In this document: positions 1 through 53,077 of the stretch, one piece after another
How positions within the stretch are numbered: position 1 is the stretch's first letter
Layout of the letters: each line of letters opens with the position of its first letter
NCBI GenBank assembly: GCA_029066805.1
Contig: JAIEFT010000059.1
Coordinates: 1-53,077, forward strand
Direction of reading: 5' to 3'
DNA: 53,077 nucleotides
From: Clostridiales bacterium
GTDB lineage: Bacteria > Bacillota > Clostridia > Christensenellales > Pumilibacteraceae
The notes under the pieces: model-generated
Seen by the model: the letters and a program-made list of their open reading frames with translations, nothing else
What the model was told of the DNA's origin: nothing
The model's database searches: none
Translations under genes and position numbers: made by a program

Positions 1-45
1 CCTTTAGGCGCGGCTAGTAACAACTAGGGCTTTGCCCGCACATGA

Positions 46-74
46 GAAACCCCCGGCTTCGCCGGGGGAGTTTC
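46..74. repeat. GC-rich hairpin
   Basis: CCCCCGGC (50-57) pairs perfectly with GCCGGGGG (61-68) across a TTC loop, with GAAA/TTTC extending the stem outward past a small bulge. There is no T-run on either side, so it is a stable intergenic hairpin rather than a textbook intrinsic terminator. It may end the transcript of the gene left of the window. Confidence 0.5.
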
Positions 75-284
75 ATTGTGCACTCATCGCGTGAGCGGAT
101 TACGCTTGATTCGGCGGCTCGCCAACTGTTGCCTGTCTGCGCCGCGCCTATGCCGTAAAGGCTTATCTATTAAATTTGCGATTGTATGTGATTTAATTTT
201 TACGGTTGATGACCTTTCTCATGGGGGAAGGTAGCGGCGAAGCCGACGTCGGGCAATCACTAAAATATTTGCCTTTTTCCTAAA

Positions 285-327
285 ACGAAAAAATCCATGT
301 TGCTTGTGCAATGTGGATTTTTTTGTT
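285..327 (-). terminator. AT-rich hairpin terminator, family R2 copy 1
   Basis: GAAAAAATCCATGTTGC and GCAATGTGGATTTTTT form a long stem with a tiny loop. The two non-Watson-Crick positions are U-G and G-U wobbles in RNA. It lies 29 bases past the stop of the minus-strand Xre gene and ends in a T-run on both strands, so it can act bidirectionally. A near-identical copy lies at 1147-1185. Confidence 0.65.
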
Positions 328-355
328 AGGGTAAAACAGAATAAGATTTTTAGCT

Positions 356-556
356 CTAATCAATGTCTTCAAAAAAAGAGTCGAATGAAACGTCGAAACA
401 TTTCACAAGCAAAATGATATAGCTCGATTTCGGTTCGTTGACTGAGCGTTCCCAATAATCAATAGCTTTTTGACTTACTCCTATCAGCTTTGCCAATTGC
501 ATTTGCGAAAGCCTTTTTTCGAGTCGTAGCTCTTTTATTTTGTCGCCAATTTTCAT
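356..556 (-). CDS. Small Xre-family helix-turn-helix repressor
   Basis: A 66-residue protein that is almost entirely one HTH_3/Xre DNA-binding domain. Residues 5-55 read KIKELRLEKRLSQMQLAKLI followed by GVSQKAIDYWERSVNEP, the classic helix 2/helix 3 pattern. It has no effector or dimerisation domain beyond an acidic tail (FFEDID), which resembles stand-alone repressors of small mobile or toxin-like modules. It is divergent from the membrane gene at 649, with 92 bases between starts. That gap holds a consensus promoter whose spacer carries a perfect palindrome, a likely operator for this protein. No Shine-Dalgarno is visible; a TATTAT lies 5 bases before the ATG, so it may be leaderless. Family certain; role as repressor of the neighbour is inferred. 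Confidence 0.85.
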   Translation of the reverse strand: MKIGDKIKELRLEKRLSQMQLAKLIGVSQKAIDYWERSVNEPKSSYIILLVKCFDVSFDSFFEDID

Positions 557-570
557 ATCTAATAATATTT

Positions 571-615
571 TAGTAGAATTCTTCTTAAAACGCTTGACAA
601 AGAAGAAATCTTCTT
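571..615. promoter_or_regulatory. Paired palindromic operator sites for the Xre repressor
   Basis: A perfect 7-bp-arm palindrome AAGAAGA-AA-TCTTCTT occupies 600-615, inside the -35/-10 spacer of the rightward promoter. A second, slightly degenerate copy (TAGTAGAATTCTTCTT) occupies 571-586, 29 bases away centre to centre, toward the repressor gene. Two related dyads between divergent genes is the arrangement expected for cooperative repression and autoregulation. Confidence 0.6.
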
Positions 616-622
616 GTATAAT
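594..622 (+). promoter_or_regulatory. Consensus sigma-A promoter for the 649 gene
   Basis: TTGACA at 594-599 and TATAAT at 617-622 with a 17-bp spacer match the housekeeping consensus exactly. AGGAGG at 638-643 is the ribosome binding site, 5 bases before the ATG at 649. The operator palindrome (600-615) fills the spacer, so bound repressor would occlude RNA polymerase. Confidence 0.85.
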
Positions 623-648
623 TAAGTCAAAAATGACAGGAGGAAATT

Positions 649-1116
649 ATGTCGACATTCAAAATAATTCTCAAAGCAGCATTGCCGTTTGTAATAATAG
701 GTCTTATCGGCGTTGTTTTGGGCGCGGTTCTTTTATTGGTAGGGGTGCTCAGCGATGTTTTTGGCTTAATTGTTGCGGGCGGTCTTATTGCTATTGTAGG
801 TATAGCCTTATTCTTTTGTGCGTATAGCAAGGCAAGATTCGTCAAGCTTTCGATTTGTACGCAGTGTAATAAATTTTTCGGCGATACCGACAAATCGATT
901 GAGTATTCGTTTAAATGCAATCAATACGAAGCTCAATACGACAAACAAAGTGGTAACATTAAAGGATACAATTTCCATTACACTTGCACTGTTGTTTGTC
1001 CGCATTGCGGCAGTACGGTAACATTTTCTCAGACTCAGTTTGCTAAGGATGAAGCTAAGGCAAATGCCAAGCTTGACAGCTGGTTAAAGAGTTTGCTCAA
1101 AATGAAAAATTCATGA
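649..1116 (+). CDS. Membrane protein with cytoplasmic zinc-ribbon, Xre-controlled
   Basis: A 155-residue protein not recognised as a named family. Residues 8-30 and 34-58 are two hydrophobic helices separated by a short turn. The rest is soluble and carries CTQC near residue 70 and CPHC near residue 120, spaced like the two knuckles of a zinc ribbon. The C-terminus is lysine-rich. It has a consensus promoter, a strong AGGAGG site and its own terminator hairpin (1147-1185), and it is divergent from the Xre gene. A small membrane protein under a tight Xre repressor recalls toxin or stress-response modules, but nothing in the protein itself proves that. Confidence 0.7.
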   Translation: MSTFKIILKAALPFVIIGLIGVVLGAVLLLVGVLSDVFGLIVAGGLIAIVGIALFFCAYSKARFVKLSICTQCNKFFGDTDKSIEYSFKCNQYEAQYDKQSGNIKGYNFHYTCTVVCPHCGSTVTFSQTQFAKDEAKANAKLDSWLKSLLKMKNS

Positions 1117-1146
1117 TATGTATTTTCAAACAAAAATTCTTCACAA

Positions 1147-1185
1147 CGAAAAAATCCATGTTGCATGTGCAATGTGGATTTTTCG
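1147..1185 (+). terminator. AT-rich hairpin terminator, family R2 copy 2
   Basis: Almost identical to the hairpin at 285-327: CGAAAAAATCCATGTTGC pairs with GCAATGTGGATTTTTCG, with U-G and G-U wobbles. It starts 30 bases after the stop of the membrane gene and ends in a T-run. The two copies bracket the Xre/membrane-protein module. Confidence 0.65.
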
Positions 1186-1311
1186 TATTCGCTATTAAAA
1201 GCGATTAGATTTTTGTAAAGCAGCTTTTCGGCGTTAAAAAGTTATTTGCTTTACACTATTATGTTGTGCGTATTTCGGGGGTTTATGCGCAGAATTTTAA
1301 ATATTTTTTAT

Positions 1312-1408
1312 AAGGATGAGATTCTTCACTGCGCGCTTCGCACTTGTTCTGAATGACAAATAAAAATTAATTTTGTCACCCCGAGAGCAGTCTAGGGTCT
1401 CATCATTG
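1312..1408. repeat. R1 intergenic inverted-repeat element, copy 1
   Basis: The left end reads AAGGATGAGATTCTTC and continues to GAATGACAAA. The right end reads TTTTGTCACC and finishes in GTCTCATCATT, roughly the inverse of the left. The same architecture occurs at 4144-4255 and 16619-16740. It encodes no protein and behaves as a MITE-like or REP-like repeat. Confidence 0.6.
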
Positions 1409-1428
1409 TTTTCCCACAACGAAAAAAT

Positions 1429-1528
1429 CCCACAATGCTTACGCGTTGGAGGAGATTTTCGTTTCGCTTGCCGTAGGCTGAAAGGTATTTTACGGCGTCT
1501 AAGCGAACCGTCTGTAAAGCATTGTGGG
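1429..1528. repeat. Long-range inverted repeat
   Basis: CCCACAATGCTT (1429-1440) is perfectly complementary to AAGCATTGTGGG (1517-1528), enclosing 76 bases with further GC-rich inverted segments. The left arm follows an ACGAAAAAATC tract shared with the R2 hairpins, so this seems to be an expanded relative of R2. Function unknown. Confidence 0.5.
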
Positions 1529-1641
1529 GTAGGAGGTTTTATCGCAATGTTGGTCGATATACCTATCGTAAACCCGCGATTGCCTTACACTTGTATATTG
1601 TGCTTATATCGGATATATTATTCAAAATTCGTAAAAATATA

Positions 1642-1670
1642 TTGACAAACATATATTTATTCTGTATACT
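1642..1670 (+). promoter_or_regulatory. Promoter of the TetR-ABC operon
   Basis: TTGACA (1642-1647), a 17-bp spacer and TATACT (1665-1670). AGGAG at 1704-1708 is the ribosome binding site for the ATG at 1714. Confidence 0.85.
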
Positions 1671-1698
1671 AAAACAAATGTTTTAAAACAAGTGTTTT
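1671..1698. promoter_or_regulatory. Tandem palindromic TetR operators
   Basis: Two 14-bp dyads lie end to end: AAAACA-AA-TGTTTT (1671-1684) and AAAACA-AG-TGTTTT (1685-1698). They begin immediately after the -10 hexamer and cover the expected transcription start, an ideal position for autorepression by the TetR protein encoded 16 bases downstream. Binding is inferred from position and symmetry. Confidence 0.7.
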
Positions 1699-1713
1699 TA
1701 TATAGGAGTAATT

Positions 1714-2286
1714 ATGCCGCCTAAATCGAAGTTCACAAAAGAGGAGATAGCTGACGCTGCGTTAGCTGAAGTAGAACGAAACGGCTTTGACGCGCTTACC
1801 GCACGAACGCTTGCCTCGGCGCTCGGCAGCTCGCCGCGCCCGATCTTCACCGTGTTCAGCGGAATGGACGAGGTTTGCGCCGCTGTTATCGACAGCGCTA
1901 ACAAGCTGTATAACGGCTATGTTGACGAAGGGCTGAAAAATGACGTTCCGTTCCGCGGCGTGGGGGAAGCGTATCTGCGGTTTGCGCACGAGCATCCGAA
2001 ACTGTTTATGCTGCTGTTCATGCGCGAGCAAAAGGAACTACTCGACGAGCGCGGCGTGCTTAATGTTATCGACCAAAACGCCGAAAAGATTTTGCAGTCC
2101 GTAATGAATTATTACGGACTTGATCGTGAAACTGCCGAACGTCTGTATATGCACTTGTGGGTTTATACGCACGGCATAGCCACGGCGGTTGCTACCAAAG
2201 TATGCACGTTCACGGACGAAAAAGCTATGCTTACAGAGGAGTTTGTCGCTATGATGGAACATATTAAGCAAACGGAGGTAAACTAA
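1714..2286 (+). CDS. TetR/AcrR-family repressor of the adjacent ABC exporter
   Basis: A 190-residue TetR regulator. The N-terminal 50 residues form the HTH domain (FTKEEIADAALAEVERNGFD then LTARTLASALGSS and a PIFTVFSGMDE recognition stretch). The rest is a helical ligand-binding and dimerisation domain with LFMLLFMREQKELL and a MHLWVYTHGIATAVATK segment typical of TetR C-terminal domains. It is first in an operon with an ABC ATPase 3 bases downstream and an FtsX-like permease. Two tandem dyads cover its start site, so it very likely represses its own operon until a substrate of the exporter binds. The ligand cannot be predicted. Confidence 0.9.
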   Translation: MPPKSKFTKEEIADAALAEVERNGFDALTARTLASALGSSPRPIFTVFSGMDEVCAAVIDSANKLYNGYVDEGLKNDVPFRGVGEAYLRFAHEHPKLFMLLFMREQKELLDERGVLNVIDQNAEKILQSVMNYYGLDRETAERLYMHLWVYTHGIATAVATKVCTFTDEKAMLTEEFVAMMEHIKQTEVN

Positions 2287-2289
2287 GAA

Positions 2290-2976
2290 ATGATTGTTGC
2301 TACAGATTTACATAAATCGTTTAACGGCGGCGCGGTCAAGGCGTTGCGTGGCGTGTCTATAAACATCGAGCGTGGTAGCTTTGTCGCGATAATCGGCGCG
2401 TCGGGCTCGGGCAAGTCTACGCTGATGAACATATTGTCCGGCTTGGAGCGTGCGGATAGTGGTAATGTTACCGCGTGCGGGCGCGATCTGTCCGCAATGA
2501 CAGACAAACAACTGACCGAGTTTCGCCGCGAATATGTGGGGTTTGTGTTTCAGCAATACTATCTTTTGCCGCATTTAAACGTGGAAAAGAATGTGCGTTT
2601 GGGCGCTGATCTTGCGGGTAACCGCGACTACTTGCGCGACGTAGAGGCTGTTGGACTGTCTGATAAACTGAAGGCAATGCCGAGCACTATGTCGGGCGGC
2701 GAACAGCAACGCGTGTGCATAGCGCGTGCGCTTGCCAAAAAACCGCAAATTCTTTTCCTCGACGAGCCGACCGGCGCGCTTGACGAAAGCACGGGCAGGA
2801 GCGTTCTCGACTATATTGCCAAGCTGAGGAAAGAACGTGACTTTACCATGGTCATGGTCACGCACAACCGCAATATAGCGGACATGGCTGACACTGTTGT
2901 GGAAATGAACAGCGGCAATATAGTAGGCGTAACGCAAAACGGCTCGCCCAAATCGGCTTATGAGATAGGGTGGTAA
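2290..2976 (+). CDS. ABC transporter ATP-binding protein (MacB/LolD type)
   Basis: A 228-residue ABC ATPase with Walker [10 protein letters not shown] (residues 36-44), signature SGGEQQ (135-140) and Walker B ILFLDEP (154-160), followed by the H-loop histidine in VTHN. The [18 protein letters not shown]-loop region is typical of the MacB/LolD/FtsE subfamily, which pairs with FtsX-like permeases. The permease starts 1 base after the stop, so the two form one exporter. Members of this class drive extrusion of antimicrobial peptides or lipoprotein-related work at the membrane rather than nutrient uptake. Substrate unknown. Expressed under the upstream TetR. Confidence 0.92.
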
Positions 2977-2977
2977 T

Positions 2978-4114
2978 ATGGTAATAGGCATTAAGGACGG
3001 ACTAAAGCTTTTCGGAATTTCCGTGGTTTTCTTTTGCTCGGTATTTGTGTGCACTTTCTTTTTGAATTACTATATAGACGCGCAGACAATAGCCGATGTG
3101 GTGAGCGGTGAGCTTAAGGTCTTGTACGACGCAAATATGGCGTCGGCAAAATTTACATGCGCAATAACCGGCGGTGTGCTTTGCTTGATTGCCGTTGTAA
3201 TGACGGTATTCTACATTAAACTGTTTATAGACGGCAACGCCAAACGGTTCGGCATACTCAAGGCTATGGGATATTCGGACAATAGAATTGCGCTTAGCTT
3301 TTGGGTTTTTGGGCTGAGTACGTTTATCGGCTGTGCCGTGGGCTACGGTGCAGGGCATGCCATAATGCCTGTAATCTACCGCGAAATGACAATTGACGGC
3401 ATGCCTGCAATATCTATCGGGTATCATGCGGAACTGCTTGCCGCGCTTGTCATCGCACCGACTGTGCTGTTTTCGGCGCTGTCATGTCTATATGCGAAGT
3501 TATCTTTGCGTCGCGGAATAATTGACATAATCAAGGGCGGAAAGTCGACCGTAAAGTCCAAACGCCGTTCGTCGGATAGGTCGCGCTCGTTTTTAGTCGA
3601 AATATGTTTGTCAACGCTAGCCTCCAAAAAATCGGCAGTTTTCTTTGTTGCGTTCGCGTGCTTTTGTTATTCGGCAATGCTGCAAATGGGGCTTGCTATG
3701 AGCGACGTAAGCAGCGTTATCATGGGCGTGATGATTTTGGTTATCGGCGCGGTTTTGGGCGTTACGGCGCTATTTATGGCGGTTACAACGGCTATTAATG
3801 CGAATAAGAGCAGTGTTGCCGTTATGAAAGCGTTTGGGTATTCGGCAAAGGAGCGCGCTTTTGCATTGCTTTTAGGGTATGTTCCGTTTGCGCTTTTGGG
3901 CTTTGCGCTCGGAACGGTATATCAGCACGTACTTATGACGGTTATGGTAAACGTGGTGTTTGCCGACGTTGAAAGCGTTGCTATTTACAGCTTTGGCGTG
4001 CCGGAGTTTTTTATAACGTTATCAACGTTTATTGTGCTGTACACGGCTGCAATGGCGGCGTATTCGTACAAAATAAGCAGAGTATCGGTAAAAGAAATTA
4101 TGTCTGCCGAGTAA
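2978..4114 (+). CDS. FtsX-like ABC transporter permease
   Basis: A 378-residue membrane protein with two FtsX-like halves. Helices lie near residues 11-31, 57-84, 99-120 and 150-175, then again near 217-240, 250-275, 297-325 and 340-365. Each half has the FtsX motif around KAMGYS (GILKAMGYSDNR and AVMKAFGYSAKE). The extracellular loop after helix 1 is only about 25 residues, so it lacks the large periplasmic domain of MacB and resembles DevC or duplicated short FtsX permeases. It follows the ATPase by 1 base and completes the TetR-controlled exporter. Repeat debris begins right after its stop. Confidence 0.88.
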   Translation: MVIGIKDGLKLFGISVVFFCSVFVCTFFLNYYIDAQTIADVVSGELKVLYDANMASAKFTCAITGGVLCLIAVVMTVFYIKLFIDGNAKRFGILKAMGYSDNRIALSFWVFGLSTFIGCAVGYGAGHAIMPVIYREMTIDGMPAISIGYHAELLAALVIAPTVLFSALSCLYAKLSLRRGIIDIIKGGKSTVKSKRRSSDRSRSFLVEICLSTLASKKSAVFFVAFACFCYSAMLQMGLAMSDVSSVIMGVMILVIGAVLGVTALFMAVTTAINANKSSVAVMKAFGYSAKERAFALLLGYVPFALLGFALGTVYQHVLMTVMVNVVFADVESVAIYSFGVPEFFITLSTFIVLYTAAMAAYSYKISRVSVKEIMSAE

Positions 4115-4116
4115 AT

Positions 4117-4143
4117 TGAGAATTAAGAATGCAGAATTAAGAA
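4117..4143. repeat. AAGAATGCAGAATTAA tag repeat, copy 1
   Basis: AT-rich tract with GAATTAAGAATGCAGAATTA lying directly between a stop codon and an R1 element. A closely similar tract sits in the same position at 16587-16614 and a diverged one at 20511-20561, so it travels with or next to R1. Confidence 0.55.
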
Positions 4144-4255
4144 AAAGGATGAGATTCCTCGTTGCACTCGGAATGACAAAAGAGTGGGAGCGGTAGCGCG
4201 TTCAACTAACTTTTTTGTCATTCAGAGCAAGCGCAGCGCCGCGAAGAATCTCAAC
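4144..4255. repeat. R1 intergenic inverted-repeat element, copy 2
   Basis: Left end AAAAGGATGAGATTCCTC ... GGAATGACAAA; right end TTTTTTGTCATTC ... GCGAAGAATCTCAAC, inverse to the left. The outer arms could pair into a long hairpin. It lies between the FtsX gene and the promoter of the DUF3810 gene. Confidence 0.65.
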
Positions 4256-4296
4256 TATAATGTCGGCGTAAGCCAACTACAATTCCGAATTCCAGA

Positions 4297-4325
4297 TTGA
4301 CAAGCTCGCTTGTATACTGTATAAT
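4297..4325 (+). promoter_or_regulatory. Consensus promoter predicting a leaderless mRNA
   Basis: TTGACA (4297-4302), 17-bp spacer, TATAAT (4320-4325), then exactly six bases and ATG at 4332. Initiation normally falls about 7 bases after the -10, which places the transcript start on the A of the start codon. No Shine-Dalgarno can exist in such a transcript. Confidence 0.8.
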
Positions 4326-4331
4326 ACATAC

Positions 4332-5615
4332 ATGACGTTTGAACGGCAAAAACGCAACGGATATATTCGCCCTAAGCGGTACTCGCGTGTGTACGCGGCG
4401 GACGGGCGGCGCGCGGAAAAAGTGAAACGCCCCATATGTAAAGCGGTGTTTATTCTTGCCGCGGTAATATGCGGATTACTTATCCCGTTGATATTAATGC
4501 TTGACCTGCGCACCGATCCGGAGATTGCGGAGTGGTGGACTACGCACATCGAGGCGGGCTGGGAGAAGGTGATAGGTACGCTCACGTCGTGGCTGCCGTT
4601 TTCGGTTACGGAGTTTTTTATAGTCTGTCTTATCGGGCTGGGCGTTTTTTTATATGTGCGATTGATTATCAACTTAGGCAGAGTCAGGCTAATGCGCATA
4701 CTCACGGGCGCGCTCGCCATTGTGATAGGTGTTGTGTACATGCTCAATCTGTACGTTATGAGCATGGCGTTTGCGTACTACCGTGCGGAAATGCCTTTGC
4801 CGCAGTCCGATAAAAAATACGATGCGGAGAGCGTAAAGCCGATTGTCGAGTATTTCCTTTCCGACTATAATCGGCTCGCCGAAACGCTGCCGCGTGACAA
4901 AAACGGTTGCGTAGTATGCCCGTACACATTTTCGGAGCTTGCGGAGCGCATAAAAGTAGAGTATGCAAGGCTTACCGACGATTACTTTAATCAGTACACT
5001 CCTACGGCAAAGCCTGTTGTTAACAGCTGGTTTCAGTCACAAATGCTTATAACGGGTATGACGTTTTTGCCGATGGGTGAAGCGACTGTCAACGTCGCCG
5101 CGCCGCCTACGTCGCGTACAGTGACGCTAGCGCACGAGTTGGCGCACGCAAAGGGCGTTTTCCGCGAGGGCGACGCCAACCTGCTTGCCCGGTATATTTT
5201 GATTTCGTCGGACGACGGATATTTGCGGTATTGCGGATATTATTACGCGTTCGCCAATCTGCTCGAAGCGTTTGTGCTAACCGAGGATACCGAAGCTTAC
5301 TATGCTTACGGCGCACAGATCAGCAGCAAAGTGCGCACCGAGCAGTGGTATGCATATGAATACTGGGATTCGCAGTGGGATTTGATAGGGCAAATAGCCG
5401 AGTTTTTCAATGACTTGTACTTAAAGCTTAACGGCGCGCAAAACGGCACGGGCAGCTACGGAAACGGCAATCAAAGCTCGGTAACAACGCCCACCGATCC
5501 AATAACTGGCGAGCCTGCGCGCGACCCCGAAACTCAAAAGCCGGTGCGTATAATCCACTTTTCTCAAGTGCAAAAAATGTTTTTTGCCGTATACGAAAGC
5601 AAAACCGCAAAATGA
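4332..5615 (+). CDS. DUF3810 family membrane zinc metalloprotease
   Basis: A 427-residue protein. A basic N-terminus is followed by membrane helices near 36-57, 94-114 and 120-146, then a soluble domain. The motif HELAHAKGVFREGDAN has the HExxH zinc-binding and catalytic residues, with the downstream acidic residue of the gluzincin type a few positions later (REGDANL). This pattern is diagnostic of DUF3810, a family of predicted integral-membrane peptidases of unknown substrate. The C-terminus (about 370-427) is low-complexity, Gly/Asn/Pro rich. It is a single-gene unit with its own consensus promoter and a hairpin overlapping its stop codon. Start chosen because the promoter places transcription at this ATG. 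Confidence 0.82.
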   Translation: MTFERQKRNGYIRPKRYSRVYAADGRRAEKVKRPICKAVFILAAVICGLLIPLILMLDLRTDPEIAEWWTTHIEAGWEKVIGTLTSWLPFSVTEFFIVCLIGLGVFLYVRLIINLGRVRLMRILTGALAIVIGVVYMLNLYVMSMAFAYYRAEMPLPQSDKKYDAESVKPIVEYFLSDYNRLAETLPRDKNGCVVCPYTFSELAERIKVEYARLTDDYFNQYTPTAKPVVNSWFQSQMLITGMTFLPMGEATVNVAAPPTSRTVTLAHELAHAKGVFREGDANLLARYILISSDDGYLRYCGYYYAFANLLEAFVLTEDTEAYYAYGAQISSKVRTEQWYAYEYWDSQWDLIGQIAEFFNDLYLKLNGAQNGTGSYGNGNQSSVTTPTDPITGEPARDPETQKPVRIIHFSQVQKMFFAVYESKTAK

Positions 5616-5642
5616 GCGACTAAGCATTTTTGCGGTTTTGTA
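5599..5642. terminator. Bidirectional terminator overlapping the DUF3810 stop codon
   Basis: GCAAAACCGCAAAA (5599-5612) pairs with TTTTTGCGGTTTTG (5627-5640). The left arm is coding (last codons of the DUF3810 gene). It sits between convergent genes, and A/T-rich arms give U-runs on both strands. Confidence 0.65.
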
Positions 5643-5659
5643 TTTGAATAAAGCTATTG

Positions 5660-6313
5660 CTAAGCCGCAGCTTGCTTACGCTTTTTAACAGGCGGCAGCA
5701 GCTTCAGCCGTTTAAGCGCGGGGATAAGCGCTATTGCAATAACGGTGTTTGCAATAGCCATAAGCAGTTGGAACAGCCGAGACGCCATATATATCCAGAA
5801 TATGCCGTTTTTGCCGCTTTCCATAAAGCTACCGAGCTTTAAGTAATATTTACACCAACCCCAAATAGCGAGTGAATCAAGCACAAATGTACAAACAAAC
5901 GCGCAAATCACGCCTGCAAGCAAAAACCTGATTCGATAGCTTTTGGTGGGTGTGTGCTTAAGAATAAGTCCGGCAAGCACGCCGTACAGCGTACAAACCA
6001 GCGTTATAAACGGATTTATCACGCCTTTTGGGAAAACGAGCGCAATAACCACGTCCGAAATAAAACACACTGTGCCGCCGCCGACAGGTCCGAGCACAGC
6101 GGCAGCAATCAGCCAAATCGCGTAAATCGCCGTGATTTTGGAAATATCGTTCAGCGTCCCTATTTGACCGATAACCTTCATCATAAGCGCAAGCGCGGTA
6201 AACAGCGCGGTGTAGGTTAACCATTTTGTCGTTCCGATTTTTAATGCTTGCGAGCGGACTTTATCGGTTGCTATATTGTCCGGAGTCGCAATTTCCTGCT
6301 GAGTATTACTCAC
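5660..6313 (-). CDS. ECF transporter S component (FolT-like), substrate unknown
   Basis: About 217 residues from a GTG start at 6313, chosen because AAGGAG lies 10 bases upstream; the open frame extends further but without a binding site. Five to six hydrophobic helices begin at TKWLTYTALFTALALMMKVI, with the GPVGGG turn and a D-x7-P pattern before a FVCTFVLDSLAIWGWCKYY segment, which resemble the S (substrate-capture) subunit of energy-coupling factor transporters, closest in feel to the folate family. The shared ATPase/T-component module is not in this window. No vitamin riboswitch fits in the short leader. It has its own promoter just after the flippase gene. Folate specificity is a guess. 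Confidence 0.72.
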   Translation of the reverse strand: MSNTQQEIATPDNIATDKVRSQALKIGTTKWLTYTALFTALALMMKVIGQIGTLNDISKITAIYAIWLIAAAVLGPVGGGTVCFISDVVIALVFPKGVINPFITLVCTLYGVLAGLILKHTPTKSYRIRFLLAGVICAFVCTFVLDSLAIWGWCKYYLKLGSFMESGKNGIFWIYMASRLFQLLMAIANTVIAIALIPALKRLKLLPPVKKRKQAAA

Positions 6314-6346
6314 TGTCGGGCTTCTCCTTGGTATTAAATTGCTTAC

Positions 6347-6375
6347 AGTATAGCACAGTGACGTTATTAAGTAAA
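6347..6375 (-). promoter_or_regulatory. Promoter of the ECF S-component gene
   Basis: On the minus strand TTTACT (6375-6370), 17-bp spacer and TATACT (6352-6347), located just beyond the stop codon of the upstream flippase. The leader is about 30 bases and contains AAGGAG. Confidence 0.65.
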
Positions 6376-6380
6376 GCAAA

Positions 6381-7886
6381 TCAAGATACTGTTTTGCGTT
6401 TATTTTTACCGAACAACGGCTTCCTCTTTTTCTGCTTTTTGCTTATGGTGACGTCAAAGTCGATTGCGCCGAATATGACGGCGGCGAGGGCGGAAAAGCA
6501 CACTCCGCCAACGCCTGCTACGATTATGGGCAGAACCGTGCCGGGAATTATGGAATGTACGTATTCTGTGAAAAGCCAAGCAGGGTAGGCGGCGGCAAGG
6601 CATATAAACAGCGGCTTAAAGAATTTAAGTTTAAATCCGGTGCGCCGTTTAATATCTATAATGTCCAGCACGGACGACAAAATCAAGCTGAGTCCAAATG
6701 CCAGTATGAACACATCCATATCGAATCTGGAATAGAAAGCAAAGCAAATAGCGTACATAGATGCCGCGCCTATAAGGTAGTTTATGAGCGATTTCTTTTC
6801 CAAATCGAGCGAGTTAAGCATGGATGAGGCGATGTTTTCAAACGCTAACGGCAACAGCAGCCACGCCGATTTTTTGAGGAAAATGCCTGCGTCGGTATTG
6901 TTGTAAATAAACGTGCCGAGCGGTTCGCCGAGCGCGCAGTACGCGGGCAGCACTATTGCCGCGATTATAATCGAAAATGACAGCGCGTTTTCTATCTGGC
7001 GGCACATGCTTTTTTTGTCGCCAAGCGCGTACGCTTCGGACAGTGTGGGTATCATTACAAATGCGAGCGAGCCAACCACCGTTATAGGCAGGTACAATAG
7101 CGGCAAAGCCATGCCTACGCATGAACCGAATACGTACATGGACTGCTCGGAGTTAAGCCCGCTTGACATTAGCAAAAACGGCATAGCGATTGCTATGATG
7201 TAGTTGTTTATGCTGGACGTCGTGCGGGATAGTGTGATTGGCACTGACGTGGATATAAGCGGCTTTAAGTGAGTTTTGGGGCTTTGCAGTTTGCGTTTGC
7301 CGCAAAAGTAGAACAGTGCAACCGCCACTGCCGAAACAAAGCATGCTATACCCATAGACGCGGCAACTGCAACGGTTTTGTTGTCGAATAGGCTGAACAG
7401 CACCACGCACCCGACTATGCGCGCAATTTGCTCTATTAATTCCACGGCGCTTACGGTAGTGAACTTTTTTTCGCCCCACAACACGCCGCGGAACGCCGAA
7501 TATACGCCCGAAAAAACCAGCGCAGGCAGCATTACTATTACAAGCGTCATGGACTGCGGCTCGGCAAACAGCGCTCCGATCGGTTTTTGTAACGCCACCA
7601 CCAAAAGGCACACGACTAGTGCGATTATCAGTTCGAATATCAGCGCCGCCGAGCACACACCGCCGCTCTTTGCTCTGTCGGTCGCAGTCTGCTTGCTTAC
7701 TACAAGCGGTATACCCGAGGTAAGTAGTGTTATCAGTACGAAAAAGAACGACAATGCGACCGAATAAATGCCCATGCCGACCGCGCCGATCTCGCGCGAT
7801 AGGTATATCTTGAACAAAAACCCGAGCGTGCGCTCCACAAATGTGAACGCCGTCATCGTCAATACTGCTCTCGTCATGGATTTCAT
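6381..7886 (-). CDS. MOP-superfamily polysaccharide/lipid flippase, SpoVB/MurJ-like
   Basis: A 501-residue polytopic protein with about 14 hydrophobic helices. It opens with VLTMTAFTFVERTLGFLFKIYLSRE, the motif seen at the start of SpoVB, MurJ and Wzx proteins, and continues with IGAVGMGIYSVA and a GIPLVVSKQTA loop strongly like SpoVB/YtgP. These proteins flip undecaprenyl-linked precursors across the membrane. In a genome with gpr and cwlD a sporulation or peptidoglycan role is plausible, but the subfamily cannot be fixed by eye. The C-terminus is a Lys-rich tail. Upstream, TAAAAT lies six bases before the ATG, another possible leaderless start, though its -35 is poor. Confidence 0.85.
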   Translation of the reverse strand: MKSMTRAVLTMTAFTFVERTLGFLFKIYLSREIGAVGMGIYSVALSFFFVLITLLTSGIPLVVSKQTATDRAKSGGVCSAALIFELIIALVVCLLVVALQKPIGALFAEPQSMTLVIVMLPALVFSGVYSAFRGVLWGEKKFTTVSAVELIEQIARIVGCVVLFSLFDNKTVAVAASMGIACFVSAVAVALFYFCGKRKLQSPKTHLKPLISTSVPITLSRTTSSINNYIIAIAMPFLLMSSGLNSEQSMYVFGSCVGMALPLLYLPITVVGSLAFVMIPTLSEAYALGDKKSMCRQIENALSFSIIIAAIVLPAYCALGEPLGTFIYNNTDAGIFLKKSAWLLLPLAFENIASSMLNSLDLEKKSLINYLIGAASMYAICFAFYSRFDMDVFILAFGLSLILSSVLDIIDIKRRTGFKLKFFKPLFICLAAAYPAWLFTEYVHSIIPGTVLPIIVAGVGGVCFSALAAVIFGAIDFDVTISKKQKKRKPLFGKNKRKTVS

Positions 7887-7960
7887 CGGTTTATTTTATG
7901 TTCGGAGGCGGCGCAAAATGATAGGGATTACAATGTGAACGCTTATTTTTTCTGATTTCC

Positions 7961-7989
7961 TTGCTTTTACCGTGCTAATTTGTTATAAT
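7961..7989 (+). promoter_or_regulatory. Promoter predicting a leaderless GTG-start mRNA
   Basis: TTGCTT (7961-7966), 17-bp spacer, TATAAT (7984-7989), six bases, then GTG at 7996. The geometry equals that at 4297-4332. An in-frame GTG at 7972 would lie inside the promoter and is therefore rejected as the start. Confidence 0.7.
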
Positions 7990-7995
7990 ATATCT

Positions 7996-10422
7996 GTGAA
8001 GGCAGTACAAAAAGCAGAGAATAGTATTTTTCGCATAATGCTTGCGGTGGCAGTGACGCTTGTCGCAATGCTTTTTGTGGGTTGCGGTAGCGATGTGGAT
8101 ATCGCGCTATTACGCTCCGACATAACACTCACTGTAGGCGAACGCCGCGATATACTTCCGTATGTGGTTTTTTCCGCCGTCACGGAGCACGTAATCGAGC
8201 TTAGCTCCGACTCCGATTGTATAGAAGTCGACGGCACATATATTACGGCGGTCAAGACGGGCACGGCTAAAGTGAATGTGTCGGCGTACGGTAAAACCGT
8301 CGTAATGAATATTACCGTGTTGTACCGAGGCGCGCAAGACTTTTGCGTTACGGCGGAAAACGCAGTTCAAACGGTCGATGACGGCGACAAAATTTTGCCT
8401 GTTGTATTTACCGTCGAGCTTGATAGCTACGTCGATCCGCAAACGGTTGCGCAGTGGGAAGTGGGCGCTACTTCGTTTACCGGCAACCGCTTTGAATATA
8501 CGCCGCAAAGCTACGGCGAGTACACAGTATCCGTTGCCGTGGGTGACGAAAAAAAGCAGTGTCCCGTCAGGGTGTACAGGCGCACCGGCGTTACGATCAA
8601 GCATACGGAAGTAAAAAATGCTCAAGCCTTTACGCCTGTAGAATTTACCGCTTGCGAGAATGTTAACGCGCTCAATCCTAAATCGGTGTATGAGTGGATC
8701 GTAAACGGCGAAGTAAAAAGCGACAGCCCTATACTGGAATTTACTCTGACAGGCGGTGAGTACGCCGTTTCGCTGTTTGTTAACGGCGAGCGCAAAAAAA
8801 TCGACGGCAAGGACGAATTGATTTTTTCTGTTGCGGACGAAAATGCCGTTGATTATGAAATTGTTTACGATGACATGAACGGAGTGTACGTGCGTTGGGC
8901 GCGAGAGCGCAAAGTGCTGTATGTGTCGATCATAAGCCCTACAGGCAAGCGCAACACATTTGACGTAACAGACGCGCAGTACGCGCATTTGTTCGGAGAC
9001 GGCTCTTTCCGTGCGACAGAGTACATAGAAGTATGCGCCGCAAATCCCGCTACCTACGCGATTATAATCGGTACTGACGGCGGGCGGCACGAGTTGAATT
9101 TTGTGCAGCATGGCGATGACGTAAAAAGTTATCTCGAAGATACGGTATTGATTAAAAATTCGTTCATTTCGAACGAGGCGGACGCGCGCGATTTTGTGCG
9201 CGAGCTGTACGCTTTGGGCGAAACGTCCGCTAAGTGTTATGCCGAAATCGGAATAGCGGACGCCGAACGCGCCGTGCATGAACAAGCGGAAATGTTGGGG
9301 CTTAACGCAACAACGGTGAAGAACGGGAATATACTAACTATCGCATTTGCGCCGTACACAAACAAGCCGACAAAGTATGAGAGCAAGACGGCAAACTCCG
9401 TATACGCCTTTTTGCCGCACATCGAATATTCGGAGAATCACAGGCCGATAGACTATGTGTTTATTTCCGATAGACCGCAGATAGGCGTTAATGTGCGCGG
9501 CAGCGAGCAGCTGCTTCTTGCCGTGTCGTGCGGAGTTAAGCCGCTTACTCAGTCGGGCGATATCGCAGAAAGTATTTATCGCGCGGCTAAGTCCGTGTTG
9601 CTTCGCATAATAGGCGCGGATTATTCGCCGCGACAAAAGGTGCATGCCATATACGACTGGTTGCAGTGGGCGACTGTCAACGTCCAAGACGTCGAAGCTT
9701 ATTCCGCGAGTAGATTTTTGGAAGGTGTTTTCGGCTCGTCGCGAGAGAGAGGTGCGGCGGTGACGAGCGAAGGTGCGGCTAAGGCGTTTGCGCTGCTGTG
9801 CCGTATGGAGGGGATCGAGTGCTCTATTGAACGCGACAGCGGTTACGGATATTACAACAAGGTCAAGCCGGATAATCTTTGGTACAACGTGGACGTTTAC
9901 GGCGGCAAGATAAATATTGCGGGAGTCGAGTCGTCGTCCGGCGGGACGGCGGCGGAGCTAACGTCGCACCGCGGGCTATTGATCAGCGACGAGCAGCTCA
10001 AGGCTTTGGGCTGTAACGCGACGGGCGAGCGCGACGCATTTGACGGCACAAACACCGAGTATGCCGTAAAGCGTACGGCTAACGGCGCGTCCCTCGACTA
10101 TTACATATCCGAAAGCGAGCTTGACTACGAGGCTGTTCGCGCAGTCGTATTTTTCGCATTTGACCGTACGGTTCGCGGCAACACGAGGTTGCCGCATATC
10201 GGCAGCGAAGTGATTGTATACAACAACACATACGGCGTGGAGTTTGAGCTTGACAAGAGCATGACGGAGGAGCAGGTAATTGCCGTCACGGCATACATAA
10301 ATCGAGCGATTAACGAATATGCAAAGTACGTGCTAAACAATGCGACGTTTGCGGGCAGGCGCACCGTAACGGCAGGCAACATCATTGTGGCAATCGCGAG
10401 TTCACCGCGTGCGGAGGTATGA
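7996..10422 (+). CDS. Lipoprotein with Ig-like domains and a degenerate transglutaminase domain
   Basis: A protein of about 808 residues starting at GTG. The signal peptide ends in the lipobox LFVGC. A BIG_2-like bacterial Ig domain follows (SDITLTVGERRDILPYVVFS ... KTGTAKVNVSAYG), then two or three more beta-sandwich segments, and a C-terminal transglutaminase-like fold introduced by KVHAIYDWLQW. It is a paralogue of the next gene. Aligned to it, the catalytic Cys is Ser (VTSEGAAKA, Ser near 591), the His in GGHAWNKV is Gly (GYGYYNKV) and only the Asp (WYNVD) remains, so it should be catalytically inactive, perhaps a binding partner of the active copy. It overlaps the next start by one base (TGATG). 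Confidence 0.8.
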   Translation: MKAVQKAENSIFRIMLAVAVTLVAMLFVGCGSDVDIALLRSDITLTVGERRDILPYVVFSAVTEHVIELSSDSDCIEVDGTYITAVKTGTAKVNVSAYGKTVVMNITVLYRGAQDFCVTAENAVQTVDDGDKILPVVFTVELDSYVDPQTVAQWEVGATSFTGNRFEYTPQSYGEYTVSVAVGDEKKQCPVRVYRRTGVTIKHTEVKNAQAFTPVEFTACENVNALNPKSVYEWIVNGEVKSDSPILEFTLTGGEYAVSLFVNGERKKIDGKDELIFSVADENAVDYEIVYDDMNGVYVRWARERKVLYVSIISPTGKRNTFDVTDAQYAHLFGDGSFRATEYIEVCAANPATYAIIIGTDGGRHELNFVQHGDDVKSYLEDTVLIKNSFISNEADARDFVRELYALGETSAKCYAEIGIADAERAVHEQAEMLGLNATTVKNGNILTIAFAPYTNKPTKYESKTANSVYAFLPHIEYSENHRPIDYVFISDRPQIGVNVRGSEQLLLAVSCGVKPLTQSGDIAESIYRAAKSVLLRIIGADYSPRQKVHAIYDWLQWATVNVQDVEAYSASRFLEGVFGSSRERGAAVTSEGAAKAFALLCRMEGIECSIERDSGYGYYNKVKPDNLWYNVDVYGGKINIAGVESSSGGTAAELTSHRGLLISDEQLKALGCNATGERDAFDGTNTEYAVKRTANGASLDYYISESELDYEAVRAVVFFAFDRTVRGNTRLPHIGSEVIVYNNTYGVEFELDKSMTEEQVIAVTAYINRAINEYAKYVLNNATFAGRRTVTAGNIIVAIASSPRAEV

Positions 10423-12992
10423 TGAAAGGACGAAACATATACGGAATTATAAACAGAGCGGTGGCTGTTATGCTTGTTGTTGCGATAGCGGCGCTTTCGA
10501 GCGGCTGTTCGTTTTTGCGTAACCTTTTCACGGCGGACATGTTGAGCTTTTCGCGGCACACGGTTACGCTGCAAGTGGGAGATACGTTTGATATTCTTAC
10601 GATACTTGAAACCGATACCGATTCGTATACGGTCAGTTCGTCGGACAGCTCCGTTGCGGAGATTGACGAAGATACGCTTGTGATTACGGCGCAGGCTGTA
10701 GGAACTGCGCATATCACCGCCGAAACGAACTCGGCAAGCGATAAGCTGAAAGTTGTGGTTACGGAAAAAGAACAGGACGCGGTTTTGCTGTCTTCGAGCG
10801 GCGAGCTTGTGCAGACCGTCGGAAAAACGTCGTTAGTCAGGTTTTCGGCTACGGCGACCGGCGCGCCCGCGAGCAGCGACACTGTCTACTGGTACGTCAA
10901 CGATAGGCTTGTTAAACTGCACGCTTCGGACGAAAGCTTTGAGTACACGCCGAGCGGTGTGGGTGAGTTTATAATAACCGCCAAGTGCGGGGATGTTACG
11001 TCGGACGGGATAACTGTGCGCGTGTTTAACGCCGTAACTGCCGAGGTCGAAGTAAAAGGCGAGCTTACGCAAGACGACCCGTTCACCGACATTGTGTTTA
11101 CCGTTACTGTTTCCGGTACGGACGAACAGAGCTATTTTCAGTATTACGAGGACAGCAAAATTCTGTACGAGGGTAATCTGTCTACGTACGCATACAAGCC
11201 CACGGCGGGGCGACACACATTGTCCGTCAAGGTAAACGGACAGACGGCATACGAGACTCAAGCGTACTTCCGCGGTGCTGTCGCGCCGACAGTGGATAGC
11301 GAGCTATTGTACGACAACATGTACCCGCATGCGTACTTAAGGTATGACGCGATCGGTAAGGTAAAGGTGGAAATTACATCGCCGAACGGAACGCAAGAGT
11401 ATTCGCAAACGGATTCCAAGTACGCCGACTTGTTTGACGAAAACGGCTTTGACGTGGGCGGACTTATCGATATTTGCTCATCAAACGCGATAGAAAGAGT
11501 GTACAAGTTCCGCGTAAAATCGTTGGGGGACGACGACGCGATAACAGAAAGCGAGTATTCGTCATACGTCACTTACACACAGCGCCCGTCGACGGCGAAA
11601 GACTTTATAACGACTATTCTGCCTTGCGGGGATTTATATGTCACATCGGAAACAGAGTATGTAAGTATTGTCGAATATTACGTGTTTTTCAGACAGAAAA
11701 CCGCAAACTCAACGGTTAAGTTCAATTGCTATATCGGCTATGACAGATCGGGGAGTGCGAAGGAGCTTTGGGATGAAGCGTTTCCTATAGCCGCGACCAG
11801 CGGCGTCTACAGCGGCATTAACGTGTACGACGTGAGCAGCGGCGTTATGCATACCGAATTCAAGGTTGACACTGTGAACAACCCGACAAAACAGCTTTCC
11901 GGCGGTACGCGCTCGGCGCAGTTGCACGCCGTGCTTCCGCATATAAACTACGACGAAAATAAGTACAGACCTGCGAGCTATGCGTTCCCTATAGACCGTA
12001 TAACGCGCACGGCGGAGGTGGAGTATTCGGACGAGCTGTATTTGGCGGTGCAGAACGGCGTAAGACCCGTGCCCAAGACAGGTTCGTCCGCGAGTACTGT
12101 TTATCAAAAAGCGCGCGATATTCTTAGAATGATTTGCACCGACGATATGACGGAAGTCCAAAAGGCGCATGCAATATACGACTGGATTATGTGGCAGGTC
12201 ACTTACGACACGCCTGCTACCAAGCTCGACAGCGGCAGTGAGGAGTATTCCGCATACTACCTGGAAGGGGTGTTCGGCGACGGCAAAACATACATAGGTA
12301 ATGTTGTGTACAAACCGTATGCCGTGTGTGACGGCATGAGTAAAGCGTATTCGCTATTGTGCAATATAGAGGGTATCCCGTGCGTACGCGTTGTGGGCAG
12401 AGCGGGCAAGTCTTTGCGCACTGCGGGCGGGCACGCATGGAACAAGGTCTATCTCGGCGGCGCATGGTATTTGGTGGACTGCACTTGGGGCGATAGCCAT
12501 GTTACGTTTGCGCTTGACGGCGCGTCGCGCGAATACGAACTGGGACTGCATAGCCACTTGTTTGTAACCGACGCCATGACGAGCGGAACGCACTTCGAGC
12601 CGTATCGCTATGACGGTAAAACTACAATCAGGTACGCGCCGCAAACTGCCAAAACGCCGTTAAACGTGTATACGGACATGACTGTAAACGGCGTTAAAAT
12701 CAATTGCTACATCGCAAAAAACGAGAATGAGCAAACGCGCATGAGCGAAATTGCCGCCGAGTTTGCAAAAGCATACGCAAAGCGCAACACGATAACAGTG
12801 CCGGGCGGAGAGAACGGCGGCGTGTACAGCGTCGATTACCAAGCAATAGAAATAAACTCCGAAAACGGTTTTTCCATGACAGACAACGCCGTAGCCAACA
12901 CAGTGACAAAGGCAATACAAGCCGTTCACCGCAACGCCAAGGTAAAGGTGCTCACGCTTGAAGATACATTGTTGGTTTTAATGAAGGCTTAA
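10422..12992 (+). CDS. Lipoprotein with Ig-like domains and an active-looking transglutaminase domain
   Basis: A protein of about 856 residues with signal peptide and lipobox (AALSSGC). A BIG_2-like domain (VTLQVGDTFDILTILETD ... AQAVGTAHITAE) is followed by further Ig-like segments and a transglutaminase-like protease/crosslinking domain beginning KAHAIYDWIMWQVTYD. The catalytic triad is intact: Cys about 636 in AVCDGMSKAYSLLCNIEG, His about 671 in GGHAWNKV, Asp about 686 in WYLVDCTWGD. GGAGG at 10413-10417 favours ATG 10422 over ATG 10419. It is translationally coupled to its degenerate paralogue. Surface-anchored crosslinker or peptidase; substrate unknown. Its stop lies 6 bases from the convergent esterase stop. 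Confidence 0.83.
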   Translation: MKGRNIYGIINRAVAVMLVVAIAALSSGCSFLRNLFTADMLSFSRHTVTLQVGDTFDILTILETDTDSYTVSSSDSSVAEIDEDTLVITAQAVGTAHITAETNSASDKLKVVVTEKEQDAVLLSSSGELVQTVGKTSLVRFSATATGAPASSDTVYWYVNDRLVKLHASDESFEYTPSGVGEFIITAKCGDVTSDGITVRVFNAVTAEVEVKGELTQDDPFTDIVFTVTVSGTDEQSYFQYYEDSKILYEGNLSTYAYKPTAGRHTLSVKVNGQTAYETQAYFRGAVAPTVDSELLYDNMYPHAYLRYDAIGKVKVEITSPNGTQEYSQTDSKYADLFDENGFDVGGLIDICSSNAIERVYKFRVKSLGDDDAITESEYSSYVTYTQRPSTAKDFITTILPCGDLYVTSETEYVSIVEYYVFFRQKTANSTVKFNCYIGYDRSGSAKELWDEAFPIAATSGVYSGINVYDVSSGVMHTEFKVDTVNNPTKQLSGGTRSAQLHAVLPHINYDENKYRPASYAFPIDRITRTAEVEYSDELYLAVQNGVRPVPKTGSSASTVYQKARDILRMICTDDMTEVQKAHAIYDWIMWQVTYDTPATKLDSGSEEYSAYYLEGVFGDGKTYIGNVVYKPYAVCDGMSKAYSLLCNIEGIPCVRVVGRAGKSLRTAGGHAWNKVYLGGAWYLVDCTWGDSHVTFALDGASREYELGLHSHLFVTDAMTSGTHFEPYRYDGKTTIRYAPQTAKTPLNVYTDMTVNGVKINCYIAKNENEQTRMSEIAAEFAKAYAKRNTITVPGGENGGVYSVDYQAIEINSENGFSMTDNAVANTVTKAIQAVHRNAKVKVLTLEDTLLVLMKA

Positions 12993-12998
12993 AATATA

Positions 12999-13760
12999 TT
13001 AAAGCCGAGAGAATTTTTTAAAGAAGTCGAGTTCGGGTTCGCGCCAAGCCGCTTCGTCGTGACCTGACGTGTTGGTGACGGTTAGGTCGAGGTTTTTTAC
13101 GCCGCTATTGCGCAGAGTATCGGTAATCGTATAGCTGTCGGTCACAAACAACTGAGTTTCTTTATCTTTCAGCGCGGTCGGTACTTCGCCCGTGCATTCG
13201 CTCCCGCCGACGTACACCTTATAGTACGCGTCTTTGTCGAATGTGGCAGAGCCAAAGAATTTGCCGAACGCCGTGGGGCTTACAAACAGCGGAGTGGAAA
13301 ACATTCCGTACGCCCGTAATCGCGCGTTTTTTCTTGCCGCAAAGTAGAGTGTTGCAAGCCCGCCGGCAGAGCTGCCGAGCATGCCGTAAAACTTATATCC
13401 GAACCGCTTATCCAGATACGGCAATATGATTTGCTCGATGTAGTCCATGTATACGTCTGCTTTGCCGCCGCCCACAAGCTTAATACTATAGGATTCGGCA
13501 TTTTCAGGCGGGAAAGGCAAATAGTCATCGTTGCGAGTGACGGCGCTGTCAATCCCGATGATTGCCGTGTTTTTTATTTCGGCGGCTTTTAGCATATCTA
13601 TTGCGCGCCAGCTCTTTTTATATGTCGCATCCTCGTCGTAGAACACGTTTTGACCGTCGTGCATTATAATTGCGCGGTCGGCTTTTTTAGGTGCGAAAAT
13701 TCGCACCGTGCGCGCAAACGCGCCCTTGGATAACACAGCTATTTCATACTTGCGTTTCAT
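12999..13760 (-). CDS. Alpha/beta-hydrolase, putative esterase (EstA/Fes type)
   Basis: About 253 residues. The fold signature GSSAGG (nucleophile elbow Ser) lies mid-protein after the IILPYLDKRFGYKFYGML strand-helix. An early HDGQNVF loop and a late SGHDEAAWR that supplies the catalytic His are typical of the putative-esterase family (PF00756) that includes enterochelin esterases and mycolyltransferases. There is no signal peptide, so it is probably cytoplasmic. GGCGGTG precedes ATG 13760; an alternative ATG lies 12 bases upstream at 13772. It has its own consensus promoter (13791-13819) and is divergent from cca. Confidence 0.8.
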   Translation of the reverse strand: MKRKYEIAVLSKGAFARTVRIFAPKKADRAIIMHDGQNVFYDEDATYKKSWRAIDMLKAAEIKNTAIIGIDSAVTRNDDYLPFPPENAESYSIKLVGGGKADVYMDYIEQIILPYLDKRFGYKFYGMLGSSAGGLATLYFAARKNARLRAYGMFSTPLFVSPTAFGKFFGSATFDKDAYYKVYVGGSECTGEVPTALKDKETQLFVTDSYTITDTLRNSGVKNLDLTVTNTSGHDEAAWREPELDFFKKFSRL

Positions 13761-13790
13761 ATTCACCGCCATTTACGATAATTCGATAAC

Positions 13791-13819
13791 ATTATACAAC
13801 GGATAATATTTATTGTCAA
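13791..13819 (-). promoter_or_regulatory. Promoter of the esterase gene
   Basis: Minus strand TTGACA (13819-13814), 17-bp spacer, TATAAT (13796-13791); full consensus. Confidence 0.8.
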
Positions 13820-13833
13820 TATCATATATTTCC

Positions 13834-13862
13834 TTGATTTTATTCTCGGTGTGTGGTAGAAT
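13834..13862 (+). promoter_or_regulatory. Promoter of cca
   Basis: TTGATT (13834-13839), 17-bp spacer ending in TGTGG, TAGAAT (13857-13862). It leaves a leader of about 22 bases with only a weak ACGGA binding site before ATG 13891. Confidence 0.65.
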
Positions 13863-13890
13863 AAGATCAACAACAATACGGATATAAAAC

Positions 13891-15252
13891 ATGAAAATCA
13901 ACCTTGACGAAAAGTCCGCCAAGTTCATTAGCGGGCTGGGCGAAAACGTTTATGTCGTGGGCGGGTTTGTGCGTAACAGCCTGTGCGGATATAAATGCAC
14001 GGACATCGATATAGCCGGACCGATGCCGGCGCTTGCTTTGAGCTTGCCGCCGCGCACAAACATGACAATGGTCAATCACCGCATGGGCACTGCGCAGATA
14101 ATCTACGACGGTGTTAGGTACGAATACACTCCGTTCCGAGTGGAGGTGTACGGCGAGGGCGGCGAGCATACGCCGACGCGCGTCAGCTTTACTACCGACA
14201 TATATGCCGACGCGGCAAGGCGTGATTTTTGTTGTAACGCCATATACTACGACGTGCGGCGCGACGAGATAGTAGATCCGTTGGGCGGCGTTCGCGACGC
14301 GGAAATGAAGATACTGCGCGGCTGCAACAAGCATGTTTTCGAGTCGGACGGGCTGCGACTGTTGCGACTTGTGCGATTGGCTGCCGAGCTCGACTTCAAA
14401 ATAGAGGGCGAAACGGCGCGCGCGGCAAAGTCGATGAGCGATAATCTTGCCGACATAACGTCCGAGCGCAAGCGCATAGAGTTGGACAAGATTTTGCACG
14501 CGGATTTAGCCAACGATGTAAAGAACGCGCAGTACCGCGGACTAAGACTGCTAAAACAATTGGATCTGTGGAAAAATCTGATACCCGAGCTTGTCGAGTG
14601 CGACGGTTTATCTCAGCCCGAGCAGTATCACAAGTATGACGTTTTGGAGCATTCTTTTCGCACGGTTCTGAGTGTGCCGCCTAAGCATAATTTGCGGCTT
14701 GCGGCATTGCTGCACGACGTGGGCAAGGCGTACTGCTTTAAGCGTTTCGGCAATTTTCACGGCCACGAAAAGAGTTCGGGCATAGTGGCGCGGATAATTC
14801 TTAATAGACTGCGTTATCCGAACGATGTAATAGAGCAAGTCGTCAGGCTTTGCAACTTACACATGTACGATATGCGCGGCGACGCGCGCGAATCCAAAAT
14901 ACGCGTGTTTGTAGCTAAGAATTACGATATAATCGACAAGCTCACAGCGCTTATTAGGGCGGACAAAATAGCTACCGGCATGGTGACGCCGGAACAAGCG
15001 GCTGAGCCGCACAGGTTCGAGCTGGTGCGCGATAGGCTGGTGGATGAGGGTGCGCCCATACTAAAAAGGGCGCTGAGGATATCGGGCAAGGATTTGGCTG
15101 ACATGGGATTTGAGAGCGAAGCGATTTCCGCCGCGCTCGAGGTTTTGTGGAAGGAGTGCATTATCAATCCGAAAAACAACAACGTTGAATTTTTGACTCG
15201 AGCGGCGTCGCGGCTTCCTAAAACTCCCGCCGAACTGCCGCAAAAAAAATAG
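13891..15252 (+). CDS. cca: CCA tRNA nucleotidyltransferase
   Basis: A 453-residue class II nucleotidyltransferase that adds or repairs the CCA end of tRNAs. Motif A is GGFVRNSL followed by the DIDIA metal-binding carboxylates (residues 24-42). Motif B/C is seen in ADAARRDFCCNAIYYD, and the amino-acid template region in ERKRIELDKIL. The C-terminal half carries an HD hydrolase domain (AALLHDVGKAY, then GHEKSSG and NLHMYD). The fusion of HD and nucleotidyltransferase domains is common in Firmicutes and is normal here. A clear terminator follows. A polyA polymerase function is less likely given the HD domain and single copy. Confidence 0.93.
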   Translation: MKINLDEKSAKFISGLGENVYVVGGFVRNSLCGYKCTDIDIAGPMPALALSLPPRTNMTMVNHRMGTAQIIYDGVRYEYTPFRVEVYGEGGEHTPTRVSFTTDIYADAARRDFCCNAIYYDVRRDEIVDPLGGVRDAEMKILRGCNKHVFESDGLRLLRLVRLAAELDFKIEGETARAAKSMSDNLADITSERKRIELDKILHADLANDVKNAQYRGLRLLKQLDLWKNLIPELVECDGLSQPEQYHKYDVLEHSFRTVLSVPPKHNLRLAALLHDVGKAYCFKRFGNFHGHEKSSGIVARIILNRLRYPNDVIEQVVRLCNLHMYDMRGDARESKIRVFVAKNYDIIDKLTALIRADKIATGMVTPEQAAEPHRFELVRDRLVDEGAPILKRALRISGKDLADMGFESEAISAALEVLWKECIINPKNNNVEFLTRAASRLPKTPAELPQKK

Positions 15253-15273
15253 CGCGAAAATGGCTTAAATTAC

Positions 15274-15311
15274 AATTCCAATGTCGAAATAACGAGGTTG
15301 GAATTTTTTTT
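15274..15311 (+). terminator. Intrinsic terminator of cca
   Basis: AATTCCAA (15274-15281) pairs with TTGGAATT (15298-15305) and is followed by a run of T to 15311. Confidence 0.8.
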
Positions 15312-15337
15312 GCGCATACTTTCGAGGTTTTTCGACA

Positions 15338-15343
15338 TACTAT
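15338..15343 (+). promoter_or_regulatory. Possible -10 element six bases before the vanW ATG
   Basis: TACTAT lies exactly six bases before ATG 15350 and no Shine-Dalgarno is visible. No good -35 was found at 16-18 bp, so this is weaker than the other leaderless candidates. Confidence 0.35.
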
Positions 15344-15349
15344 CGCTGT

Positions 15350-16585
15350 ATGAAAAAGTACAGTAGATCACTATACATAATCGCGGTGTTTGTATGCTTG
15401 CTGTTTGCTATGGGCGCGGCTAAAGCGCCGCAGACAGTAGACAGCGCGTACCCGACGCTTGCTGTGGAGTACGAAAATGGAAGGTATGTATATACCGATA
15501 CTCCCGTAGCACCGTCCGACTTTACCGTTATCGAACAGATATCGGCGCGCAAGATTAATGCGCCGCTCCCCGAAAAAATAGCGTATATGGACGAGTGTGT
15601 GGCGCGCGGCGCGGACTACAAAACGGCTGTAAAACAATGCTTTCCCGTGCTTGTCAGAGAGCTTGACAAAATATCCGAGCGCGTCTTTGTTGCGCCCACG
15701 GACGCCAAAACAGCGTATAATAACGGCAAGTTTACGGTTGCACCCGAAAAGATAGGCAAAAAGATTGACGAAACCAAGCTGTACGCAAGTATATATTGCG
15801 CGTTTAAATTCTCCGGCGGCGGAGAGGTAAAGGCGTACAATACGGACATTCAGCCTGTAATCACCTCCGCAATGCTCAAGGCGGAAATGCTGCCGCGAAG
15901 CTCGTACACTACCGATTTTGCCGGGTCTTCGGCAGAGCGCGCGCACAATGTTACGCTTGCGCTTAGCAAGATAGGCGGGCTGATAATTCCGGCAGGAGAG
16001 ACCGTGTCGTTCAATTCTATAGTGGGCGAGCGCACCGAAAGCAACGGCTTTAAAAAAGCCAAGATAATAGTGGACGGCAAATATACCGACGGAGTGGGCG
16101 GCGGCGTATGCCAAGCGTCAACTGCGGTGTACAACGCCGCGCTGATAGCGGGACTTAGCTGTCAGGCAAACGCGCACTCGATATGTCCGTCGTACTGTCC
16201 TGCGGGACTTGACGCTATGATAAGCTCGGTAAGCGATTTATTGATAACCAATACGACCACGCACACGGTGTATATTGCTACGTCGGTAAACGGGCGAAAG
16301 GGTACGGTCAAAATTTTCGGCGAAAAGCCCGATTATACGGTAGTGCCCGAAAGCGTGGTCGTGGATACCGTCAAGTTTCAAACCGAGGAACAAACGGACA
16401 GTGAATACAAGTATTTCGAGCGCGACGCGATTAGCGGAAGCCGTATGCTCGTATCCCCGGGCAAGGACGGAGTATCGAGCGAAACATATGTAAACATGTT
16501 CAAGGACGGTGTACTGATCAAGCGCGTAAAGGTGAGGGAAAACACCTATCGCTGTATTCCGCAGGTGATAGCCGTAGCGCCGTAG
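15350..16585 (+). CDS. VanW family protein with G5-like C-terminus
   Basis: A 411-residue exported protein with an N-terminal hydrophobic helix (residues 7-24) and no lipobox. A region resembling the peptidoglycan-binding domain that often precedes VanW spans about 60-180. The VanW domain proper spans about 185-310, with VSFNSIVGERTESNGFKKAK and GVGGGVCQASTAVYNAALIAG, the invariant VanW signature. A G5-like tail (SGSRMLVSPGKDGVSSETY ... FKDGVLIKRVKVRENTY) follows. VanW proteins are surface or cell-wall associated, of unknown activity; the name comes from vancomycin clusters but does not imply resistance here. Confidence 0.88.
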   Translation: MKKYSRSLYIIAVFVCLLFAMGAAKAPQTVDSAYPTLAVEYENGRYVYTDTPVAPSDFTVIEQISARKINAPLPEKIAYMDECVARGADYKTAVKQCFPVLVRELDKISERVFVAPTDAKTAYNNGKFTVAPEKIGKKIDETKLYASIYCAFKFSGGGEVKAYNTDIQPVITSAMLKAEMLPRSSYTTDFAGSSAERAHNVTLALSKIGGLIIPAGETVSFNSIVGERTESNGFKKAKIIVDGKYTDGVGGGVCQASTAVYNAALIAGLSCQANAHSICPSYCPAGLDAMISSVSDLLITNTTTHTVYIATSVNGRKGTVKIFGEKPDYTVVPESVVVDTVKFQTEEQTDSEYKYFERDAISGSRMLVSPGKDGVSSETYVNMFKDGVLIKRVKVRENTYRCIPQVIAVAP

Positions 16586-16586
16586 T

Positions 16587-16614
16587 AAATTCAGAATTAA
16601 GAATGCAGAATTAT
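16587..16614. repeat. AAGAATGCAGAATTA tag repeat, copy 2
   Basis: AAATTCAGAATTAAGAATGC tract starting one base after the vanW stop, immediately before R1 copy 3, in the same order as at 4117-4143. Confidence 0.55.
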
Positions 16615-16618
16615 AAAT

Positions 16619-16740
16619 AAGGATGAGCTCCACTCGAGAGGACAAAAAATGCTCGGGGTGACAAAAATCAATTTATTTTTTTGTCCTACGAAGCAAGCCA
16701 TTGGGCTTATTCTGAGCGAAGCGAAGAATCTCATCCGCTT
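16619..16740. repeat. R1 intergenic inverted-repeat element, copy 3
   Basis: Left end AAGGATGAGCTCC begins just inside position 16619; the right end GAGCGAAGCGAAGAATCTCAT finishes at about 16734 and is inverse to the left arm. Inner arms ...TGACAAAAATCAATT and TTTTTTTGTCC also pair. With the tag repeat it fills most of the vanW-lgt gap. Confidence 0.65.
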
Positions 16741-16764
16741 TTTTCAAAAGAAGTAGGGGAATAC

Positions 16765-16793
16765 TTGACAAAATTATAGATAAGGGCTATAAT
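16765..16793 (+). promoter_or_regulatory. Consensus promoter of lgt, leaderless geometry
   Basis: TTGACA (16765-16770), 17-bp spacer, TATAAT (16788-16793), then CGTTTT and ATG at 16800. Transcription should begin on the start codon. The -35 side belongs to a tract shared with 31891-31932. Confidence 0.8.
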
Positions 16794-16799
16794 CGTTTT

Positions 16800-17906
16800 A
16801 TGAATTCTTTAGCGTTTATCAGTTCGTTCAATTGGTACGGTCTGCTTATGGCAACGGGTATCATGCTCGGCGTAGTGGGTGCGTACATGGCAGCCAAGCA
16901 TCACGGTTTGGAGGGTGATGTTATAATCGACATGATTATAATATGTCTGCCGCTCGCTATAATCGGCGCACGCGTATACCACGTAGTGTTTGACGTTATA
17001 GCGGGAAATTCCTGGACGTTTGCGGAGTTCTGCGGCTTTTCGGGAGGCGAGTTCAAGGGGCTTGCGGGACTTGCCATATACGGCGGACTTATAGGCTCGA
17101 TATGCGGCGCGGTGATCTTTCATTTTTGGAAGAACAGAAAGAGCCTTCCGGAGAACAAACGCGTATCGTTTTGGCAGATTGCCGACGTAGGCTTTACGTT
17201 CATCATACTGGGACAGATTGTCGCACGTTGGGGCAACTTTGCCAACGGCGAGGCTTACGGCGAGATAGTGACCAATCCGGCACTTCAGTGGGCGCCTATA
17301 AGCATGTTTGTGCACGGGGAGTGGCGAGCTTCTATTTGGTTCTACGAATCGCTGTGGAACTTTGTCGGATTTTTTATACTGTTGTATTTATACCTCGGCA
17401 GACACAAGAGCTTTGACGGGTTCGTGTTTGCGATATACTGCATATATTACGGTATAGGCAGAGCTTGGATAGAAGCTATACGAGTAAACGACGTGCTTAT
17501 GATAGGCGGCATGCGCGCGAGCGTCGTGGTGAGTGTATTGTTTATAATAGCGGGCGTGGCGATAATAGCTACGCACATAATACGCGCAAAAAAAGCGGGG
17601 AAAAAGCTGTTTATCTTTGTAGATAAAAAGAAACTAAGCTCCGAATACTTCGATTACGAAAAAACCAAGCTTGCCAATCCCATGCCCGACATAACGTTCT
17701 TTAAGGACAGAAAAAAGGTCAAAAATAAAGAAGAAGTCGTTGTAGATAACAACGGTGTAGCCTTCAAGGTCAAAGCTGCCGAGGCGCAAGCGGACGGCGC
17801 GGATACGGAAGCAACTGCGGATAACGCCGTGGAAAAACAGAAGCATACCAAAGATGTCATACAGGACGCCGCGGAGGAAGTGTATGAAGACAAGTGGGAC
17901 GACTGA
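16800..17906 (+). CDS. lgt: Prolipoprotein diacylglyceryl transferase
   Basis: A 368-residue integral membrane enzyme that moves diacylglycerol from phosphatidylglycerol to the lipobox cysteine of prolipoproteins, the first step of lipoprotein maturation. Seven helices are visible; hallmarks are GARVYHVVFD, GGLAIYGGLIG, the Lgt signature ARWGNFANGEAYG and IGRAWIEAIRVND. Normal Lgt ends near residue 260-280. Here about 95 further residues form a charged, Ala/Glu/Lys-rich cytoplasmic tail of unknown use. The many lipoproteins in this window (7996, 10422, 22975, 28591, 43292) depend on it. The next gene starts inside its 3' end. Confidence 0.94.
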   Translation: MNSLAFISSFNWYGLLMATGIMLGVVGAYMAAKHHGLEGDVIIDMIIICLPLAIIGARVYHVVFDVIAGNSWTFAEFCGFSGGEFKGLAGLAIYGGLIGSICGAVIFHFWKNRKSLPENKRVSFWQIADVGFTFIILGQIVARWGNFANGEAYGEIVTNPALQWAPISMFVHGEWRASIWFYESLWNFVGFFILLYLYLGRHKSFDGFVFAIYCIYYGIGRAWIEAIRVNDVLMIGGMRASVVVSVLFIIAGVAIIATHIIRAKKAGKKLFIFVDKKKLSSEYFDYEKTKLANPMPDITFFKDRKKVKNKEEVVVDNNGVAFKVKAAEAQADGADTEATADNAVEKQKHTKDVIQDAAEEVYEDKWDD

Positions 17907-18438
17907 CGCCGTACTTCCGCTTTCCAAAAAGCAAAAGTGCGCGTGTAATATCGTTATGGGCTGTCTGCTTGTTGCCGCGGGCGTTATTTTGGCGCTTGCC
18001 GGCACAGGCGTGATCAAGGCGGCGGTCAGTGATATCGCCGCGCCGACAGTGTTGTTCGGTTTTGGCTCGGCGGTTTTGCTCAGCGCGATCATTGCTAAAA
18101 ATTCGCTTTCTATGTGGTTTGCGGGCGTTGTGCTCGCATGCGGGTTGACGTCGCTGCTTGCCGTGACAACGCCTGCGGGCTACGCGCAGCTCTATCCAAT
18201 ATACATTGCATCGCCGGCTATAGGCTGTGTGTGTTCGCTGTGGTTTGCGGAGCTCAAATTCCCGCAGATAAAAGCAATGCTGTTTTTCGGACTGCTCGGC
18301 GGAATATTTGCACTCGGTTCATCGGGTGCGTGCGGCTACGGGCTTGTCGGCGGGTTGCTTGCCGCGTTTGGCGGACTCGTAGTTATAGCTATTGCGTTAG
18401 AATCATATTTAAAAAAGGATCGTGTGGAAAATGCGTAA
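17884..18438 (+). CDS. Small polytopic membrane protein, unknown function
   Basis: About 184 residues from ATG 17884, chosen because GGAGG (17873-17877) lies six bases upstream. After a basic N-terminus, roughly six hydrophobic helices fill the protein, several Ala/Gly/Leu rich, ending LESYLKKDRVENA. It overlaps lgt by 23 bases and its stop overlaps the start of pncB by 8 bases, so lgt, this gene and pncB are translationally coupled. No motif points to a transported substrate; a link to nicotinate uptake would be a guess from position alone. Confidence 0.65.
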   Translation: MKTSGTTDAVLPLSKKQKCACNIVMGCLLVAAGVILALAGTGVIKAAVSDIAAPTVLFGFGSAVLLSAIIAKNSLSMWFAGVVLACGLTSLLAVTTPAGYAQLYPIYIASPAIGCVCSLWFAELKFPQIKAMLFFGLLGGIFALGSSGACGYGLVGGLLAAFGGLVVIAIALESYLKKDRVENA

Positions 18439-19852
18439 TCTCACAATGATGACAGACCTCTATCAGCTGACAATGATGGACGGTTATTTTTTAGAAGGCA
18501 AAGCGCACGATATTGCCGTGTTCGATGTGTTCTTCCGCCAAAAGGATACCATAAATTATGCGGTTTTTGCCGGGCTCGATCAGGCGATTGACTACATAAA
18601 AAACCTGCACTTTTCGAGCGATGATATTTCGTATTTAAGCTCGCTTAATGTTTTTCACAAAGAGTTTCTCGACTATCTGAAAGAGTTTAGGTTCACAGGT
18701 GAAATGTACTCCGTGCAGGAGGGCGATATTGTCTACCCGCAAGAACCGATAGTAATAATCAAAGCTCCGCTAATCGAGGCGCAGCTGATCGAAACGGCGC
18801 TGCTTAATATAATAAGCCACCAAACGCTTATAGCCACCAAGTCGGCGCGTATCGTGTCGGCGGCGCAGGGCAAGAGCGTTGTCGAGTTCGGACTAAGGCG
18901 CGCTCAAGGTCCGGACGCGGGCATATACGGTGCGCGCGCCGCCATAATAGGCGGGTGCAACGGGACAAGCAATGTTTTGACAGGGCAGATGTTTGATATC
19001 CCCGTCAAGGGTACGCACGCGCATAGCTGGGTCATGAGCTTTAATAGCGAGCTGGACGCTTTTAGGGCGTTCGCCAAGGTCTATCCCGACACATGCTTGC
19101 TGCTTGTAGATACGTACGACACGATACAAGGCATTAAAAATGCCATAACCGTGTTTAACGAGCTGAAAGCGCAGGGGCATAAGCCCGTGGGCATACGGCT
19201 TGACAGCGGCGATTTGGCGTATCTTAGCAAGGTCGCGCGCAAAATGTTGGATGACGCCGGATTCACCGACGCGGTGGTAATGGCGTCGGGCGATATAGAC
19301 GAATACTTATTACAGTCTCTCAATGCGCAGGGTGCAAAAATCGATATGTACGGCGTGGGAACAAAGCTGATAACCAGCGAGGATACGCCGTCGCTCGGCG
19401 GCGTGTACAAGCTGTCGGCTATCGAGCGCGACGGAAAGCTGCAACCGCGTATGAAGATTTCCGATTCGATAATAAAGGTGACAAACCCCGGCTTCAAAAC
19501 GCTGTACAGGCTGTACGACAAGCGTGGCATGGCGGTTGCTGACTTGATCGCGCTTTACGGAGAGGAGATTCCTAAGCCGCTTGTGCTTACGCACGAAACC
19601 GAGCGGTGGAAAACCACTACGTTATCCGACTACGACATTCGCCCAATGCACCACAAGATTTTCGACGGCGGTGAGTGCGTGTACAACAAGCCCGCGCTTT
19701 CGCAGATAGTCGAGTTTGCTACTGCCGAAAAAGCCAAGTTCTGGGACGAATACAAGCGCATAGATAATCCGCAGATATACAAGGTGAATATCTCAGACGG
19801 GCTGTACGAGCTTAAGCAGACGATATTAAAAGAGCATAAGTCCCGCAAATAA
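18431..19852 (+). CDS. pncB: Nicotinate phosphoribosyltransferase
   Basis: A protein of about 473 residues that makes nicotinate mononucleotide from nicotinate and PRPP, the entry of the NAD salvage (Preiss-Handler) route. The N-terminus NLTMMTDLYQLTMMDGYF is diagnostic of the family. FGLRRAQGPDAG with its nearby GGCNGTSNV, the GTHAHSWVMSF block with the catalytic His, and GIRLDSGDLAYLSK all match the conserved nicotinate-binding and phosphate-binding loops. ATG 18431 is preferred over the in-frame GTG at 18422 because homologues begin near here. It is last in the lgt operon. Symbol pncB is used; some annotations call it napA or pncB2. Confidence 0.93.
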   Translation: MRNLTMMTDLYQLTMMDGYFLEGKAHDIAVFDVFFRQKDTINYAVFAGLDQAIDYIKNLHFSSDDISYLSSLNVFHKEFLDYLKEFRFTGEMYSVQEGDIVYPQEPIVIIKAPLIEAQLIETALLNIISHQTLIATKSARIVSAAQGKSVVEFGLRRAQGPDAGIYGARAAIIGGCNGTSNVLTGQMFDIPVKGTHAHSWVMSFNSELDAFRAFAKVYPDTCLLLVDTYDTIQGIKNAITVFNELKAQGHKPVGIRLDSGDLAYLSKVARKMLDDAGFTDAVVMASGDIDEYLLQSLNAQGAKIDMYGVGTKLITSEDTPSLGGVYKLSAIERDGKLQPRMKISDSIIKVTNPGFKTLYRLYDKRGMAVADLIALYGEEIPKPLVLTHETERWKTTTLSDYDIRPMHHKIFDGGECVYNKPALSQIVEFATAEKAKFWDEYKRIDNPQIYKVNISDGLYELKQTILKEHKSRK

Positions 19853-19911
19853 TTATTTTTTACATAAGACGTCAAACTAAAGTCTATAATGATTTTTTGA
19901 GAGAGTAAGAA

Positions 19912-20511
19912 ATGGACGGTAAAAAGAAGTACACACAAACCGAGTTGGATAGTTATACCGACGCGGTGCGCCGAGAATGCGAAAGTACGTTGATGCGTCA
20001 GCGCGAGCGTATTGATGAGCTAAAAAAGAGCCTCGCCGCTGCCGAAAGAAAGATAGCAAAGTACGAGAGCCAAAAAGAGCTTGTGTACAAGGCGATCACC
20101 TCCGCTATCAAAAAGGCAGACGATATCGAGCGCGTGTCGCTGATAAAGTACAATCAGGAGATAGCGCAGCTCAAGAGCTTTCACGAAAAGTGGTTGAGCT
20201 ATTATAACGACATTATAGCCGCGTACCCGCTTGACGACGAGCTTATTGAGGCGAGCAAGGTAAACCGAAAGATATCCGATGTGCTGACCCGTGCGGGCGA
20301 TATAGACGGTCAGCTCGAACAAGAGCGCGAAAAGCTTCAACAATCGCTCGACGGAGACGACGATGAGCCCGAGCAAGAGGTGAGTGCGGCAGATGACGAT
20401 TACGCTGACAGATCGCCTGCGGGCTTCTCGTTTACCGAGGCGCTCCACCCCAAAGAGGACCTAAAGGATATTATGCGCGAGCTCGGTGTAATCATGGACG
20501 ACGAGGATTAA
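19912..20511 (+). CDS. Acidic coiled-coil protein, unknown function
   Basis: A 199-residue soluble protein. Residues about 10-60 and 85-150 have heptad-like patterns rich in Glu, Lys, Arg and Leu (RRECESTLMRQRERIDELKK, then IDGQLEQEREKLQQSL), so coiled coils are likely. Residues 150-185 are a strongly acidic linker (DGDDDEPEQE), followed by a short conserved-looking tail KEDLKDIMRELGVIMDDED. The general layout recalls DivIVA- or FtsK-adjacent scaffold proteins but lacks the DivIVA N-terminal signature, so I do not assign it. A TATAAT-like sequence at 19887-19892 and a purine-rich GAGAGAG stretch precede the ATG. Confidence 0.6.
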   Translation: MDGKKKYTQTELDSYTDAVRRECESTLMRQRERIDELKKSLAAAERKIAKYESQKELVYKAITSAIKKADDIERVSLIKYNQEIAQLKSFHEKWLSYYNDIIAAYPLDDELIEASKVNRKISDVLTRAGDIDGQLEQEREKLQQSLDGDDDEPEQEVSAADDDYADRSPAGFSFTEALHPKEDLKDIMRELGVIMDDED

Positions 20512-20561
20512 TTCTTAATTAAGAATACAGAATTCGGAATTAATAATTTGGAATGACAAAT
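20511..20561. repeat. Diverged AAGAATNCAGAATT tag repeat, copy 3
   Basis: TTAATTAAGAATACAGAATT followed by CGGAATTAATAATTTGGAATGACAAA. It combines the tag repeat with the GAATGACAAA end of R1, but the rest of R1 is missing, so it looks like a remnant. Confidence 0.5.
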
Positions 20562-20575
20562 ATATTTTTCACAAC

Positions 20576-20610
20576 AAAAATCGCTCCCGATAGGGGAGCG
20601 ATTAATTTTT
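20576..20610 (-). terminator. Terminator of rpsT, bidirectional
   Basis: ATCGCTCCC pairs with GGGGAGCGAT around a short loop, with A-rich and T-rich flanks on both sides. It serves the minus-strand rpsT and can also stop the convergent coiled-coil gene. Confidence 0.75.
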
Positions 20611-20618
20611 AAATACTA

Positions 20619-21131
20619 TTATTCGGCTTTGGGAGCTTCCTCTTCGGTCTTTTTGGACTTTTTAGGCGCTTTTTCCTTTTTGGGTTTTTCTTCCTCTACC
20701 TTTTCTTTGGTAGTCTTTTTCTTTTTCTGTTCGGCCTTGTCCGCTTCCTTGACTTGCTGCTTTGCGCGGAACTCGGCGCGAGCTGCCTCGCGCGCTTCCT
20801 TAGCGGCACGCGCTTTTTCGGCGGCGATCGTCTTGTTGTCCTTTTTGACGGTTACGGTAACCTTGCCGCTCTTGATATCGCTGATGCGCTTACTAAGAGC
20901 CGACTTTTTATTGGCGGCGGCGTTTTTATGCAGAATGCCTGCGGTAACGCCTTTGTCGATTATAGACATTGTTATGGGGAGAAGACGCTCGGCTTCCTCT
21001 ATGTTAGCCGAATCGATGGCTTTGTTGAAAGCCTTGATTGCGTTGTTGACCTTGGAACGGTCGGAACGGTTGCGAGCGTTTTTCTTTTTGGTAATAAGTA
21101 CGCGCTTTTTAGCGGATTTAATGTTGGGCAC
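20619..21131 (-). CDS. rpsT: 30S ribosomal protein S20 with long charged C-terminal extension
   Basis: Residues 1-88 are a standard bS20 (PNIKSAKKRVLITKKKNARN, then LHKNAAANKKSALSKRI), which binds 16S rRNA in the body of the small subunit. Normal bS20 stops at about 85-90 residues. Here it reaches 170: residues 95-170 are an Ala/Lys/Glu low-complexity tail rich in KKEK and EEEAPK. Translation starts at GTG 21131 with AAGGAG seven bases upstream. The reading frame is continuous and its terminator follows the extended stop, so the tail is real rather than a sequencing read-through. Function of the tail is unknown; similar disordered tails occur on other ribosomal proteins in some Clostridia. 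Confidence 0.93.
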   Translation of the reverse strand: MPNIKSAKKRVLITKKKNARNRSDRSKVNNAIKAFNKAIDSANIEEAERLLPITMSIIDKGVTAGILHKNAAANKKSALSKRISDIKSGKVTVTVKKDNKTIAAEKARAAKEAREAARAEFRAKQQVKEADKAEQKKKKTTKEKVEEEKPKKEKAPKKSKKTEEEAPKAE

Positions 21132-21172
21132 GATTTTACTCCTTTAATCGCCTTTTTTCGTTTTGCCATACA

Positions 21173-21181
21173 ATTATAACA
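21173..21181 (-). promoter_or_regulatory. Extended -10 promoter of rpsT
   Basis: On the minus strand TGT-TATAAT (21181-21173), an extended -10 that can compensate for the poor -35. A leader of about 40 bases containing AAAGGAG leads to GTG 21131. Confidence 0.6.
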
Positions 21182-21338
21182 CAATCACAGATTGATTTTT
21201 CGATTTCTTTGCTGTTGATTAATATCGAATATTTCTTTCTGCGTCGGTGGCTTGATGTATTATAGCACACTAAATAAACTTTTGCAACTGTTTGTCGCGC
21301 TCGCGACTAAATTTTTTTCTTTTACAAACAATATTTTT

Positions 21339-22136
21339 ATGGACCAAAACGCTGTTTTTACCGATATGGCGGTGGAATTCTGCCGCCACAAGCACCACAA
21401 GGACGACGGACTCATCAGGTACTACGAGGTAGAGGTGGACGAGGCAATGTCCAAAAAGCTCGGCAAGCCGTGCGGGAAATACGCAACGCTTGAGACGACC
21501 GCCGTCATCAATGGTGAAAATAAAGAATACACACGAGTGATCGACGCGCTCACGTCGTGCTTAAAAAGTTATTGCAATGGCTGCGGAAAAGTGCTTGCCG
21601 TTGGGCTTGGCAATCCCGATCTTACTGCCGACGCGCTGGGCGACAGGGTGTTCAAGCGTTTGTCGGTCAACCGCCACTTAAGTGCGAACGGTGGTAACGA
21701 CAAATATCTTTGCGCGCTAACGCCGAATGTGCTCGGCATGACGGGTATAGAAAGCTTTGACATAATTTCCGCCGTGGCGGACAGAGTTAAACCCGACGCG
21801 ATAGTGGTGATCGACGCGCTTACAGCCGCTGCGGCAAACCGTATCGCCACCGCGTTTCAAGTAACGGACAGCGGCATAACTCCGGGCAGCGGTGTGGAAA
21901 ACCATAGGCGTAGACTTGACGAAAAATCGCTCGGTGTTCGCACTGTGTCGGTAGGCGTTCCGCTTGTGGTGTATTCGTCCACAATCGTGCGCGACTACTG
22001 CGAGTGCGATAGCCGTCCGCACTGTGACATGATAGTGACGCCAAAGGACGTGGATATTCTGGTCGAGGACTGCGCAAGCATTATAGCCGGTGCAATAAAC
22101 AACGCGTTCGGCGGCGAAAAGGTAAGAGCGTATTAG
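21339..22136 (+). CDS. gpr: Germination protease (spore protease GPR)
   Basis: About 265 residues from ATG 21339; an upstream TTG at 21252 would add a hydrophobic, unfamiliar segment and is rejected. GPR degrades small acid-soluble spore proteins during germination. Recognisable blocks are TDMAVEF near the N-terminus (zymogen cleavage region), AVGLGNPDLTADALGDRV, ALTPNVLGMTGIESFDII, and PDAIVVIDALTAAAANRI followed by ITPGSGVENHRR. The propeptide before TDMAVE is very short (about 7 residues against about 15 in Bacillus). Its presence, with cwlD at 44986, argues that the organism sporulates or did recently. Confidence 0.88.
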   Translation: MDQNAVFTDMAVEFCRHKHHKDDGLIRYYEVEVDEAMSKKLGKPCGKYATLETTAVINGENKEYTRVIDALTSCLKSYCNGCGKVLAVGLGNPDLTADALGDRVFKRLSVNRHLSANGGNDKYLCALTPNVLGMTGIESFDIISAVADRVKPDAIVVIDALTAAAANRIATAFQVTDSGITPGSGVENHRRRLDEKSLGVRTVSVGVPLVVYSSTIVRDYCECDSRPHCDMIVTPKDVDILVEDCASIIAGAINNAFGGEKVRAY

Positions 22137-22176
22137 GGTTGTAACGTAAGTCTTGCACCGCGCATATATAAGGGCT

Positions 22177-22896
22177 ATGCGTGGTCCGATAGGAGTTTTT
22201 GACAGTGGAGTCGGCGGGCTTAACGTGCTCAAAAAGTGCGTAGAGCTTTTGCCCGACGAAAGCTTTATTTATCTAGCCGACAAGGCGAACATGCCATATG
22301 GAAACAGGCCGAGGGAAGATATTGCACGCGCGGCGTTTGCTTGCGCAGATACGCTGTTTTCACGCGGTTGTAAAGCGTTGGTGGTGGCGTGTAATACCGC
22401 GACGGTGACGGCGGTGGACGATATTCGCGCGCTGTACGGCTCGCGCGTGGTGGTGGGCTTAGAGCCGGCTGTCCGCCCGTGCATAAAACAGCTAGGCAAG
22501 CGCGGCTACGCCGTCGCGCTCGTCACGCAGGCAACATACAGATCGGATAGGTTCAATAAATTGCTTTTTAGCTGCGAAAAAAAGATAGTGCCGATTGCCG
22601 TCCCCGAGCTCGCCAAGCTTATTGAGGATAACGTTGATGATATTTCGCGGATAAATGACTTTGTCAAGAGCATATTTCGCGATTACATGGACGCCGAGGC
22701 GGTTATACTCGGCTGTTCGCACTACACATACATAACTGACATGATAAATGCCGTTTACGGTGGAAAAATAAAAATCTACGACGGCGCGGATGGCGCGGCG
22801 CGGCGACTAAAGTACTGCCTCGAGCTTTCGGGAGAGCTCGCCAAAAAAGGCGAGCAAACGCCCAAAATAGAATTTTTATCTACATATAAAGAATAA
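22177..22896 (+). CDS. murI: Glutamate racemase
   Basis: About 239 residues from ATG 22177 (MRGPIGVFDSGVGG). The enzyme makes D-glutamate for peptidoglycan. Catalytic blocks are intact: DSGVGG near the N-terminus, the first cysteine in VVACNTATVTA and the second in ILGCSHYTYI, together with LADKANMPYGNR. A TTG at 22153 is in frame but lies in the presumed promoter. TATATA sits six bases upstream of the ATG, again the leaderless spacing, although AGGG between could also serve as a weak binding site. It follows gpr by 40 bases. Confidence 0.93.
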   Translation: MRGPIGVFDSGVGGLNVLKKCVELLPDESFIYLADKANMPYGNRPREDIARAAFACADTLFSRGCKALVVACNTATVTAVDDIRALYGSRVVVGLEPAVRPCIKQLGKRGYAVALVTQATYRSDRFNKLLFSCEKKIVPIAVPELAKLIEDNVDDISRINDFVKSIFRDYMDAEAVILGCSHYTYITDMINAVYGGKIKIYDGADGAARRLKYCLELSGELAKKGEQTPKIEFLSTYKE

Positions 22897-22912
22897 AATA
22901 ATTAATAAAATG

Positions 22913-22941
22913 TTGCAATTGCAGTGTATATGTGATATAGT
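22913..22941 (+). promoter_or_regulatory. Promoter of the collagen-like lipoprotein gene
   Basis: TTGCAA (22913-22918), 17-bp spacer containing TGTG, TATAGT (22936-22941). GGAGGG immediately upstream of ATG 22975 is a strong binding site. Confidence 0.7.
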
Positions 22942-22974
22942 ATTGTAAATATTTGTCTGTTCCTCGGAGGGCAT

Positions 22975-25818
22975 ATGAAAAAACGTTGTATCACATTACT
23001 TTCTGCAATAGTCGCAACGGTCTGTTTGGGCACGTTTATTGCGTGCGGAAAAAATGCAGACGGCAACACTGCTTCGCCCGAACATGTTTGGGGCGACGAA
23101 TATACCATGAGCGCGGCGTATCAAAGGGCGACCGAGCTCGGCTATATCGGCACGCTGGAAGAATTTATAGCGTCAATCAGTGGCAAGGACGGTGCTGACG
23201 GCAAAGACGGCAAGGACGGCGTTTGCGGCAAGGACGGTAAGGATGGCAAGGATGGTAAAGACGGCAAGGATGGTAAGGACGGCGTTAATGGCGTAGGCAT
23301 AAAGAACGTTACGGTTAACGCCGACGGAGAAATCGTAATTACCGATACAAATGGCAATGTAGTTTTTAAGCAAAAATTACCGCTTTGCCCGCACGAATAT
23401 TCCAACGCGGAAGTGGGCTTGGCGGCGGGTTGCACGTATGCGGGTTACAGCTACAAGGTTTGCAGTAAGTGCGGGGACAAGGGGTATACCGTTCTGCCGC
23501 CGCTAAACCATGACTGGGATATCGGCACTGTTGTTTATGAACCGAATTGCTCAAAGAACGGCTATATGTTTTATACGTGCAAAACATGCGGCGAAACCAA
23601 ATCGCAAGTTTTGGACGCAACGGGCGAGCACAGCTTTAAAAACGGCGTGTGCCAATATTGCGAATTAAGCGAAGTCGTGTACATAGACCAATACTACAAC
23701 AACGATTACGGCTACCGATATTTGGCTACCATGCCAAAGGGCGAAGACTTGTGCGCGTTTTACGACGATATAGCCGATGCAGTTACAGCTTTCCATAGCG
23801 GCGATATCACGGCTACGCAAAACGCTAACGGCAAGTACGTGCTTGGCGTTTTTGACTACAACAAGTACGGATTAACGCACGACGACGCAATATCCGTGTG
23901 GAAGACCTACGTTGACGACAAACCGCTGTACTATTGGCTTGCAAACAGCGCAACGTATACCTATACGGAGCTCACGTTGTTTGTGGAACAAGAATATGCT
24001 GTCGGGTCGGCGCGCACGGCGTACAACAATAAGCTGTACGGTATAATCGATGAGTACACGGCTTTAGCGAAAAACGAAAACGCGTACACTGTTGCGCTTG
24101 CTTATCATGATAAAATAATAGATACAATCGATTATGCATATGACCGAAACAACAAGCCGGAAACCGCCGCGTGGGCGCACAACATTACAGGCGTGCTGGA
24201 AGGCAATGGCGCGGTTTGCGAAGGTTATGCGCGAACTTTCCAGTTACTGCTCAATGTGCGCGGCATAAACAATCTGTTGGTTACGGGCAAGGGCGGAAAC
24301 GTCGATCACGCATGGAACTTGGCGGAGATAGACGGTGAGTGGTACTGGTTTGATTTGACTTACGACGATACTCCAAAATATTATTGGGGAATATCGCATA
24401 ATTATTTTTGCGCTACAGACGAAAGCTTTTTAAAGAATCATACGCCCGACAACGGCGTCGGTTTGGAATTTCTGTACGAATTGCCCGATAGAGCGCAAAG
24501 CAGGTACGACGGCGACGACGCTATCTTTTACGATATGTTTACTAATGACGGTGCGGAGTATGCTGTTGTAGGCTACGACACGCTGTCTGTTTCGAGTATA
24601 ACAAAGAGCGGAGATTTTGTAATACCGGCTACGATTACGTACCGCGGGCGTGAGTTCTCGGTTGTAAGTATAATGAATTACGAGGATGGTAAGCAAACCA
24701 TTCAGCATGTTATAAGCGGATATAAAAATGCGACAGCTTCGGTTCATGTGCCGGCGACAGTTAGATATATTAATGACGGACACACGTTGAATAATTCATA
24801 CGCCCAACTTGAAGCAATTACCGTGGACGAAAATAACCCGTATTTCAGTGCGGAAGACGGCGTACTGTTTTCCAAAGAGAAACATATGCTTATAACTTAT
24901 CCTGCGGGTAAACAGTCCGTCGAATACAAAATACCGGATGAAACGGGTGTAATTGCGTGCCACGCTTTTATTTCCGCTACAAAGAATCTGGAAAAGCTGA
25001 CAATTGGAAAAAACGTATACTTTACAGGTTGGGCAAACTGGGGTGCAGGCTATCCCGACGAACCTCACGGCGGTAATATTATTTCAGGGGAATGGAGTGA
25101 TATCGTAAATGCGTTGACAGGAGCAAGGCAGTTACTGGTGGACGACGAAAATCCGTACTACGTCATTCAAGACGATATGTTGTTTAACAAGTCTTTTACA
25201 CGCTTATACGTGGGATTGCCCAATATACAAACTGCGGTTGTTCCCGAAACGGTAGTTGATATTGAAACCGACGCGTTTGAAAATTGCGTAAATCTTGTAA
25301 GCGTAACCGTTCCGAACGGTATTACCGAGATACCGCAATGTTTATTTGCCGATTGCAAAAGCTTGCAAGAAGTAATTTTACCCAACACTATTATCACAAT
25401 CGATGATTTTGCATTCAGTGGTTGTACTTCGCTGAAATCAATAAATATTCCCGCAAGCGTGCAGCGTATAAAGCGTCATGCGTTTAGTAGATGTAGTGAG
25501 TTGGAACAAATCGTATTGCCGGAAGGGCTAAAGCGATTGGATTACAATGCGTTTAGCGGGTGTCATAATCTTACGGAAGTAGTCGTGCCTAAAAACGTTC
25601 AATATGTCGGAACGTCGGATAAAATATCCGGACCGCTTCCTTGTTTATATTATTACGGCACTGAGAATGAGTGGGAAAATGTAGACGTTGAATTTACATA
25701 CTACGAAAGCGAATATTTTCCTATATTTACCGTAAATATTTATTTCTATTCGGAAGAACAGCCGACTGCGGAAGGTAATTACTGGCATTACGTAGACGGA
25801 GAGCCTACCGCATGGTAA
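22975..25818 (+). CDS. Surface lipoprotein: collagen-like repeat, transglutaminase and LRR_5 domains
   Basis: A 947-residue lipoprotein. Lipobox FIAC (Cys24). A helix GYIGTLEEFIASIS leads straight into 13 collagen-like G-x-y triplets (residues 70-108, mostly GKD). Two Cys-rich segments follow (KVCSKCGDKG, CKTCGETK, CQYCELSE), resembling short zinc-knuckle-like repeats. The transglutaminase-like domain spans about 370-500 with an intact triad: Cys415 (AVCEGYAR), His445 (DHAWNL), Asp460 (WFDLTYDD). The C-terminal third holds BspA-type leucine-rich repeats (AFSGCTSLKSINIPASVQRI). A cell-surface adhesin or crosslinker is the likely role. A terminator shared with glmS follows. Confidence 0.86.
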   Translation: MKKRCITLLSAIVATVCLGTFIACGKNADGNTASPEHVWGDEYTMSAAYQRATELGYIGTLEEFIASISGKDGADGKDGKDGVCGKDGKDGKDGKDGKDGKDGVNGVGIKNVTVNADGEIVITDTNGNVVFKQKLPLCPHEYSNAEVGLAAGCTYAGYSYKVCSKCGDKGYTVLPPLNHDWDIGTVVYEPNCSKNGYMFYTCKTCGETKSQVLDATGEHSFKNGVCQYCELSEVVYIDQYYNNDYGYRYLATMPKGEDLCAFYDDIADAVTAFHSGDITATQNANGKYVLGVFDYNKYGLTHDDAISVWKTYVDDKPLYYWLANSATYTYTELTLFVEQEYAVGSARTAYNNKLYGIIDEYTALAKNENAYTVALAYHDKIIDTIDYAYDRNNKPETAAWAHNITGVLEGNGAVCEGYARTFQLLLNVRGINNLLVTGKGGNVDHAWNLAEIDGEWYWFDLTYDDTPKYYWGISHNYFCATDESFLKNHTPDNGVGLEFLYELPDRAQSRYDGDDAIFYDMFTNDGAEYAVVGYDTLSVSSITKSGDFVIPATITYRGREFSVVSIMNYEDGKQTIQHVISGYKNATASVHVPATVRYINDGHTLNNSYAQLEAITVDENNPYFSAEDGVLFSKEKHMLITYPAGKQSVEYKIPDETGVIACHAFISATKNLEKLTIGKNVYFTGWANWGAGYPDEPHGGNIISGEWSDIVNALTGARQLLVDDENPYYVIQDDMLFNKSFTRLYVGLPNIQTAVVPETVVDIETDAFENCVNLVSVTVPNGITEIPQCLFADCKSLQEVILPNTIITIDDFAFSGCTSLKSINIPASVQRIKRHAFSRCSELEQIVLPEGLKRLDYNAFSGCHNLTEVVVPKNVQYVGTSDKISGPLPCLYYYGTENEWENVDVEFTYYESEYFPIFTVNIYFYSEEQPTAEGNYWHYVDGEPTAW

Positions 25819-25834
25819 ATTATTAATTACACAA

Positions 25835-25870
25835 AAAACATGCCTTCGCATTTACGAAGGCATGTTTTTT
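25835..25870. terminator. Shared bidirectional terminator
   Basis: AAAACATGCCTTCG pairs with CGAAGGCATGTTTT over a six-base loop, with T-runs on both strands. It lies between the convergent lipoprotein gene and glmS. Confidence 0.88.
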
Positions 25871-25882
25871 GTTAATTACTTT

Positions 25883-27709
25883 TTATTCTACCGTGACCGA
25901 TTTTGCAAGGTTGCGCGGTTTGTCTATGTCGCAGCCGCGTTTTGCCGCGATGTAGTAGGCGAATATCTGTAATACCACGGCGGTGAGTATTGGCGTTACG
26001 TCGTCGTCGCAATCGGGGATAGTGAGCAAACCGTCGGCTTCTTCACCGATCTGCTTGTTATTGTATGACGATATGGCAAGCACGTCGCCGCCGCGCGACT
26101 GCACCGCTTTTATGTTGGAAAGCATTTTGGAGTACAAATCGGACTGCGTGACTAGAGCGAGCGTGACCGTGCCTTTTTCGATTAGCGAAATCGTGCCGTG
26201 CTTGAGCTCGCCCGCGGCGTACGCTTCGGCGTGGATATACGATATTTCTTTAAGCTTGAGCGCGCCCTCGAGCGACGCGGCGTAGTCGGTGTTTCTGCCT
26301 ATAAAGAACACGCACTTATGCTCGGCGTAGCCTTCGGCATATTGCTTGATTTTGTCTGTGTCCTTTAGGATCTCGCTTATCTTATCGGGCAGGAGAGCGA
26401 GCTCGCCGAGAAGCTCGGAGTATCTCGCGTCCGAAATTATGTGCTTGACCTTGGCGATTTTAAGCCCTACAAGGTACAGCGCCGCCACCTGCGTGGTGTA
26501 GCCCTTTGTGGTAGCAACTGCGATTTCAGGACCTGCATAGGTGTACAGCACGTTGTCTGCTTCGCGTGCTATTGCGCTTTGTATAACGTTTACAATGGCA
26601 ATGGTGTGCGAACCGCATTTTTTGGCAAGCCTGAGCGCCGCGAGCGAGTCCGCCGTTTCGCCGCTCTGGCTTATAACAATAGTGAGCGTGCGATTGTCGG
26701 TTATGGGGTTGCTGTAGATGTATTCGCTGGCAAGTATGCAGTCTACGCCGATACGGCAGTATTTTTCGATAAAATGCTTGCCTACAATGCCCGCATGGTA
26801 CGCCGAGCCGCAACCGACAATGTTTACGCGGTTAATGCGGTTTACGTTGTTTGCGGAAAAGTCGATTTTGTCGAGTATAATATTATCGCCCTTGATGCGG
26901 GGAGAAAGAGTGCTTTTTATTGCTTTGGGCTGCTCATAGATCTCCTTGAGCATAAAGTGCGGATATCCGTCCTTTTCCGCGAGCGATATGTCCCAGTCAA
27001 CAAGGTAAGGGGTCTTTTCCACGGTATTGCCGTTATTGTCGAAAAAGGTGACGGCGCGAGAGGTGAGCCTGGCGATTTCGCCGTCGTTAAGCTGAACAAA
27101 GTTATGCGTATGCTCGAGCGCCGCGGCAAAGTCGGACGCGATGAAGTTTTCGTTCTGTCCGAGTCCGACGACTAGCGGATTGTCCTTACGTATCGCGTAC
27201 AGCGTGTCGGGCGCGTCGGCGGATAGAATGCCGACCGCATACGAACCCGTAACACGCTCCATGACCTTCCTTAGCGTGGAAATCATATCGCCGTCGTAAA
27301 GATACTGGATGAGCTGCGCTATTACCTCGCTGTCCGTGTCGCTCTTAAACGGCAAACCGTGTGCGATAATGTCGGATTTAAGCTCGGCAAAGTTTTCTAT
27401 AATTCCGTTGTGAACAATGCAAAACCGCCCGTCAGCCGATAGGTGCGGGTGAGAATTGACGTCGCTCGGCGCACCGTGGGTCGCCCAACGCGTGTGCCCT
27501 ATACCGATATTTCCGTTTAGCTTTTTGCCGCCGTTCGCTTTTTCGCAAAGGGTGGCTACCTTGCCGGTTGTTTTGATCACGTCAATATTATCGCTGTCGA
27601 CAACGGCGATGCCGCTCGAATCATAGCCGCGGTATTCCAAGCGCTGTAAACCTTTAAGCAGAACGGGCGCGGCTTGTTTGCCGCCCACGTAACCTATAAT
27701 TCCGCACAT
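25883..27709 (-). CDS. glmS: Glutamine--fructose-6-phosphate aminotransferase (isomerising)
   Basis: A 608-residue enzyme that makes glucosamine-6-phosphate, the first step of UDP-GlcNAc synthesis. The N-terminal glutaminase begins MCGIIGYVGG with Cys2 as nucleophile and has HTRWATHGAPSDVNSHPH. Two SIS sugar-isomerase domains follow (VGCGSAYHAG, SQSGETADSLAAL, then FFIGRNTDYAASLEGALKLK), and the C-terminus KSVTVE is canonical. AAGGAG precedes the ATG. It is 51 bases downstream of the membrane gene at 27761-28423 and probably shares its transcript. There is no room for a glmS ribozyme in that gap. GlmM, the next enzyme, is at 30480. Confidence 0.97.
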   Translation of the reverse strand: MCGIIGYVGGKQAAPVLLKGLQRLEYRGYDSSGIAVVDSDNIDVIKTTGKVATLCEKANGGKKLNGNIGIGHTRWATHGAPSDVNSHPHLSADGRFCIVHNGIIENFAELKSDIIAHGLPFKSDTDSEVIAQLIQYLYDGDMISTLRKVMERVTGSYAVGILSADAPDTLYAIRKDNPLVVGLGQNENFIASDFAAALEHTHNFVQLNDGEIARLTSRAVTFFDNNGNTVEKTPYLVDWDISLAEKDGYPHFMLKEIYEQPKAIKSTLSPRIKGDNIILDKIDFSANNVNRINRVNIVGCGSAYHAGIVGKHFIEKYCRIGVDCILASEYIYSNPITDNRTLTIVISQSGETADSLAALRLAKKCGSHTIAIVNVIQSAIAREADNVLYTYAGPEIAVATTKGYTTQVAALYLVGLKIAKVKHIISDARYSELLGELALLPDKISEILKDTDKIKQYAEGYAEHKCVFFIGRNTDYAASLEGALKLKEISYIHAEAYAAGELKHGTISLIEKGTVTLALVTQSDLYSKMLSNIKAVQSRGGDVLAISSYNNKQIGEEADGLLTIPDCDDDVTPILTAVVLQIFAYYIAAKRGCDIDKPRNLAKSVTVE

Positions 27710-27760
27710 GGTTGTAATTCTCCTTTATTTTTCTGTGTTATTCCCGTCGTCTTCGGTAGA

Positions 27761-28423
27761 TTATTCGTTTTTGTCTGTCTGTTCGGTCGGTTTGTATAAA
27801 AAGAATTTGACAATAAGTATAATAACGACTATTACCGCTATCGCAAAAAACGCGAGAGTGATGTAGTTGACGTAATCACGGAACAAGAACGATATAAGCG
27901 TAATTATTCCGCACGCGACGGCATTACCTACAATAACGCCGATAAGCGATTTTACAAAACCTATTTTGAGTATGGACGCAACCGCGCTGCCCGTCCAAAC
28001 GCCTGTGAGCGGCAGTGGAATGGCAACAAATAGCGCCGTGCCGCCCATTTTTTTCATATCGCTTTTGGTGATAAACGGCTTTTTTGCGCCCTTTGATTGT
28101 GCGTCGCTTTGCACGGAATCGGCTAGCGAACGCGACTTTTTTTCAAACTTGTCGTATAAGAACTTGCCGATTTTGGAAAACAGCTTAGTCTTTGACAGCG
28201 CATTGATAAGCGGGATAAAAACTATCAATAGTATGGGCGCAATAAGCGACGAGCCCAAAAACGCCCAGCCGAACGCCTCGATAGGCGACAACCCCATGCT
28301 TATCCCGAACGGTATGGCAAAGCGCGCTTCGGCTATCGGAATAATCGACAATAGCAGTACGGCAAGCGGCGCGCCGAGCGAGTTATTCATCGCATTGGCA
28401 ATATTTTCCACTATAGCATCCAT
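27761..28423 (-). CDS. COG2426-type small multidrug-export family membrane protein
   Basis: A 220-residue polytopic protein. Features of the Sm_multidrug_ex family (PF06695, COG2426) are visible: LLLSIIPIAEARFAIPFG near the N-terminus, where the P-E-R motif recurs in the family, and VAIPLPLTGVWTGSAVASI in the second half. About five to six helices; the loop near residues 90-125 is charged and lysine-rich. The family name suggests drug export but evidence is thin, and members may act in envelope lipid handling. It lies upstream of glmS on the same strand with a near-leaderless consensus promoter. Confidence 0.8.
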   Translation of the reverse strand: MDAIVENIANAMNNSLGAPLAVLLLSIIPIAEARFAIPFGISMGLSPIEAFGWAFLGSSLIAPILLIVFIPLINALSKTKLFSKIGKFLYDKFEKKSRSLADSVQSDAQSKGAKKPFITKSDMKKMGGTALFVAIPLPLTGVWTGSAVASILKIGFVKSLIGVIVGNAVACGIITLISFLFRDYVNYITLAFFAIAVIVVIILIVKFFLYKPTEQTDKNE

Positions 28424-28431
28424 ACCGATAT

Positions 28432-28461
28432 ATTATAAGCCGAAAATCGCCGATATGTCAA
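28432..28461 (-). promoter_or_regulatory. Promoter of the COG2426 gene and glmS, near-leaderless
   Basis: Minus strand TTGACA (28461-28456), 18-bp spacer, TATAAT (28437-28432), then eight bases and ATG 28423. The predicted 5' leader is only one or two bases. Confidence 0.7.
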
Positions 28462-28523
28462 CTGTATTCAAAATTTATTTTTTAAAATTGGATTGGCGGG
28501 TCATTATGACGTGTAAAATTCGC

Positions 28524-28553
28524 TTGACAAGTATACAAAAATAATAGTATACT
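28524..28553 (+). promoter_or_regulatory. Promoter of the BspA-like lipoprotein gene
   Basis: TTGACA (28524-28529), 18-bp spacer, TATACT (28548-28553). GGAG at 28577-28580 is about 10 bases from GTG 28591. Confidence 0.72.
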
Positions 28554-28590
28554 CTAAAAATTATATTTTTATCTTTGGAGATAATTTTAA

Positions 28591-30342
28591 GTGAAGCGAT
28601 TAGTGCAATATATTTTTTTAGCGATATTGGCAGTTATGCTTGTTTTGGCTGTTGCTGCTTGCAGCGGAGATAAGGCAGATAAGCTTGAAGTGCCTACCAA
28701 CATACAGTACAGTATGTGTGACGGGCTGATTACATGGGACGATAATATTAGAGCCGACGCCTTTGTTGTGGAAATAAATGGTATTGAAAACCCTGTTTTG
28801 GACGCGGAGTTCAATATTGATCTTGAAGATAAATCGGAGCAATATGTTATACGAATAAAGGCGGTGAGCAAAACGTATGCGGATTCCGATTGGTCGGCGG
28901 AGGTAATAAGGGGCGGTGGAAAGGTGCTTTGCGAAATAACGGACGACCGCACCGCGTATAATATTGTCGGCTGTACCGATTTGTCCGGTCCTGCTTTGTT
29001 GCCGAGCAGATATGACGGACTTCCTGTTATAGGTATATCCCACAGTGCTTTTTATGAATGTGAAGAAGTTACAAGCGTAATAATTCCGAATTCTGTTACA
29101 CAAGTCGGCGAAAATGCATTTTATAAATGCGGCTCGTTAACAAACATCGCAATTCCGAATTCTGTTACAAGCATTGGTAGGAATGCATTTTTTGGCTGTA
29201 GTTCTTTAACGAGTGTCGTAATACCTGATTCTGTCACGAAGATTGGTTTTAGTTTGTTTAAAGGGTGCAGTTCTTTGACAAATATCAAAATACCTGATTC
29301 AGTTACAAGTATTGACTATTCGGCATTTCGCGACTGTAGCTCGCTTACAAGCGTCATAATCCCTAATTCAGTTTCATATATCGGCAATGCGGCATTTAGT
29401 GACTGTAGCTCGCTTACAAACGTCACAATTTCCGAATCGATAGAAATAGTAAATCCGCAAATGTTTGATGGCTGTTCGGCGCTTGCAAATATAACGATTC
29501 CCAATTCTGTCAAAAGAATAGGGAATGGTGCATTTTACGGTGTCGGGCTGTTGTCTGTTAACATACCTAAGAGCGTCACGGAAATCGGAATAATGGTGTT
29601 TGGCGGGTGCAACAATTTAACTGAAATAACGGTTGATAAGGATAATCCTAATTACAAAAGCGAAAACAACTGCCTACTAAATAAGGAAGGCAATATATTA
29701 GTAGTCGGTTGTAGAAGTAGCGTAATTCCGCAGACCGTAACCGAAATAGGCGATTATGCGTTTTGCGGATACTCTTGGCTTACAGAGTTAATTGTGCCGC
29801 CGCAGATCACGAAGATAGGCGTGCACGCATACTTTGATTGCTGTAACCTAAGTAGAGTGTTTGTTCCGATAACAGTAAATGAAGTACTTGCGGCGTTTGA
29901 TATCACTGTTATAATGTCTGGACTCGACATTCATGTTGAGGAGCATGTCCCGCGCCCGGTTACGTATGCGGTTGATACAATTTATAAACCGGGGCACTAT
30001 TTGGGGGCGGGAATCTGCGTATATACAAACGACAAGGAAAAAGCGAACAGTAAACAACATTGGGTGTGCGAGCTTGATTATGACAACGAGATTTACCCGT
30101 ATGTAGTGTCTATAAACATAAATTCACGCATGCAGTTTATTAGTAATGACAATTTAGTTGCATTCTTTATAGGTATCGGATATTTTCCTAAACGCATAGG
30201 TTACGACTGCAAGGGCTTTTCGCTTACGCCGGGCGGCAGCATATTATTTACCAAGGAAGATGCGGACGCAATAATAGCGCGAGTCAAGAACGGCGAAAAC
30301 GTAAATATCTATCCCGTGTGGACGCCGCGCGAGCAATCATAA
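28591..30342 (+). CDS. BspA-like leucine-rich repeat lipoprotein
   Basis: A 583-residue lipoprotein starting at GTG. Lipobox AVAAC. A fibronectin-like segment (VPTNIQYSMCDGLITWDDN ... FVVEINGI) occupies about 35-105. Then about ten LRR_5 units of 23 residues follow, each like SSLTSVVIPDSVTKIG plus FKGC. The DNA of these units is visibly repeated. The C-terminal 150 residues (from about HVEEHVPRPV) form a beta-rich domain of unknown type with YKPGHYLGAGICVYTNDK. LRR_5 proteins of gut bacteria are usually surface adhesins. Expressed from its own promoter, divergent from COG2426-glmS. Confidence 0.85.
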   Translation: MKRLVQYIFLAILAVMLVLAVAACSGDKADKLEVPTNIQYSMCDGLITWDDNIRADAFVVEINGIENPVLDAEFNIDLEDKSEQYVIRIKAVSKTYADSDWSAEVIRGGGKVLCEITDDRTAYNIVGCTDLSGPALLPSRYDGLPVIGISHSAFYECEEVTSVIIPNSVTQVGENAFYKCGSLTNIAIPNSVTSIGRNAFFGCSSLTSVVIPDSVTKIGFSLFKGCSSLTNIKIPDSVTSIDYSAFRDCSSLTSVIIPNSVSYIGNAAFSDCSSLTNVTISESIEIVNPQMFDGCSALANITIPNSVKRIGNGAFYGVGLLSVNIPKSVTEIGIMVFGGCNNLTEITVDKDNPNYKSENNCLLNKEGNILVVGCRSSVIPQTVTEIGDYAFCGYSWLTELIVPPQITKIGVHAYFDCCNLSRVFVPITVNEVLAAFDITVIMSGLDIHVEEHVPRPVTYAVDTIYKPGHYLGAGICVYTNDKEKANSKQHWVCELDYDNEIYPYVVSININSRMQFISNDNLVAFFIGIGYFPKRIGYDCKGFSLTPGGSILFTKEDADAIIARVKNGENVNIYPVWTPREQS

Positions 30343-30400
30343 TATCCAAATTATTTCCGTCCGATAATTGTATGCAATGTAAATTTTTTGCGCATATATA

Positions 30401-30429
30401 TTGACAAGAAAAGAGCCGTATTATATAAT
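30401..30429 (+). promoter_or_regulatory. Consensus promoter of glmM
   Basis: TTGACA (30401-30406), 17-bp spacer, TATAAT (30424-30429). A leader of about 45 bases carries GGGAGAAG before ATG 30480. Confidence 0.85.
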
Positions 30430-30479
30430 TTACGGTAGAATATTACGCGCTATTGTTTGCGCGAATTTGGGAGAAGCAA

Positions 30480-31760
30480 ATGGGCAAATACTTCGGGACT
30501 GACGGAATAAGGGGCAAGTACGGCGACAATCTTGACGCGAGTTTGGCTTACAAAGTCGGACTTGCGATTGTAGCGTACTTCGGCAAGGGCATAGTTGTTA
30601 TAGGCAGAGACACGCGCGTGTCCGGTCCGGAGATACAGCAGGCGCTTATCGACGGGCTTAAGCGCGGCGGGGCGGAGGTTCTTACCGTCGGAATACTGCC
30701 CACGCCTGCGATTGCGCGTATGGCAATCAAATACAACGCGCTTTGCGGTATTGTTATATCCGCGTCGCACAATCCGCCCGAATACAACGGCATTAAGATA
30801 TTCGACGGCAACGGCGTCAAGCTGAGCGAGGAGCAGGAGGGCAGTATCGAGTATTACATCGAAAATCCCAGCGAGTCGCGCGCCGTAGGGTCTGTTCGCG
30901 AAATTGCCGACGCGCAAAAGCAGTATATAGACTACCTTGTGGATACCGTGGACTACGACATGACGGGAGCTAAGGTATGGCTGGACTGCGGTTACGGCGC
31001 GGCGTCCACAGTTGCCAAGCAAGCGTTTGAGCGATTGGGCGCTACCGTCGAGATAGAAAACTGCAAGCTTCGCGGCGAAAAGATAAACAGCGGCTGCGGC
31101 GCGCTCCATCCCGATTACGTGTTGCATTCCATGGTCGGCACGGACTATAAGCTCGGCTTTTCGTACGACGGCGACGCCGATCGGCTTTCTTTCGTGTTTG
31201 ACGGCAAGATCATGGACGGCGATTCTGTGTTGTACAATATCGGCAGGGAAATGGCGCTAAAGGACAATGTCGTGGTCGGTACTATTCTTTCCAACACAGC
31301 GCTCGAGCGTCGGCTGGAAAAGGACGGGCGGCGGCTTGTTCGCACTCCGGTCGGCGATAAATACATCTGCGATTTGATGTTCAAAAAGGGCTACAACCTC
31401 GGCGGCGAGCAGAGTGGGCACTATATTGTTTATCCGCAAGCGACGACGGGCGACGGCATAATGTCGAGTATGTTCCTTACAAAAGCGCTTTACAAGAACG
31501 GAAAATTGGGCGAGTTTATCGAGCTCAACCTGTTCCCGCAAAAAGCGATTGCGGAATACGCCGATCAGTCCATAATGTACGAGAAAGGCATGATAGACCT
31601 GATCGAGGACTACACGGCAAGGCTGTCGGGCATAGGCAGACTGATCGTGCGCATGTCGGGCACAGAGCCAAAGGTTCGCGTGATGTGCGAGTGCGAAGAC
31701 CCGCGCAAAATCGACGAGGTGCTTGCCGTATTCAAAAAGTACATCAACACTCGAAAATAA
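30480..31760 (+). CDS. glmM: Phosphoglucosamine mutase
   Basis: A 426-residue alpha-D-phosphohexomutase converting glucosamine-6-phosphate to glucosamine-1-phosphate, the step after GlmS. It begins MGKYFGTDGIRG, the classic GlmM start, so ATG 30480 is preferred over an upstream TTG. The phosphoserine loop is ISASHNPPEYNGIKIF, the metal loop DGDADRLSFV, the sugar loop GGEQSGHYI and the phosphate loop RMSGTEPKVRVM, all intact. It is slightly shorter than the usual 445 residues. Separate promoter and a downstream hairpin suggest a monocistronic gene. Confidence 0.96.
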   Translation: MGKYFGTDGIRGKYGDNLDASLAYKVGLAIVAYFGKGIVVIGRDTRVSGPEIQQALIDGLKRGGAEVLTVGILPTPAIARMAIKYNALCGIVISASHNPPEYNGIKIFDGNGVKLSEEQEGSIEYYIENPSESRAVGSVREIADAQKQYIDYLVDTVDYDMTGAKVWLDCGYGAASTVAKQAFERLGATVEIENCKLRGEKINSGCGALHPDYVLHSMVGTDYKLGFSYDGDADRLSFVFDGKIMDGDSVLYNIGREMALKDNVVVGTILSNTALERRLEKDGRRLVRTPVGDKYICDLMFKKGYNLGGEQSGHYIVYPQATTGDGIMSSMFLTKALYKNGKLGEFIELNLFPQKAIAEYADQSIMYEKGMIDLIEDYTARLSGIGRLIVRMSGTEPKVRVMCECEDPRKIDEVLAVFKKYINTRK

Positions 31761-31768
31761 CCCGAATA

Positions 31769-31801
31769 ATGCCGTATGCCATAAAATATCGCATACGGCA
31801 T
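31769..31801 (+). terminator. Hairpin downstream of glmM
   Basis: ATGCCGTATGC and GCATACGGCAT pair perfectly over an 11-base A/T loop. A strong T-run is absent (AATAATTTC follows), so it is a probable rather than canonical terminator. Confidence 0.55.
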
Positions 31802-31858
31802 AATAATTTCAAAAGTAGGTGTTTTATGGTATGTTTGTATAATTTTTGCCGCAAAAAT

Positions 31859-31902
31859 CGAAGTAAGGTTTTCTTGCTTACTTCTTTCCAAAAAGAAGTA
31901 AG
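31859..31902. repeat. Overlapping, mutually exclusive hairpins
   Basis: GAAGTAAG (31859-31866) can pair with CTTACTTC (31877-31884), or CTTACTTCTT (31877-31886) can pair with AAGAAGTAAG (31893-31902). Both use the same central arm, as attenuator structures do. The following bases (31891-31932) resemble 16746-16785 upstream of lgt. Confidence 0.45.
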
Positions 31903-31932
31903 GAAATTATTTTGACAAAATTCTACATAAGG

Positions 31933-31961
31933 TTGACAAAATAATGAGGTTGTGGTAATAT
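31933..31961 (+). promoter_or_regulatory. Promoter of the NDP-sugar epimerase gene
   Basis: TTGACA (31933-31938), 17-bp spacer ending in TGTGG, TAATAT (31956-31961). A second TTGACA 21 bases upstream (31912-31917) has no -10 partner. GAGGGG lies just before ATG 31994. Confidence 0.65.
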
Positions 31962-31993
31962 ACAAAGCGTTATAAGGGTATAATCGAGGGGTA

Positions 31994-34021
31994 ATGGAAC
32001 AGCAACCTAAAAACACCGAAACCAAATCGGAGCATAAAAAAACGAAAAAACGCGCTAATGTGAATGTTAAGACGTTGTTTTCTCCGCGCTATCGCGGAGT
32101 TATTTTGACGTTTATATTCGACATTGCCGTTTGCTTCGGTGCGTTCTGGCTGGCGCACAAGGCTATGTTCAATCAAGTGTCTGTAGAAGCTCCGCTCAAC
32201 TATAGAAACTTTATTGTGCCAATTATGATAATCATGACAGGCATTCCTGTGTGTATGCTTGCGCTGTTCAATTGTTACAACGTGGTGTGGAAGCTGGCGG
32301 GACGGATCGAATTTATCAAGTTTGTCGCGTCGTATGTGCTGTCTTACTGCGTGCTTTTGATACTTAAGGCGGTGCTGTGGGCGGCGTTTAACGTTCAGCT
32401 TTGGGGCACGCAAATACTGCTATTTGTATTTTTGGCAATGATTTTTACTGCGATACCTCGGTTTTCCAACATGCTCATCGGCTACTTCAAGCATGTTCAG
32501 CGCGGCAACTTCCCGGTAAGCCAAAAGCCCGTCCGTACCGTTATTTACGGCGCGGGCAATATCGGGTCTGTACTGAACAACCGTTTTGTAGCAAACCCCG
32601 ACGAGGGGTATACGCCCGTCGCGTTTATGGACGACGATCCGGACAAGCAGGGCAAGTCAATAGGCGGCAATCTTGTTGCGGGCGGACTTGACGATGTGGA
32701 ACGTATTATAGACGACTACAGCCCGGATATGTTTGTTATAGCTATTACCGACATTACCAAATCGCAGTTAAAACATATATACGAAAAGATTTCCAAGTAC
32801 AACATTCCAATCAAAATGCTGCCGCCGATAAGCGACGCAAATTCTACGGCTAATTCGGCGCTCGCGCTTGCCGATATAAAGATAGAATCATTGCTCGGCA
32901 GGGACGAGTTCAAGGTCAAGACCGAGCTTGTGGATATGTCGGTCAAGGACAAGGTCGTCATGGTCACCGGCGGCGCAGGTTCTATCGGCTCGGAGCTTTG
33001 TCGCCAAGCGCTGACTTTCGGCTGCAAGCATCTTGTTGTTTTCGACCAGAACGAGAACGGCATGTTCAATATCGATCAGGAATTCCGTAAAAAGTTCGAC
33101 ACGGATAGATATTCATTGATTATGGGTACTGTGCGCGAGGCAGGCAAGCTTGCGGAGGTGCTGGCAAGGTTCAAGCCGGAAACGGTATTTCATGCGGCGG
33201 CATACAAGCATGTGCCTATGATGGAAATTGCGCCGACCGAGGCGATTAAGAACAACGTGTTCGGCACTAAAAACGTAATAGAACAGTGTCAAAAAGCGGG
33301 CGTTAAGCGGTTTGTACTTATTTCCACAGACAAAGCAGTCAATCCCGCAAATGTTATGGGTGCAAGCAAACGCCTTGCCGAAATGCTTGTTCAGACGCGC
33401 GCCGCGGACAGCGATATGCAAATGGCTGCCGTGCGATTCGGTAATGTGCTCGGTTCGTCCGGCTCGGTCATACCTACGTTCTTAAAGCAGATACAGGAGG
33501 GTGGTCCGGTAACGGTAACTGACAGAAACATTAAGCGTTACTTCATGACGATACCTGAAGCGGTTAGGCTTGTATTGCAGACGGGCGCGCTCGCCTCGAG
33601 CGGCGAGGTGTTTGTGCTTGACATGGGCGATCCCGTGTATATCTACGACCTCGCATGCAATCTGATTCGCCTTAACGGGTTTGTGCCCAACAAGGATATT
33701 CAAATAGTCATTTCGGGTTTGCGTCCGGGAGAGAAGCTGTTTGAGGAGCTGCGTTACGACCAAGAACAGGTCAACAATACAATACACGAGGGCATTTTCG
33801 TCACCAAGCTTGAAACAATAGATAGAGTACAGTTCGACAAAAATCTTGCCGAGCTCAAAAAGATAGCCGAAAAAGAGGACGAGGTCGCCACCGAAAAGAA
33901 AGTGTTTGAGGTCGTTCCGCGCGGTGCACGCGAGCAAGCTATTAAGGAGCGCGAGTCAAGTCTTCGCGCGGCAAGCGCCGAAGCGAAAATGACCGCCAAT
34001 GCGACAAGCGACGCTGCGTAG
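31994..34021 (+). CDS. Membrane NDP-sugar epimerase/dehydratase (CapD/PglF/WbpM type)
   Basis: A 675-residue protein. After a basic N-terminus, four membrane helices span about 30-150. A first Rossmann-like domain (VRTVIYGAGNIGSVLNNRF) and a second SDR domain (VVMVTGGAGSIGSELC near 318-333) follow. ISTDKAVNPANVMGASKRLA carries the catalytic Lys; the usual Tyr of YxxxK is Met, as in this family of 4,6-dehydratases. The tail has PGEKLFEELRY. Such enzymes make UDP-sugar precursors for surface polysaccharides or glycoprotein glycans. The last 50 residues are Ala/Glu/Lys rich. No polysaccharide cluster surrounds it, only uppP and ddl. Confidence 0.9.
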   Translation: MEQQPKNTETKSEHKKTKKRANVNVKTLFSPRYRGVILTFIFDIAVCFGAFWLAHKAMFNQVSVEAPLNYRNFIVPIMIIMTGIPVCMLALFNCYNVVWKLAGRIEFIKFVASYVLSYCVLLILKAVLWAAFNVQLWGTQILLFVFLAMIFTAIPRFSNMLIGYFKHVQRGNFPVSQKPVRTVIYGAGNIGSVLNNRFVANPDEGYTPVAFMDDDPDKQGKSIGGNLVAGGLDDVERIIDDYSPDMFVIAITDITKSQLKHIYEKISKYNIPIKMLPPISDANSTANSALALADIKIESLLGRDEFKVKTELVDMSVKDKVVMVTGGAGSIGSELCRQALTFGCKHLVVFDQNENGMFNIDQEFRKKFDTDRYSLIMGTVREAGKLAEVLARFKPETVFHAAAYKHVPMMEIAPTEAIKNNVFGTKNVIEQCQKAGVKRFVLISTDKAVNPANVMGASKRLAEMLVQTRAADSDMQMAAVRFGNVLGSSGSVIPTFLKQIQEGGPVTVTDRNIKRYFMTIPEAVRLVLQTGALASSGEVFVLDMGDPVYIYDLACNLIRLNGFVPNKDIQIVISGLRPGEKLFEELRYDQEQVNNTIHEGIFVTKLETIDRVQFDKNLAELKKIAEKEDEVATEKKVFEVVPRGAREQAIKERESSLRAASAEAKMTANATSDAA

Positions 34022-34110
34022 CTCTATTCAAAATGATTTAGACGTAAGAGTAATAAAACCGTCGTCGCGTATAGTACAATGTAAGCGAGATAGTTTTTTC
34101 GGAGGTAGGT

Positions 34111-34887
34111 ATGGTTTGGTGGCAAGCCATGGTGCTTGGGCTTGTGCAGGGACTTACCGAGTTCTTGCCCGTGTCGTCAAGCGGACACTTGATATTGACA
34201 AGAGAGCTGATGGGGCTTAACGACGGCAGCTCTTTTTTGCTGTTTGACGTTATGGCGCACGTGGGTACGCTTGTCGCCGTGGTAATCGTGCTGTATAAGC
34301 CTATAATCGAGCTATTCAAAAAACCGTATAAGAATTTATTAATGCTGATTGTTGCCACGATCCCCGCGGTTGTTGTCGGGTTCGCGTGCAAGGATATAAT
34401 CGAAGAGTACTTCTCGACAGCAAAGTATTTGTGCTTCTTTTTTGCGTTTACCGCAATAATAATGCTGGTCAGCGAAATTGTTGCCAAGCGCAACAAGACG
34501 CCTAAGGATTTGGGCTGGGGCGGCGCGGTAGCAATGGGGCTTATGCAGGGCTTAGGCGTTTTGCCCGGTGTGTCGCGGTCGGGCTCGACTATTTTCGGCG
34601 GTACGGTCGCAGGCACGGACAGCAAAAAGATAGCGACGTTTTCCTTCCTAATGAGCTTGCCTGTGATAGGCGGGTCACTGCTTCTCAGTATTATCGACGT
34701 GGCGCAAGCGGGCGCGCTCGGCAACGTCGATTGGTTCAGCATTTTTATAGGTGCGGCTACGGCTTTCGCGTCCGGATATATCGCGGTCAGGGTCATGCTA
34801 AAGCTGATAGCCAAAGCCAATTACAAATGGTTCTCGCTATATCTCGGCATTGTTGCAATTTTGACTTTTTCGTTCTATTTCCTGTAG
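34111..34887 (+). CDS. uppP: Undecaprenyl-diphosphatase
   Basis: A 258-residue polytopic membrane enzyme (BacA family) that recycles undecaprenyl pyrophosphate to the monophosphate carrier and can confer bacitracin tolerance. Both signature loops are present: GLVQGLTEFLPVSSSGHL near residues 9-26 and GVLPGVSRSGSTIFGG near 150-165, with the catalytic Glu, Arg and His. About eight helices. GGAGGT just upstream of ATG 34111 is a good binding site. It lies between the epimerase and ddl, all concerned with envelope polymers. Confidence 0.95.
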   Translation: MVWWQAMVLGLVQGLTEFLPVSSSGHLILTRELMGLNDGSSFLLFDVMAHVGTLVAVVIVLYKPIIELFKKPYKNLLMLIVATIPAVVVGFACKDIIEEYFSTAKYLCFFFAFTAIIMLVSEIVAKRNKTPKDLGWGGAVAMGLMQGLGVLPGVSRSGSTIFGGTVAGTDSKKIATFSFLMSLPVIGGSLLLSIIDVAQAGALGNVDWFSIFIGAATAFASGYIAVRVMLKLIAKANYKWFSLYLGIVAILTFSFYFL

Positions 34888-34933
34888 AGCGTTCATAAAT
34901 ATAAAATTTATCACACTTTTTTTACGGCAATCA

Positions 34934-34939
34934 TATACA
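34934..34939 (+). promoter_or_regulatory. Possible -10 element six bases before the ddl ATG
   Basis: TATACA lies exactly six bases before ATG 34946 and no Shine-Dalgarno is visible. No convincing -35 was found, so the start is only a leaderless candidate. Confidence 0.35.
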
Positions 34940-34945
34940 ACAAAT

Positions 34946-36022
34946 ATGATTGCTGTATTTTTCGGTGGAAGATCGTGCGAGCACGACATCAGTGTTATTA
35001 CGGGATTGCAAGCCATGTCCGCATGCAAAAAGAAGTGTGTCGGCGTGTACATAGACGCGGATGGCGTATGGTGGGCGGCTGAGTGTTTTGACAGCGTTTC
35101 CGCCGTGCGCAACAACAGGTTCGACGGAAAAAGGGTATACCTTCGTCCCGCCGAAAATTACTTGTACCACAAAAACAAAAAGCTGTACAAGGTTGACTGC
35201 GCGCTGCTTTGCATGCACGGAATTTTGGGTGAGGACGGTTCGCTACAGGGTTTGCTTGAAATGTGTGGCATACCGTACACGGGCAGCGGCGTTATGGCGT
35301 CTGCTATAGGTATGAACAAAATAAAATCAAAGCAGGCGTTTGTAGGCGCAGGACTGAACGTGCTGCCGTACGTGACGGCTACGCACGTAAATTACAATGC
35401 CGATGCCGGTGCGGTGTTGGAAAGCGCGGAATCGCTCGGCTATCCCGTGATTGTCAAGCCGTGCAACTTAGGCAGTTCCATAGGCATATCGATTGCGGAG
35501 GACAGGGCGCAGCTTTACACGGCGCTCAGAGTGGCGTTCGAGTGGGACGACGTGGTTATAATCGAAAAAGCGCTATTGGACTTTACGGAAGTCAACTGCG
35601 CTGTGCTGGGCGACAGCTATGACCGAGATCTTATTGTGTCTCAAACCGAACAACCCGTCGGGTGGAAAACGTTTTTGACGTTTGCCGATAAGTATGCAGG
35701 CGACGTGAAATCGCTAAGGCATAAGATGCCCGCGGAAATCGGCGCGGAAAAGAACGAGCTTGTGCAGAGCTTAGCCGAAAAGGCGTTCCGCGCGGTGGGG
35801 TGCAGCGGCGTTGCGCGCGTTGACTTTATGATAAAGTGCGACGATATTTACGTCAACGAAATAAACACGATCCCGGGCTCGCTGTCGTCGCCGTTATTTT
35901 CCGAACAAATGCCGTTTTCTAAGCTTATAGATAAGCTGATAGAGTGCGCTGTAGACCGTAAACAGCGGTTTGACGCGCTAAAACGCACGTACACGCCCAC
36001 TATCCCTATAGTGGGTAAATAG
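34946..36022 (+). CDS. ddl: D-alanine--D-alanine ligase
   Basis: A 358-residue ATP-grasp enzyme joining two D-Ala for the peptidoglycan stem. N-terminal IAVFFGGRSCEHDISVITG, then HGILGEDGSLQGLLEMCGIPYTGSG, the ATP-grasp lysine region YPVIVKPCNLGSSIGIS, and the C-terminal RVDFMIKCDDIYVNEINTIPGS with the metal-binding Glu and Asn. The residue that separates D-Ala-D-Ala from D-Ala-D-Lac ligases cannot be read confidently by eye, so vancomycin sensitivity is not inferred. A strong shared terminator follows. Confidence 0.94.
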   Translation: MIAVFFGGRSCEHDISVITGLQAMSACKKKCVGVYIDADGVWWAAECFDSVSAVRNNRFDGKRVYLRPAENYLYHKNKKLYKVDCALLCMHGILGEDGSLQGLLEMCGIPYTGSGVMASAIGMNKIKSKQAFVGAGLNVLPYVTATHVNYNADAGAVLESAESLGYPVIVKPCNLGSSIGISIAEDRAQLYTALRVAFEWDDVVIIEKALLDFTEVNCAVLGDSYDRDLIVSQTEQPVGWKTFLTFADKYAGDVKSLRHKMPAEIGAEKNELVQSLAEKAFRAVGCSGVARVDFMIKCDDIYVNEINTIPGSLSSPLFSEQMPFSKLIDKLIECAVDRKQRFDALKRTYTPTIPIVGK

Positions 36023-36043
36023 TCAGAATAAATTCAACGGTTA

Positions 36044-36078
36044 AAAACACGGTATCGTTTTATCCGATACCGTGTTTT
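36044..36078. terminator. Bidirectional terminator between ddl and tetR
   Basis: AAAACACGGTATCG pairs perfectly with CGATACCGTGTTTT over a seven-base loop, 14 bp in all, A/T flanked on both sides. Confidence 0.85.
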
Positions 36079-36079
36079 A

Positions 36080-36676
36080 TTATGCTTTATAGCTCATGGG
36101 TCTGACGCAGTAGGTGATGATTTCGCAAATAAACAAAATATCGTCCTCACAGTCGTTGCGTACCCACTCGTTGATTATGGCGTCGATACCTTTTAGGAAA
36201 TACTTTTGCATGTAGTAAATGAGCTTTTTGTCCGTCACGCCGTGTTTGGCGTATATGGGAACGAAGAGATTTTCAATCATATAATTGTCCATGCTATTTA
36301 TTTCAAAGGCGTGTGCGTTTTCGGCATAAATTTTGAAAAGGCGCTTATGTTCCTGTATATATTTCAAGTACGGCAACAGATATTTCGGCGAGATAAAGTT
36401 TAGATCGTCCTTGTTCAGTTTGCGCATATCAGATAGATCTACGGGATCGTCAAATTTGCATTCGGTTAAAAAGTTGCCTATCATTCCCTGATAAGTTTCT
36501 TTTAATAAATCGTACGTATTCTCGTAATGCGCGTAAAAGGTGGAACGGTTGACGTCCGCCACTTTGCATATATCCATTATGGTTATATCCGCAAATTCTT
36601 TGCTCTCTAACAAAGTTATAAATGCGCTGCCCATTTTATTCGCCGTATTTTGGAATTTAGATTCAGACCTGTTCAT
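36080..36676 (-). CDS. TetR-family regulator of the envelope locus
   Basis: A 198-residue regulator. Residues 12-52 form the TetR HTH (FITLLESKEFADITIMDICK, ADVNRSTFYAHYENTYDLL). The C-terminal domain is helical and of the TetR_C_8-like type (FLTECKF, HKRLFKIYAENAHAFE, INEWVRND). It is divergent from the operon beginning at 36802. Its own promoter is TTGCTT-N17-TATAAT followed by six bases and ATG, so a leaderless mRNA. The shared block at 36714-36782 adjoins its -35, so a bound dimer could control both directions. Signal unknown; membrane-active compounds are a reasonable guess from the controlled genes. Confidence 0.87.
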   Translation of the reverse strand: MNRSESKFQNTANKMGSAFITLLESKEFADITIMDICKVADVNRSTFYAHYENTYDLLKETYQGMIGNFLTECKFDDPVDLSDMRKLNKDDLNFISPKYLLPYLKYIQEHKRLFKIYAENAHAFEINSMDNYMIENLFVPIYAKHGVTDKKLIYYMQKYFLKGIDAIINEWVRNDCEDDILFICEIITYCVRPMSYKA

Positions 36677-36682
36677 GTTTTG

Positions 36683-36711
36683 ATTATACTAAAGAATTTT
36701 AAAAAAAGCAA
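36683..36711 (-). promoter_or_regulatory. Leaderless promoter of the TetR gene
   Basis: Minus strand TTGCTT (36711-36706), 17-bp spacer, TATAAT (36688-36683), CAAAAC, then ATG at 36676. No Shine-Dalgarno. Confidence 0.75.
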
Positions 36712-36713
36712 TC

Positions 36714-36782
36714 AGAAACCGACACTTTTCGGATTTTGTGTTGTGGTGTTTTTTGAAATTACGGATTAAAATGTAAGTGTAA
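36714..36782. promoter_or_regulatory. Regulatory block A, shared with block B at 39623
   Basis: AGAAACCGACAC, about ten bases, then TGTTGTGGTGTTT, and further AATTACGGATTAAAATGTAA GTGTAA. The same order and most of the same bases recur at 39623-39690. The ACAC and GTGTT pieces make an imperfect dyad, fitting a TetR operator. It sits between the divergent TetR gene and the 36802 operon and ends where the operon's -10 should be. Confidence 0.65.
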
Positions 36783-36801
36783 TCGGGAGGGCAAATCCGG
36801 T

Positions 36802-37488
36802 ATGAAACAGAACGAAAACACCAACGAAACAAAAGACACCGTCGCTATAACCGACGCGGACTTTAAGGAGTTTTTATCGGCTTCGGGTGATGCGCAATGG
36901 AAAATACTGCAAGCCCACGCCGAAAAAAACAAAAAAATCATTCAAATAAGGAGATTAAAAACCATGAACGAACAGTACAACGACCATCACTACGAGGAAA
37001 TCAGCAAACAGTTTGAGGAATTCTGCCACACCAAAGGCATTGCGGCAAAGTTCAAAGTCGCATTTGCGCAAATGGCTGAAAACACGCGCAAGCAGAAGGA
37101 AGCGGACAAAGCGCAGCTTGAGGAAGTAAAGCGTCAGTCGGCGGAAGCAAACCCCGAATTTACCGAGTTTTTGCATACCAAAGGTCTTAAGGCAAAAGTA
37201 AAGCTGATTATTGCTAACCTTAAAAAAGGCATAAAAGAAGCGCCGCAAAAGACCGCGGCGGCTGTCGACGGAATTTCGGCGCAGACCAAAGCAAACATTG
37301 CAAAAGCGCAAGCAAGCGTTTACAGAACAACGGCAGGCTACGGCGCAAATAATAGCGGAGCAAATGTGCAAGACGCTTCGGAATATACCGCGGAAGATCT
37401 TGCTCGCGAGTTCAACGAGTTTTTGAAAGCCAAAGGTCTTGACGGAAAGTACGCTGTAGAAGTTACAGGCGAGGAAAACAATGACTGA
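36802..37488 (+). CDS. Protein with four EFLxxKGL motifs, unknown function
   Basis: A 228-residue soluble protein, not recognised. A short motif recurs four times: DFKEFLSASGD (20-30), QFEEFCHTKGIAAK (70-83), EFTEFLHTKGLKAK (119-132) and EFNEFLKAKGLDGK (203-216). Spacers are charged or Ala/Gln-rich, with likely helices (AEANPEF; KTAAAVDGISAQTKANIAKA). No signal peptide or membrane helix. GGGAGGG precedes ATG 36802, but AAGGAG (36948-36953) also precedes an in-frame ATG at 36964, so a shorter 174-residue form with three motifs may be made. It opens the TetR-controlled operon, overlapping the acetyltransferase start by 8 bases. Confidence 0.7.
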   Translation: MKQNENTNETKDTVAITDADFKEFLSASGDAQWKILQAHAEKNKKIIQIRRLKTMNEQYNDHHYEEISKQFEEFCHTKGIAAKFKVAFAQMAENTRKQKEADKAQLEEVKRQSAEANPEFTEFLHTKGLKAKVKLIIANLKKGIKEAPQKTAAAVDGISAQTKANIAKAQASVYRTTAGYGANNSGANVQDASEYTAEDLAREFNEFLKAKGLDGKYAVEVTGEENND

Positions 37489-38038
37489 ACTCGAAAAAGC
37501 GCTTTCCGGTGAACAGTTCAACCGCAGGGATGGAGAGGTGATTGCCTTTCAGATGAAAGTCGAGGAGCTTTTATACGATTTCAATCACTCAAGACCGAGC
37601 GACCCTAGGCGCACTGAAATAATCAAGGAGCTTGTCACCGGCTACAATCAATACGTTTTTATCGAGGACGGCTTTAAGTGCGTGTTCGGAAAGAACATTC
37701 ACTTTAAAGGCACGGCAATGATCAACTTTAATTGCACGTTCCTCGATTCCAACATTATCACCGTCGGACATTGTGCGCTTATCGGTCCTAACTGTAGCAT
37801 TATCTGCACCAACCACACGCTTGATGCGGACGAAAGGCTTAAAGGCGGTTTTTGCGATAAGCCTATCACGATCGGCGATAAAACATGGCTTGGAGCGAAC
37901 GTAACCGTTTTGCCCGGTGTGACTATCGGCGAGGGCGCGGTAATCGGCGCAGGTTCGGTCGTAACAAAAGATATTCCGCCGTACACTGTGGCGGTAGGAA
38001 ACCCTTGCAGGGTTGTAAAAGAAATTCCGCACAAATAG
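37481..38038 (+). CDS. Left-handed beta-helix O-acetyltransferase (maltose/galactoside type)
   Basis: A 185-residue hexapeptide-repeat acetyltransferase of the Maa/LacA family (CoA-dependent). The N-terminal helical cap includes LLYDFNHSRPSDPRRTEIIK, and the beta-helix has the catalytic His in CTNHTLD, then the repeats ITIGDKTWLGANVTVLPGVT and IGEGAVIGAGSVV, ending VAVGNPCRVVKEIP. Members acetylate free sugars or sugar residues; here, next to cardiolipin synthase, an envelope glycan is possible but unproven. The start overlaps the previous gene by 8 bases. Confidence 0.88.
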   Translation: MTELEKALSGEQFNRRDGEVIAFQMKVEELLYDFNHSRPSDPRRTEIIKELVTGYNQYVFIEDGFKCVFGKNIHFKGTAMINFNCTFLDSNIITVGHCALIGPNCSIICTNHTLDADERLKGGFCDKPITIGDKTWLGANVTVLPGVTIGEGAVIGAGSVVTKDIPPYTVAVGNPCRVVKEIPHK

Positions 38039-38047
38039 GAATGGCAG

Positions 38048-39610
38048 ATGAAAAAGAAAATCGTAATTAACGAATACAACAAACAAGTGGAACGGGAGAT
38101 ATCTTATACCCCGTTCCGCTATATCGTTGCAATATTTCTGGTCGTATTGGAGACATTGGCGGTTATTGCCGTTATGACGTTCCTGACGATGTACATTCCG
38201 TACTTTTACTTTGCCGTGGTTGCAACGCAGATCGGCGTTGCGATCGCGATAATCAACCGCAAGGATAATCCCGATTACAAGCTGCCGTGGCTGTTCTTTG
38301 TCATGCTCATCCCGATCGTCGGGTTTATGCTGTACTTTATGTTCTATTCGCGTAAACTGAACAAAAAGCAAATAAAGAGATTAGATAAGCTGACAAAACA
38401 ACACGTAGATAAAGACGATACGACGGAACTATCGGAAATAAGCGCAGGCGACGCGCTTATCGGCTCGCAAGCTATTATGCTGAACAAGCTTTCCGATTCG
38501 CATACATACGCTAATACCGATATTCGATATTATCCGCTCGGCGAGGAGCTGTTTGCCGCCATGGTCGATGATCTGAAAAAAGCCGAGAAGTTTATATTCA
38601 TGGAGTACTTCATAATCGAGGGCGGGTTGTTCTGGGACACGATTTTGGATGTGCTCATGGATAAAGCGGCGAGCGGCGTGGAAGTGCGCGTTGTTTACGA
38701 CGATATAGGCTGTATGATGACGCTTCCCGGCAATTACCATAAACAGCTCCGTAAGCTGGGGATAAAAGCCGTTCCGTTCTCGCGCCTGCGCGGACAAGCC
38801 AACAACGAGTTTAACAACCGTAGTCACAGAAAGATAACCGTAATAGACGGTAAGGTAGGGTACACGGGCGGCGTGAATATTGCCGACGAATATATTAATC
38901 GTATTGTAAAATTCGGGCACTGGAAGGACGTGGGCTTGCGCTTGCAGGGCGAAGCGGTAAACGAACTGACAAGATTATTCTTAATAGACTACGGCTTAAA
39001 CGACAAAAAAGCCGACGATAATTTTGCCGATTATTACCGTTATGAGCAATGCGAGCAGGACGGTTATTGCATACCGTTCGGCGACGGTCCAAAGCCGGTG
39101 TACGAAAGACAGGTTGCAAAGTCGGTCATTCTGAATATGCTCAATCAAGCAAAGCGATACGTTTATATCACTACACCGTATTTGATTATAGACAACGAGC
39201 TTATAGAAGCTCTCGAACATGCCGCCATACGCGGAATAGACGTTCGTATTATAACGCCGCATATCCCCGACAAAAAGCTTGTATTCCTTATGACACGCAG
39301 TCATTACAACAGACTTATGACCGCGGGCGTTAAGATTTACGAATACGAGAGCGGATTCGTCCATGCCAAAACATACATATCCGACGACGAAACGGCTATG
39401 GTCGGCACGGTAAATATGGATTACCGTTCGCTCGTTCATCACTTTGAAAACGGGGTGTGGATATATAAGCACGCAGTAATCGAGGATATAAAACGCGATT
39501 TTCTGGACACGCAAGAAAAGTCTATAAAGTTTGAACTCGGTATGTTGAAAGAAAATCTGTTCCAAAGATTTGTTCGCGCAATGGTAAAAGTATTCTCGCC
39601 GCTGTTCTGA
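38048..39610 (+). CDS. cls: Cardiolipin synthase
   Basis: A 520-residue phospholipase-D-type enzyme that joins two phosphatidylglycerols into cardiolipin. Two to three N-terminal helices (about 20-100; PLDc_N domain with IINRKDNPDYKLPWLF). Two HKD catalytic motifs: HRKITVIDGKVGYTGG near 258-275 and HAKTYISDDETAMVGT near 440-455, both complete. The C-terminus ends FVRAMVKVFSPLF. Raising cardiolipin is a known route to resist membrane-active peptides and daptomycin. It follows the acetyltransferase by 9 bases and is the last gene before the second regulatory block. Confidence 0.93.
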   Translation: MKKKIVINEYNKQVEREISYTPFRYIVAIFLVVLETLAVIAVMTFLTMYIPYFYFAVVATQIGVAIAIINRKDNPDYKLPWLFFVMLIPIVGFMLYFMFYSRKLNKKQIKRLDKLTKQHVDKDDTTELSEISAGDALIGSQAIMLNKLSDSHTYANTDIRYYPLGEELFAAMVDDLKKAEKFIFMEYFIIEGGLFWDTILDVLMDKAASGVEVRVVYDDIGCMMTLPGNYHKQLRKLGIKAVPFSRLRGQANNEFNNRSHRKITVIDGKVGYTGGVNIADEYINRIVKFGHWKDVGLRLQGEAVNELTRLFLIDYGLNDKKADDNFADYYRYEQCEQDGYCIPFGDGPKPVYERQVAKSVILNMLNQAKRYVYITTPYLIIDNELIEALEHAAIRGIDVRIITPHIPDKKLVFLMTRSHYNRLMTAGVKIYEYESGFVHAKTYISDDETAMVGTVNMDYRSLVHHFENGVWIYKHAVIEDIKRDFLDTQEKSIKFELGMLKENLFQRFVRAMVKVFSPLF

Positions 39611-39622
39611 TAAAAACATTTT

Positions 39623-39690
39623 AGAAACCAACACAAATTGTTTTTATGTTGTGGTGTTTGAGTAAAAAAACAATTAAAATATAAGTGTAA
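39623..39690 (+). promoter_or_regulatory. Regulatory block B, upstream of the ABC exporter genes
   Basis: AGAAACCAACAC, about ten bases, then ATGTTGTGGTGTTT and AATTAAAATATAAGTGTAA. It repeats block A (36714-36782) in order and sequence while the genes that follow are unrelated. AGGAGG precedes ATG 39708. It is a second promoter within the locus, probably under the same TetR. Confidence 0.65.
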
Positions 39691-39707
39691 AATACAGGAG
39701 GCAATAA

Positions 39708-40610
39708 ATGAACGCAATAGAAATAAGAAACCTAACAAAAAGTTTTCGCGGAATGTATGCGGTAGATAATCTTTCTATGACCGTTCCCGTCGGCGCAATA
39801 TACGGCTTTATCGGCGAAAACGGATCGGGTAAATCTACTACCGAAAAGCTTATCTGCGGACATCTTGTGCCCGACGGCGGTGAAATAAGGCTGTTCGGTA
39901 AGGATTATACCGACGCAGGCGTTCGCGCAAGAGTAGGGGCGCTTATCGAAAGCGCCGGCTGTTTTCCAAATTCGAGCGTGTGGGCAAACCTCATGATGCA
40001 GGCGCTCAATCTCGGTATTCAAAATCGTAACGAGGAAATAAAGCGTGTGCTCAAGATCGTGCGTATGGAAGATAACGCAAAAATTAAGTTTAAGAGCTGC
40101 TCGCTCGGCATGAAACAGCGTATAGGCATCGCTATGGCACTCTTGGGCAATCCCGCGCTTTTGATTCTTGACGAGCCGATTAACGGACTTGATACGGACG
40201 GTATGCGTATCATGCGAGAAATCATTGTAGACATTACGAAGAACCTCGGATGCACAGTTCTTATCTCTTCGCACATTTTGGGCGAGCTGGAAAAGATAGC
40301 AACCCATTATGGCATTATTCGACAAGGCAAGCTTATTCAGGAAATGTCCGCCGCCGAAATGGACGCGCGCTCGCGCGTGTTTGTGTCGATCAAGACAAAG
40401 CACGTGCCGTCGGCTATGACAGTTTTGCAAAAGAAGTTCGGCAACGTTCGTTTCGAGGACGATAGCTTACGCGTTTACGACGTAGATGACACGGAGGCGA
40501 TCGTTAAATGTCTTTTGGATAACGGACACAAGGTGAGCGAAGTGGAAAAGAACAAAGTAGGACTGGAAGAATACTATATCGAGCTTATGAGCAAAAAGGA
40601 GGAAAAGTAA
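39708..40610 (+). CDS. ABC transporter ATP-binding protein, BcrA/lantibiotic-immunity type (first copy)
   Basis: A 300-residue ATPase. Walker A GENGSGKST (about 36-44), signature SLGMKQR, Walker B LLILDEPINGLD, H-loop SSHIL. The IYGFIGENGSGKST opening and ELEKIATHYGIIRQGKL stretch are typical of BcrA/NisF-like subunits that protect against bacitracin or lantibiotics. The last 80 residues form the usual C-terminal regulatory part. The permease starts 2 bases downstream. Its first 23 bases match those of the second copy at 41460 almost exactly, so the pair arose by tandem duplication. Confidence 0.9.
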   Translation: MNAIEIRNLTKSFRGMYAVDNLSMTVPVGAIYGFIGENGSGKSTTEKLICGHLVPDGGEIRLFGKDYTDAGVRARVGALIESAGCFPNSSVWANLMMQALNLGIQNRNEEIKRVLKIVRMEDNAKIKFKSCSLGMKQRIGIAMALLGNPALLILDEPINGLDTDGMRIMREIIVDITKNLGCTVLISSHILGELEKIATHYGIIRQGKLIQEMSAAEMDARSRVFVSIKTKHVPSAMTVLQKKFGNVRFEDDSLRVYDVDDTEAIVKCLLDNGHKVSEVEKNKVGLEEYYIELMSKKEEK

Positions 40611-40612
40611 TC

Positions 40613-41449
40613 ATGGAAAACACAGTCAAGTTGCAATTTGAACAACCTAGTTTTTTCAAAAGATTAAAAGGCATGCTGAGCGTGGACTTTTACCGCTTGT
40701 TTCACACTCCGCTGTTCTATATCTTTCTCGGAATAGCCGCTATCATTCCCGCGCTCGTATCGATGGGCGCTATGGGCGGCGGTGCGGAAGGCGCACCTAC
40801 GGAAGCTACGGCAATGTTTACAAACGCTTGGCAGATCATAGCCGCAAAAAGTCCGTTGTACGTCATAAACGACATGGGCGATTACGCGAATATGAATATG
40901 GTGTTTATCTGCGGCGGAATTATGATTTCGATTTTCATAGGTCACGATTACAAAAGCGGGTACGTCAAGCAATTATTTACCACCCACGCTAAAAAACAGG
41001 ACTACATGATGAGTAAGACAATGCTCGGCGCGTTCTCTATGGCTTGCATGTGCATTACGTACTTGATAGGCGGTATGATTTCGGCGGCTGGCACTGGATT
41101 GCCGTTTACTGTCGATGCAGGCTCGCTTATTTGCGCCATACTCGGCAAGATGATTATGAGCTTGGGTTGGGCGAGCTTATATACGTTTATCAACGTAATA
41201 TTCCGCAGTAAGTTCGGCATTTCGATCGCGCTGTGCTTCGTGCTCGGGACGGGTATTCCGGTTATCGGCGCGGCGGCGGTCATCGGAAATTCCGCTGCGC
41301 TCAACGTATTCCTTTACGGCTCGTCGGTGTACGCGTGCCTGTCGGCAAACTTTGTAAGCGTGATCGTATGTCTTACGGTTTCGGTCGCATGGGCGGTGAT
41401 ATACAACATATTAGGCTCGTGGATATTATCTAAACGAGATTGCTATTAA
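40613..41449 (+). CDS. ABC-2 type permease (first copy)
   Basis: A 278-residue membrane protein with about six helices. It opens with a soluble FFKRLKGMLSVDFYRLFHTP, then a helix, an exported loop containing NAWQIIAAKSPLYVIN and a CxxGG stretch, and ends in TVSAVWAVIYNI-like helices and SWILSKRDCY. The general shape matches NisE/BcrB-like ABC-2 permeases of immunity exporters. GGAGG precedes the start. It partners the ATPase at 39708. Confidence 0.8.
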   Translation: MENTVKLQFEQPSFFKRLKGMLSVDFYRLFHTPLFYIFLGIAAIIPALVSMGAMGGGAEGAPTEATAMFTNAWQIIAAKSPLYVINDMGDYANMNMVFICGGIMISIFIGHDYKSGYVKQLFTTHAKKQDYMMSKTMLGAFSMACMCITYLIGGMISAAGTGLPFTVDAGSLICAILGKMIMSLGWASLYTFINVIFRSKFGISIALCFVLGTGIPVIGAAAVIGNSAALNVFLYGSSVYACLSANFVSVIVCLTVSVAWAVIYNILGSWILSKRDCY

Positions 41450-41459
41450 GAGGTGAACA

Positions 41460-42362
41460 ATGAACGCAATAGAAATAAGAAATCTTACAAAAAACTTCGG
41501 GCAGAAGCAAGCGTTACAGGGCTTGAACATGACCGTGCCGCAGGGCGCAATTTACGGCTTTATCGGCGAGAACGGTTCGGGAAAATCTACGACGGAAAAA
41601 ATCATCTGCGGACTTATACAGCCGAGCGGCGGAAGCGTTAAACTTTTCGGCAGAGATTATAAAGACGCCGACGTCAGAGCTAAGGTGGGCGTGCTTATCG
41701 AAGCCCCGGGGTGTTTCCCGAATTACAGCGTCTGGAACAACATGATGCTGCAAGCGGCAAACCTCGGTATAGAAAACGCCGAAGAAGAGGTGCGTAAAGT
41801 GTTGAGAGTCGTTCACATGGAAGGCTCGGCGAGCAACAAATATAAGAACTGCTCGCTCGGTATGAAACAGCGTATTGGCATAGCGTTCGCGCTACTCGGT
41901 AATCCCACGTTACTTATTCTTGACGAGCCTATCAACGGTTTGGACGCCGACGGTATGCGCATTATGCGCGAGGTCTTAACGGACGTTACCAAAAACTATA
42001 ACTGCACGGTTGTCATTTCGTCGCACATCTTGGGCGAGCTGGAAAAGATAGCGACCCACTACGGTATCGTGCGCGGCGGCAAGATGATAGCGGAAATGAC
42101 CGCCGAAGAGCTTAACGCAAACTGTCGCACGTACGTTGAGCTCAAAGCCAAAGACATGGCGGCAACGAAGGCAGTACTCGAACGGAAGTACACTCGCGTT
42201 GAAACGGACGAAGAAGAATATATCCGCATTTACGACGGGGTAAAAGCCGAAGAAGTTGTAGACTATATGTATAACGAGCTGCGTATTGCCGTTACGGAAA
42301 TCAAAACAAGCAAAATCGGTTTGGAAGAATATTATATCGACTTGATGAAGGAGGGCAGATAA
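41460..42362 (+). CDS. ABC transporter ATP-binding protein, BcrA type (second copy)
   Basis: A 300-residue ATPase closely related to the gene at 39708 along its whole length, with Walker A GENGSGKST, SLGMKQR signature, LLILDEPINGLDADGMRIM and SSHILGELEKIATHYGIV. The sequence is diverged most in the last 80 residues, where substrate or partner specificity may differ. GAGGTG precedes ATG 41460, 10 bases after the first permease stop. The following permease starts at the base after its stop. Confidence 0.9.
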   Translation: MNAIEIRNLTKNFGQKQALQGLNMTVPQGAIYGFIGENGSGKSTTEKIICGLIQPSGGSVKLFGRDYKDADVRAKVGVLIEAPGCFPNYSVWNNMMLQAANLGIENAEEEVRKVLRVVHMEGSASNKYKNCSLGMKQRIGIAFALLGNPTLLILDEPINGLDADGMRIMREVLTDVTKNYNCTVVISSHILGELEKIATHYGIVRGGKMIAEMTAEELNANCRTYVELKAKDMAATKAVLERKYTRVETDEEEYIRIYDGVKAEEVVDYMYNELRIAVTEIKTSKIGLEEYYIDLMKEGR

Positions 42363-43160
42363 ATGGAAGCGACGTTTGAAAAACTCACGTTTAAAAAGCG
42401 GCTTAAGACCATGCTCAAGGTGGACTTTAAAAGAATGTTCACTATGCCGCTTGTTTACATTTTGGCGGCGGTCAGCTTTGCAATGCCGATACTTATTTTG
42501 GTAATGACTACTATGATGGGCGGCGAACCCGACCCGACTACGGGCGCGGAAGCGGCGGTAATGTTCACAAACGTATGGCAGGCGATAAGCTCTGTCAGCG
42601 GCGGCGAAAGTGCGGGTATGAGCATGGACCTTACGACTATGTGCAATATGAACCTTATGTACTTTATGCTTGCCGTGCTTGTATGTGTATTCGTTTCCGA
42701 CGATTTTAAGAGCGGCTATGCAAAGAATTTGTTTACCGTTCGCTCGAAAAAGGTAGATTACGTTTTTTCGAAAACGATTGTATGTTTTGTCTGCGGCGCT
42801 ATCATGATTATTATGTTCTTCATAGGTGCTATGATAGGCGGCGCGATCGGCGGACTTCCGTTCACAATGGAGGGCTTTACTGCGGGCGGAATAGTGGCTT
42901 GTTTGTTCTCCAAAATATTCCTTGTTACTGTATTCGTTGCGATATTCTTAACGTTTGCCGCTGTTGCGAAACAGCGTACGTGGCTTTCGATCTTGCTTGC
43001 GATCGGCGTCGGCGCGTTCATGTTTATGATGATACCGATGATGACACCGCTCAATGCAAGCTTCCTTCACGTTATTATGACGCTTGCGGGCGGCGGGCTG
43101 TTCGCCGTAGGTCTTGGCGCGGTAAGCAATGTGATACTCGACAAAACGAGTTTGGTATAG
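42363..43160 (+). CDS. ABC-2 type permease (second copy)
   Basis: A 265-residue membrane protein with about six helices, related to the permease at 40613 in its N-terminus (FKKRLKTMLKVDFKRMFTMP) and in the NVWQAI and YVFSKTI regions. The exported loop after helix 1 is Met/Gly/Ala-rich. GAGGG precedes the start. With the ATPase at 41460 it forms a second exporter, or the four subunits form a heteromeric one. Confidence 0.8.
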   Translation: MEATFEKLTFKKRLKTMLKVDFKRMFTMPLVYILAAVSFAMPILILVMTTMMGGEPDPTTGAEAAVMFTNVWQAISSVSGGESAGMSMDLTTMCNMNLMYFMLAVLVCVFVSDDFKSGYAKNLFTVRSKKVDYVFSKTIVCFVCGAIMIIMFFIGAMIGGAIGGLPFTMEGFTAGGIVACLFSKIFLVTVFVAIFLTFAAVAKQRTWLSILLAIGVGAFMFMMIPMMTPLNASFLHVIMTLAGGGLFAVGLGAVSNVILDKTSLV

Positions 43161-43291
43161 TCAGTACGAGCAATAAAACTTCTGTTGATCAGGTTTTCGC
43201 AAAAAGAGCATATCGGCAATATTTTCGACATATTGATAATCGTAAAGCAACAAAGCCGCAAAAGGTGCGGCAAAAAAAGGAGATTATCGAT
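43161..43291. other. Leader between the ABC genes and the peptidase
   Basis: 131 bases without a gene. Contains a hairpin GCCGCAAAAGGTGCGGC followed by a run of A, not a terminator on the plus strand, and AAAGGAG for the next start. An upstream in-frame extension of the next ORF overlaps the permease and is a shadow. No clear promoter seen. Confidence 0.5.
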
Positions 43292-44755
43292 ATGCGAAAA
43301 AAACTCATTGCCGTATTTGCGGTTGCGGCGCTCGCTCTGCCGCTTTGCGCGTGTTCGTCCGACGAAAAGACCGAGCTTACAAGCTACACGATAGAAGCGT
43401 CTCTATCCGCCGACAACATTCTTACCGCGACCGTCACTTGCGACTACGTCAACAACAACGACGTTCCGCTTAACGAGTTGTGGTTTCACCTTTATCCCAA
43501 CGCGTTCCGCGAGGGGGCTACGTATTGTCCCGTGCCCAACGACCGCATACCCGATGCGTACCCGAGCGGCAGAAGCTACAGCGTTATGAAGATCGACGGG
43601 GTGTCCGTGGGCGGCAATACCAAGGAAGTCACGGTCGGCGGAGACGATGAGAACGTGCTTATTGTAGCGCTTGACGGCGCGCTAGAGCCTACCGAGAAAA
43701 CCTCGGTAAAAATCCAATATTCCGTCAAGCTTCCCAAAGTAAAGCACAGACTTGGCTACACGGATAAATCCGTCAACCTTGCCAACTTCTATCCGATAGC
43801 GTGCATGTACCGCGACGGCGCGTTTGTAGCCGATCCGTATTACTCGATAGGCGATCCGTTCTACAGCGAGTGCGCTAACTATTCTGTAACGCTCACCGTT
43901 CCGCAAAACTACGAATGCGCGTGCACGGGCGAGATATCGGGCAAAACCGAAGCCGAGGGCACTGTGACATATGAGATAGGCGCAAGCTCGGTGCGTGACT
44001 TTGCGGCAGTGCTTGGCGAGTACCAAAAAATGAGTGGGCTCAGCGGTTCGACAATAGTCAATTACTACTACTATTCGGACGCCGATCCGGAAAAGGCGCT
44101 CAACGCGGCGATTGACAGTGTGCGCATATTCGGTGACAAGTTCGGTGCATATCCGTACAAAGAATACACGGTAGTGCAGACGGGATTTTTGCAAGGCGGT
44201 ATGGAATATCCCGCACTGTCTATGATTTCCGACGCTTACAGCGGCGACAGCAAGCTTGATATTATAGTGCACGAAACGGCGCACCAATGGTGGTACGGCG
44301 CGGTGGGTAACGACGAGGTAAAGCATTCGTGGCTTGACGAAGCTATGGCGGAGTATTCCACCATGATGTTTTACGAATATGCCGACGGTTACAAATACAC
44401 GTTTGAGGGTAAGCGCGCGGACGCACTCGGAGCATACATGCTTTATTGCGAAACGTACAAGAACAACGGCTTAGGCGACACGTCCATGACGCGTGCGGTA
44501 AACGAATACGCCAACGAAACCGAGTACTCGTACATGATTTACGTCAAGGGCGCACTCATGCTGGACGATATTCGCAACACTATAGGCACAGATAAGTTCC
44601 TCGCGGGACTAAAGCAGTATTACGCCGACAACAAGTACGGAATAGCTCAGCCGCAGAACCTTATCGGCGCAATGGAAAAAGCTTCTAAGCGTCAGCTCAA
44701 ACCGTTGTTCGAGTCATGGCTGAACGGCAATGTTCAATTGTATTCCACACATTAA
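43292..44755 (+). CDS. M1-type zinc metallopeptidase lipoprotein
   Basis: About 487 residues from ATG 43292, preceded by AAAGGAG. Lipobox LCAC (about residue 20). An immunoglobulin-like N-terminal domain (SYTIEASLSADNILTATVTC) leads to the peptidase domain with GGMEYPALSMI (GAMEN-like exopeptidase motif) and HETAHQWW (His about 327, Glu, His) followed 18-19 residues later by the third ligand in DEAMAEYS. Such M1 enzymes cut peptides from the N-terminus. Anchored outside and next to two peptide-type exporters, it could degrade an antimicrobial peptide, which is inference. It ends the TetR locus. Confidence 0.88.
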   Translation: MRKKLIAVFAVAALALPLCACSSDEKTELTSYTIEASLSADNILTATVTCDYVNNNDVPLNELWFHLYPNAFREGATYCPVPNDRIPDAYPSGRSYSVMKIDGVSVGGNTKEVTVGGDDENVLIVALDGALEPTEKTSVKIQYSVKLPKVKHRLGYTDKSVNLANFYPIACMYRDGAFVADPYYSIGDPFYSECANYSVTLTVPQNYECACTGEISGKTEAEGTVTYEIGASSVRDFAAVLGEYQKMSGLSGSTIVNYYYYSDADPEKALNAAIDSVRIFGDKFGAYPYKEYTVVQTGFLQGGMEYPALSMISDAYSGDSKLDIIVHETAHQWWYGAVGNDEVKHSWLDEAMAEYSTMMFYEYADGYKYTFEGKRADALGAYMLYCETYKNNGLGDTSMTRAVNEYANETEYSYMIYVKGALMLDDIRNTIGTDKFLAGLKQYYADNKYGIAQPQNLIGAMEKASKRQLKPLFESWLNGNVQLYSTH

Positions 44756-44765
44756 CCGTATAAAC

Positions 44766-44873
44766 GTTGCCGTAAGGCGACATATCTCATATCCGCGAAA
44801 GCGGATATATATCGAACGCGAAGCGTATATCACGCGGCGTTTAGCCGCATATCGTTAATTCGCGTAGCGAATT
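44766..44873. repeat. Array of five consecutive short hairpins
   Basis: Five stems follow one another, joined by ATATC or ATATCG linkers: 44766-44781 (GCC/GGC), 44789-44808 (ATATCCGC-GAAA-GCGGATAT), 44816-44826 (ACGC/GCGT), 44834-44848 (GCGGC/GCCGC) and 44857-44873 (AATTCGC/GCGAATT). The different stems share linkers but not arms, so this is a modular repeat rather than one structure. It does not code. Confidence 0.7.
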
Positions 44874-44881
44874 TATCTAAG

Positions 44882-44910
44882 TTATGCACTTATGCACATA
44901 GTTATGCACA
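44882..44910. promoter_or_regulatory. Cluster of DnaA-box-like sites
   Basis: TTATGCACT (44882-44890), TTATGCACA (44890-44898) and TTATGCACA (44902-44910). The last two match the DnaA consensus TTATNCACA exactly. A further reverse-strand near-match lies at 44916-44924. They lie just upstream of the amidase gene. No dnaA or dnaN is in the window, so this may be a DnaA-regulated promoter, a titration site or chance. Confidence 0.45.
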
Positions 44911-44985
44911 ATGAGTGTGTGCAATAGTGCAGAATTTTGTAGAAAAGTAGCGATAAATTGGTTCGGTCGGGAGGTAGCGCGCCAA

Positions 44986-45678
44986 ATGGCGTTTATAACG
45001 ATAAAAAGGAAAACGATAATAGCGGTGCTGTCCGTCGTGCTTGCCGTAATAACGGCGGTTACGACGGCGGCAACAGTTATAGCTTCCGCCAAGCCGAGTA
45101 ACGGCATTACCATAGTTATCGACGCAGGGCACGGCGGAGCGGACGGCGGAGTAACCGGTATAACTACAGGCACAAAGGAGAGTGACGTCAATCTCTCCAT
45201 AGCCAAGTATCTTGCAAAGCACCTACAAAACGACGGATACAATGTTGTGCTTACCAGAAGCGACAGCGCGGCTGTGTGCGGTGGACTAAAGTACAGTAAG
45301 CGCGAGGATATGAAGGCGCGAAAAAACATACTCGCGTCGGCTACGCCGGACCTTGTAGTAAGCGTGCATTGCAATTCCTATCCCGTGTCGTCGGTAAAAG
45401 GCGCGCAGGTATTTTATGCCGGCGCGGCGGGTGAGCCGTTTGCAAGGGTCGTGCAAAATTACTTTAACGACGTGCTAAACGATAGGCCGCGCCAAGCGGC
45501 GGTGGGCGACTACTATATACTCAATTGCAGCGAGTATCCGTCCATACTGTGCGAGTGCGGGTTTTTGTCCAACGCTCAGGAAGAAGGCAGCCTGATAACG
45601 GCAAGCTATCAGCAAAAAGTGGCGTACACGATTTATTCGGCAATCAGTTCAAAGTTCAACGAAAATGCAAATAGTTGA
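44986..45678 (+). CDS. cwlD: N-acetylmuramoyl-L-alanine amidase, CwlD-like
   Basis: About 230 residues from ATG 44986, preceded at 10 bases by GGGAGGT; length equals Bacillus CwlD (237). An N-terminal helix (about 8-30) anchors it. The Amidase_3 domain begins TIVIDAGHGGADGG with the first zinc His, then the Glu in TKESDVNLSIAK, the second His in VVSVHCNSYP, and the catalytic Glu in CECGFLSN. CwlD trims peptides from muramic acid for the muramic-delta-lactam of spore cortex; a vegetative amidase of the same fold cannot be excluded. Position with gpr supports sporulation. Confidence 0.8.
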   Translation: MAFITIKRKTIIAVLSVVLAVITAVTTAATVIASAKPSNGITIVIDAGHGGADGGVTGITTGTKESDVNLSIAKYLAKHLQNDGYNVVLTRSDSAAVCGGLKYSKREDMKARKNILASATPDLVVSVHCNSYPVSSVKGAQVFYAGAAGEPFARVVQNYFNDVLNDRPRQAAVGDYYILNCSEYPSILCECGFLSNAQEEGSLITASYQQKVAYTIYSAISSKFNENANS

Positions 45679-45686
45679 TTGGCATA

Positions 45687-45712
45687 AGTCGGGGAGCGCT
45701 CCTCGGCTTTTT
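45687..45712 (+). terminator. Terminator of the amidase gene
   Basis: GTCGGGGAGCG and CGCTCCTCGGC form a GC-rich stem (one G-T pair) followed by TTTTT. Confidence 0.7.
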
Positions 45713-45729
45713 GCGTTGTAAAAAAACAC

Positions 45730-45758
45730 TTGCAATATTAAGCGTTGTATGGTACAAT
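45730..45758 (+). promoter_or_regulatory. Promoter of the lemA operon
   Basis: TTGCAA (45730-45735), 17-bp spacer ending in TATGG, TACAAT (45753-45758). GGAGG (45778-45782) is about 8 bases from ATG 45791. Confidence 0.7.
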
Positions 45759-45790
45759 AATTCGGTAATAATGCATTGGAGGAAAAATAA

Positions 45791-46408
45791 ATGCAGTTTT
45801 TATCTTTGTCCGGCGTTGTGATAGGCGGCATAGTAGGCGGCGTTGTCGGGCTGATTGTCGTCATTGGTATCATTTGGTACATCACTACGCACAACTCGCT
45901 CATTTCGCTCAAAAACGACGTAGATGAGTCGTTCTCCGCTATGGACGTGCATATGAAAAAGCGTTACGACCTTATTCCCAATCTTGTAGCTACCTGCAAG
46001 GGCTACGCAAAGCACGAGTCCGAAACGTTCACAAGAGTTACCGCGGCGCGTAATGCCGCTATAGCGGCGCGCAGCAGCTCATCTTCGGCGGCGAGCGGCG
46101 TCGACAGAATTTCCGCCGAGCGCGAACTTACCTCGTCGCTTCGCACCTTGCTCAACTTTGTGCAGGAGCAATATCCTCAGCTAAAGGCGGATAGTCAGTT
46201 TAACAATCTGTCCCGCCAGCTCGAGCAGATAGAGGAAGAAATTGCGCGGTCGAGAAAGTACTACAATGCTAAAATCAAGATTTTCAACAACAAGATAGAA
46301 AAGTTTCCGTCAAGCATTGTCGCAAACAAGATGAAGCTGGAACGCAGACCGTTCTTCGAGATCGAGGATGCCGCCGAGCGCGTCGCGCCCAAGGTGAGCT
46401 TTGATTAA
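45791..46408 (+). CDS. lemA: LemA family protein
   Basis: A 205-residue membrane-anchored protein. One helix (residues 8-33, GVVIGGIVGGVVGLIVVIGII) is followed by a four-helix coiled domain with the LemA hallmark KNDVDESFSAMDVHMKKRYDLIPNLVATCK, ESETFTRVTAARNAAI and ARKYYNAKIKIFNNKIEKFP-like text (SRKYYNAKIKIFNNKIEKFP). LemA exposes its N-terminus outward and is involved in membrane or envelope stress in several bacteria. It is directly upstream (3 bases) of the DUF2207 protein, a very common pairing. Confidence 0.92.
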   Translation: MQFLSLSGVVIGGIVGGVVGLIVVIGIIWYITTHNSLISLKNDVDESFSAMDVHMKKRYDLIPNLVATCKGYAKHESETFTRVTAARNAAIAARSSSSSAASGVDRISAERELTSSLRTLLNFVQEQYPQLKADSQFNNLSRQLEQIEEEIARSRKYYNAKIKIFNNKIEKFPSSIVANKMKLERRPFFEIEDAAERVAPKVSFD

Positions 46409-46411
46409 GCT

Positions 46412-48352
46412 ATGAAATCACAAAAAAGTGTAACCGTCGTTTTCGGAATTATTTTCGCAGCGGCGGTCCTGTTTTTTGCGGCAATAATAGTTTTTGCCGA
46501 GGTAGATTACAGTTCTCCGCAAGACATAGACGACAAAATGACAATAACTGAAATGCGCGTCGATACAGTGTGGAGAACCGACCGTTCGTGTTCTGTCACG
46601 CAAGAGCTGGACGTATTGTTCAATGAGCAGCGGCACGGCATATACGTTGATATCCCCGTCGACTCGGGCGAGCGTGTGCGTGGGCTCAAGGTAGACGTGA
46701 CCGACGGCAGGGGCAACGCCATAAATTACGAAGTCGAGCATGAGTCGGCTAACCGTATAGTACGCGTAAAGGTAGGCGACGCCGATAGATACTTATCGAG
46801 AGGCGCAACGCTTAATTGCACGCTCAAGTACGACTACATTACGCCGGTTCATCCCGACGGCGATAATATATTGGATATCAATCCCGTAGGCTACGGTTGG
46901 ATGTGCGTAATAGAGAACGCTATTGTAAACGTTACATTCCCGACGGCAGTAACAGCCGACGCTTTGTATGTAGAGGTTAGCGGGCAATTCGTATCGCCCG
47001 AGCTTTCGGGCGACGGCAAAACCGTTACCTTGCAGACAGGCAGATTATCGCCGTTCCACGGCGTGCGCGTCAAGGCAAGCATGCCAGGCGGCGTGCTAAA
47101 GAGCTCTGGATTCGAAGGCGTTGTTATCGTTGTTGTGGGGATCGTGATCGTTGTAGCGGCGGTGCTGCTGATGATCTTCTTGGGTAAGGATAAGCCGCTC
47201 ACGCCGGTTGTCAATTTTTATCCGCCGATGACTGACGGTAAAAACGGCAGAAAACGGCGCATGCTGCCTACGCAGCTTGGTAAGCTTATTGACGGCAAGT
47301 GTTCTGACGAAGACGTGACTTCGCTCATATTCTATTGGGCGAGCGAGGGTTATATCGATATTGAGGACACAGGTTCGGATACCTATTTGATTAAGCTGAA
47401 GGAGCTTGATCCGGTCACCGAGTATGAGCGCACTCTGTTTAACGACCTGTTCAGAAAAGGAAAAAAAGTCAAGTCGAAAAATAACGACGATGGCGAAATA
47501 AAGAAAAGAGTTTCGATAAAGGATATTTCCGGAAGCTTTGCGGACAACATATACACGGCGAAAGCCGCGGCTAATGCCGAGTTTCGCGAATTTTTTAAAA
47601 AGGGTTTTACTACATTGTCCGTAGCTATGGCATTTTGCGCGGCGCTGTTTGCCGTGCTCGTGTCGGTGCTTGTCACTATGCGCATACACACCGGATTTTT
47701 CAATTTTATAGGCATAATCACCGTCGCGCCCGTAATCCTTGCGTACGCGCTCGGTTCATTGCTTGTGCGCACGTACTTCAAGATCGGCGATGTGCGGCGC
47801 AAAGTGTTTTTGGCGCTGTTCTTTGTTGCGGTGATCCTTTTGTCGGTAGCGGTCATGTTTGCTGTGCCGACCGACGCGATGGGCTGGGCAGAAAAGATAA
47901 TCTTTGCAGTGTGTGTAGGCGTAACGTCCGCACTCGCGCCGTTCCTTACGCGCCGCACCGACGAATACACCGAACAGTTAAACGACATAATCGGATTCCG
48001 TAACTTTCTGCGCGACGCCGAAAAGGATCAGCTCGAAGCGCTGCTCGCCGACGACCCGCAGTATTACTATAATATACTTCCTTACGCCAATGTTTTGGGC
48101 GTGTCCGATATTTGGCAGGACAAGTTCTCCAAACTAAGCATGCAGCCTCCTGGATACTATCACGGCAAACATATTTCGGTGTTCGATATATACCTGGTGT
48201 CGCGCCTGTCAAACTCGATAGGCTCATCGCTCACGTACAGACCTGCTCCGCGCAGCCCTAACATAGGCAGTTTTTCGGGCGGCGGGCACTCGCATGGCGG
48301 CGGAGGCGGTTCGTTTGGCGGCTTCGGTGGGGGCGGAGGCGGCAGCTGGTAA
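46412..48352 (+). CDS. DUF2207 membrane protein with glycine-rich tail
   Basis: A 646-residue protein. A signal-like first helix is followed by a beta-rich extracellular domain (residues about 35-220: MTITEMRVDTVWRTDRSCSV ... GIYVDIPVDSGERV), then a membrane helix near 230-255, a cytosolic region, a second helix pair near 400-500, and a C-terminal tail SGGGHSHGGGGGSFGG typical of DUF2207. The family is paired with LemA and is suspected to be a cell-envelope component. Function unknown. Confidence 0.88.
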   Translation: MKSQKSVTVVFGIIFAAAVLFFAAIIVFAEVDYSSPQDIDDKMTITEMRVDTVWRTDRSCSVTQELDVLFNEQRHGIYVDIPVDSGERVRGLKVDVTDGRGNAINYEVEHESANRIVRVKVGDADRYLSRGATLNCTLKYDYITPVHPDGDNILDINPVGYGWMCVIENAIVNVTFPTAVTADALYVEVSGQFVSPELSGDGKTVTLQTGRLSPFHGVRVKASMPGGVLKSSGFEGVVIVVVGIVIVVAAVLLMIFLGKDKPLTPVVNFYPPMTDGKNGRKRRMLPTQLGKLIDGKCSDEDVTSLIFYWASEGYIDIEDTGSDTYLIKLKELDPVTEYERTLFNDLFRKGKKVKSKNNDDGEIKKRVSIKDISGSFADNIYTAKAAANAEFREFFKKGFTTLSVAMAFCAALFAVLVSVLVTMRIHTGFFNFIGIITVAPVILAYALGSLLVRTYFKIGDVRRKVFLALFFVAVILLSVAVMFAVPTDAMGWAEKIIFAVCVGVTSALAPFLTRRTDEYTEQLNDIIGFRNFLRDAEKDQLEALLADDPQYYYNILPYANVLGVSDIWQDKFSKLSMQPPGYYHGKHISVFDIYLVSRLSNSIGSSLTYRPAPRSPNIGSFSGGGHSHGGGGGSFGGFGGGGGGSW

Positions 48353-48621
48353 ACCTTTCGGGCGCGTATACATCGACATATACTGCGTTAACCGTCGCGG
48401 CGTCTCGGTCCTATACCCACAAGTAAATTTGCACGCTTGCGTAGGCAAATTTGCGCAGTGGGGACAACCGTAGGTTATGTAGGTGGTTCTACACTCCCCA
48501 TCGCCGCCGCTCGGTTGCCTTGTCTATGCCGCGTCTACGCACCCTCGAATACGTTCTTTATTGTGTAATTACGAGAACACGCCGATATTTCACTTTTTAT
48601 TATGTAAAAGGAGAGCGCTGT
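48353..48621. other. Intergenic region with structured-RNA-like hairpins
   Basis: 269 bases without a credible gene. Contains a two-part hairpin (48416-48462) and a further segment GGGGA ... TCCCC (48460-48506) with inner ACC/GGT pairing. It may be a repeat or an RNA element. The aroB gene follows with AAGGAG at 48608-48613; the obvious ORF starting at 48451 is an upstream extension of aroB without a binding site and is rejected. Confidence 0.5.
48416..48462. repeat. Two-part hairpin in the aroB upstream region
   Basis: CCCAC (48416-48420) pairs with GTGGG (48458-48462), and inside it AAATTTGC (48425-48432) pairs with GCAAATTT (48445-48452) over a 12-base loop. Both stems are perfect. No T-run follows. 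Possible structured RNA or repeat. Confidence 0.5.
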
Positions 48622-49623
48622 ATGACGACTAATCTGATTTACGGAGCAAGCATTCGCGGCGATGTGGAAAACGCGCTATCGCTGTGCGCCATGGTCGTGA
48701 CAGACAATAACGTTGCGGAGTTATATCCCAATCTTGCGGCAAACGCGTTTGTCATTCCCGCAGGCGAAAAGAGCAAGTCTTTGGAAACGCTGACTGCCAT
48801 ACTGACGGAAATGGACGCGCGCGGGCTAAAGCGCACGGATAGAATAGCGGCGCTCGGCGGCGGAGTTGTAGGCGACGTTGTGGGGCTTGCTGCGTCGCTG
48901 TACATGCGTGGGATCGACTGGGTCGTCATTCCGACCACACTGCTTGCAATGGTGGATTCGTGCATAGGCGGCAAAACAGCGATCGACATGTTTGGCGCAA
49001 AAAACCTTATCGGGTCGTTTCATGCGCCCGCACATGTAGTAATATCATACGACTTTTTGGAAACGCTGTACAGCGAAGATTGGCTTTGCGGCTACGGCGA
49101 GATAATCAAAACATGCTTGCTTACCGAAAAGTCGTACAATCTGTTGCTCGGCAGCATTGACGGCATGATAAGCTACGACCGCAAAATCGTTTACGAACTT
49201 ATAGAAAAGTGTATAGAGATTAAAAATGCGGTAGTAAACGCCGATCCGACCGAAAAGCGTATGCGCAAAATCCTTAACGTCGGGCACACTGTCGGACATG
49301 CGCTGGAAGTTTTGGACGGCTACAAGTCATCGCACGGCGAGTATGTGCTAAAGGGAATCATGACCGAGTGCGCTATGTGTAAGGATCTAGTCGACCCGGA
49401 ATATTACGAGCAGATAATTTCGCTGTGTAAGCGATTTGTAGCTCCGCCGCGCACCACTTCGGGTTCGGTAATCAAGCGCGCCGTGCGCGACAAAAAGAAC
49501 GACGGCGAAAATATAACCGTAATGCTTCCTATTTCGGCGGGTGAGGTTGTGGAGCTGCACATTTCTCAAGCTGACTTTGCGCCGCGATACGATCGAGCAA
49601 TAAAGGAACTTAAAAAAGCATGA
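48622..49623 (+). CDS. aroB: 3-dehydroquinate synthase
   Basis: About 333 residues from ATG 48622. Converts DAHP to 3-dehydroquinate, the second step of the shikimate pathway (NAD and metal dependent). FVIPAGEKSKSLETL, ALGGGVVGDVVGLAASLYMRGI, PTTLLAMVDSCIGGKTAI, the metal-binding LCGYGEIIK and the His in NVGHTVGHALE are all present. AAGGAG precedes the start. First gene of aroB-aroA-aroE-HAD; its stop overlaps the aroA start by 4 bases (ATGA). aroC, aroD, aroF and aroK must lie elsewhere. Confidence 0.94.
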   Translation: MTTNLIYGASIRGDVENALSLCAMVVTDNNVAELYPNLAANAFVIPAGEKSKSLETLTAILTEMDARGLKRTDRIAALGGGVVGDVVGLAASLYMRGIDWVVIPTTLLAMVDSCIGGKTAIDMFGAKNLIGSFHAPAHVVISYDFLETLYSEDWLCGYGEIIKTCLLTEKSYNLLLGSIDGMISYDRKIVYELIEKCIEIKNAVVNADPTEKRMRKILNVGHTVGHALEVLDGYKSSHGEYVLKGIMTECAMCKDLVDPEYYEQIISLCKRFVAPPRTTSGSVIKRAVRDKKNDGENITVMLPISAGEVVELHISQADFAPRYDRAIKELKKA

Positions 49624-50867
49624 GCAAAGTCACTGTTCCCAAACTGAACAGTTACGACAGAACACTTACCGTCGCGCCGGATAAAAGCATATCGGTGCGC
49701 GCGGTTGTTCTTTGCTCTTACGCGCACGGCAAGTCAACGGTGCGCAATATTTCGCTGTGCGACGACGTGCTTTCCGCTATTGACTGCATGCGTAGGTTGG
49801 GCGCGAACATAACAATCGAAGGCAACACTGCGCACATTACTGGCGCGCCGTTCCGCTCATGTTCTGTTGACTGTGGAAATTCCGACACAACTGCGCGACT
49901 TTTAATAGGCTTGCTTAGCGGACTAAACGGTGTGTTCGAGGTGAATGGAAACATGCCGCTTGCGCTCCGCTCGATGAGGCATATAATAGACCCGCTTAGA
50001 CTTATGGGCGCAAGAATAACCGACGCCGACGGGCATTTGCCGGTGCGTATTATAGGTTCGCCGCTCGGTGGATTAGAGTACTTTATGCCGCTGTCGTCGG
50101 CGCAGATAAAGAGCGCGCTGTTGCTTGCGGGACTGAACAGCTCTTCAACAGTCACCGTCACCGAAAAGATAAAAACGCGCGATCACACCGAGCGCATGCT
50201 AAAAACTCTCAACGGCGAAGTTACCGAGGACGGCGATACCGTGCAGTGCGCTAACAGCGTGCTTTTCGGCAACGATATAACCGTACCCGGTGATATTTCG
50301 GCGGCGGCATATCCGCTTGCGCTTGGCGTATGCCTTAACGGTAGCTGTACTGTCAAAAACGTCGGGCTTAACGAAACGCGCACCGGGTTTTTGGACGTTT
50401 TGCGTAAGATAGGCGCAAAGGTGGAAGTAAGCAATTTTGTTGACGGAGCAGAACCGAGCGGAGATATTACGGTAAGCGGCGGTAGGCTCAGACCTATTAT
50501 TATAGGTGCAAGCGACGTGTCGCACGTAATAGACGAAATTCCGATACTGTGTGCGCTCGCATGTCATATTGACGGCATCAGCGTAATTGAGGGCGCATGG
50601 GAGCTTTGCAATAATGATAGCGCCGTAATATCGGCGACTGTTGCGGCGCTCAAAGCCCTCGGTGCGGATATAGAAGAAATTGACGGCGGCATGATAATTC
50701 GCGGCGGCAAAAAGCTTACTTGCGGCTGTATAGATCCGCGCGACGATCACCGCATTGCAATGGCGGCGGCGGTAGCCGGTGCGGCGGGCGGCGGCGTATG
50801 CATAACGAACGCCGATTGTGTGGAGGTCGGTTATCCGTCGTTCTTTGCGGAGGTGATAGGTGGTTAG
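49620..50867 (+). CDS. aroA: 3-phosphoshikimate 1-carboxyvinyltransferase (EPSP synthase)
   Basis: A 415-residue enzyme that adds enolpyruvate to shikimate-3-phosphate. APDKSISVRAVVLCSYA carries the family's PDKS start, followed by CGNSDTTARLLIGLLSGL (the PEP-binding region is NSDTT rather than the usual NSGTT/LGNAGTA type), LPVRIIGSPLGG, SSAQIKSALLLAGL, RDHTERML, and the C-terminal DPRDDHRIAMAAAVAG. The Ala-to-Asp-like change after NS in the G/A loop region may matter for glyphosate class, but that call needs an alignment. Overlaps aroE by 8 bases. Confidence 0.94.
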   Translation: MSKVTVPKLNSYDRTLTVAPDKSISVRAVVLCSYAHGKSTVRNISLCDDVLSAIDCMRRLGANITIEGNTAHITGAPFRSCSVDCGNSDTTARLLIGLLSGLNGVFEVNGNMPLALRSMRHIIDPLRLMGARITDADGHLPVRIIGSPLGGLEYFMPLSSAQIKSALLLAGLNSSSTVTVTEKIKTRDHTERMLKTLNGEVTEDGDTVQCANSVLFGNDITVPGDISAAAYPLALGVCLNGSCTVKNVGLNETRTGFLDVLRKIGAKVEVSNFVDGAEPSGDITVSGGRLRPIIIGASDVSHVIDEIPILCALACHIDGISVIEGAWELCNNDSAVISATVAALKALGADIEEIDGGMIIRGGKKLTCGCIDPRDDHRIAMAAAVAGAAGGGVCITNADCVEVGYPSFFAEVIGG

Positions 50868-51690
50868 CAATAGTGTACTCGGTCACGGCAAGCCCGCTAC
50901 TGCAAAAATCGCGCTGTTGGGCAGAGATATAGCGAACACAAAATCGCCCGCAGTCCACAAAGCGATTGCCGATTCGGTGGGGATAGACGTTGCGTTCGAC
51001 GTATTTGACGTGCCGTACGACAGGCTGGGCGAGGGCGTAGAAATGCTGCTTTCGGGTTACGACGGCTTTTTGGTCGCCAATCCGTACAAGTCGGAAATAA
51101 ATCGATATATACAAGGCGCAGGACTTTCGGTCAACGTAGTGCGGTGCGCGGACAAAACGGCGTACAGCACGGACGGTATCGGATTTATAAGTGCGCTCGA
51201 CAAAAACTTTGACGATTGGCGAAATAGGGTAAACGCAGTGCTTGTATTGTGCACGGGCGGGGCGGCGTATTCGGTGGTGGAAGCTTTGACGGCTTTAGGC
51301 AAAAAAGCGTATGTGCTCGGTCGGTCGATGGTTAACGCCGTGCGGCTTGCTTCCAAGTTTGACGGCGCGCAGCTGTATTCCAACCAGCCTGCGGAAATGA
51401 TAGTAAACTGCACGCCGCTTGGAACTTGCGGCGAGGATGCGCTTGCTGCGTTTTGTATACTGCCCGCGTTCGAGTACGCGTTCGACTTGGTGTATACGGA
51501 CACGCTCACTTCGTTTTTGCGCAGATGTCGCAACAACGGAAGCGCGACCGCGAACGGCGCGGACATGATGATTTATCGGGAGATAGAGGGCTGCAAAATT
51601 ATCTTAGAAAATAATTTGGATTCGGACGAGGTTTACGAGCGTGCCGTTGCGATTTTGCGCGAGCACGGCGTTTTAGGAGGTGAGCAATGA
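50860..51690 (+). CDS. aroE: Shikimate dehydrogenase, divergent
   Basis: A 276-residue protein starting at GTG 50860, five bases after GGAGGT. Reduces 3-dehydroshikimate to shikimate with NADPH. Recognisable: LGRDIANTKSPAVHKAI (substrate Ser-x-Ser region partly replaced by NTKS), LVANPYKSEI with the catalytic Lys, AYSTDGIGF with the catalytic Asp, LCTGGAAYSVVEAL cofactor loop and VNCTPLGT. The aro operon position gives strong support. The SxS and NVTxPxK regions vary more than usual, so a related quinate dehydrogenase activity cannot be excluded. Overlaps the HAD gene by 4 bases. Confidence 0.85.
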   Translation: MVSNSVLGHGKPATAKIALLGRDIANTKSPAVHKAIADSVGIDVAFDVFDVPYDRLGEGVEMLLSGYDGFLVANPYKSEINRYIQGAGLSVNVVRCADKTAYSTDGIGFISALDKNFDDWRNRVNAVLVLCTGGAAYSVVEALTALGKKAYVLGRSMVNAVRLASKFDGAQLYSNQPAEMIVNCTPLGTCGEDALAAFCILPAFEYAFDLVYTDTLTSFLRRCRNNGSATANGADMMIYREIEGCKIILENNLDSDEVYERAVAILREHGVLGGEQ

Positions 51691-52382
51691 AAGTATTGTC
51701 TCAGCATCGCCAAAACAGGTACGATATATTGCTGTGCGACGCGGACGATACCGTGTTGGATTTTCAGACCGCTATGCGCACGTCAATAATAAATGCGGCG
51801 CGAGCTGTGGGCATTAAAGCCGCAGACCGAATAATAATAAAAGAGTTCGGCGACATCACTGCAATAGTATGGCGCAAGCTGGAGGACGAAGGACTTGTTC
51901 GCGACGAGCTTGACAAGCTTAGGTTTGCTATGCTCAAGGAACGGCTAAAAGAGGATTTTGACGCGTCCGCTATGAGCGCCGCGTTTATGCGGGAAATGAA
52001 AAAGACAAGATTCTTGATAGACGGTGCGACGGAGTTTTTGTCGGCGGTGCGTGCGCATGGAGTTAAAGTGTACATAGTCACCAATGGGTTCGCTCCGATT
52101 GCTCGCGAGCGGCTCAAGGCGTTGGACGGATATATCGACGGCGCATTTATATCCGACGAGATAGGTTATAACAAGCCCGATCCGAGGTTGTTCGATTATG
52201 TGATTGGCGCGCTCGGCGTGGAAAAGTCGAGGGCGCTTGTGTTTGGCGACAGCGTTAATTCCGATATTCGCGGCGGCATAGACAGCGGGATTGATACTTG
52301 TCTGTATGACCCGCGCGGCTGTACGAAAAGCAATGCCGACTATACCGTGCGGTGTTTCGACGAGTTACTGCACATTCTTTAA
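51687..52382 (+). CDS. HAD-superfamily hydrolase, YjjG-like
   Basis: A 231-residue HAD phosphatase. Motif I DADDTVLDF (nucleophile Asp), a cap of about 80 residues, motif II VTNG, motif III Lys in YNKPDPRLF and motif IV GDSVNSDIRGG. The order and cap match the YjjG/pyrimidine 5'-nucleotidase group, acting on nucleotides, but HAD substrates are hard to read from sequence. It is translationally coupled to aroE (ATGA overlap, AGGAGGTGAG upstream). Why a nucleotidase travels with aro genes is unclear. Confidence 0.85.
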   Translation: MKVLSQHRQNRYDILLCDADDTVLDFQTAMRTSIINAARAVGIKAADRIIIKEFGDITAIVWRKLEDEGLVRDELDKLRFAMLKERLKEDFDASAMSAAFMREMKKTRFLIDGATEFLSAVRAHGVKVYIVTNGFAPIARERLKALDGYIDGAFISDEIGYNKPDPRLFDYVIGALGVEKSRALVFGDSVNSDIRGGIDSGIDTCLYDPRGCTKSNADYTVRCFDELLHIL

Positions 52383-52425
52383 GCGCGATATTTTTTGAAA
52401 AATAGCGAATTTAAGGTAAAAGCAT

Positions 52426-52454
52426 TTGTCAAACACGACTAAAAGTTATATAAT
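52426..52454 (+). promoter_or_regulatory. Promoter of the last gene
   Basis: TTGTCA (52426-52431), 17-bp spacer, TATAAT (52449-52454). GGAGGG lies just upstream of ATG 52492. Confidence 0.75.
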
Positions 52455-52491
52455 ATAGGCATACGAACATATCCGACTTTACGGAGGGTGT

Positions 52492-53077
52492 ATGAACAAT
52501 TACGGCATACTAAAGAGCGGCACGGACATTCGCGGGAGAGCGATCCCGTCAGAAGGAAAAAGCGCGCCGCTTACAGAACAAGCGGTTCGTGATTTGGCGA
52601 GCGCTTTTGCACTGTGGATTGTTCGGCGAGCCGATAAGCCCAGATGCAAGCTTGCCGTTGCGCGTGACAGCAGGCTTACCGGCGAAGCATTCTCGCGCGC
52701 GATTATAGCCGAGCTTAAGTACGCCGGACTGGAGATATTCGACTGCGGCATGTTTTCCACGCCTGCGGCGTTCATGACCACGCAATTTCCGTCCATGACG
52801 GCGGACGGCGCGATCATGATAACAGCCAGCCATCACCCCAAAGACATAAACGGACTTAAGTTTTTTACTCCCGAGGGCGGAGTAAATTCCGAGCAATTAA
52901 ACGAAATTATCGAGCTTGCCGATCTGCAAGAAAAGCTGCCACGATCTTCCACCTCCACGGTAGTGCGCCGCGACTTTTTGCGGCTGTATTGCGATTCGCT
53001 TACCGAGACTATCCGAAAGGGCACAGGCCTTTTTCTCCCGCTTAAGGGCTTAAAGATAGTTGTTGACGCCGGACACG
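52492..53077 (+). CDS. Phosphohexomutase (phosphomannomutase/phosphoglucomutase), truncated by window end
   Basis: The first 195 residues of an alpha-D-phosphohexomutase; the frame is open to the last base. LKSGTDIRGRAIPSEGKS, then LAVARDSRLTGEAFSRAI, and the phosphoserine loop MITASHHPKDINGLKFF (His where GlmM has Asn, typical of the PMM/PGM branch) are clear. It is a second mutase besides GlmM (30480) and probably interconverts glucose or mannose 6- and 1-phosphates for surface glycans. Its metal and sugar loops lie outside the window, so the exact substrate is open. Confidence 0.9.
   Translation, partial: MNNYGILKSGTDIRGRAIPSEGKSAPLTEQAVRDLASAFALWIVRRADKPRCKLAVARDSRLTGEAFSRAIIAELKYAGLEIFDCGMFSTPAAFMTTQFPSMTADGAIMITASHHPKDINGLKFFTPEGGVNSEQLNEIIELADLQEKLPRSSTSTVVRRDFLRLYCDSLTETIRKGTGLFLPLKGLKIVVDAGH

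Follow-up and report, generated by a model that had tools for sequence, protein, structure and literature searches.

A candidate TetR-controlled envelope-defence island with a duplicated promoter element in a Clostridiales bacterium

BcrR is a one-component regulator of bacitracin exporters, PmtRABCD of staphylococci comprises two ATPase/permease pairs and, to our knowledge, no cls gene, and TetR proteins mostly act as repressors. Excerpts of the published record add that BcrA proteins span 280-320 aa and BcrB proteins about 200-250 aa, that LanFEG combines one ATPase with two different permeases (PMC4239024, in part), that the PmtRABCD transport system is under a local one-component regulator (PMC5080381, in part) and that DhaS is an activator (PMC6534649, in part). 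Searches of the open-licence PMC library yielded no paper describing the locus analyzed here.

We examined a window of 53,077 nt, the whole stretch of DNA under study, in which an earlier note had listed a divergent tetR, a repeat protein, a hexapeptide acetyltransferase, a cardiolipin synthase, two ABC ATPase/permease pairs and an M1-type peptidase. These gene assignments proved correct, and the features are as follows.

About 36023-43200 (right edge between 43160 and about 43220): inserted island, about 7.2 kb, eight genes, delimited by ddl/M1 adjacency elsewhere
36044-36078: terminator-like hairpin of 14 pairs, between ddl and tetR
36080-36676, minus strand: tetR, TetR-family regulator, 198 aa (TetR_N match, fold)
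36683-36711, minus strand: candidate tetR promoter TTGCTT-N17-TATAAT, the best consensus match upstream of tetR, adjoining the operator
36714-36782: block A, whose second copy, block B, lies at 39623-39690
36714-36751, plus strand: putative operator copy A, AGAAACCGACAC...TGTTGTGGTGTTT, dyad CGACA-N14-TGTTG
36767-36772, plus strand: -10 TAAAAT of the rep-oat-cls promoter; by alignment, transcription is expected to start near 36779
36802-37488, plus strand: rep, 228 aa, with EF.EFLHTKGF.AK.KL repeats
37481-38038, plus strand: oat, a 185-aa hexapeptide O-acetyltransferase of LacA/Maa-like type (exceeds the Pfam cut-offs for Hexapep and Mac)
38048-39610, plus strand: cls, cardiolipin synthase, 520 aa (TIGR04265; PLDc in two stretches)
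39623-39659, plus strand: putative operator copy B, with one base less between the arms
39675-39680, plus strand: -10 TAAAAT of the ABC operon
39708-40610, plus strand: abcA1, BcrA/LanF-like ABC ATPase, 300 aa (ABC_tran; TIGR03740 203.4 bits, cut-off 309.75)
40613-41449, plus strand: abcB1, a 278-aa permease with 7 hydrophobic segments (25.3 bits with PF12730, under its cut-off of 27)
41460-42362, plus strand: abcA2, BcrA/LanF-like ABC ATPase, 300 aa (ABC_tran; TIGR03740 200.9 bits, cut-off 309.75)
42363-43160, plus strand: abcB2, a 265-aa permease with 6 hydrophobic segments (28.9 bits with PF12730, over its cut-off of 27)

By eye, a hairpin similar to the one on the ddl side is also present in loci L220 and L223.

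The ABC genes resemble BcrAB(C/D) in having one ATPase per small permease, ATPases in the BcrA size range and a one-component regulator. At 300/278 and 300/265 aa, the ATPases fit the BcrAB sizes and the permeases (265-278 aa) are slightly large. The island further differs in its two pairs, its TetR-type regulator, and the cardiolipin synthase and new helical protein in its regulon; no bcrC/bcrD-like gene was recognized in it. For both ATPases the best NCBIfam model is TIGR03740 (LanF), a likeness to LanFEG/CprABC, but neither reaches the cut-off of this lantibiotic-protection ATPase model, each has a single permease, a TetR gene lies beside them, and the order ATPase-permease-ATPase-permease departs from the LanFEG make-up. 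The island shares with PmtRABCD a local one-component regulator and two ATPase/permease pairs, whereas the Pmt regulator is a GntR-type repressor and the island scores fall far below the Pmt cut-offs (350/375 bits for NF047565/NF047568; best score 137 bits, with the PmtC model giving 129-137 bits).

Among the remaining target genes, cls scores 347.3 bits against a TIGR04265 cut-off of 290 and carries two PLD motifs, as a bacterial cardiolipin synthase should. For oat, no NCBIfam cut-off was reached among 25 of 43 families listed. The rep product is predicted to be helical; it has no Pfam or NCBIfam match at 0.001, its best profile match to a solved structure has an E-value of only 0.87, and its AF2 model reaches pLDDT 57.1 and pTM 0.21. 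Assignment of rep to DUF2835 was rejected: the best single-member E-value was 3.7e-5, 9 of 17 members matched at E up to 1, and the island's own rep (0.022) fell below the cut-off; we took these matches for chance or, at most, a weak lead.

The regulator matches PF00440 (TetR_N) at E 3.4e-4 and 20.8 bits, just below the Pfam cut-off of 24, and its AF2 model is all-helical (pLDDT 73.6). The Foldseek matches listed for the model bear the titles of TetR proteins or transcriptional regulators, the top two being DhaS-type (4mk6 and DhaS 2iu5), and we place the protein in the TetR/AcrR family; phmmer retrieved the solved relatives 3kkc, 4mk6 and 2iu5. DhaS and related TetR-family activators are thus the nearest solved structures by both sequence and fold; however, the island TetR has other targets and reaches only 34.1 bits with the DhaS activator model TIGR02366, over residues 13-64 only, against an equivalog cut-off of 129.

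The earlier note had also claimed that a block recurs before unrelated genes, and both copies and the unrelatedness of the genes behind them were confirmed. The 44-nt core TGTTGTGGTGTTT-N13-ATTAAAATRTAAGTGTAA, allowing up to 3 mismatches, has just two matches in the whole window, at 36739 and 39647, with 0.00 expected from 100 shuffles. The rest of the bacterium's own assembly (1.93 Mb, 61 contigs, 94% complete) holds no further copy, and the reversed-pattern control gave 0. Each block consists of a 38-nt element with the interrupted dyad CRACA-N14-TGTTG, adjoining the -35 position, followed by a spacer that varies and a -10 that is conserved; the inter-arm stretch of block B is 1 base shorter than that of block A, the sole such case among 53 listed sites. 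The dyad is centred at 18.5 (p 0.0135 against column shuffles). We preferred CRACA/TGTTG to a 20-bp palindrome, AAACCRA-N6-TYGGTTT, because columns 8 and 17 of the latter fail to covary. A MerR-type arrangement with a 19-bp spacer (TTGTGG to -10) was rejected, as the conserved element lies upstream of that spacer and the spacer itself is unconserved, and an RNA-level element was ruled out by the position upstream of the -10.

Across relatives, the promoter geometry is nearly invariant. Among 64 parsed distinct sites (9 further sites were unparsed, and the duplicate loci L222, L223 and L197 were left out), the distance from TGTTGTGG to the -10 is 20 nt in 63, and the -35 hexamer matches TTGACA at 2/6 positions in 56 and at 3/6 in 8. 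By tblastn gene matches, sites in relatives (leaving out the window and the same three duplicate loci) lie mostly directly before start codons. Because the block precedes at least four kinds of gene there, it would be a general promoter/operator of the locus rather than a one-off duplication; box-driven companion genes include one for a condensation-domain protein and one for a DUF2238-like membrane protein. We take the duplicated block to be a promoter/operator at which protein binding is predicted.

The distribution of this box follows that of the regulator. Our survey found 53 sites, some of them duplicates, in 32 of 112 loci (reversed control, 0). Within the family (74 genomes), 12 of 13 genomes with a close TetR carry the box and none of the 61 others do, one of these (G121) not having been included in the TetR search. 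Within the order (396 genomes), the figures are 21/23 and 9/373 (Fisher p 8.5e-26, a value that shared ancestry and the training of the model partly on the same genomes make too extreme). Both close-TetR genomes lacking the box have tetR at a contig end. Of the 9 box genomes without a close TetR, 4 have a diverged TetR nearby and in 3 the site lies where a contig ends. In G140 and G171 the boxes are good but a contig end truncates the locus, and their whole assemblies gave no TetR at E 1e-20; G219 and G402 have weak boxes with no TetR found. Of 22 loci examined with diverged TetRs (32-43% identity), 11 keep the dyad, placed 23 nt ahead of a -10-like TANNNT, and 5 show no convincing dyad; among the 29 order genomes whose only TetR is a diverged one, model R1 finds no box in 24. 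The dyad of these relatives lies in front of the c9-tetR operon itself, and the same dyad-to--10 distance is seen in Roseburia sp. 831b and in Lachnospira eligens ATCC 27750, where the dyad search found what model R1 had missed.

Thus, the element stands before each operon and is absent where the regulator is absent, G140, G171, G219 and G402 excepted, as would be the case in a regulon. Since the box tracks the close TetR and diverged TetRs keep the dyad-to--10 distance, one TetR most likely controls both rep-oat-cls and the two BcrAB/LanF-like ABC pairs; joint inheritance of the module, rather than binding, could also produce the co-occurrence. Conserved gene order, set by the earlier note as a test of a single TetR regulon, recurs in relatives, where the block is likewise found before both operons; with the co-occurrence of box and close TetR, the regulon holds as far as sequence goes.

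The M1 peptidase does not belong to it, contrary to what had been proposed: the gene has its own conserved upstream motif and no box upstream, and is part of the chromosomal background outside the island. Because ddl and M1 are direct neighbours, with no island there, in 11 of 20 genus genomes, the region is best read as an insertion between them. In G306, from another family, abcA2 is 94% identical and Ddl only 35%, which argues that the island was horizontally acquired and moves between families; the values for G063 are 86% and 51% (partial Ddl). No viral relative was confirmed in IMG/VR, and plasmid searches returned only TetRs below 60% identity, in 24 plasmid records (5 listed). This inserted, horizontally moving nature of the region was absent from the earlier note. 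The 'lipoprotein' label of the M1 peptidase was judged from its N-terminus by eye.

Two promoter-like elements, their linkage to TetR, fixed geometry, insertion and inter-family transfer can all be read from the DNA itself, and we consider the probable overall explanation to be an acquired island in which TetR switches two operons through a duplicated dyad for envelope defence. TetR would most likely bind the dyad at both promoters, where it would occupy about -59 to -36, directly upstream of a poor -35 hexamer, and this contact would switch rep-oat-cls and the two-pair ABC quartet together. The likely trigger would be a compound that acts on membranes, or the change in lipids that such a compound brings about, and the likely outcome an altered anionic lipid content and clearance of the compound from the membrane.

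The same regulon could instead be under a classical repressor that sits over the -35 region (TGGTGT, in the element's right part) and is released by ligand, an alternative that overlaps the explanation above in all but direction and that we regard as a serious though clearly less probable one. Repression is the usual mode of TetR proteins, the conserved element spans the -35 position, and the dyad ahead of the c9-tetR operon in diverged relatives fits negative autoregulation. Set against this are the -35 hexamers with 2/6 matches in 56/64 sites alongside a good -10; such a poor -35 and the near-constant distance (63/64) would suit a promoter at which polymerase is assisted by a bound protein. 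DhaS-type proteins are also the nearest solved relatives, and DhaS is described, in an excerpt, as an activator (PMC6534649); hence we lean toward DhaS-like activation. That the block instead serves another regulator or a sigma factor, with TetR a co-inherited neighbour, is improbable. TetR binding is itself a prediction, no TetR was found for the boxes of G140 and G171, and near the 62 cls loci counted as lacking TetR a histidine kinase occurs in 29 and a response regulator in 30, counts that use identity cut-offs only and may include general kinases; yet none of the 61 family genomes outside the 13 with a close TetR has the box, other families too show TetR together with the box, the element changes as TetR changes with the distance kept, and 1-3 sites per box-bearing genome speak against a general factor. 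Chance likeness or a functionless leftover of gene duplication, which the mere two copies in the genome and the unrelated genes behind them might suggest, has a negligible probability given the shuffle expectation and an element kept at 83 distinct sites across several genera while the adjoining spacer drifted (one site collection behind this comparison comprised 57 sources picked mostly for having sites).

Concerning function, gene families point to a defence role, which we hold to be reasonably likely; weighing against the overall explanation, the ABC ATPases stay below the lantibiotic-protection cut-off, 44 of the 62 cls loci counted as lacking TetR have no recognized pair of these ATPases, and an excerpt of PMC4239024 reports lower, not higher, cardiolipin in a nisin-resistant Listeria strain. 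The quartet might export a self-made peptide or lipid, in envelope biogenesis or as a PSM-exporter-like (Pmt) system. Two pairs with a one-component regulator resemble PmtRABCD, the PmtC model does give a score, and the condensation-domain and DUF2238-like genes are box-driven in relatives, but the Pmt scores lie far under 350-375 bits, higher scores come from the lantibiotic-protection model (about 201-203 bits, sub-cut-off as well) and no precursor-peptide gene was seen among genes of at least 80 aa; we judge such export the less likely reading. Returning to defence, a bolder and more tentative proposal is that of a portable regulon for envelope defence. Its DhaS-type TetR would be an activator acting at one strictly phased dyad of a promoter that lacks a good -35; genes would join by gaining this promoter (rep, condensation-domain protein, DUF2238-like and multi-helix membrane proteins, ABC quartet), the whole set would travel together between families, and a two-component system may replace TetR beside the cls-ABC core in other Clostridia.

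If this explanation is right, sequence alone would define a defence-like regulon, from its regulator and operator to its promoter geometry and its targets, in a group of Clostridia known here solely from metagenome assemblies, and cardiolipin synthesis would be tied to peptide-type ABC export in several families. The locus offers a test case for fixed-site activation by a DhaS-type TetR protein, and the mobile island may alter the resistance of gut commensals to bacteriocins and host peptides.

The locus comprises a tetR gene on the reverse strand and two forward-strand operons, each preceded by a copy of a putative promoter/operator element:

36080-44755: divergent tetR, then rep (228 aa), oat, cls, abcA1, abcB1, abcA2, abcB2 and an M1-type peptidase gene
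36714-36782: block A, upstream of rep
39623-39690: block B, upstream of abcA1

The window contains two copies of the 44-nt core shared by the blocks, and the whole genome assembly, window included, also two, with 0 copies expected. Genes within both operons overlap or lie no more than about 10 nt apart, and a likely ribosome-binding site directly follows each block. Inside rep (36948-36966), AAGGAG lies 10 nt upstream of an in-frame ATG (36964), and in three relatives' loci (L057, L064 and L040) the rep ORF starts at or near the matching place, making a second, shorter rep product from an internal start possible.

We surveyed 110 loci from relatives, 30 kept from a TetR search of 121 genomes and the best 80 of at least 575 confirmed among genome contigs searched with cardiolipin synthase. 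The earlier note had proposed looking for the gene order and aligning the blocks across relatives, and both comparisons are in line with a single putative TetR regulon. The same succession of genes (divergent tetR, rep, oat, cls, abcA1, abcB1, abcA2, abcB2) recurs with losses and gains. A tolerant pattern finds 53 block-like sites, a count that includes loci duplicating one another, in 32/112 loci and none in reversed sequence. Block B (39623-39659) has 13 bases between the conserved arms, compared with 14 in the other 52 of these sites, and may be a weaker site with its shortened stretch. In a profile of 45 sites, the box (the same element in relatives) has 38 strongly conserved positions (1-38), about 15 variable ones and then a TANANT -10 whose first T, A and last T are invariant; a pyrimidine-purine step follows at the expected transcription start in 45/45 sites. 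Numbered from this step as the start, a CRACA/TGTTG inverted repeat would lie at about -59 to -36; it is the best dyad centre tested (p 0.0135; 2000 column shuffles, 72 distinct sites). Trained on 44 sites, a sequence-only model finds 90 sites, 83 of them distinct, in 57 sources picked mostly for having sites, so that this count is not a frequency. The genes directly 3' of boxes are:

rep
abcA1
a condensation-domain protein (PF00668)
a DUF2238-like membrane protein (PF09997, below cut-off)
a multi-helix membrane protein
c67, a protein of unknown family

The model end lies mostly 6-46 nt before the start codon; other distances arise where the tblastn start misses the true start or a gene intervenes. 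In many relatives (L039:963-1973, L044:4062-5009, L221 and others) the gene after tetR encodes the multi-helix membrane protein (~300 aa, with no above-cut-off Pfam match); in the window it does not, and a protein 30% identical to the multi-helix one is encoded at G000:C30:20046-20960. The condensation-domain protein, box-driven or neighbouring (L048:5744-6946, L039:2618 onwards, L221, L081), carries by eye an HxxxDG-like motif and might transfer acyl groups to a lipid or a component of the wall. One locus has an extra box (L038:1864-1932) about 370 nt before another ABC gene, only 31% similar, upstream of tetR.

We examined promoter geometry in 64 sites (79 best sites minus 5 in duplicate loci, 9 unparsed and 1 repeat). 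TGTTGTGG stands 20 nt from the -10 in 63 sites and 21 nt in one, and 50/64 carry TGGTGT as the hexamer 17 nt before the -10. The -10 is near consensus; the best TTGACA match at spacers of 16-18 is 2/6 in 56 sites and 3/6 in 8. The tetR promoters (n=38) average a 3.6/6 -35 match, but these were chosen as the best over all positions, a rule favouring high values, so the contrast with box promoters is only suggestive. The sequences favour an activator-dependent promoter.

The box co-occurs with a TetR close to the window's own. Among 74 family genomes, 12 carry the box and 13 a close TetR (12 full matches of at least 223 bits, plus G067, with 48 residues left at a contig end). G036 is the sole family genome with a close TetR but without a box, its tetR lying 93 nt from a contig end; no box was found in the other 61, among them G121, which was outside the TetR search. 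Among 396 genomes of the order, the box occurs in 30 (E 0.001), a TetR of at least 190 bits in 23, and both in 21, taking the box and TetR draws as identical (listed handles agree). The two genomes that have this TetR but lack a box carry tetR at contig positions 80 and 93. Nine box genomes are without a close TetR. In G140 and G171, which yielded no TetR at E 1e-20, the site lies after a cls fragment and no more than ~300 nt from the end of a contig; in G289 it is at a contig end, with a 28% TetR on a different contig. In G245, G333, G341 and G430 the site is weak and a TetR of 33-43% identity lies about 2 kb or less from it on that contig. The sites of G219 and G402 are weak too, and no such TetR was found in these genomes. 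Genomes with only a diverged TetR have a model match in 5/29. Fisher tests of the association, uncorrected for ancestry and with a model partly trained on genomes it was tested on (e.g. L047, a G295 contig), give p 8.5e-26 across the order and 5.9e-13 within the family; searches of more than 40 genomes apply stricter filters and lose weak sites.

We searched the upstream 700 nt of 22 loci whose TetRs are more diverged or are odd cases. Eleven (TetR identity 32-43%) carry CRACAC-N-GTGTTG, with at least 10/12 arm letters, exactly 23 nt before TANNNT, the same distance as in the window, mostly preceding c9, a small membrane-protein gene upstream of tetR. Two further TANNNT also fit the dyad in L016, and the best-scoring arms in L239 have a different gap. 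Six loci have a dyad facing away from tetR, starting 45-53 nt upstream of it, and five have no convincing dyad in the 700 nt. The dyads of L020, L239, L183 and L081, matched by 18-27 of 200 shuffles, are weak on their own. Named examples are Roseburia sp. 831b (L239; 22.5 bits with the box search model R1) and Lachnospira eligens ATCC 27750 (L238), which has no R1 match.

A TetR match of at least 45% is present in 18 of the 80 cls loci (a partial one in L059); the other 62 were counted as without, including L034, which is cut short by its contig end. Both ATPases are present in 15/18 loci with TetR versus 18/62 without, and abcA1 lies within 150 nt after cls in 9 of each. Such joint occurrence of cls and the ABC quartet in a minority of loci without this TetR supports a putative joint role. 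A histidine kinase resembling the one in L057 occurs in 1/18 loci with TetR versus 29/62 without (p 0.0017), a search with no coverage limit that may include general kinases. An OmpR-type response regulator lies near cls in 30/62 loci without TetR. Examples of these kinase and regulator loci are L057:6861-7925 and L059:12288-12956. It is as if the regulators had been exchanged.

Among 20 genus genomes, the M1 gene and ddl are each present in 19 and adjoin, with a gap of ~70-243 nt, in 11 (G019, G010, G006, G009, G001, G002, G003, G014, G013, G018 and G011); G011 and G013 carry TetR on a separate contig. The island lies between ddl and M1 on a single contig in G000, G015 and G008, and G012, G004 and G005 are consistent with this but cut by contig ends. 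The two genes are far apart in G016, a partial ddl match lies ~0.8 kb before M1 in G017, and neither was found in G007. A motif around TTCGACATATTGATAATCG upstream of M1 (43221-43243) is kept, by eye, in several genomes of the genus whether or not they carry the island, and the stretch upstream of M1 holds no box, indicating that M1 has an upstream region of its own. These features and its ddl neighbour in 11/20 genomes speak against the earlier note's inclusion of the peptidase in the locus. The background interrupted by the island (34111-36022 and 43295-48352) comprises ddl and M1, the two genes covered by the Pfam check, and what we take to be uppP, an amidase-like gene, lemA and a DUF2207-like gene. 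In another family, G306 has abcA2 94%, TetR 83% and Ddl 35% identical; in another genus, G063 has abcA2 86% and a partial Ddl 51% identical; G048 has no Ddl match at E 1e-30, and this transfer comparison rests on one marker, Ddl.

The predicted TetR model best matches DhaS-type structures, then EthR and FadR. PMC6534649 describes DhaS as an activator, and PMC12647141 describes EthR and FadR as binding lipid-like ligands. The top models for the ABC ATPases are lantibiotic-protection and drug-export, with scores below cut-offs, and the ATPase sizes fit BcrA as given in PMC4239024. The same paper reports lower cardiolipin in a nisin-resistant Listeria strain, which counts against a simple cardiolipin story. 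The individual parts are of known kinds. Their combination, the operator and its geometry, the rep family and the mobility of the island were not found in the literature searched and are new to us. We read the whole as a putative inducible envelope-defence island.
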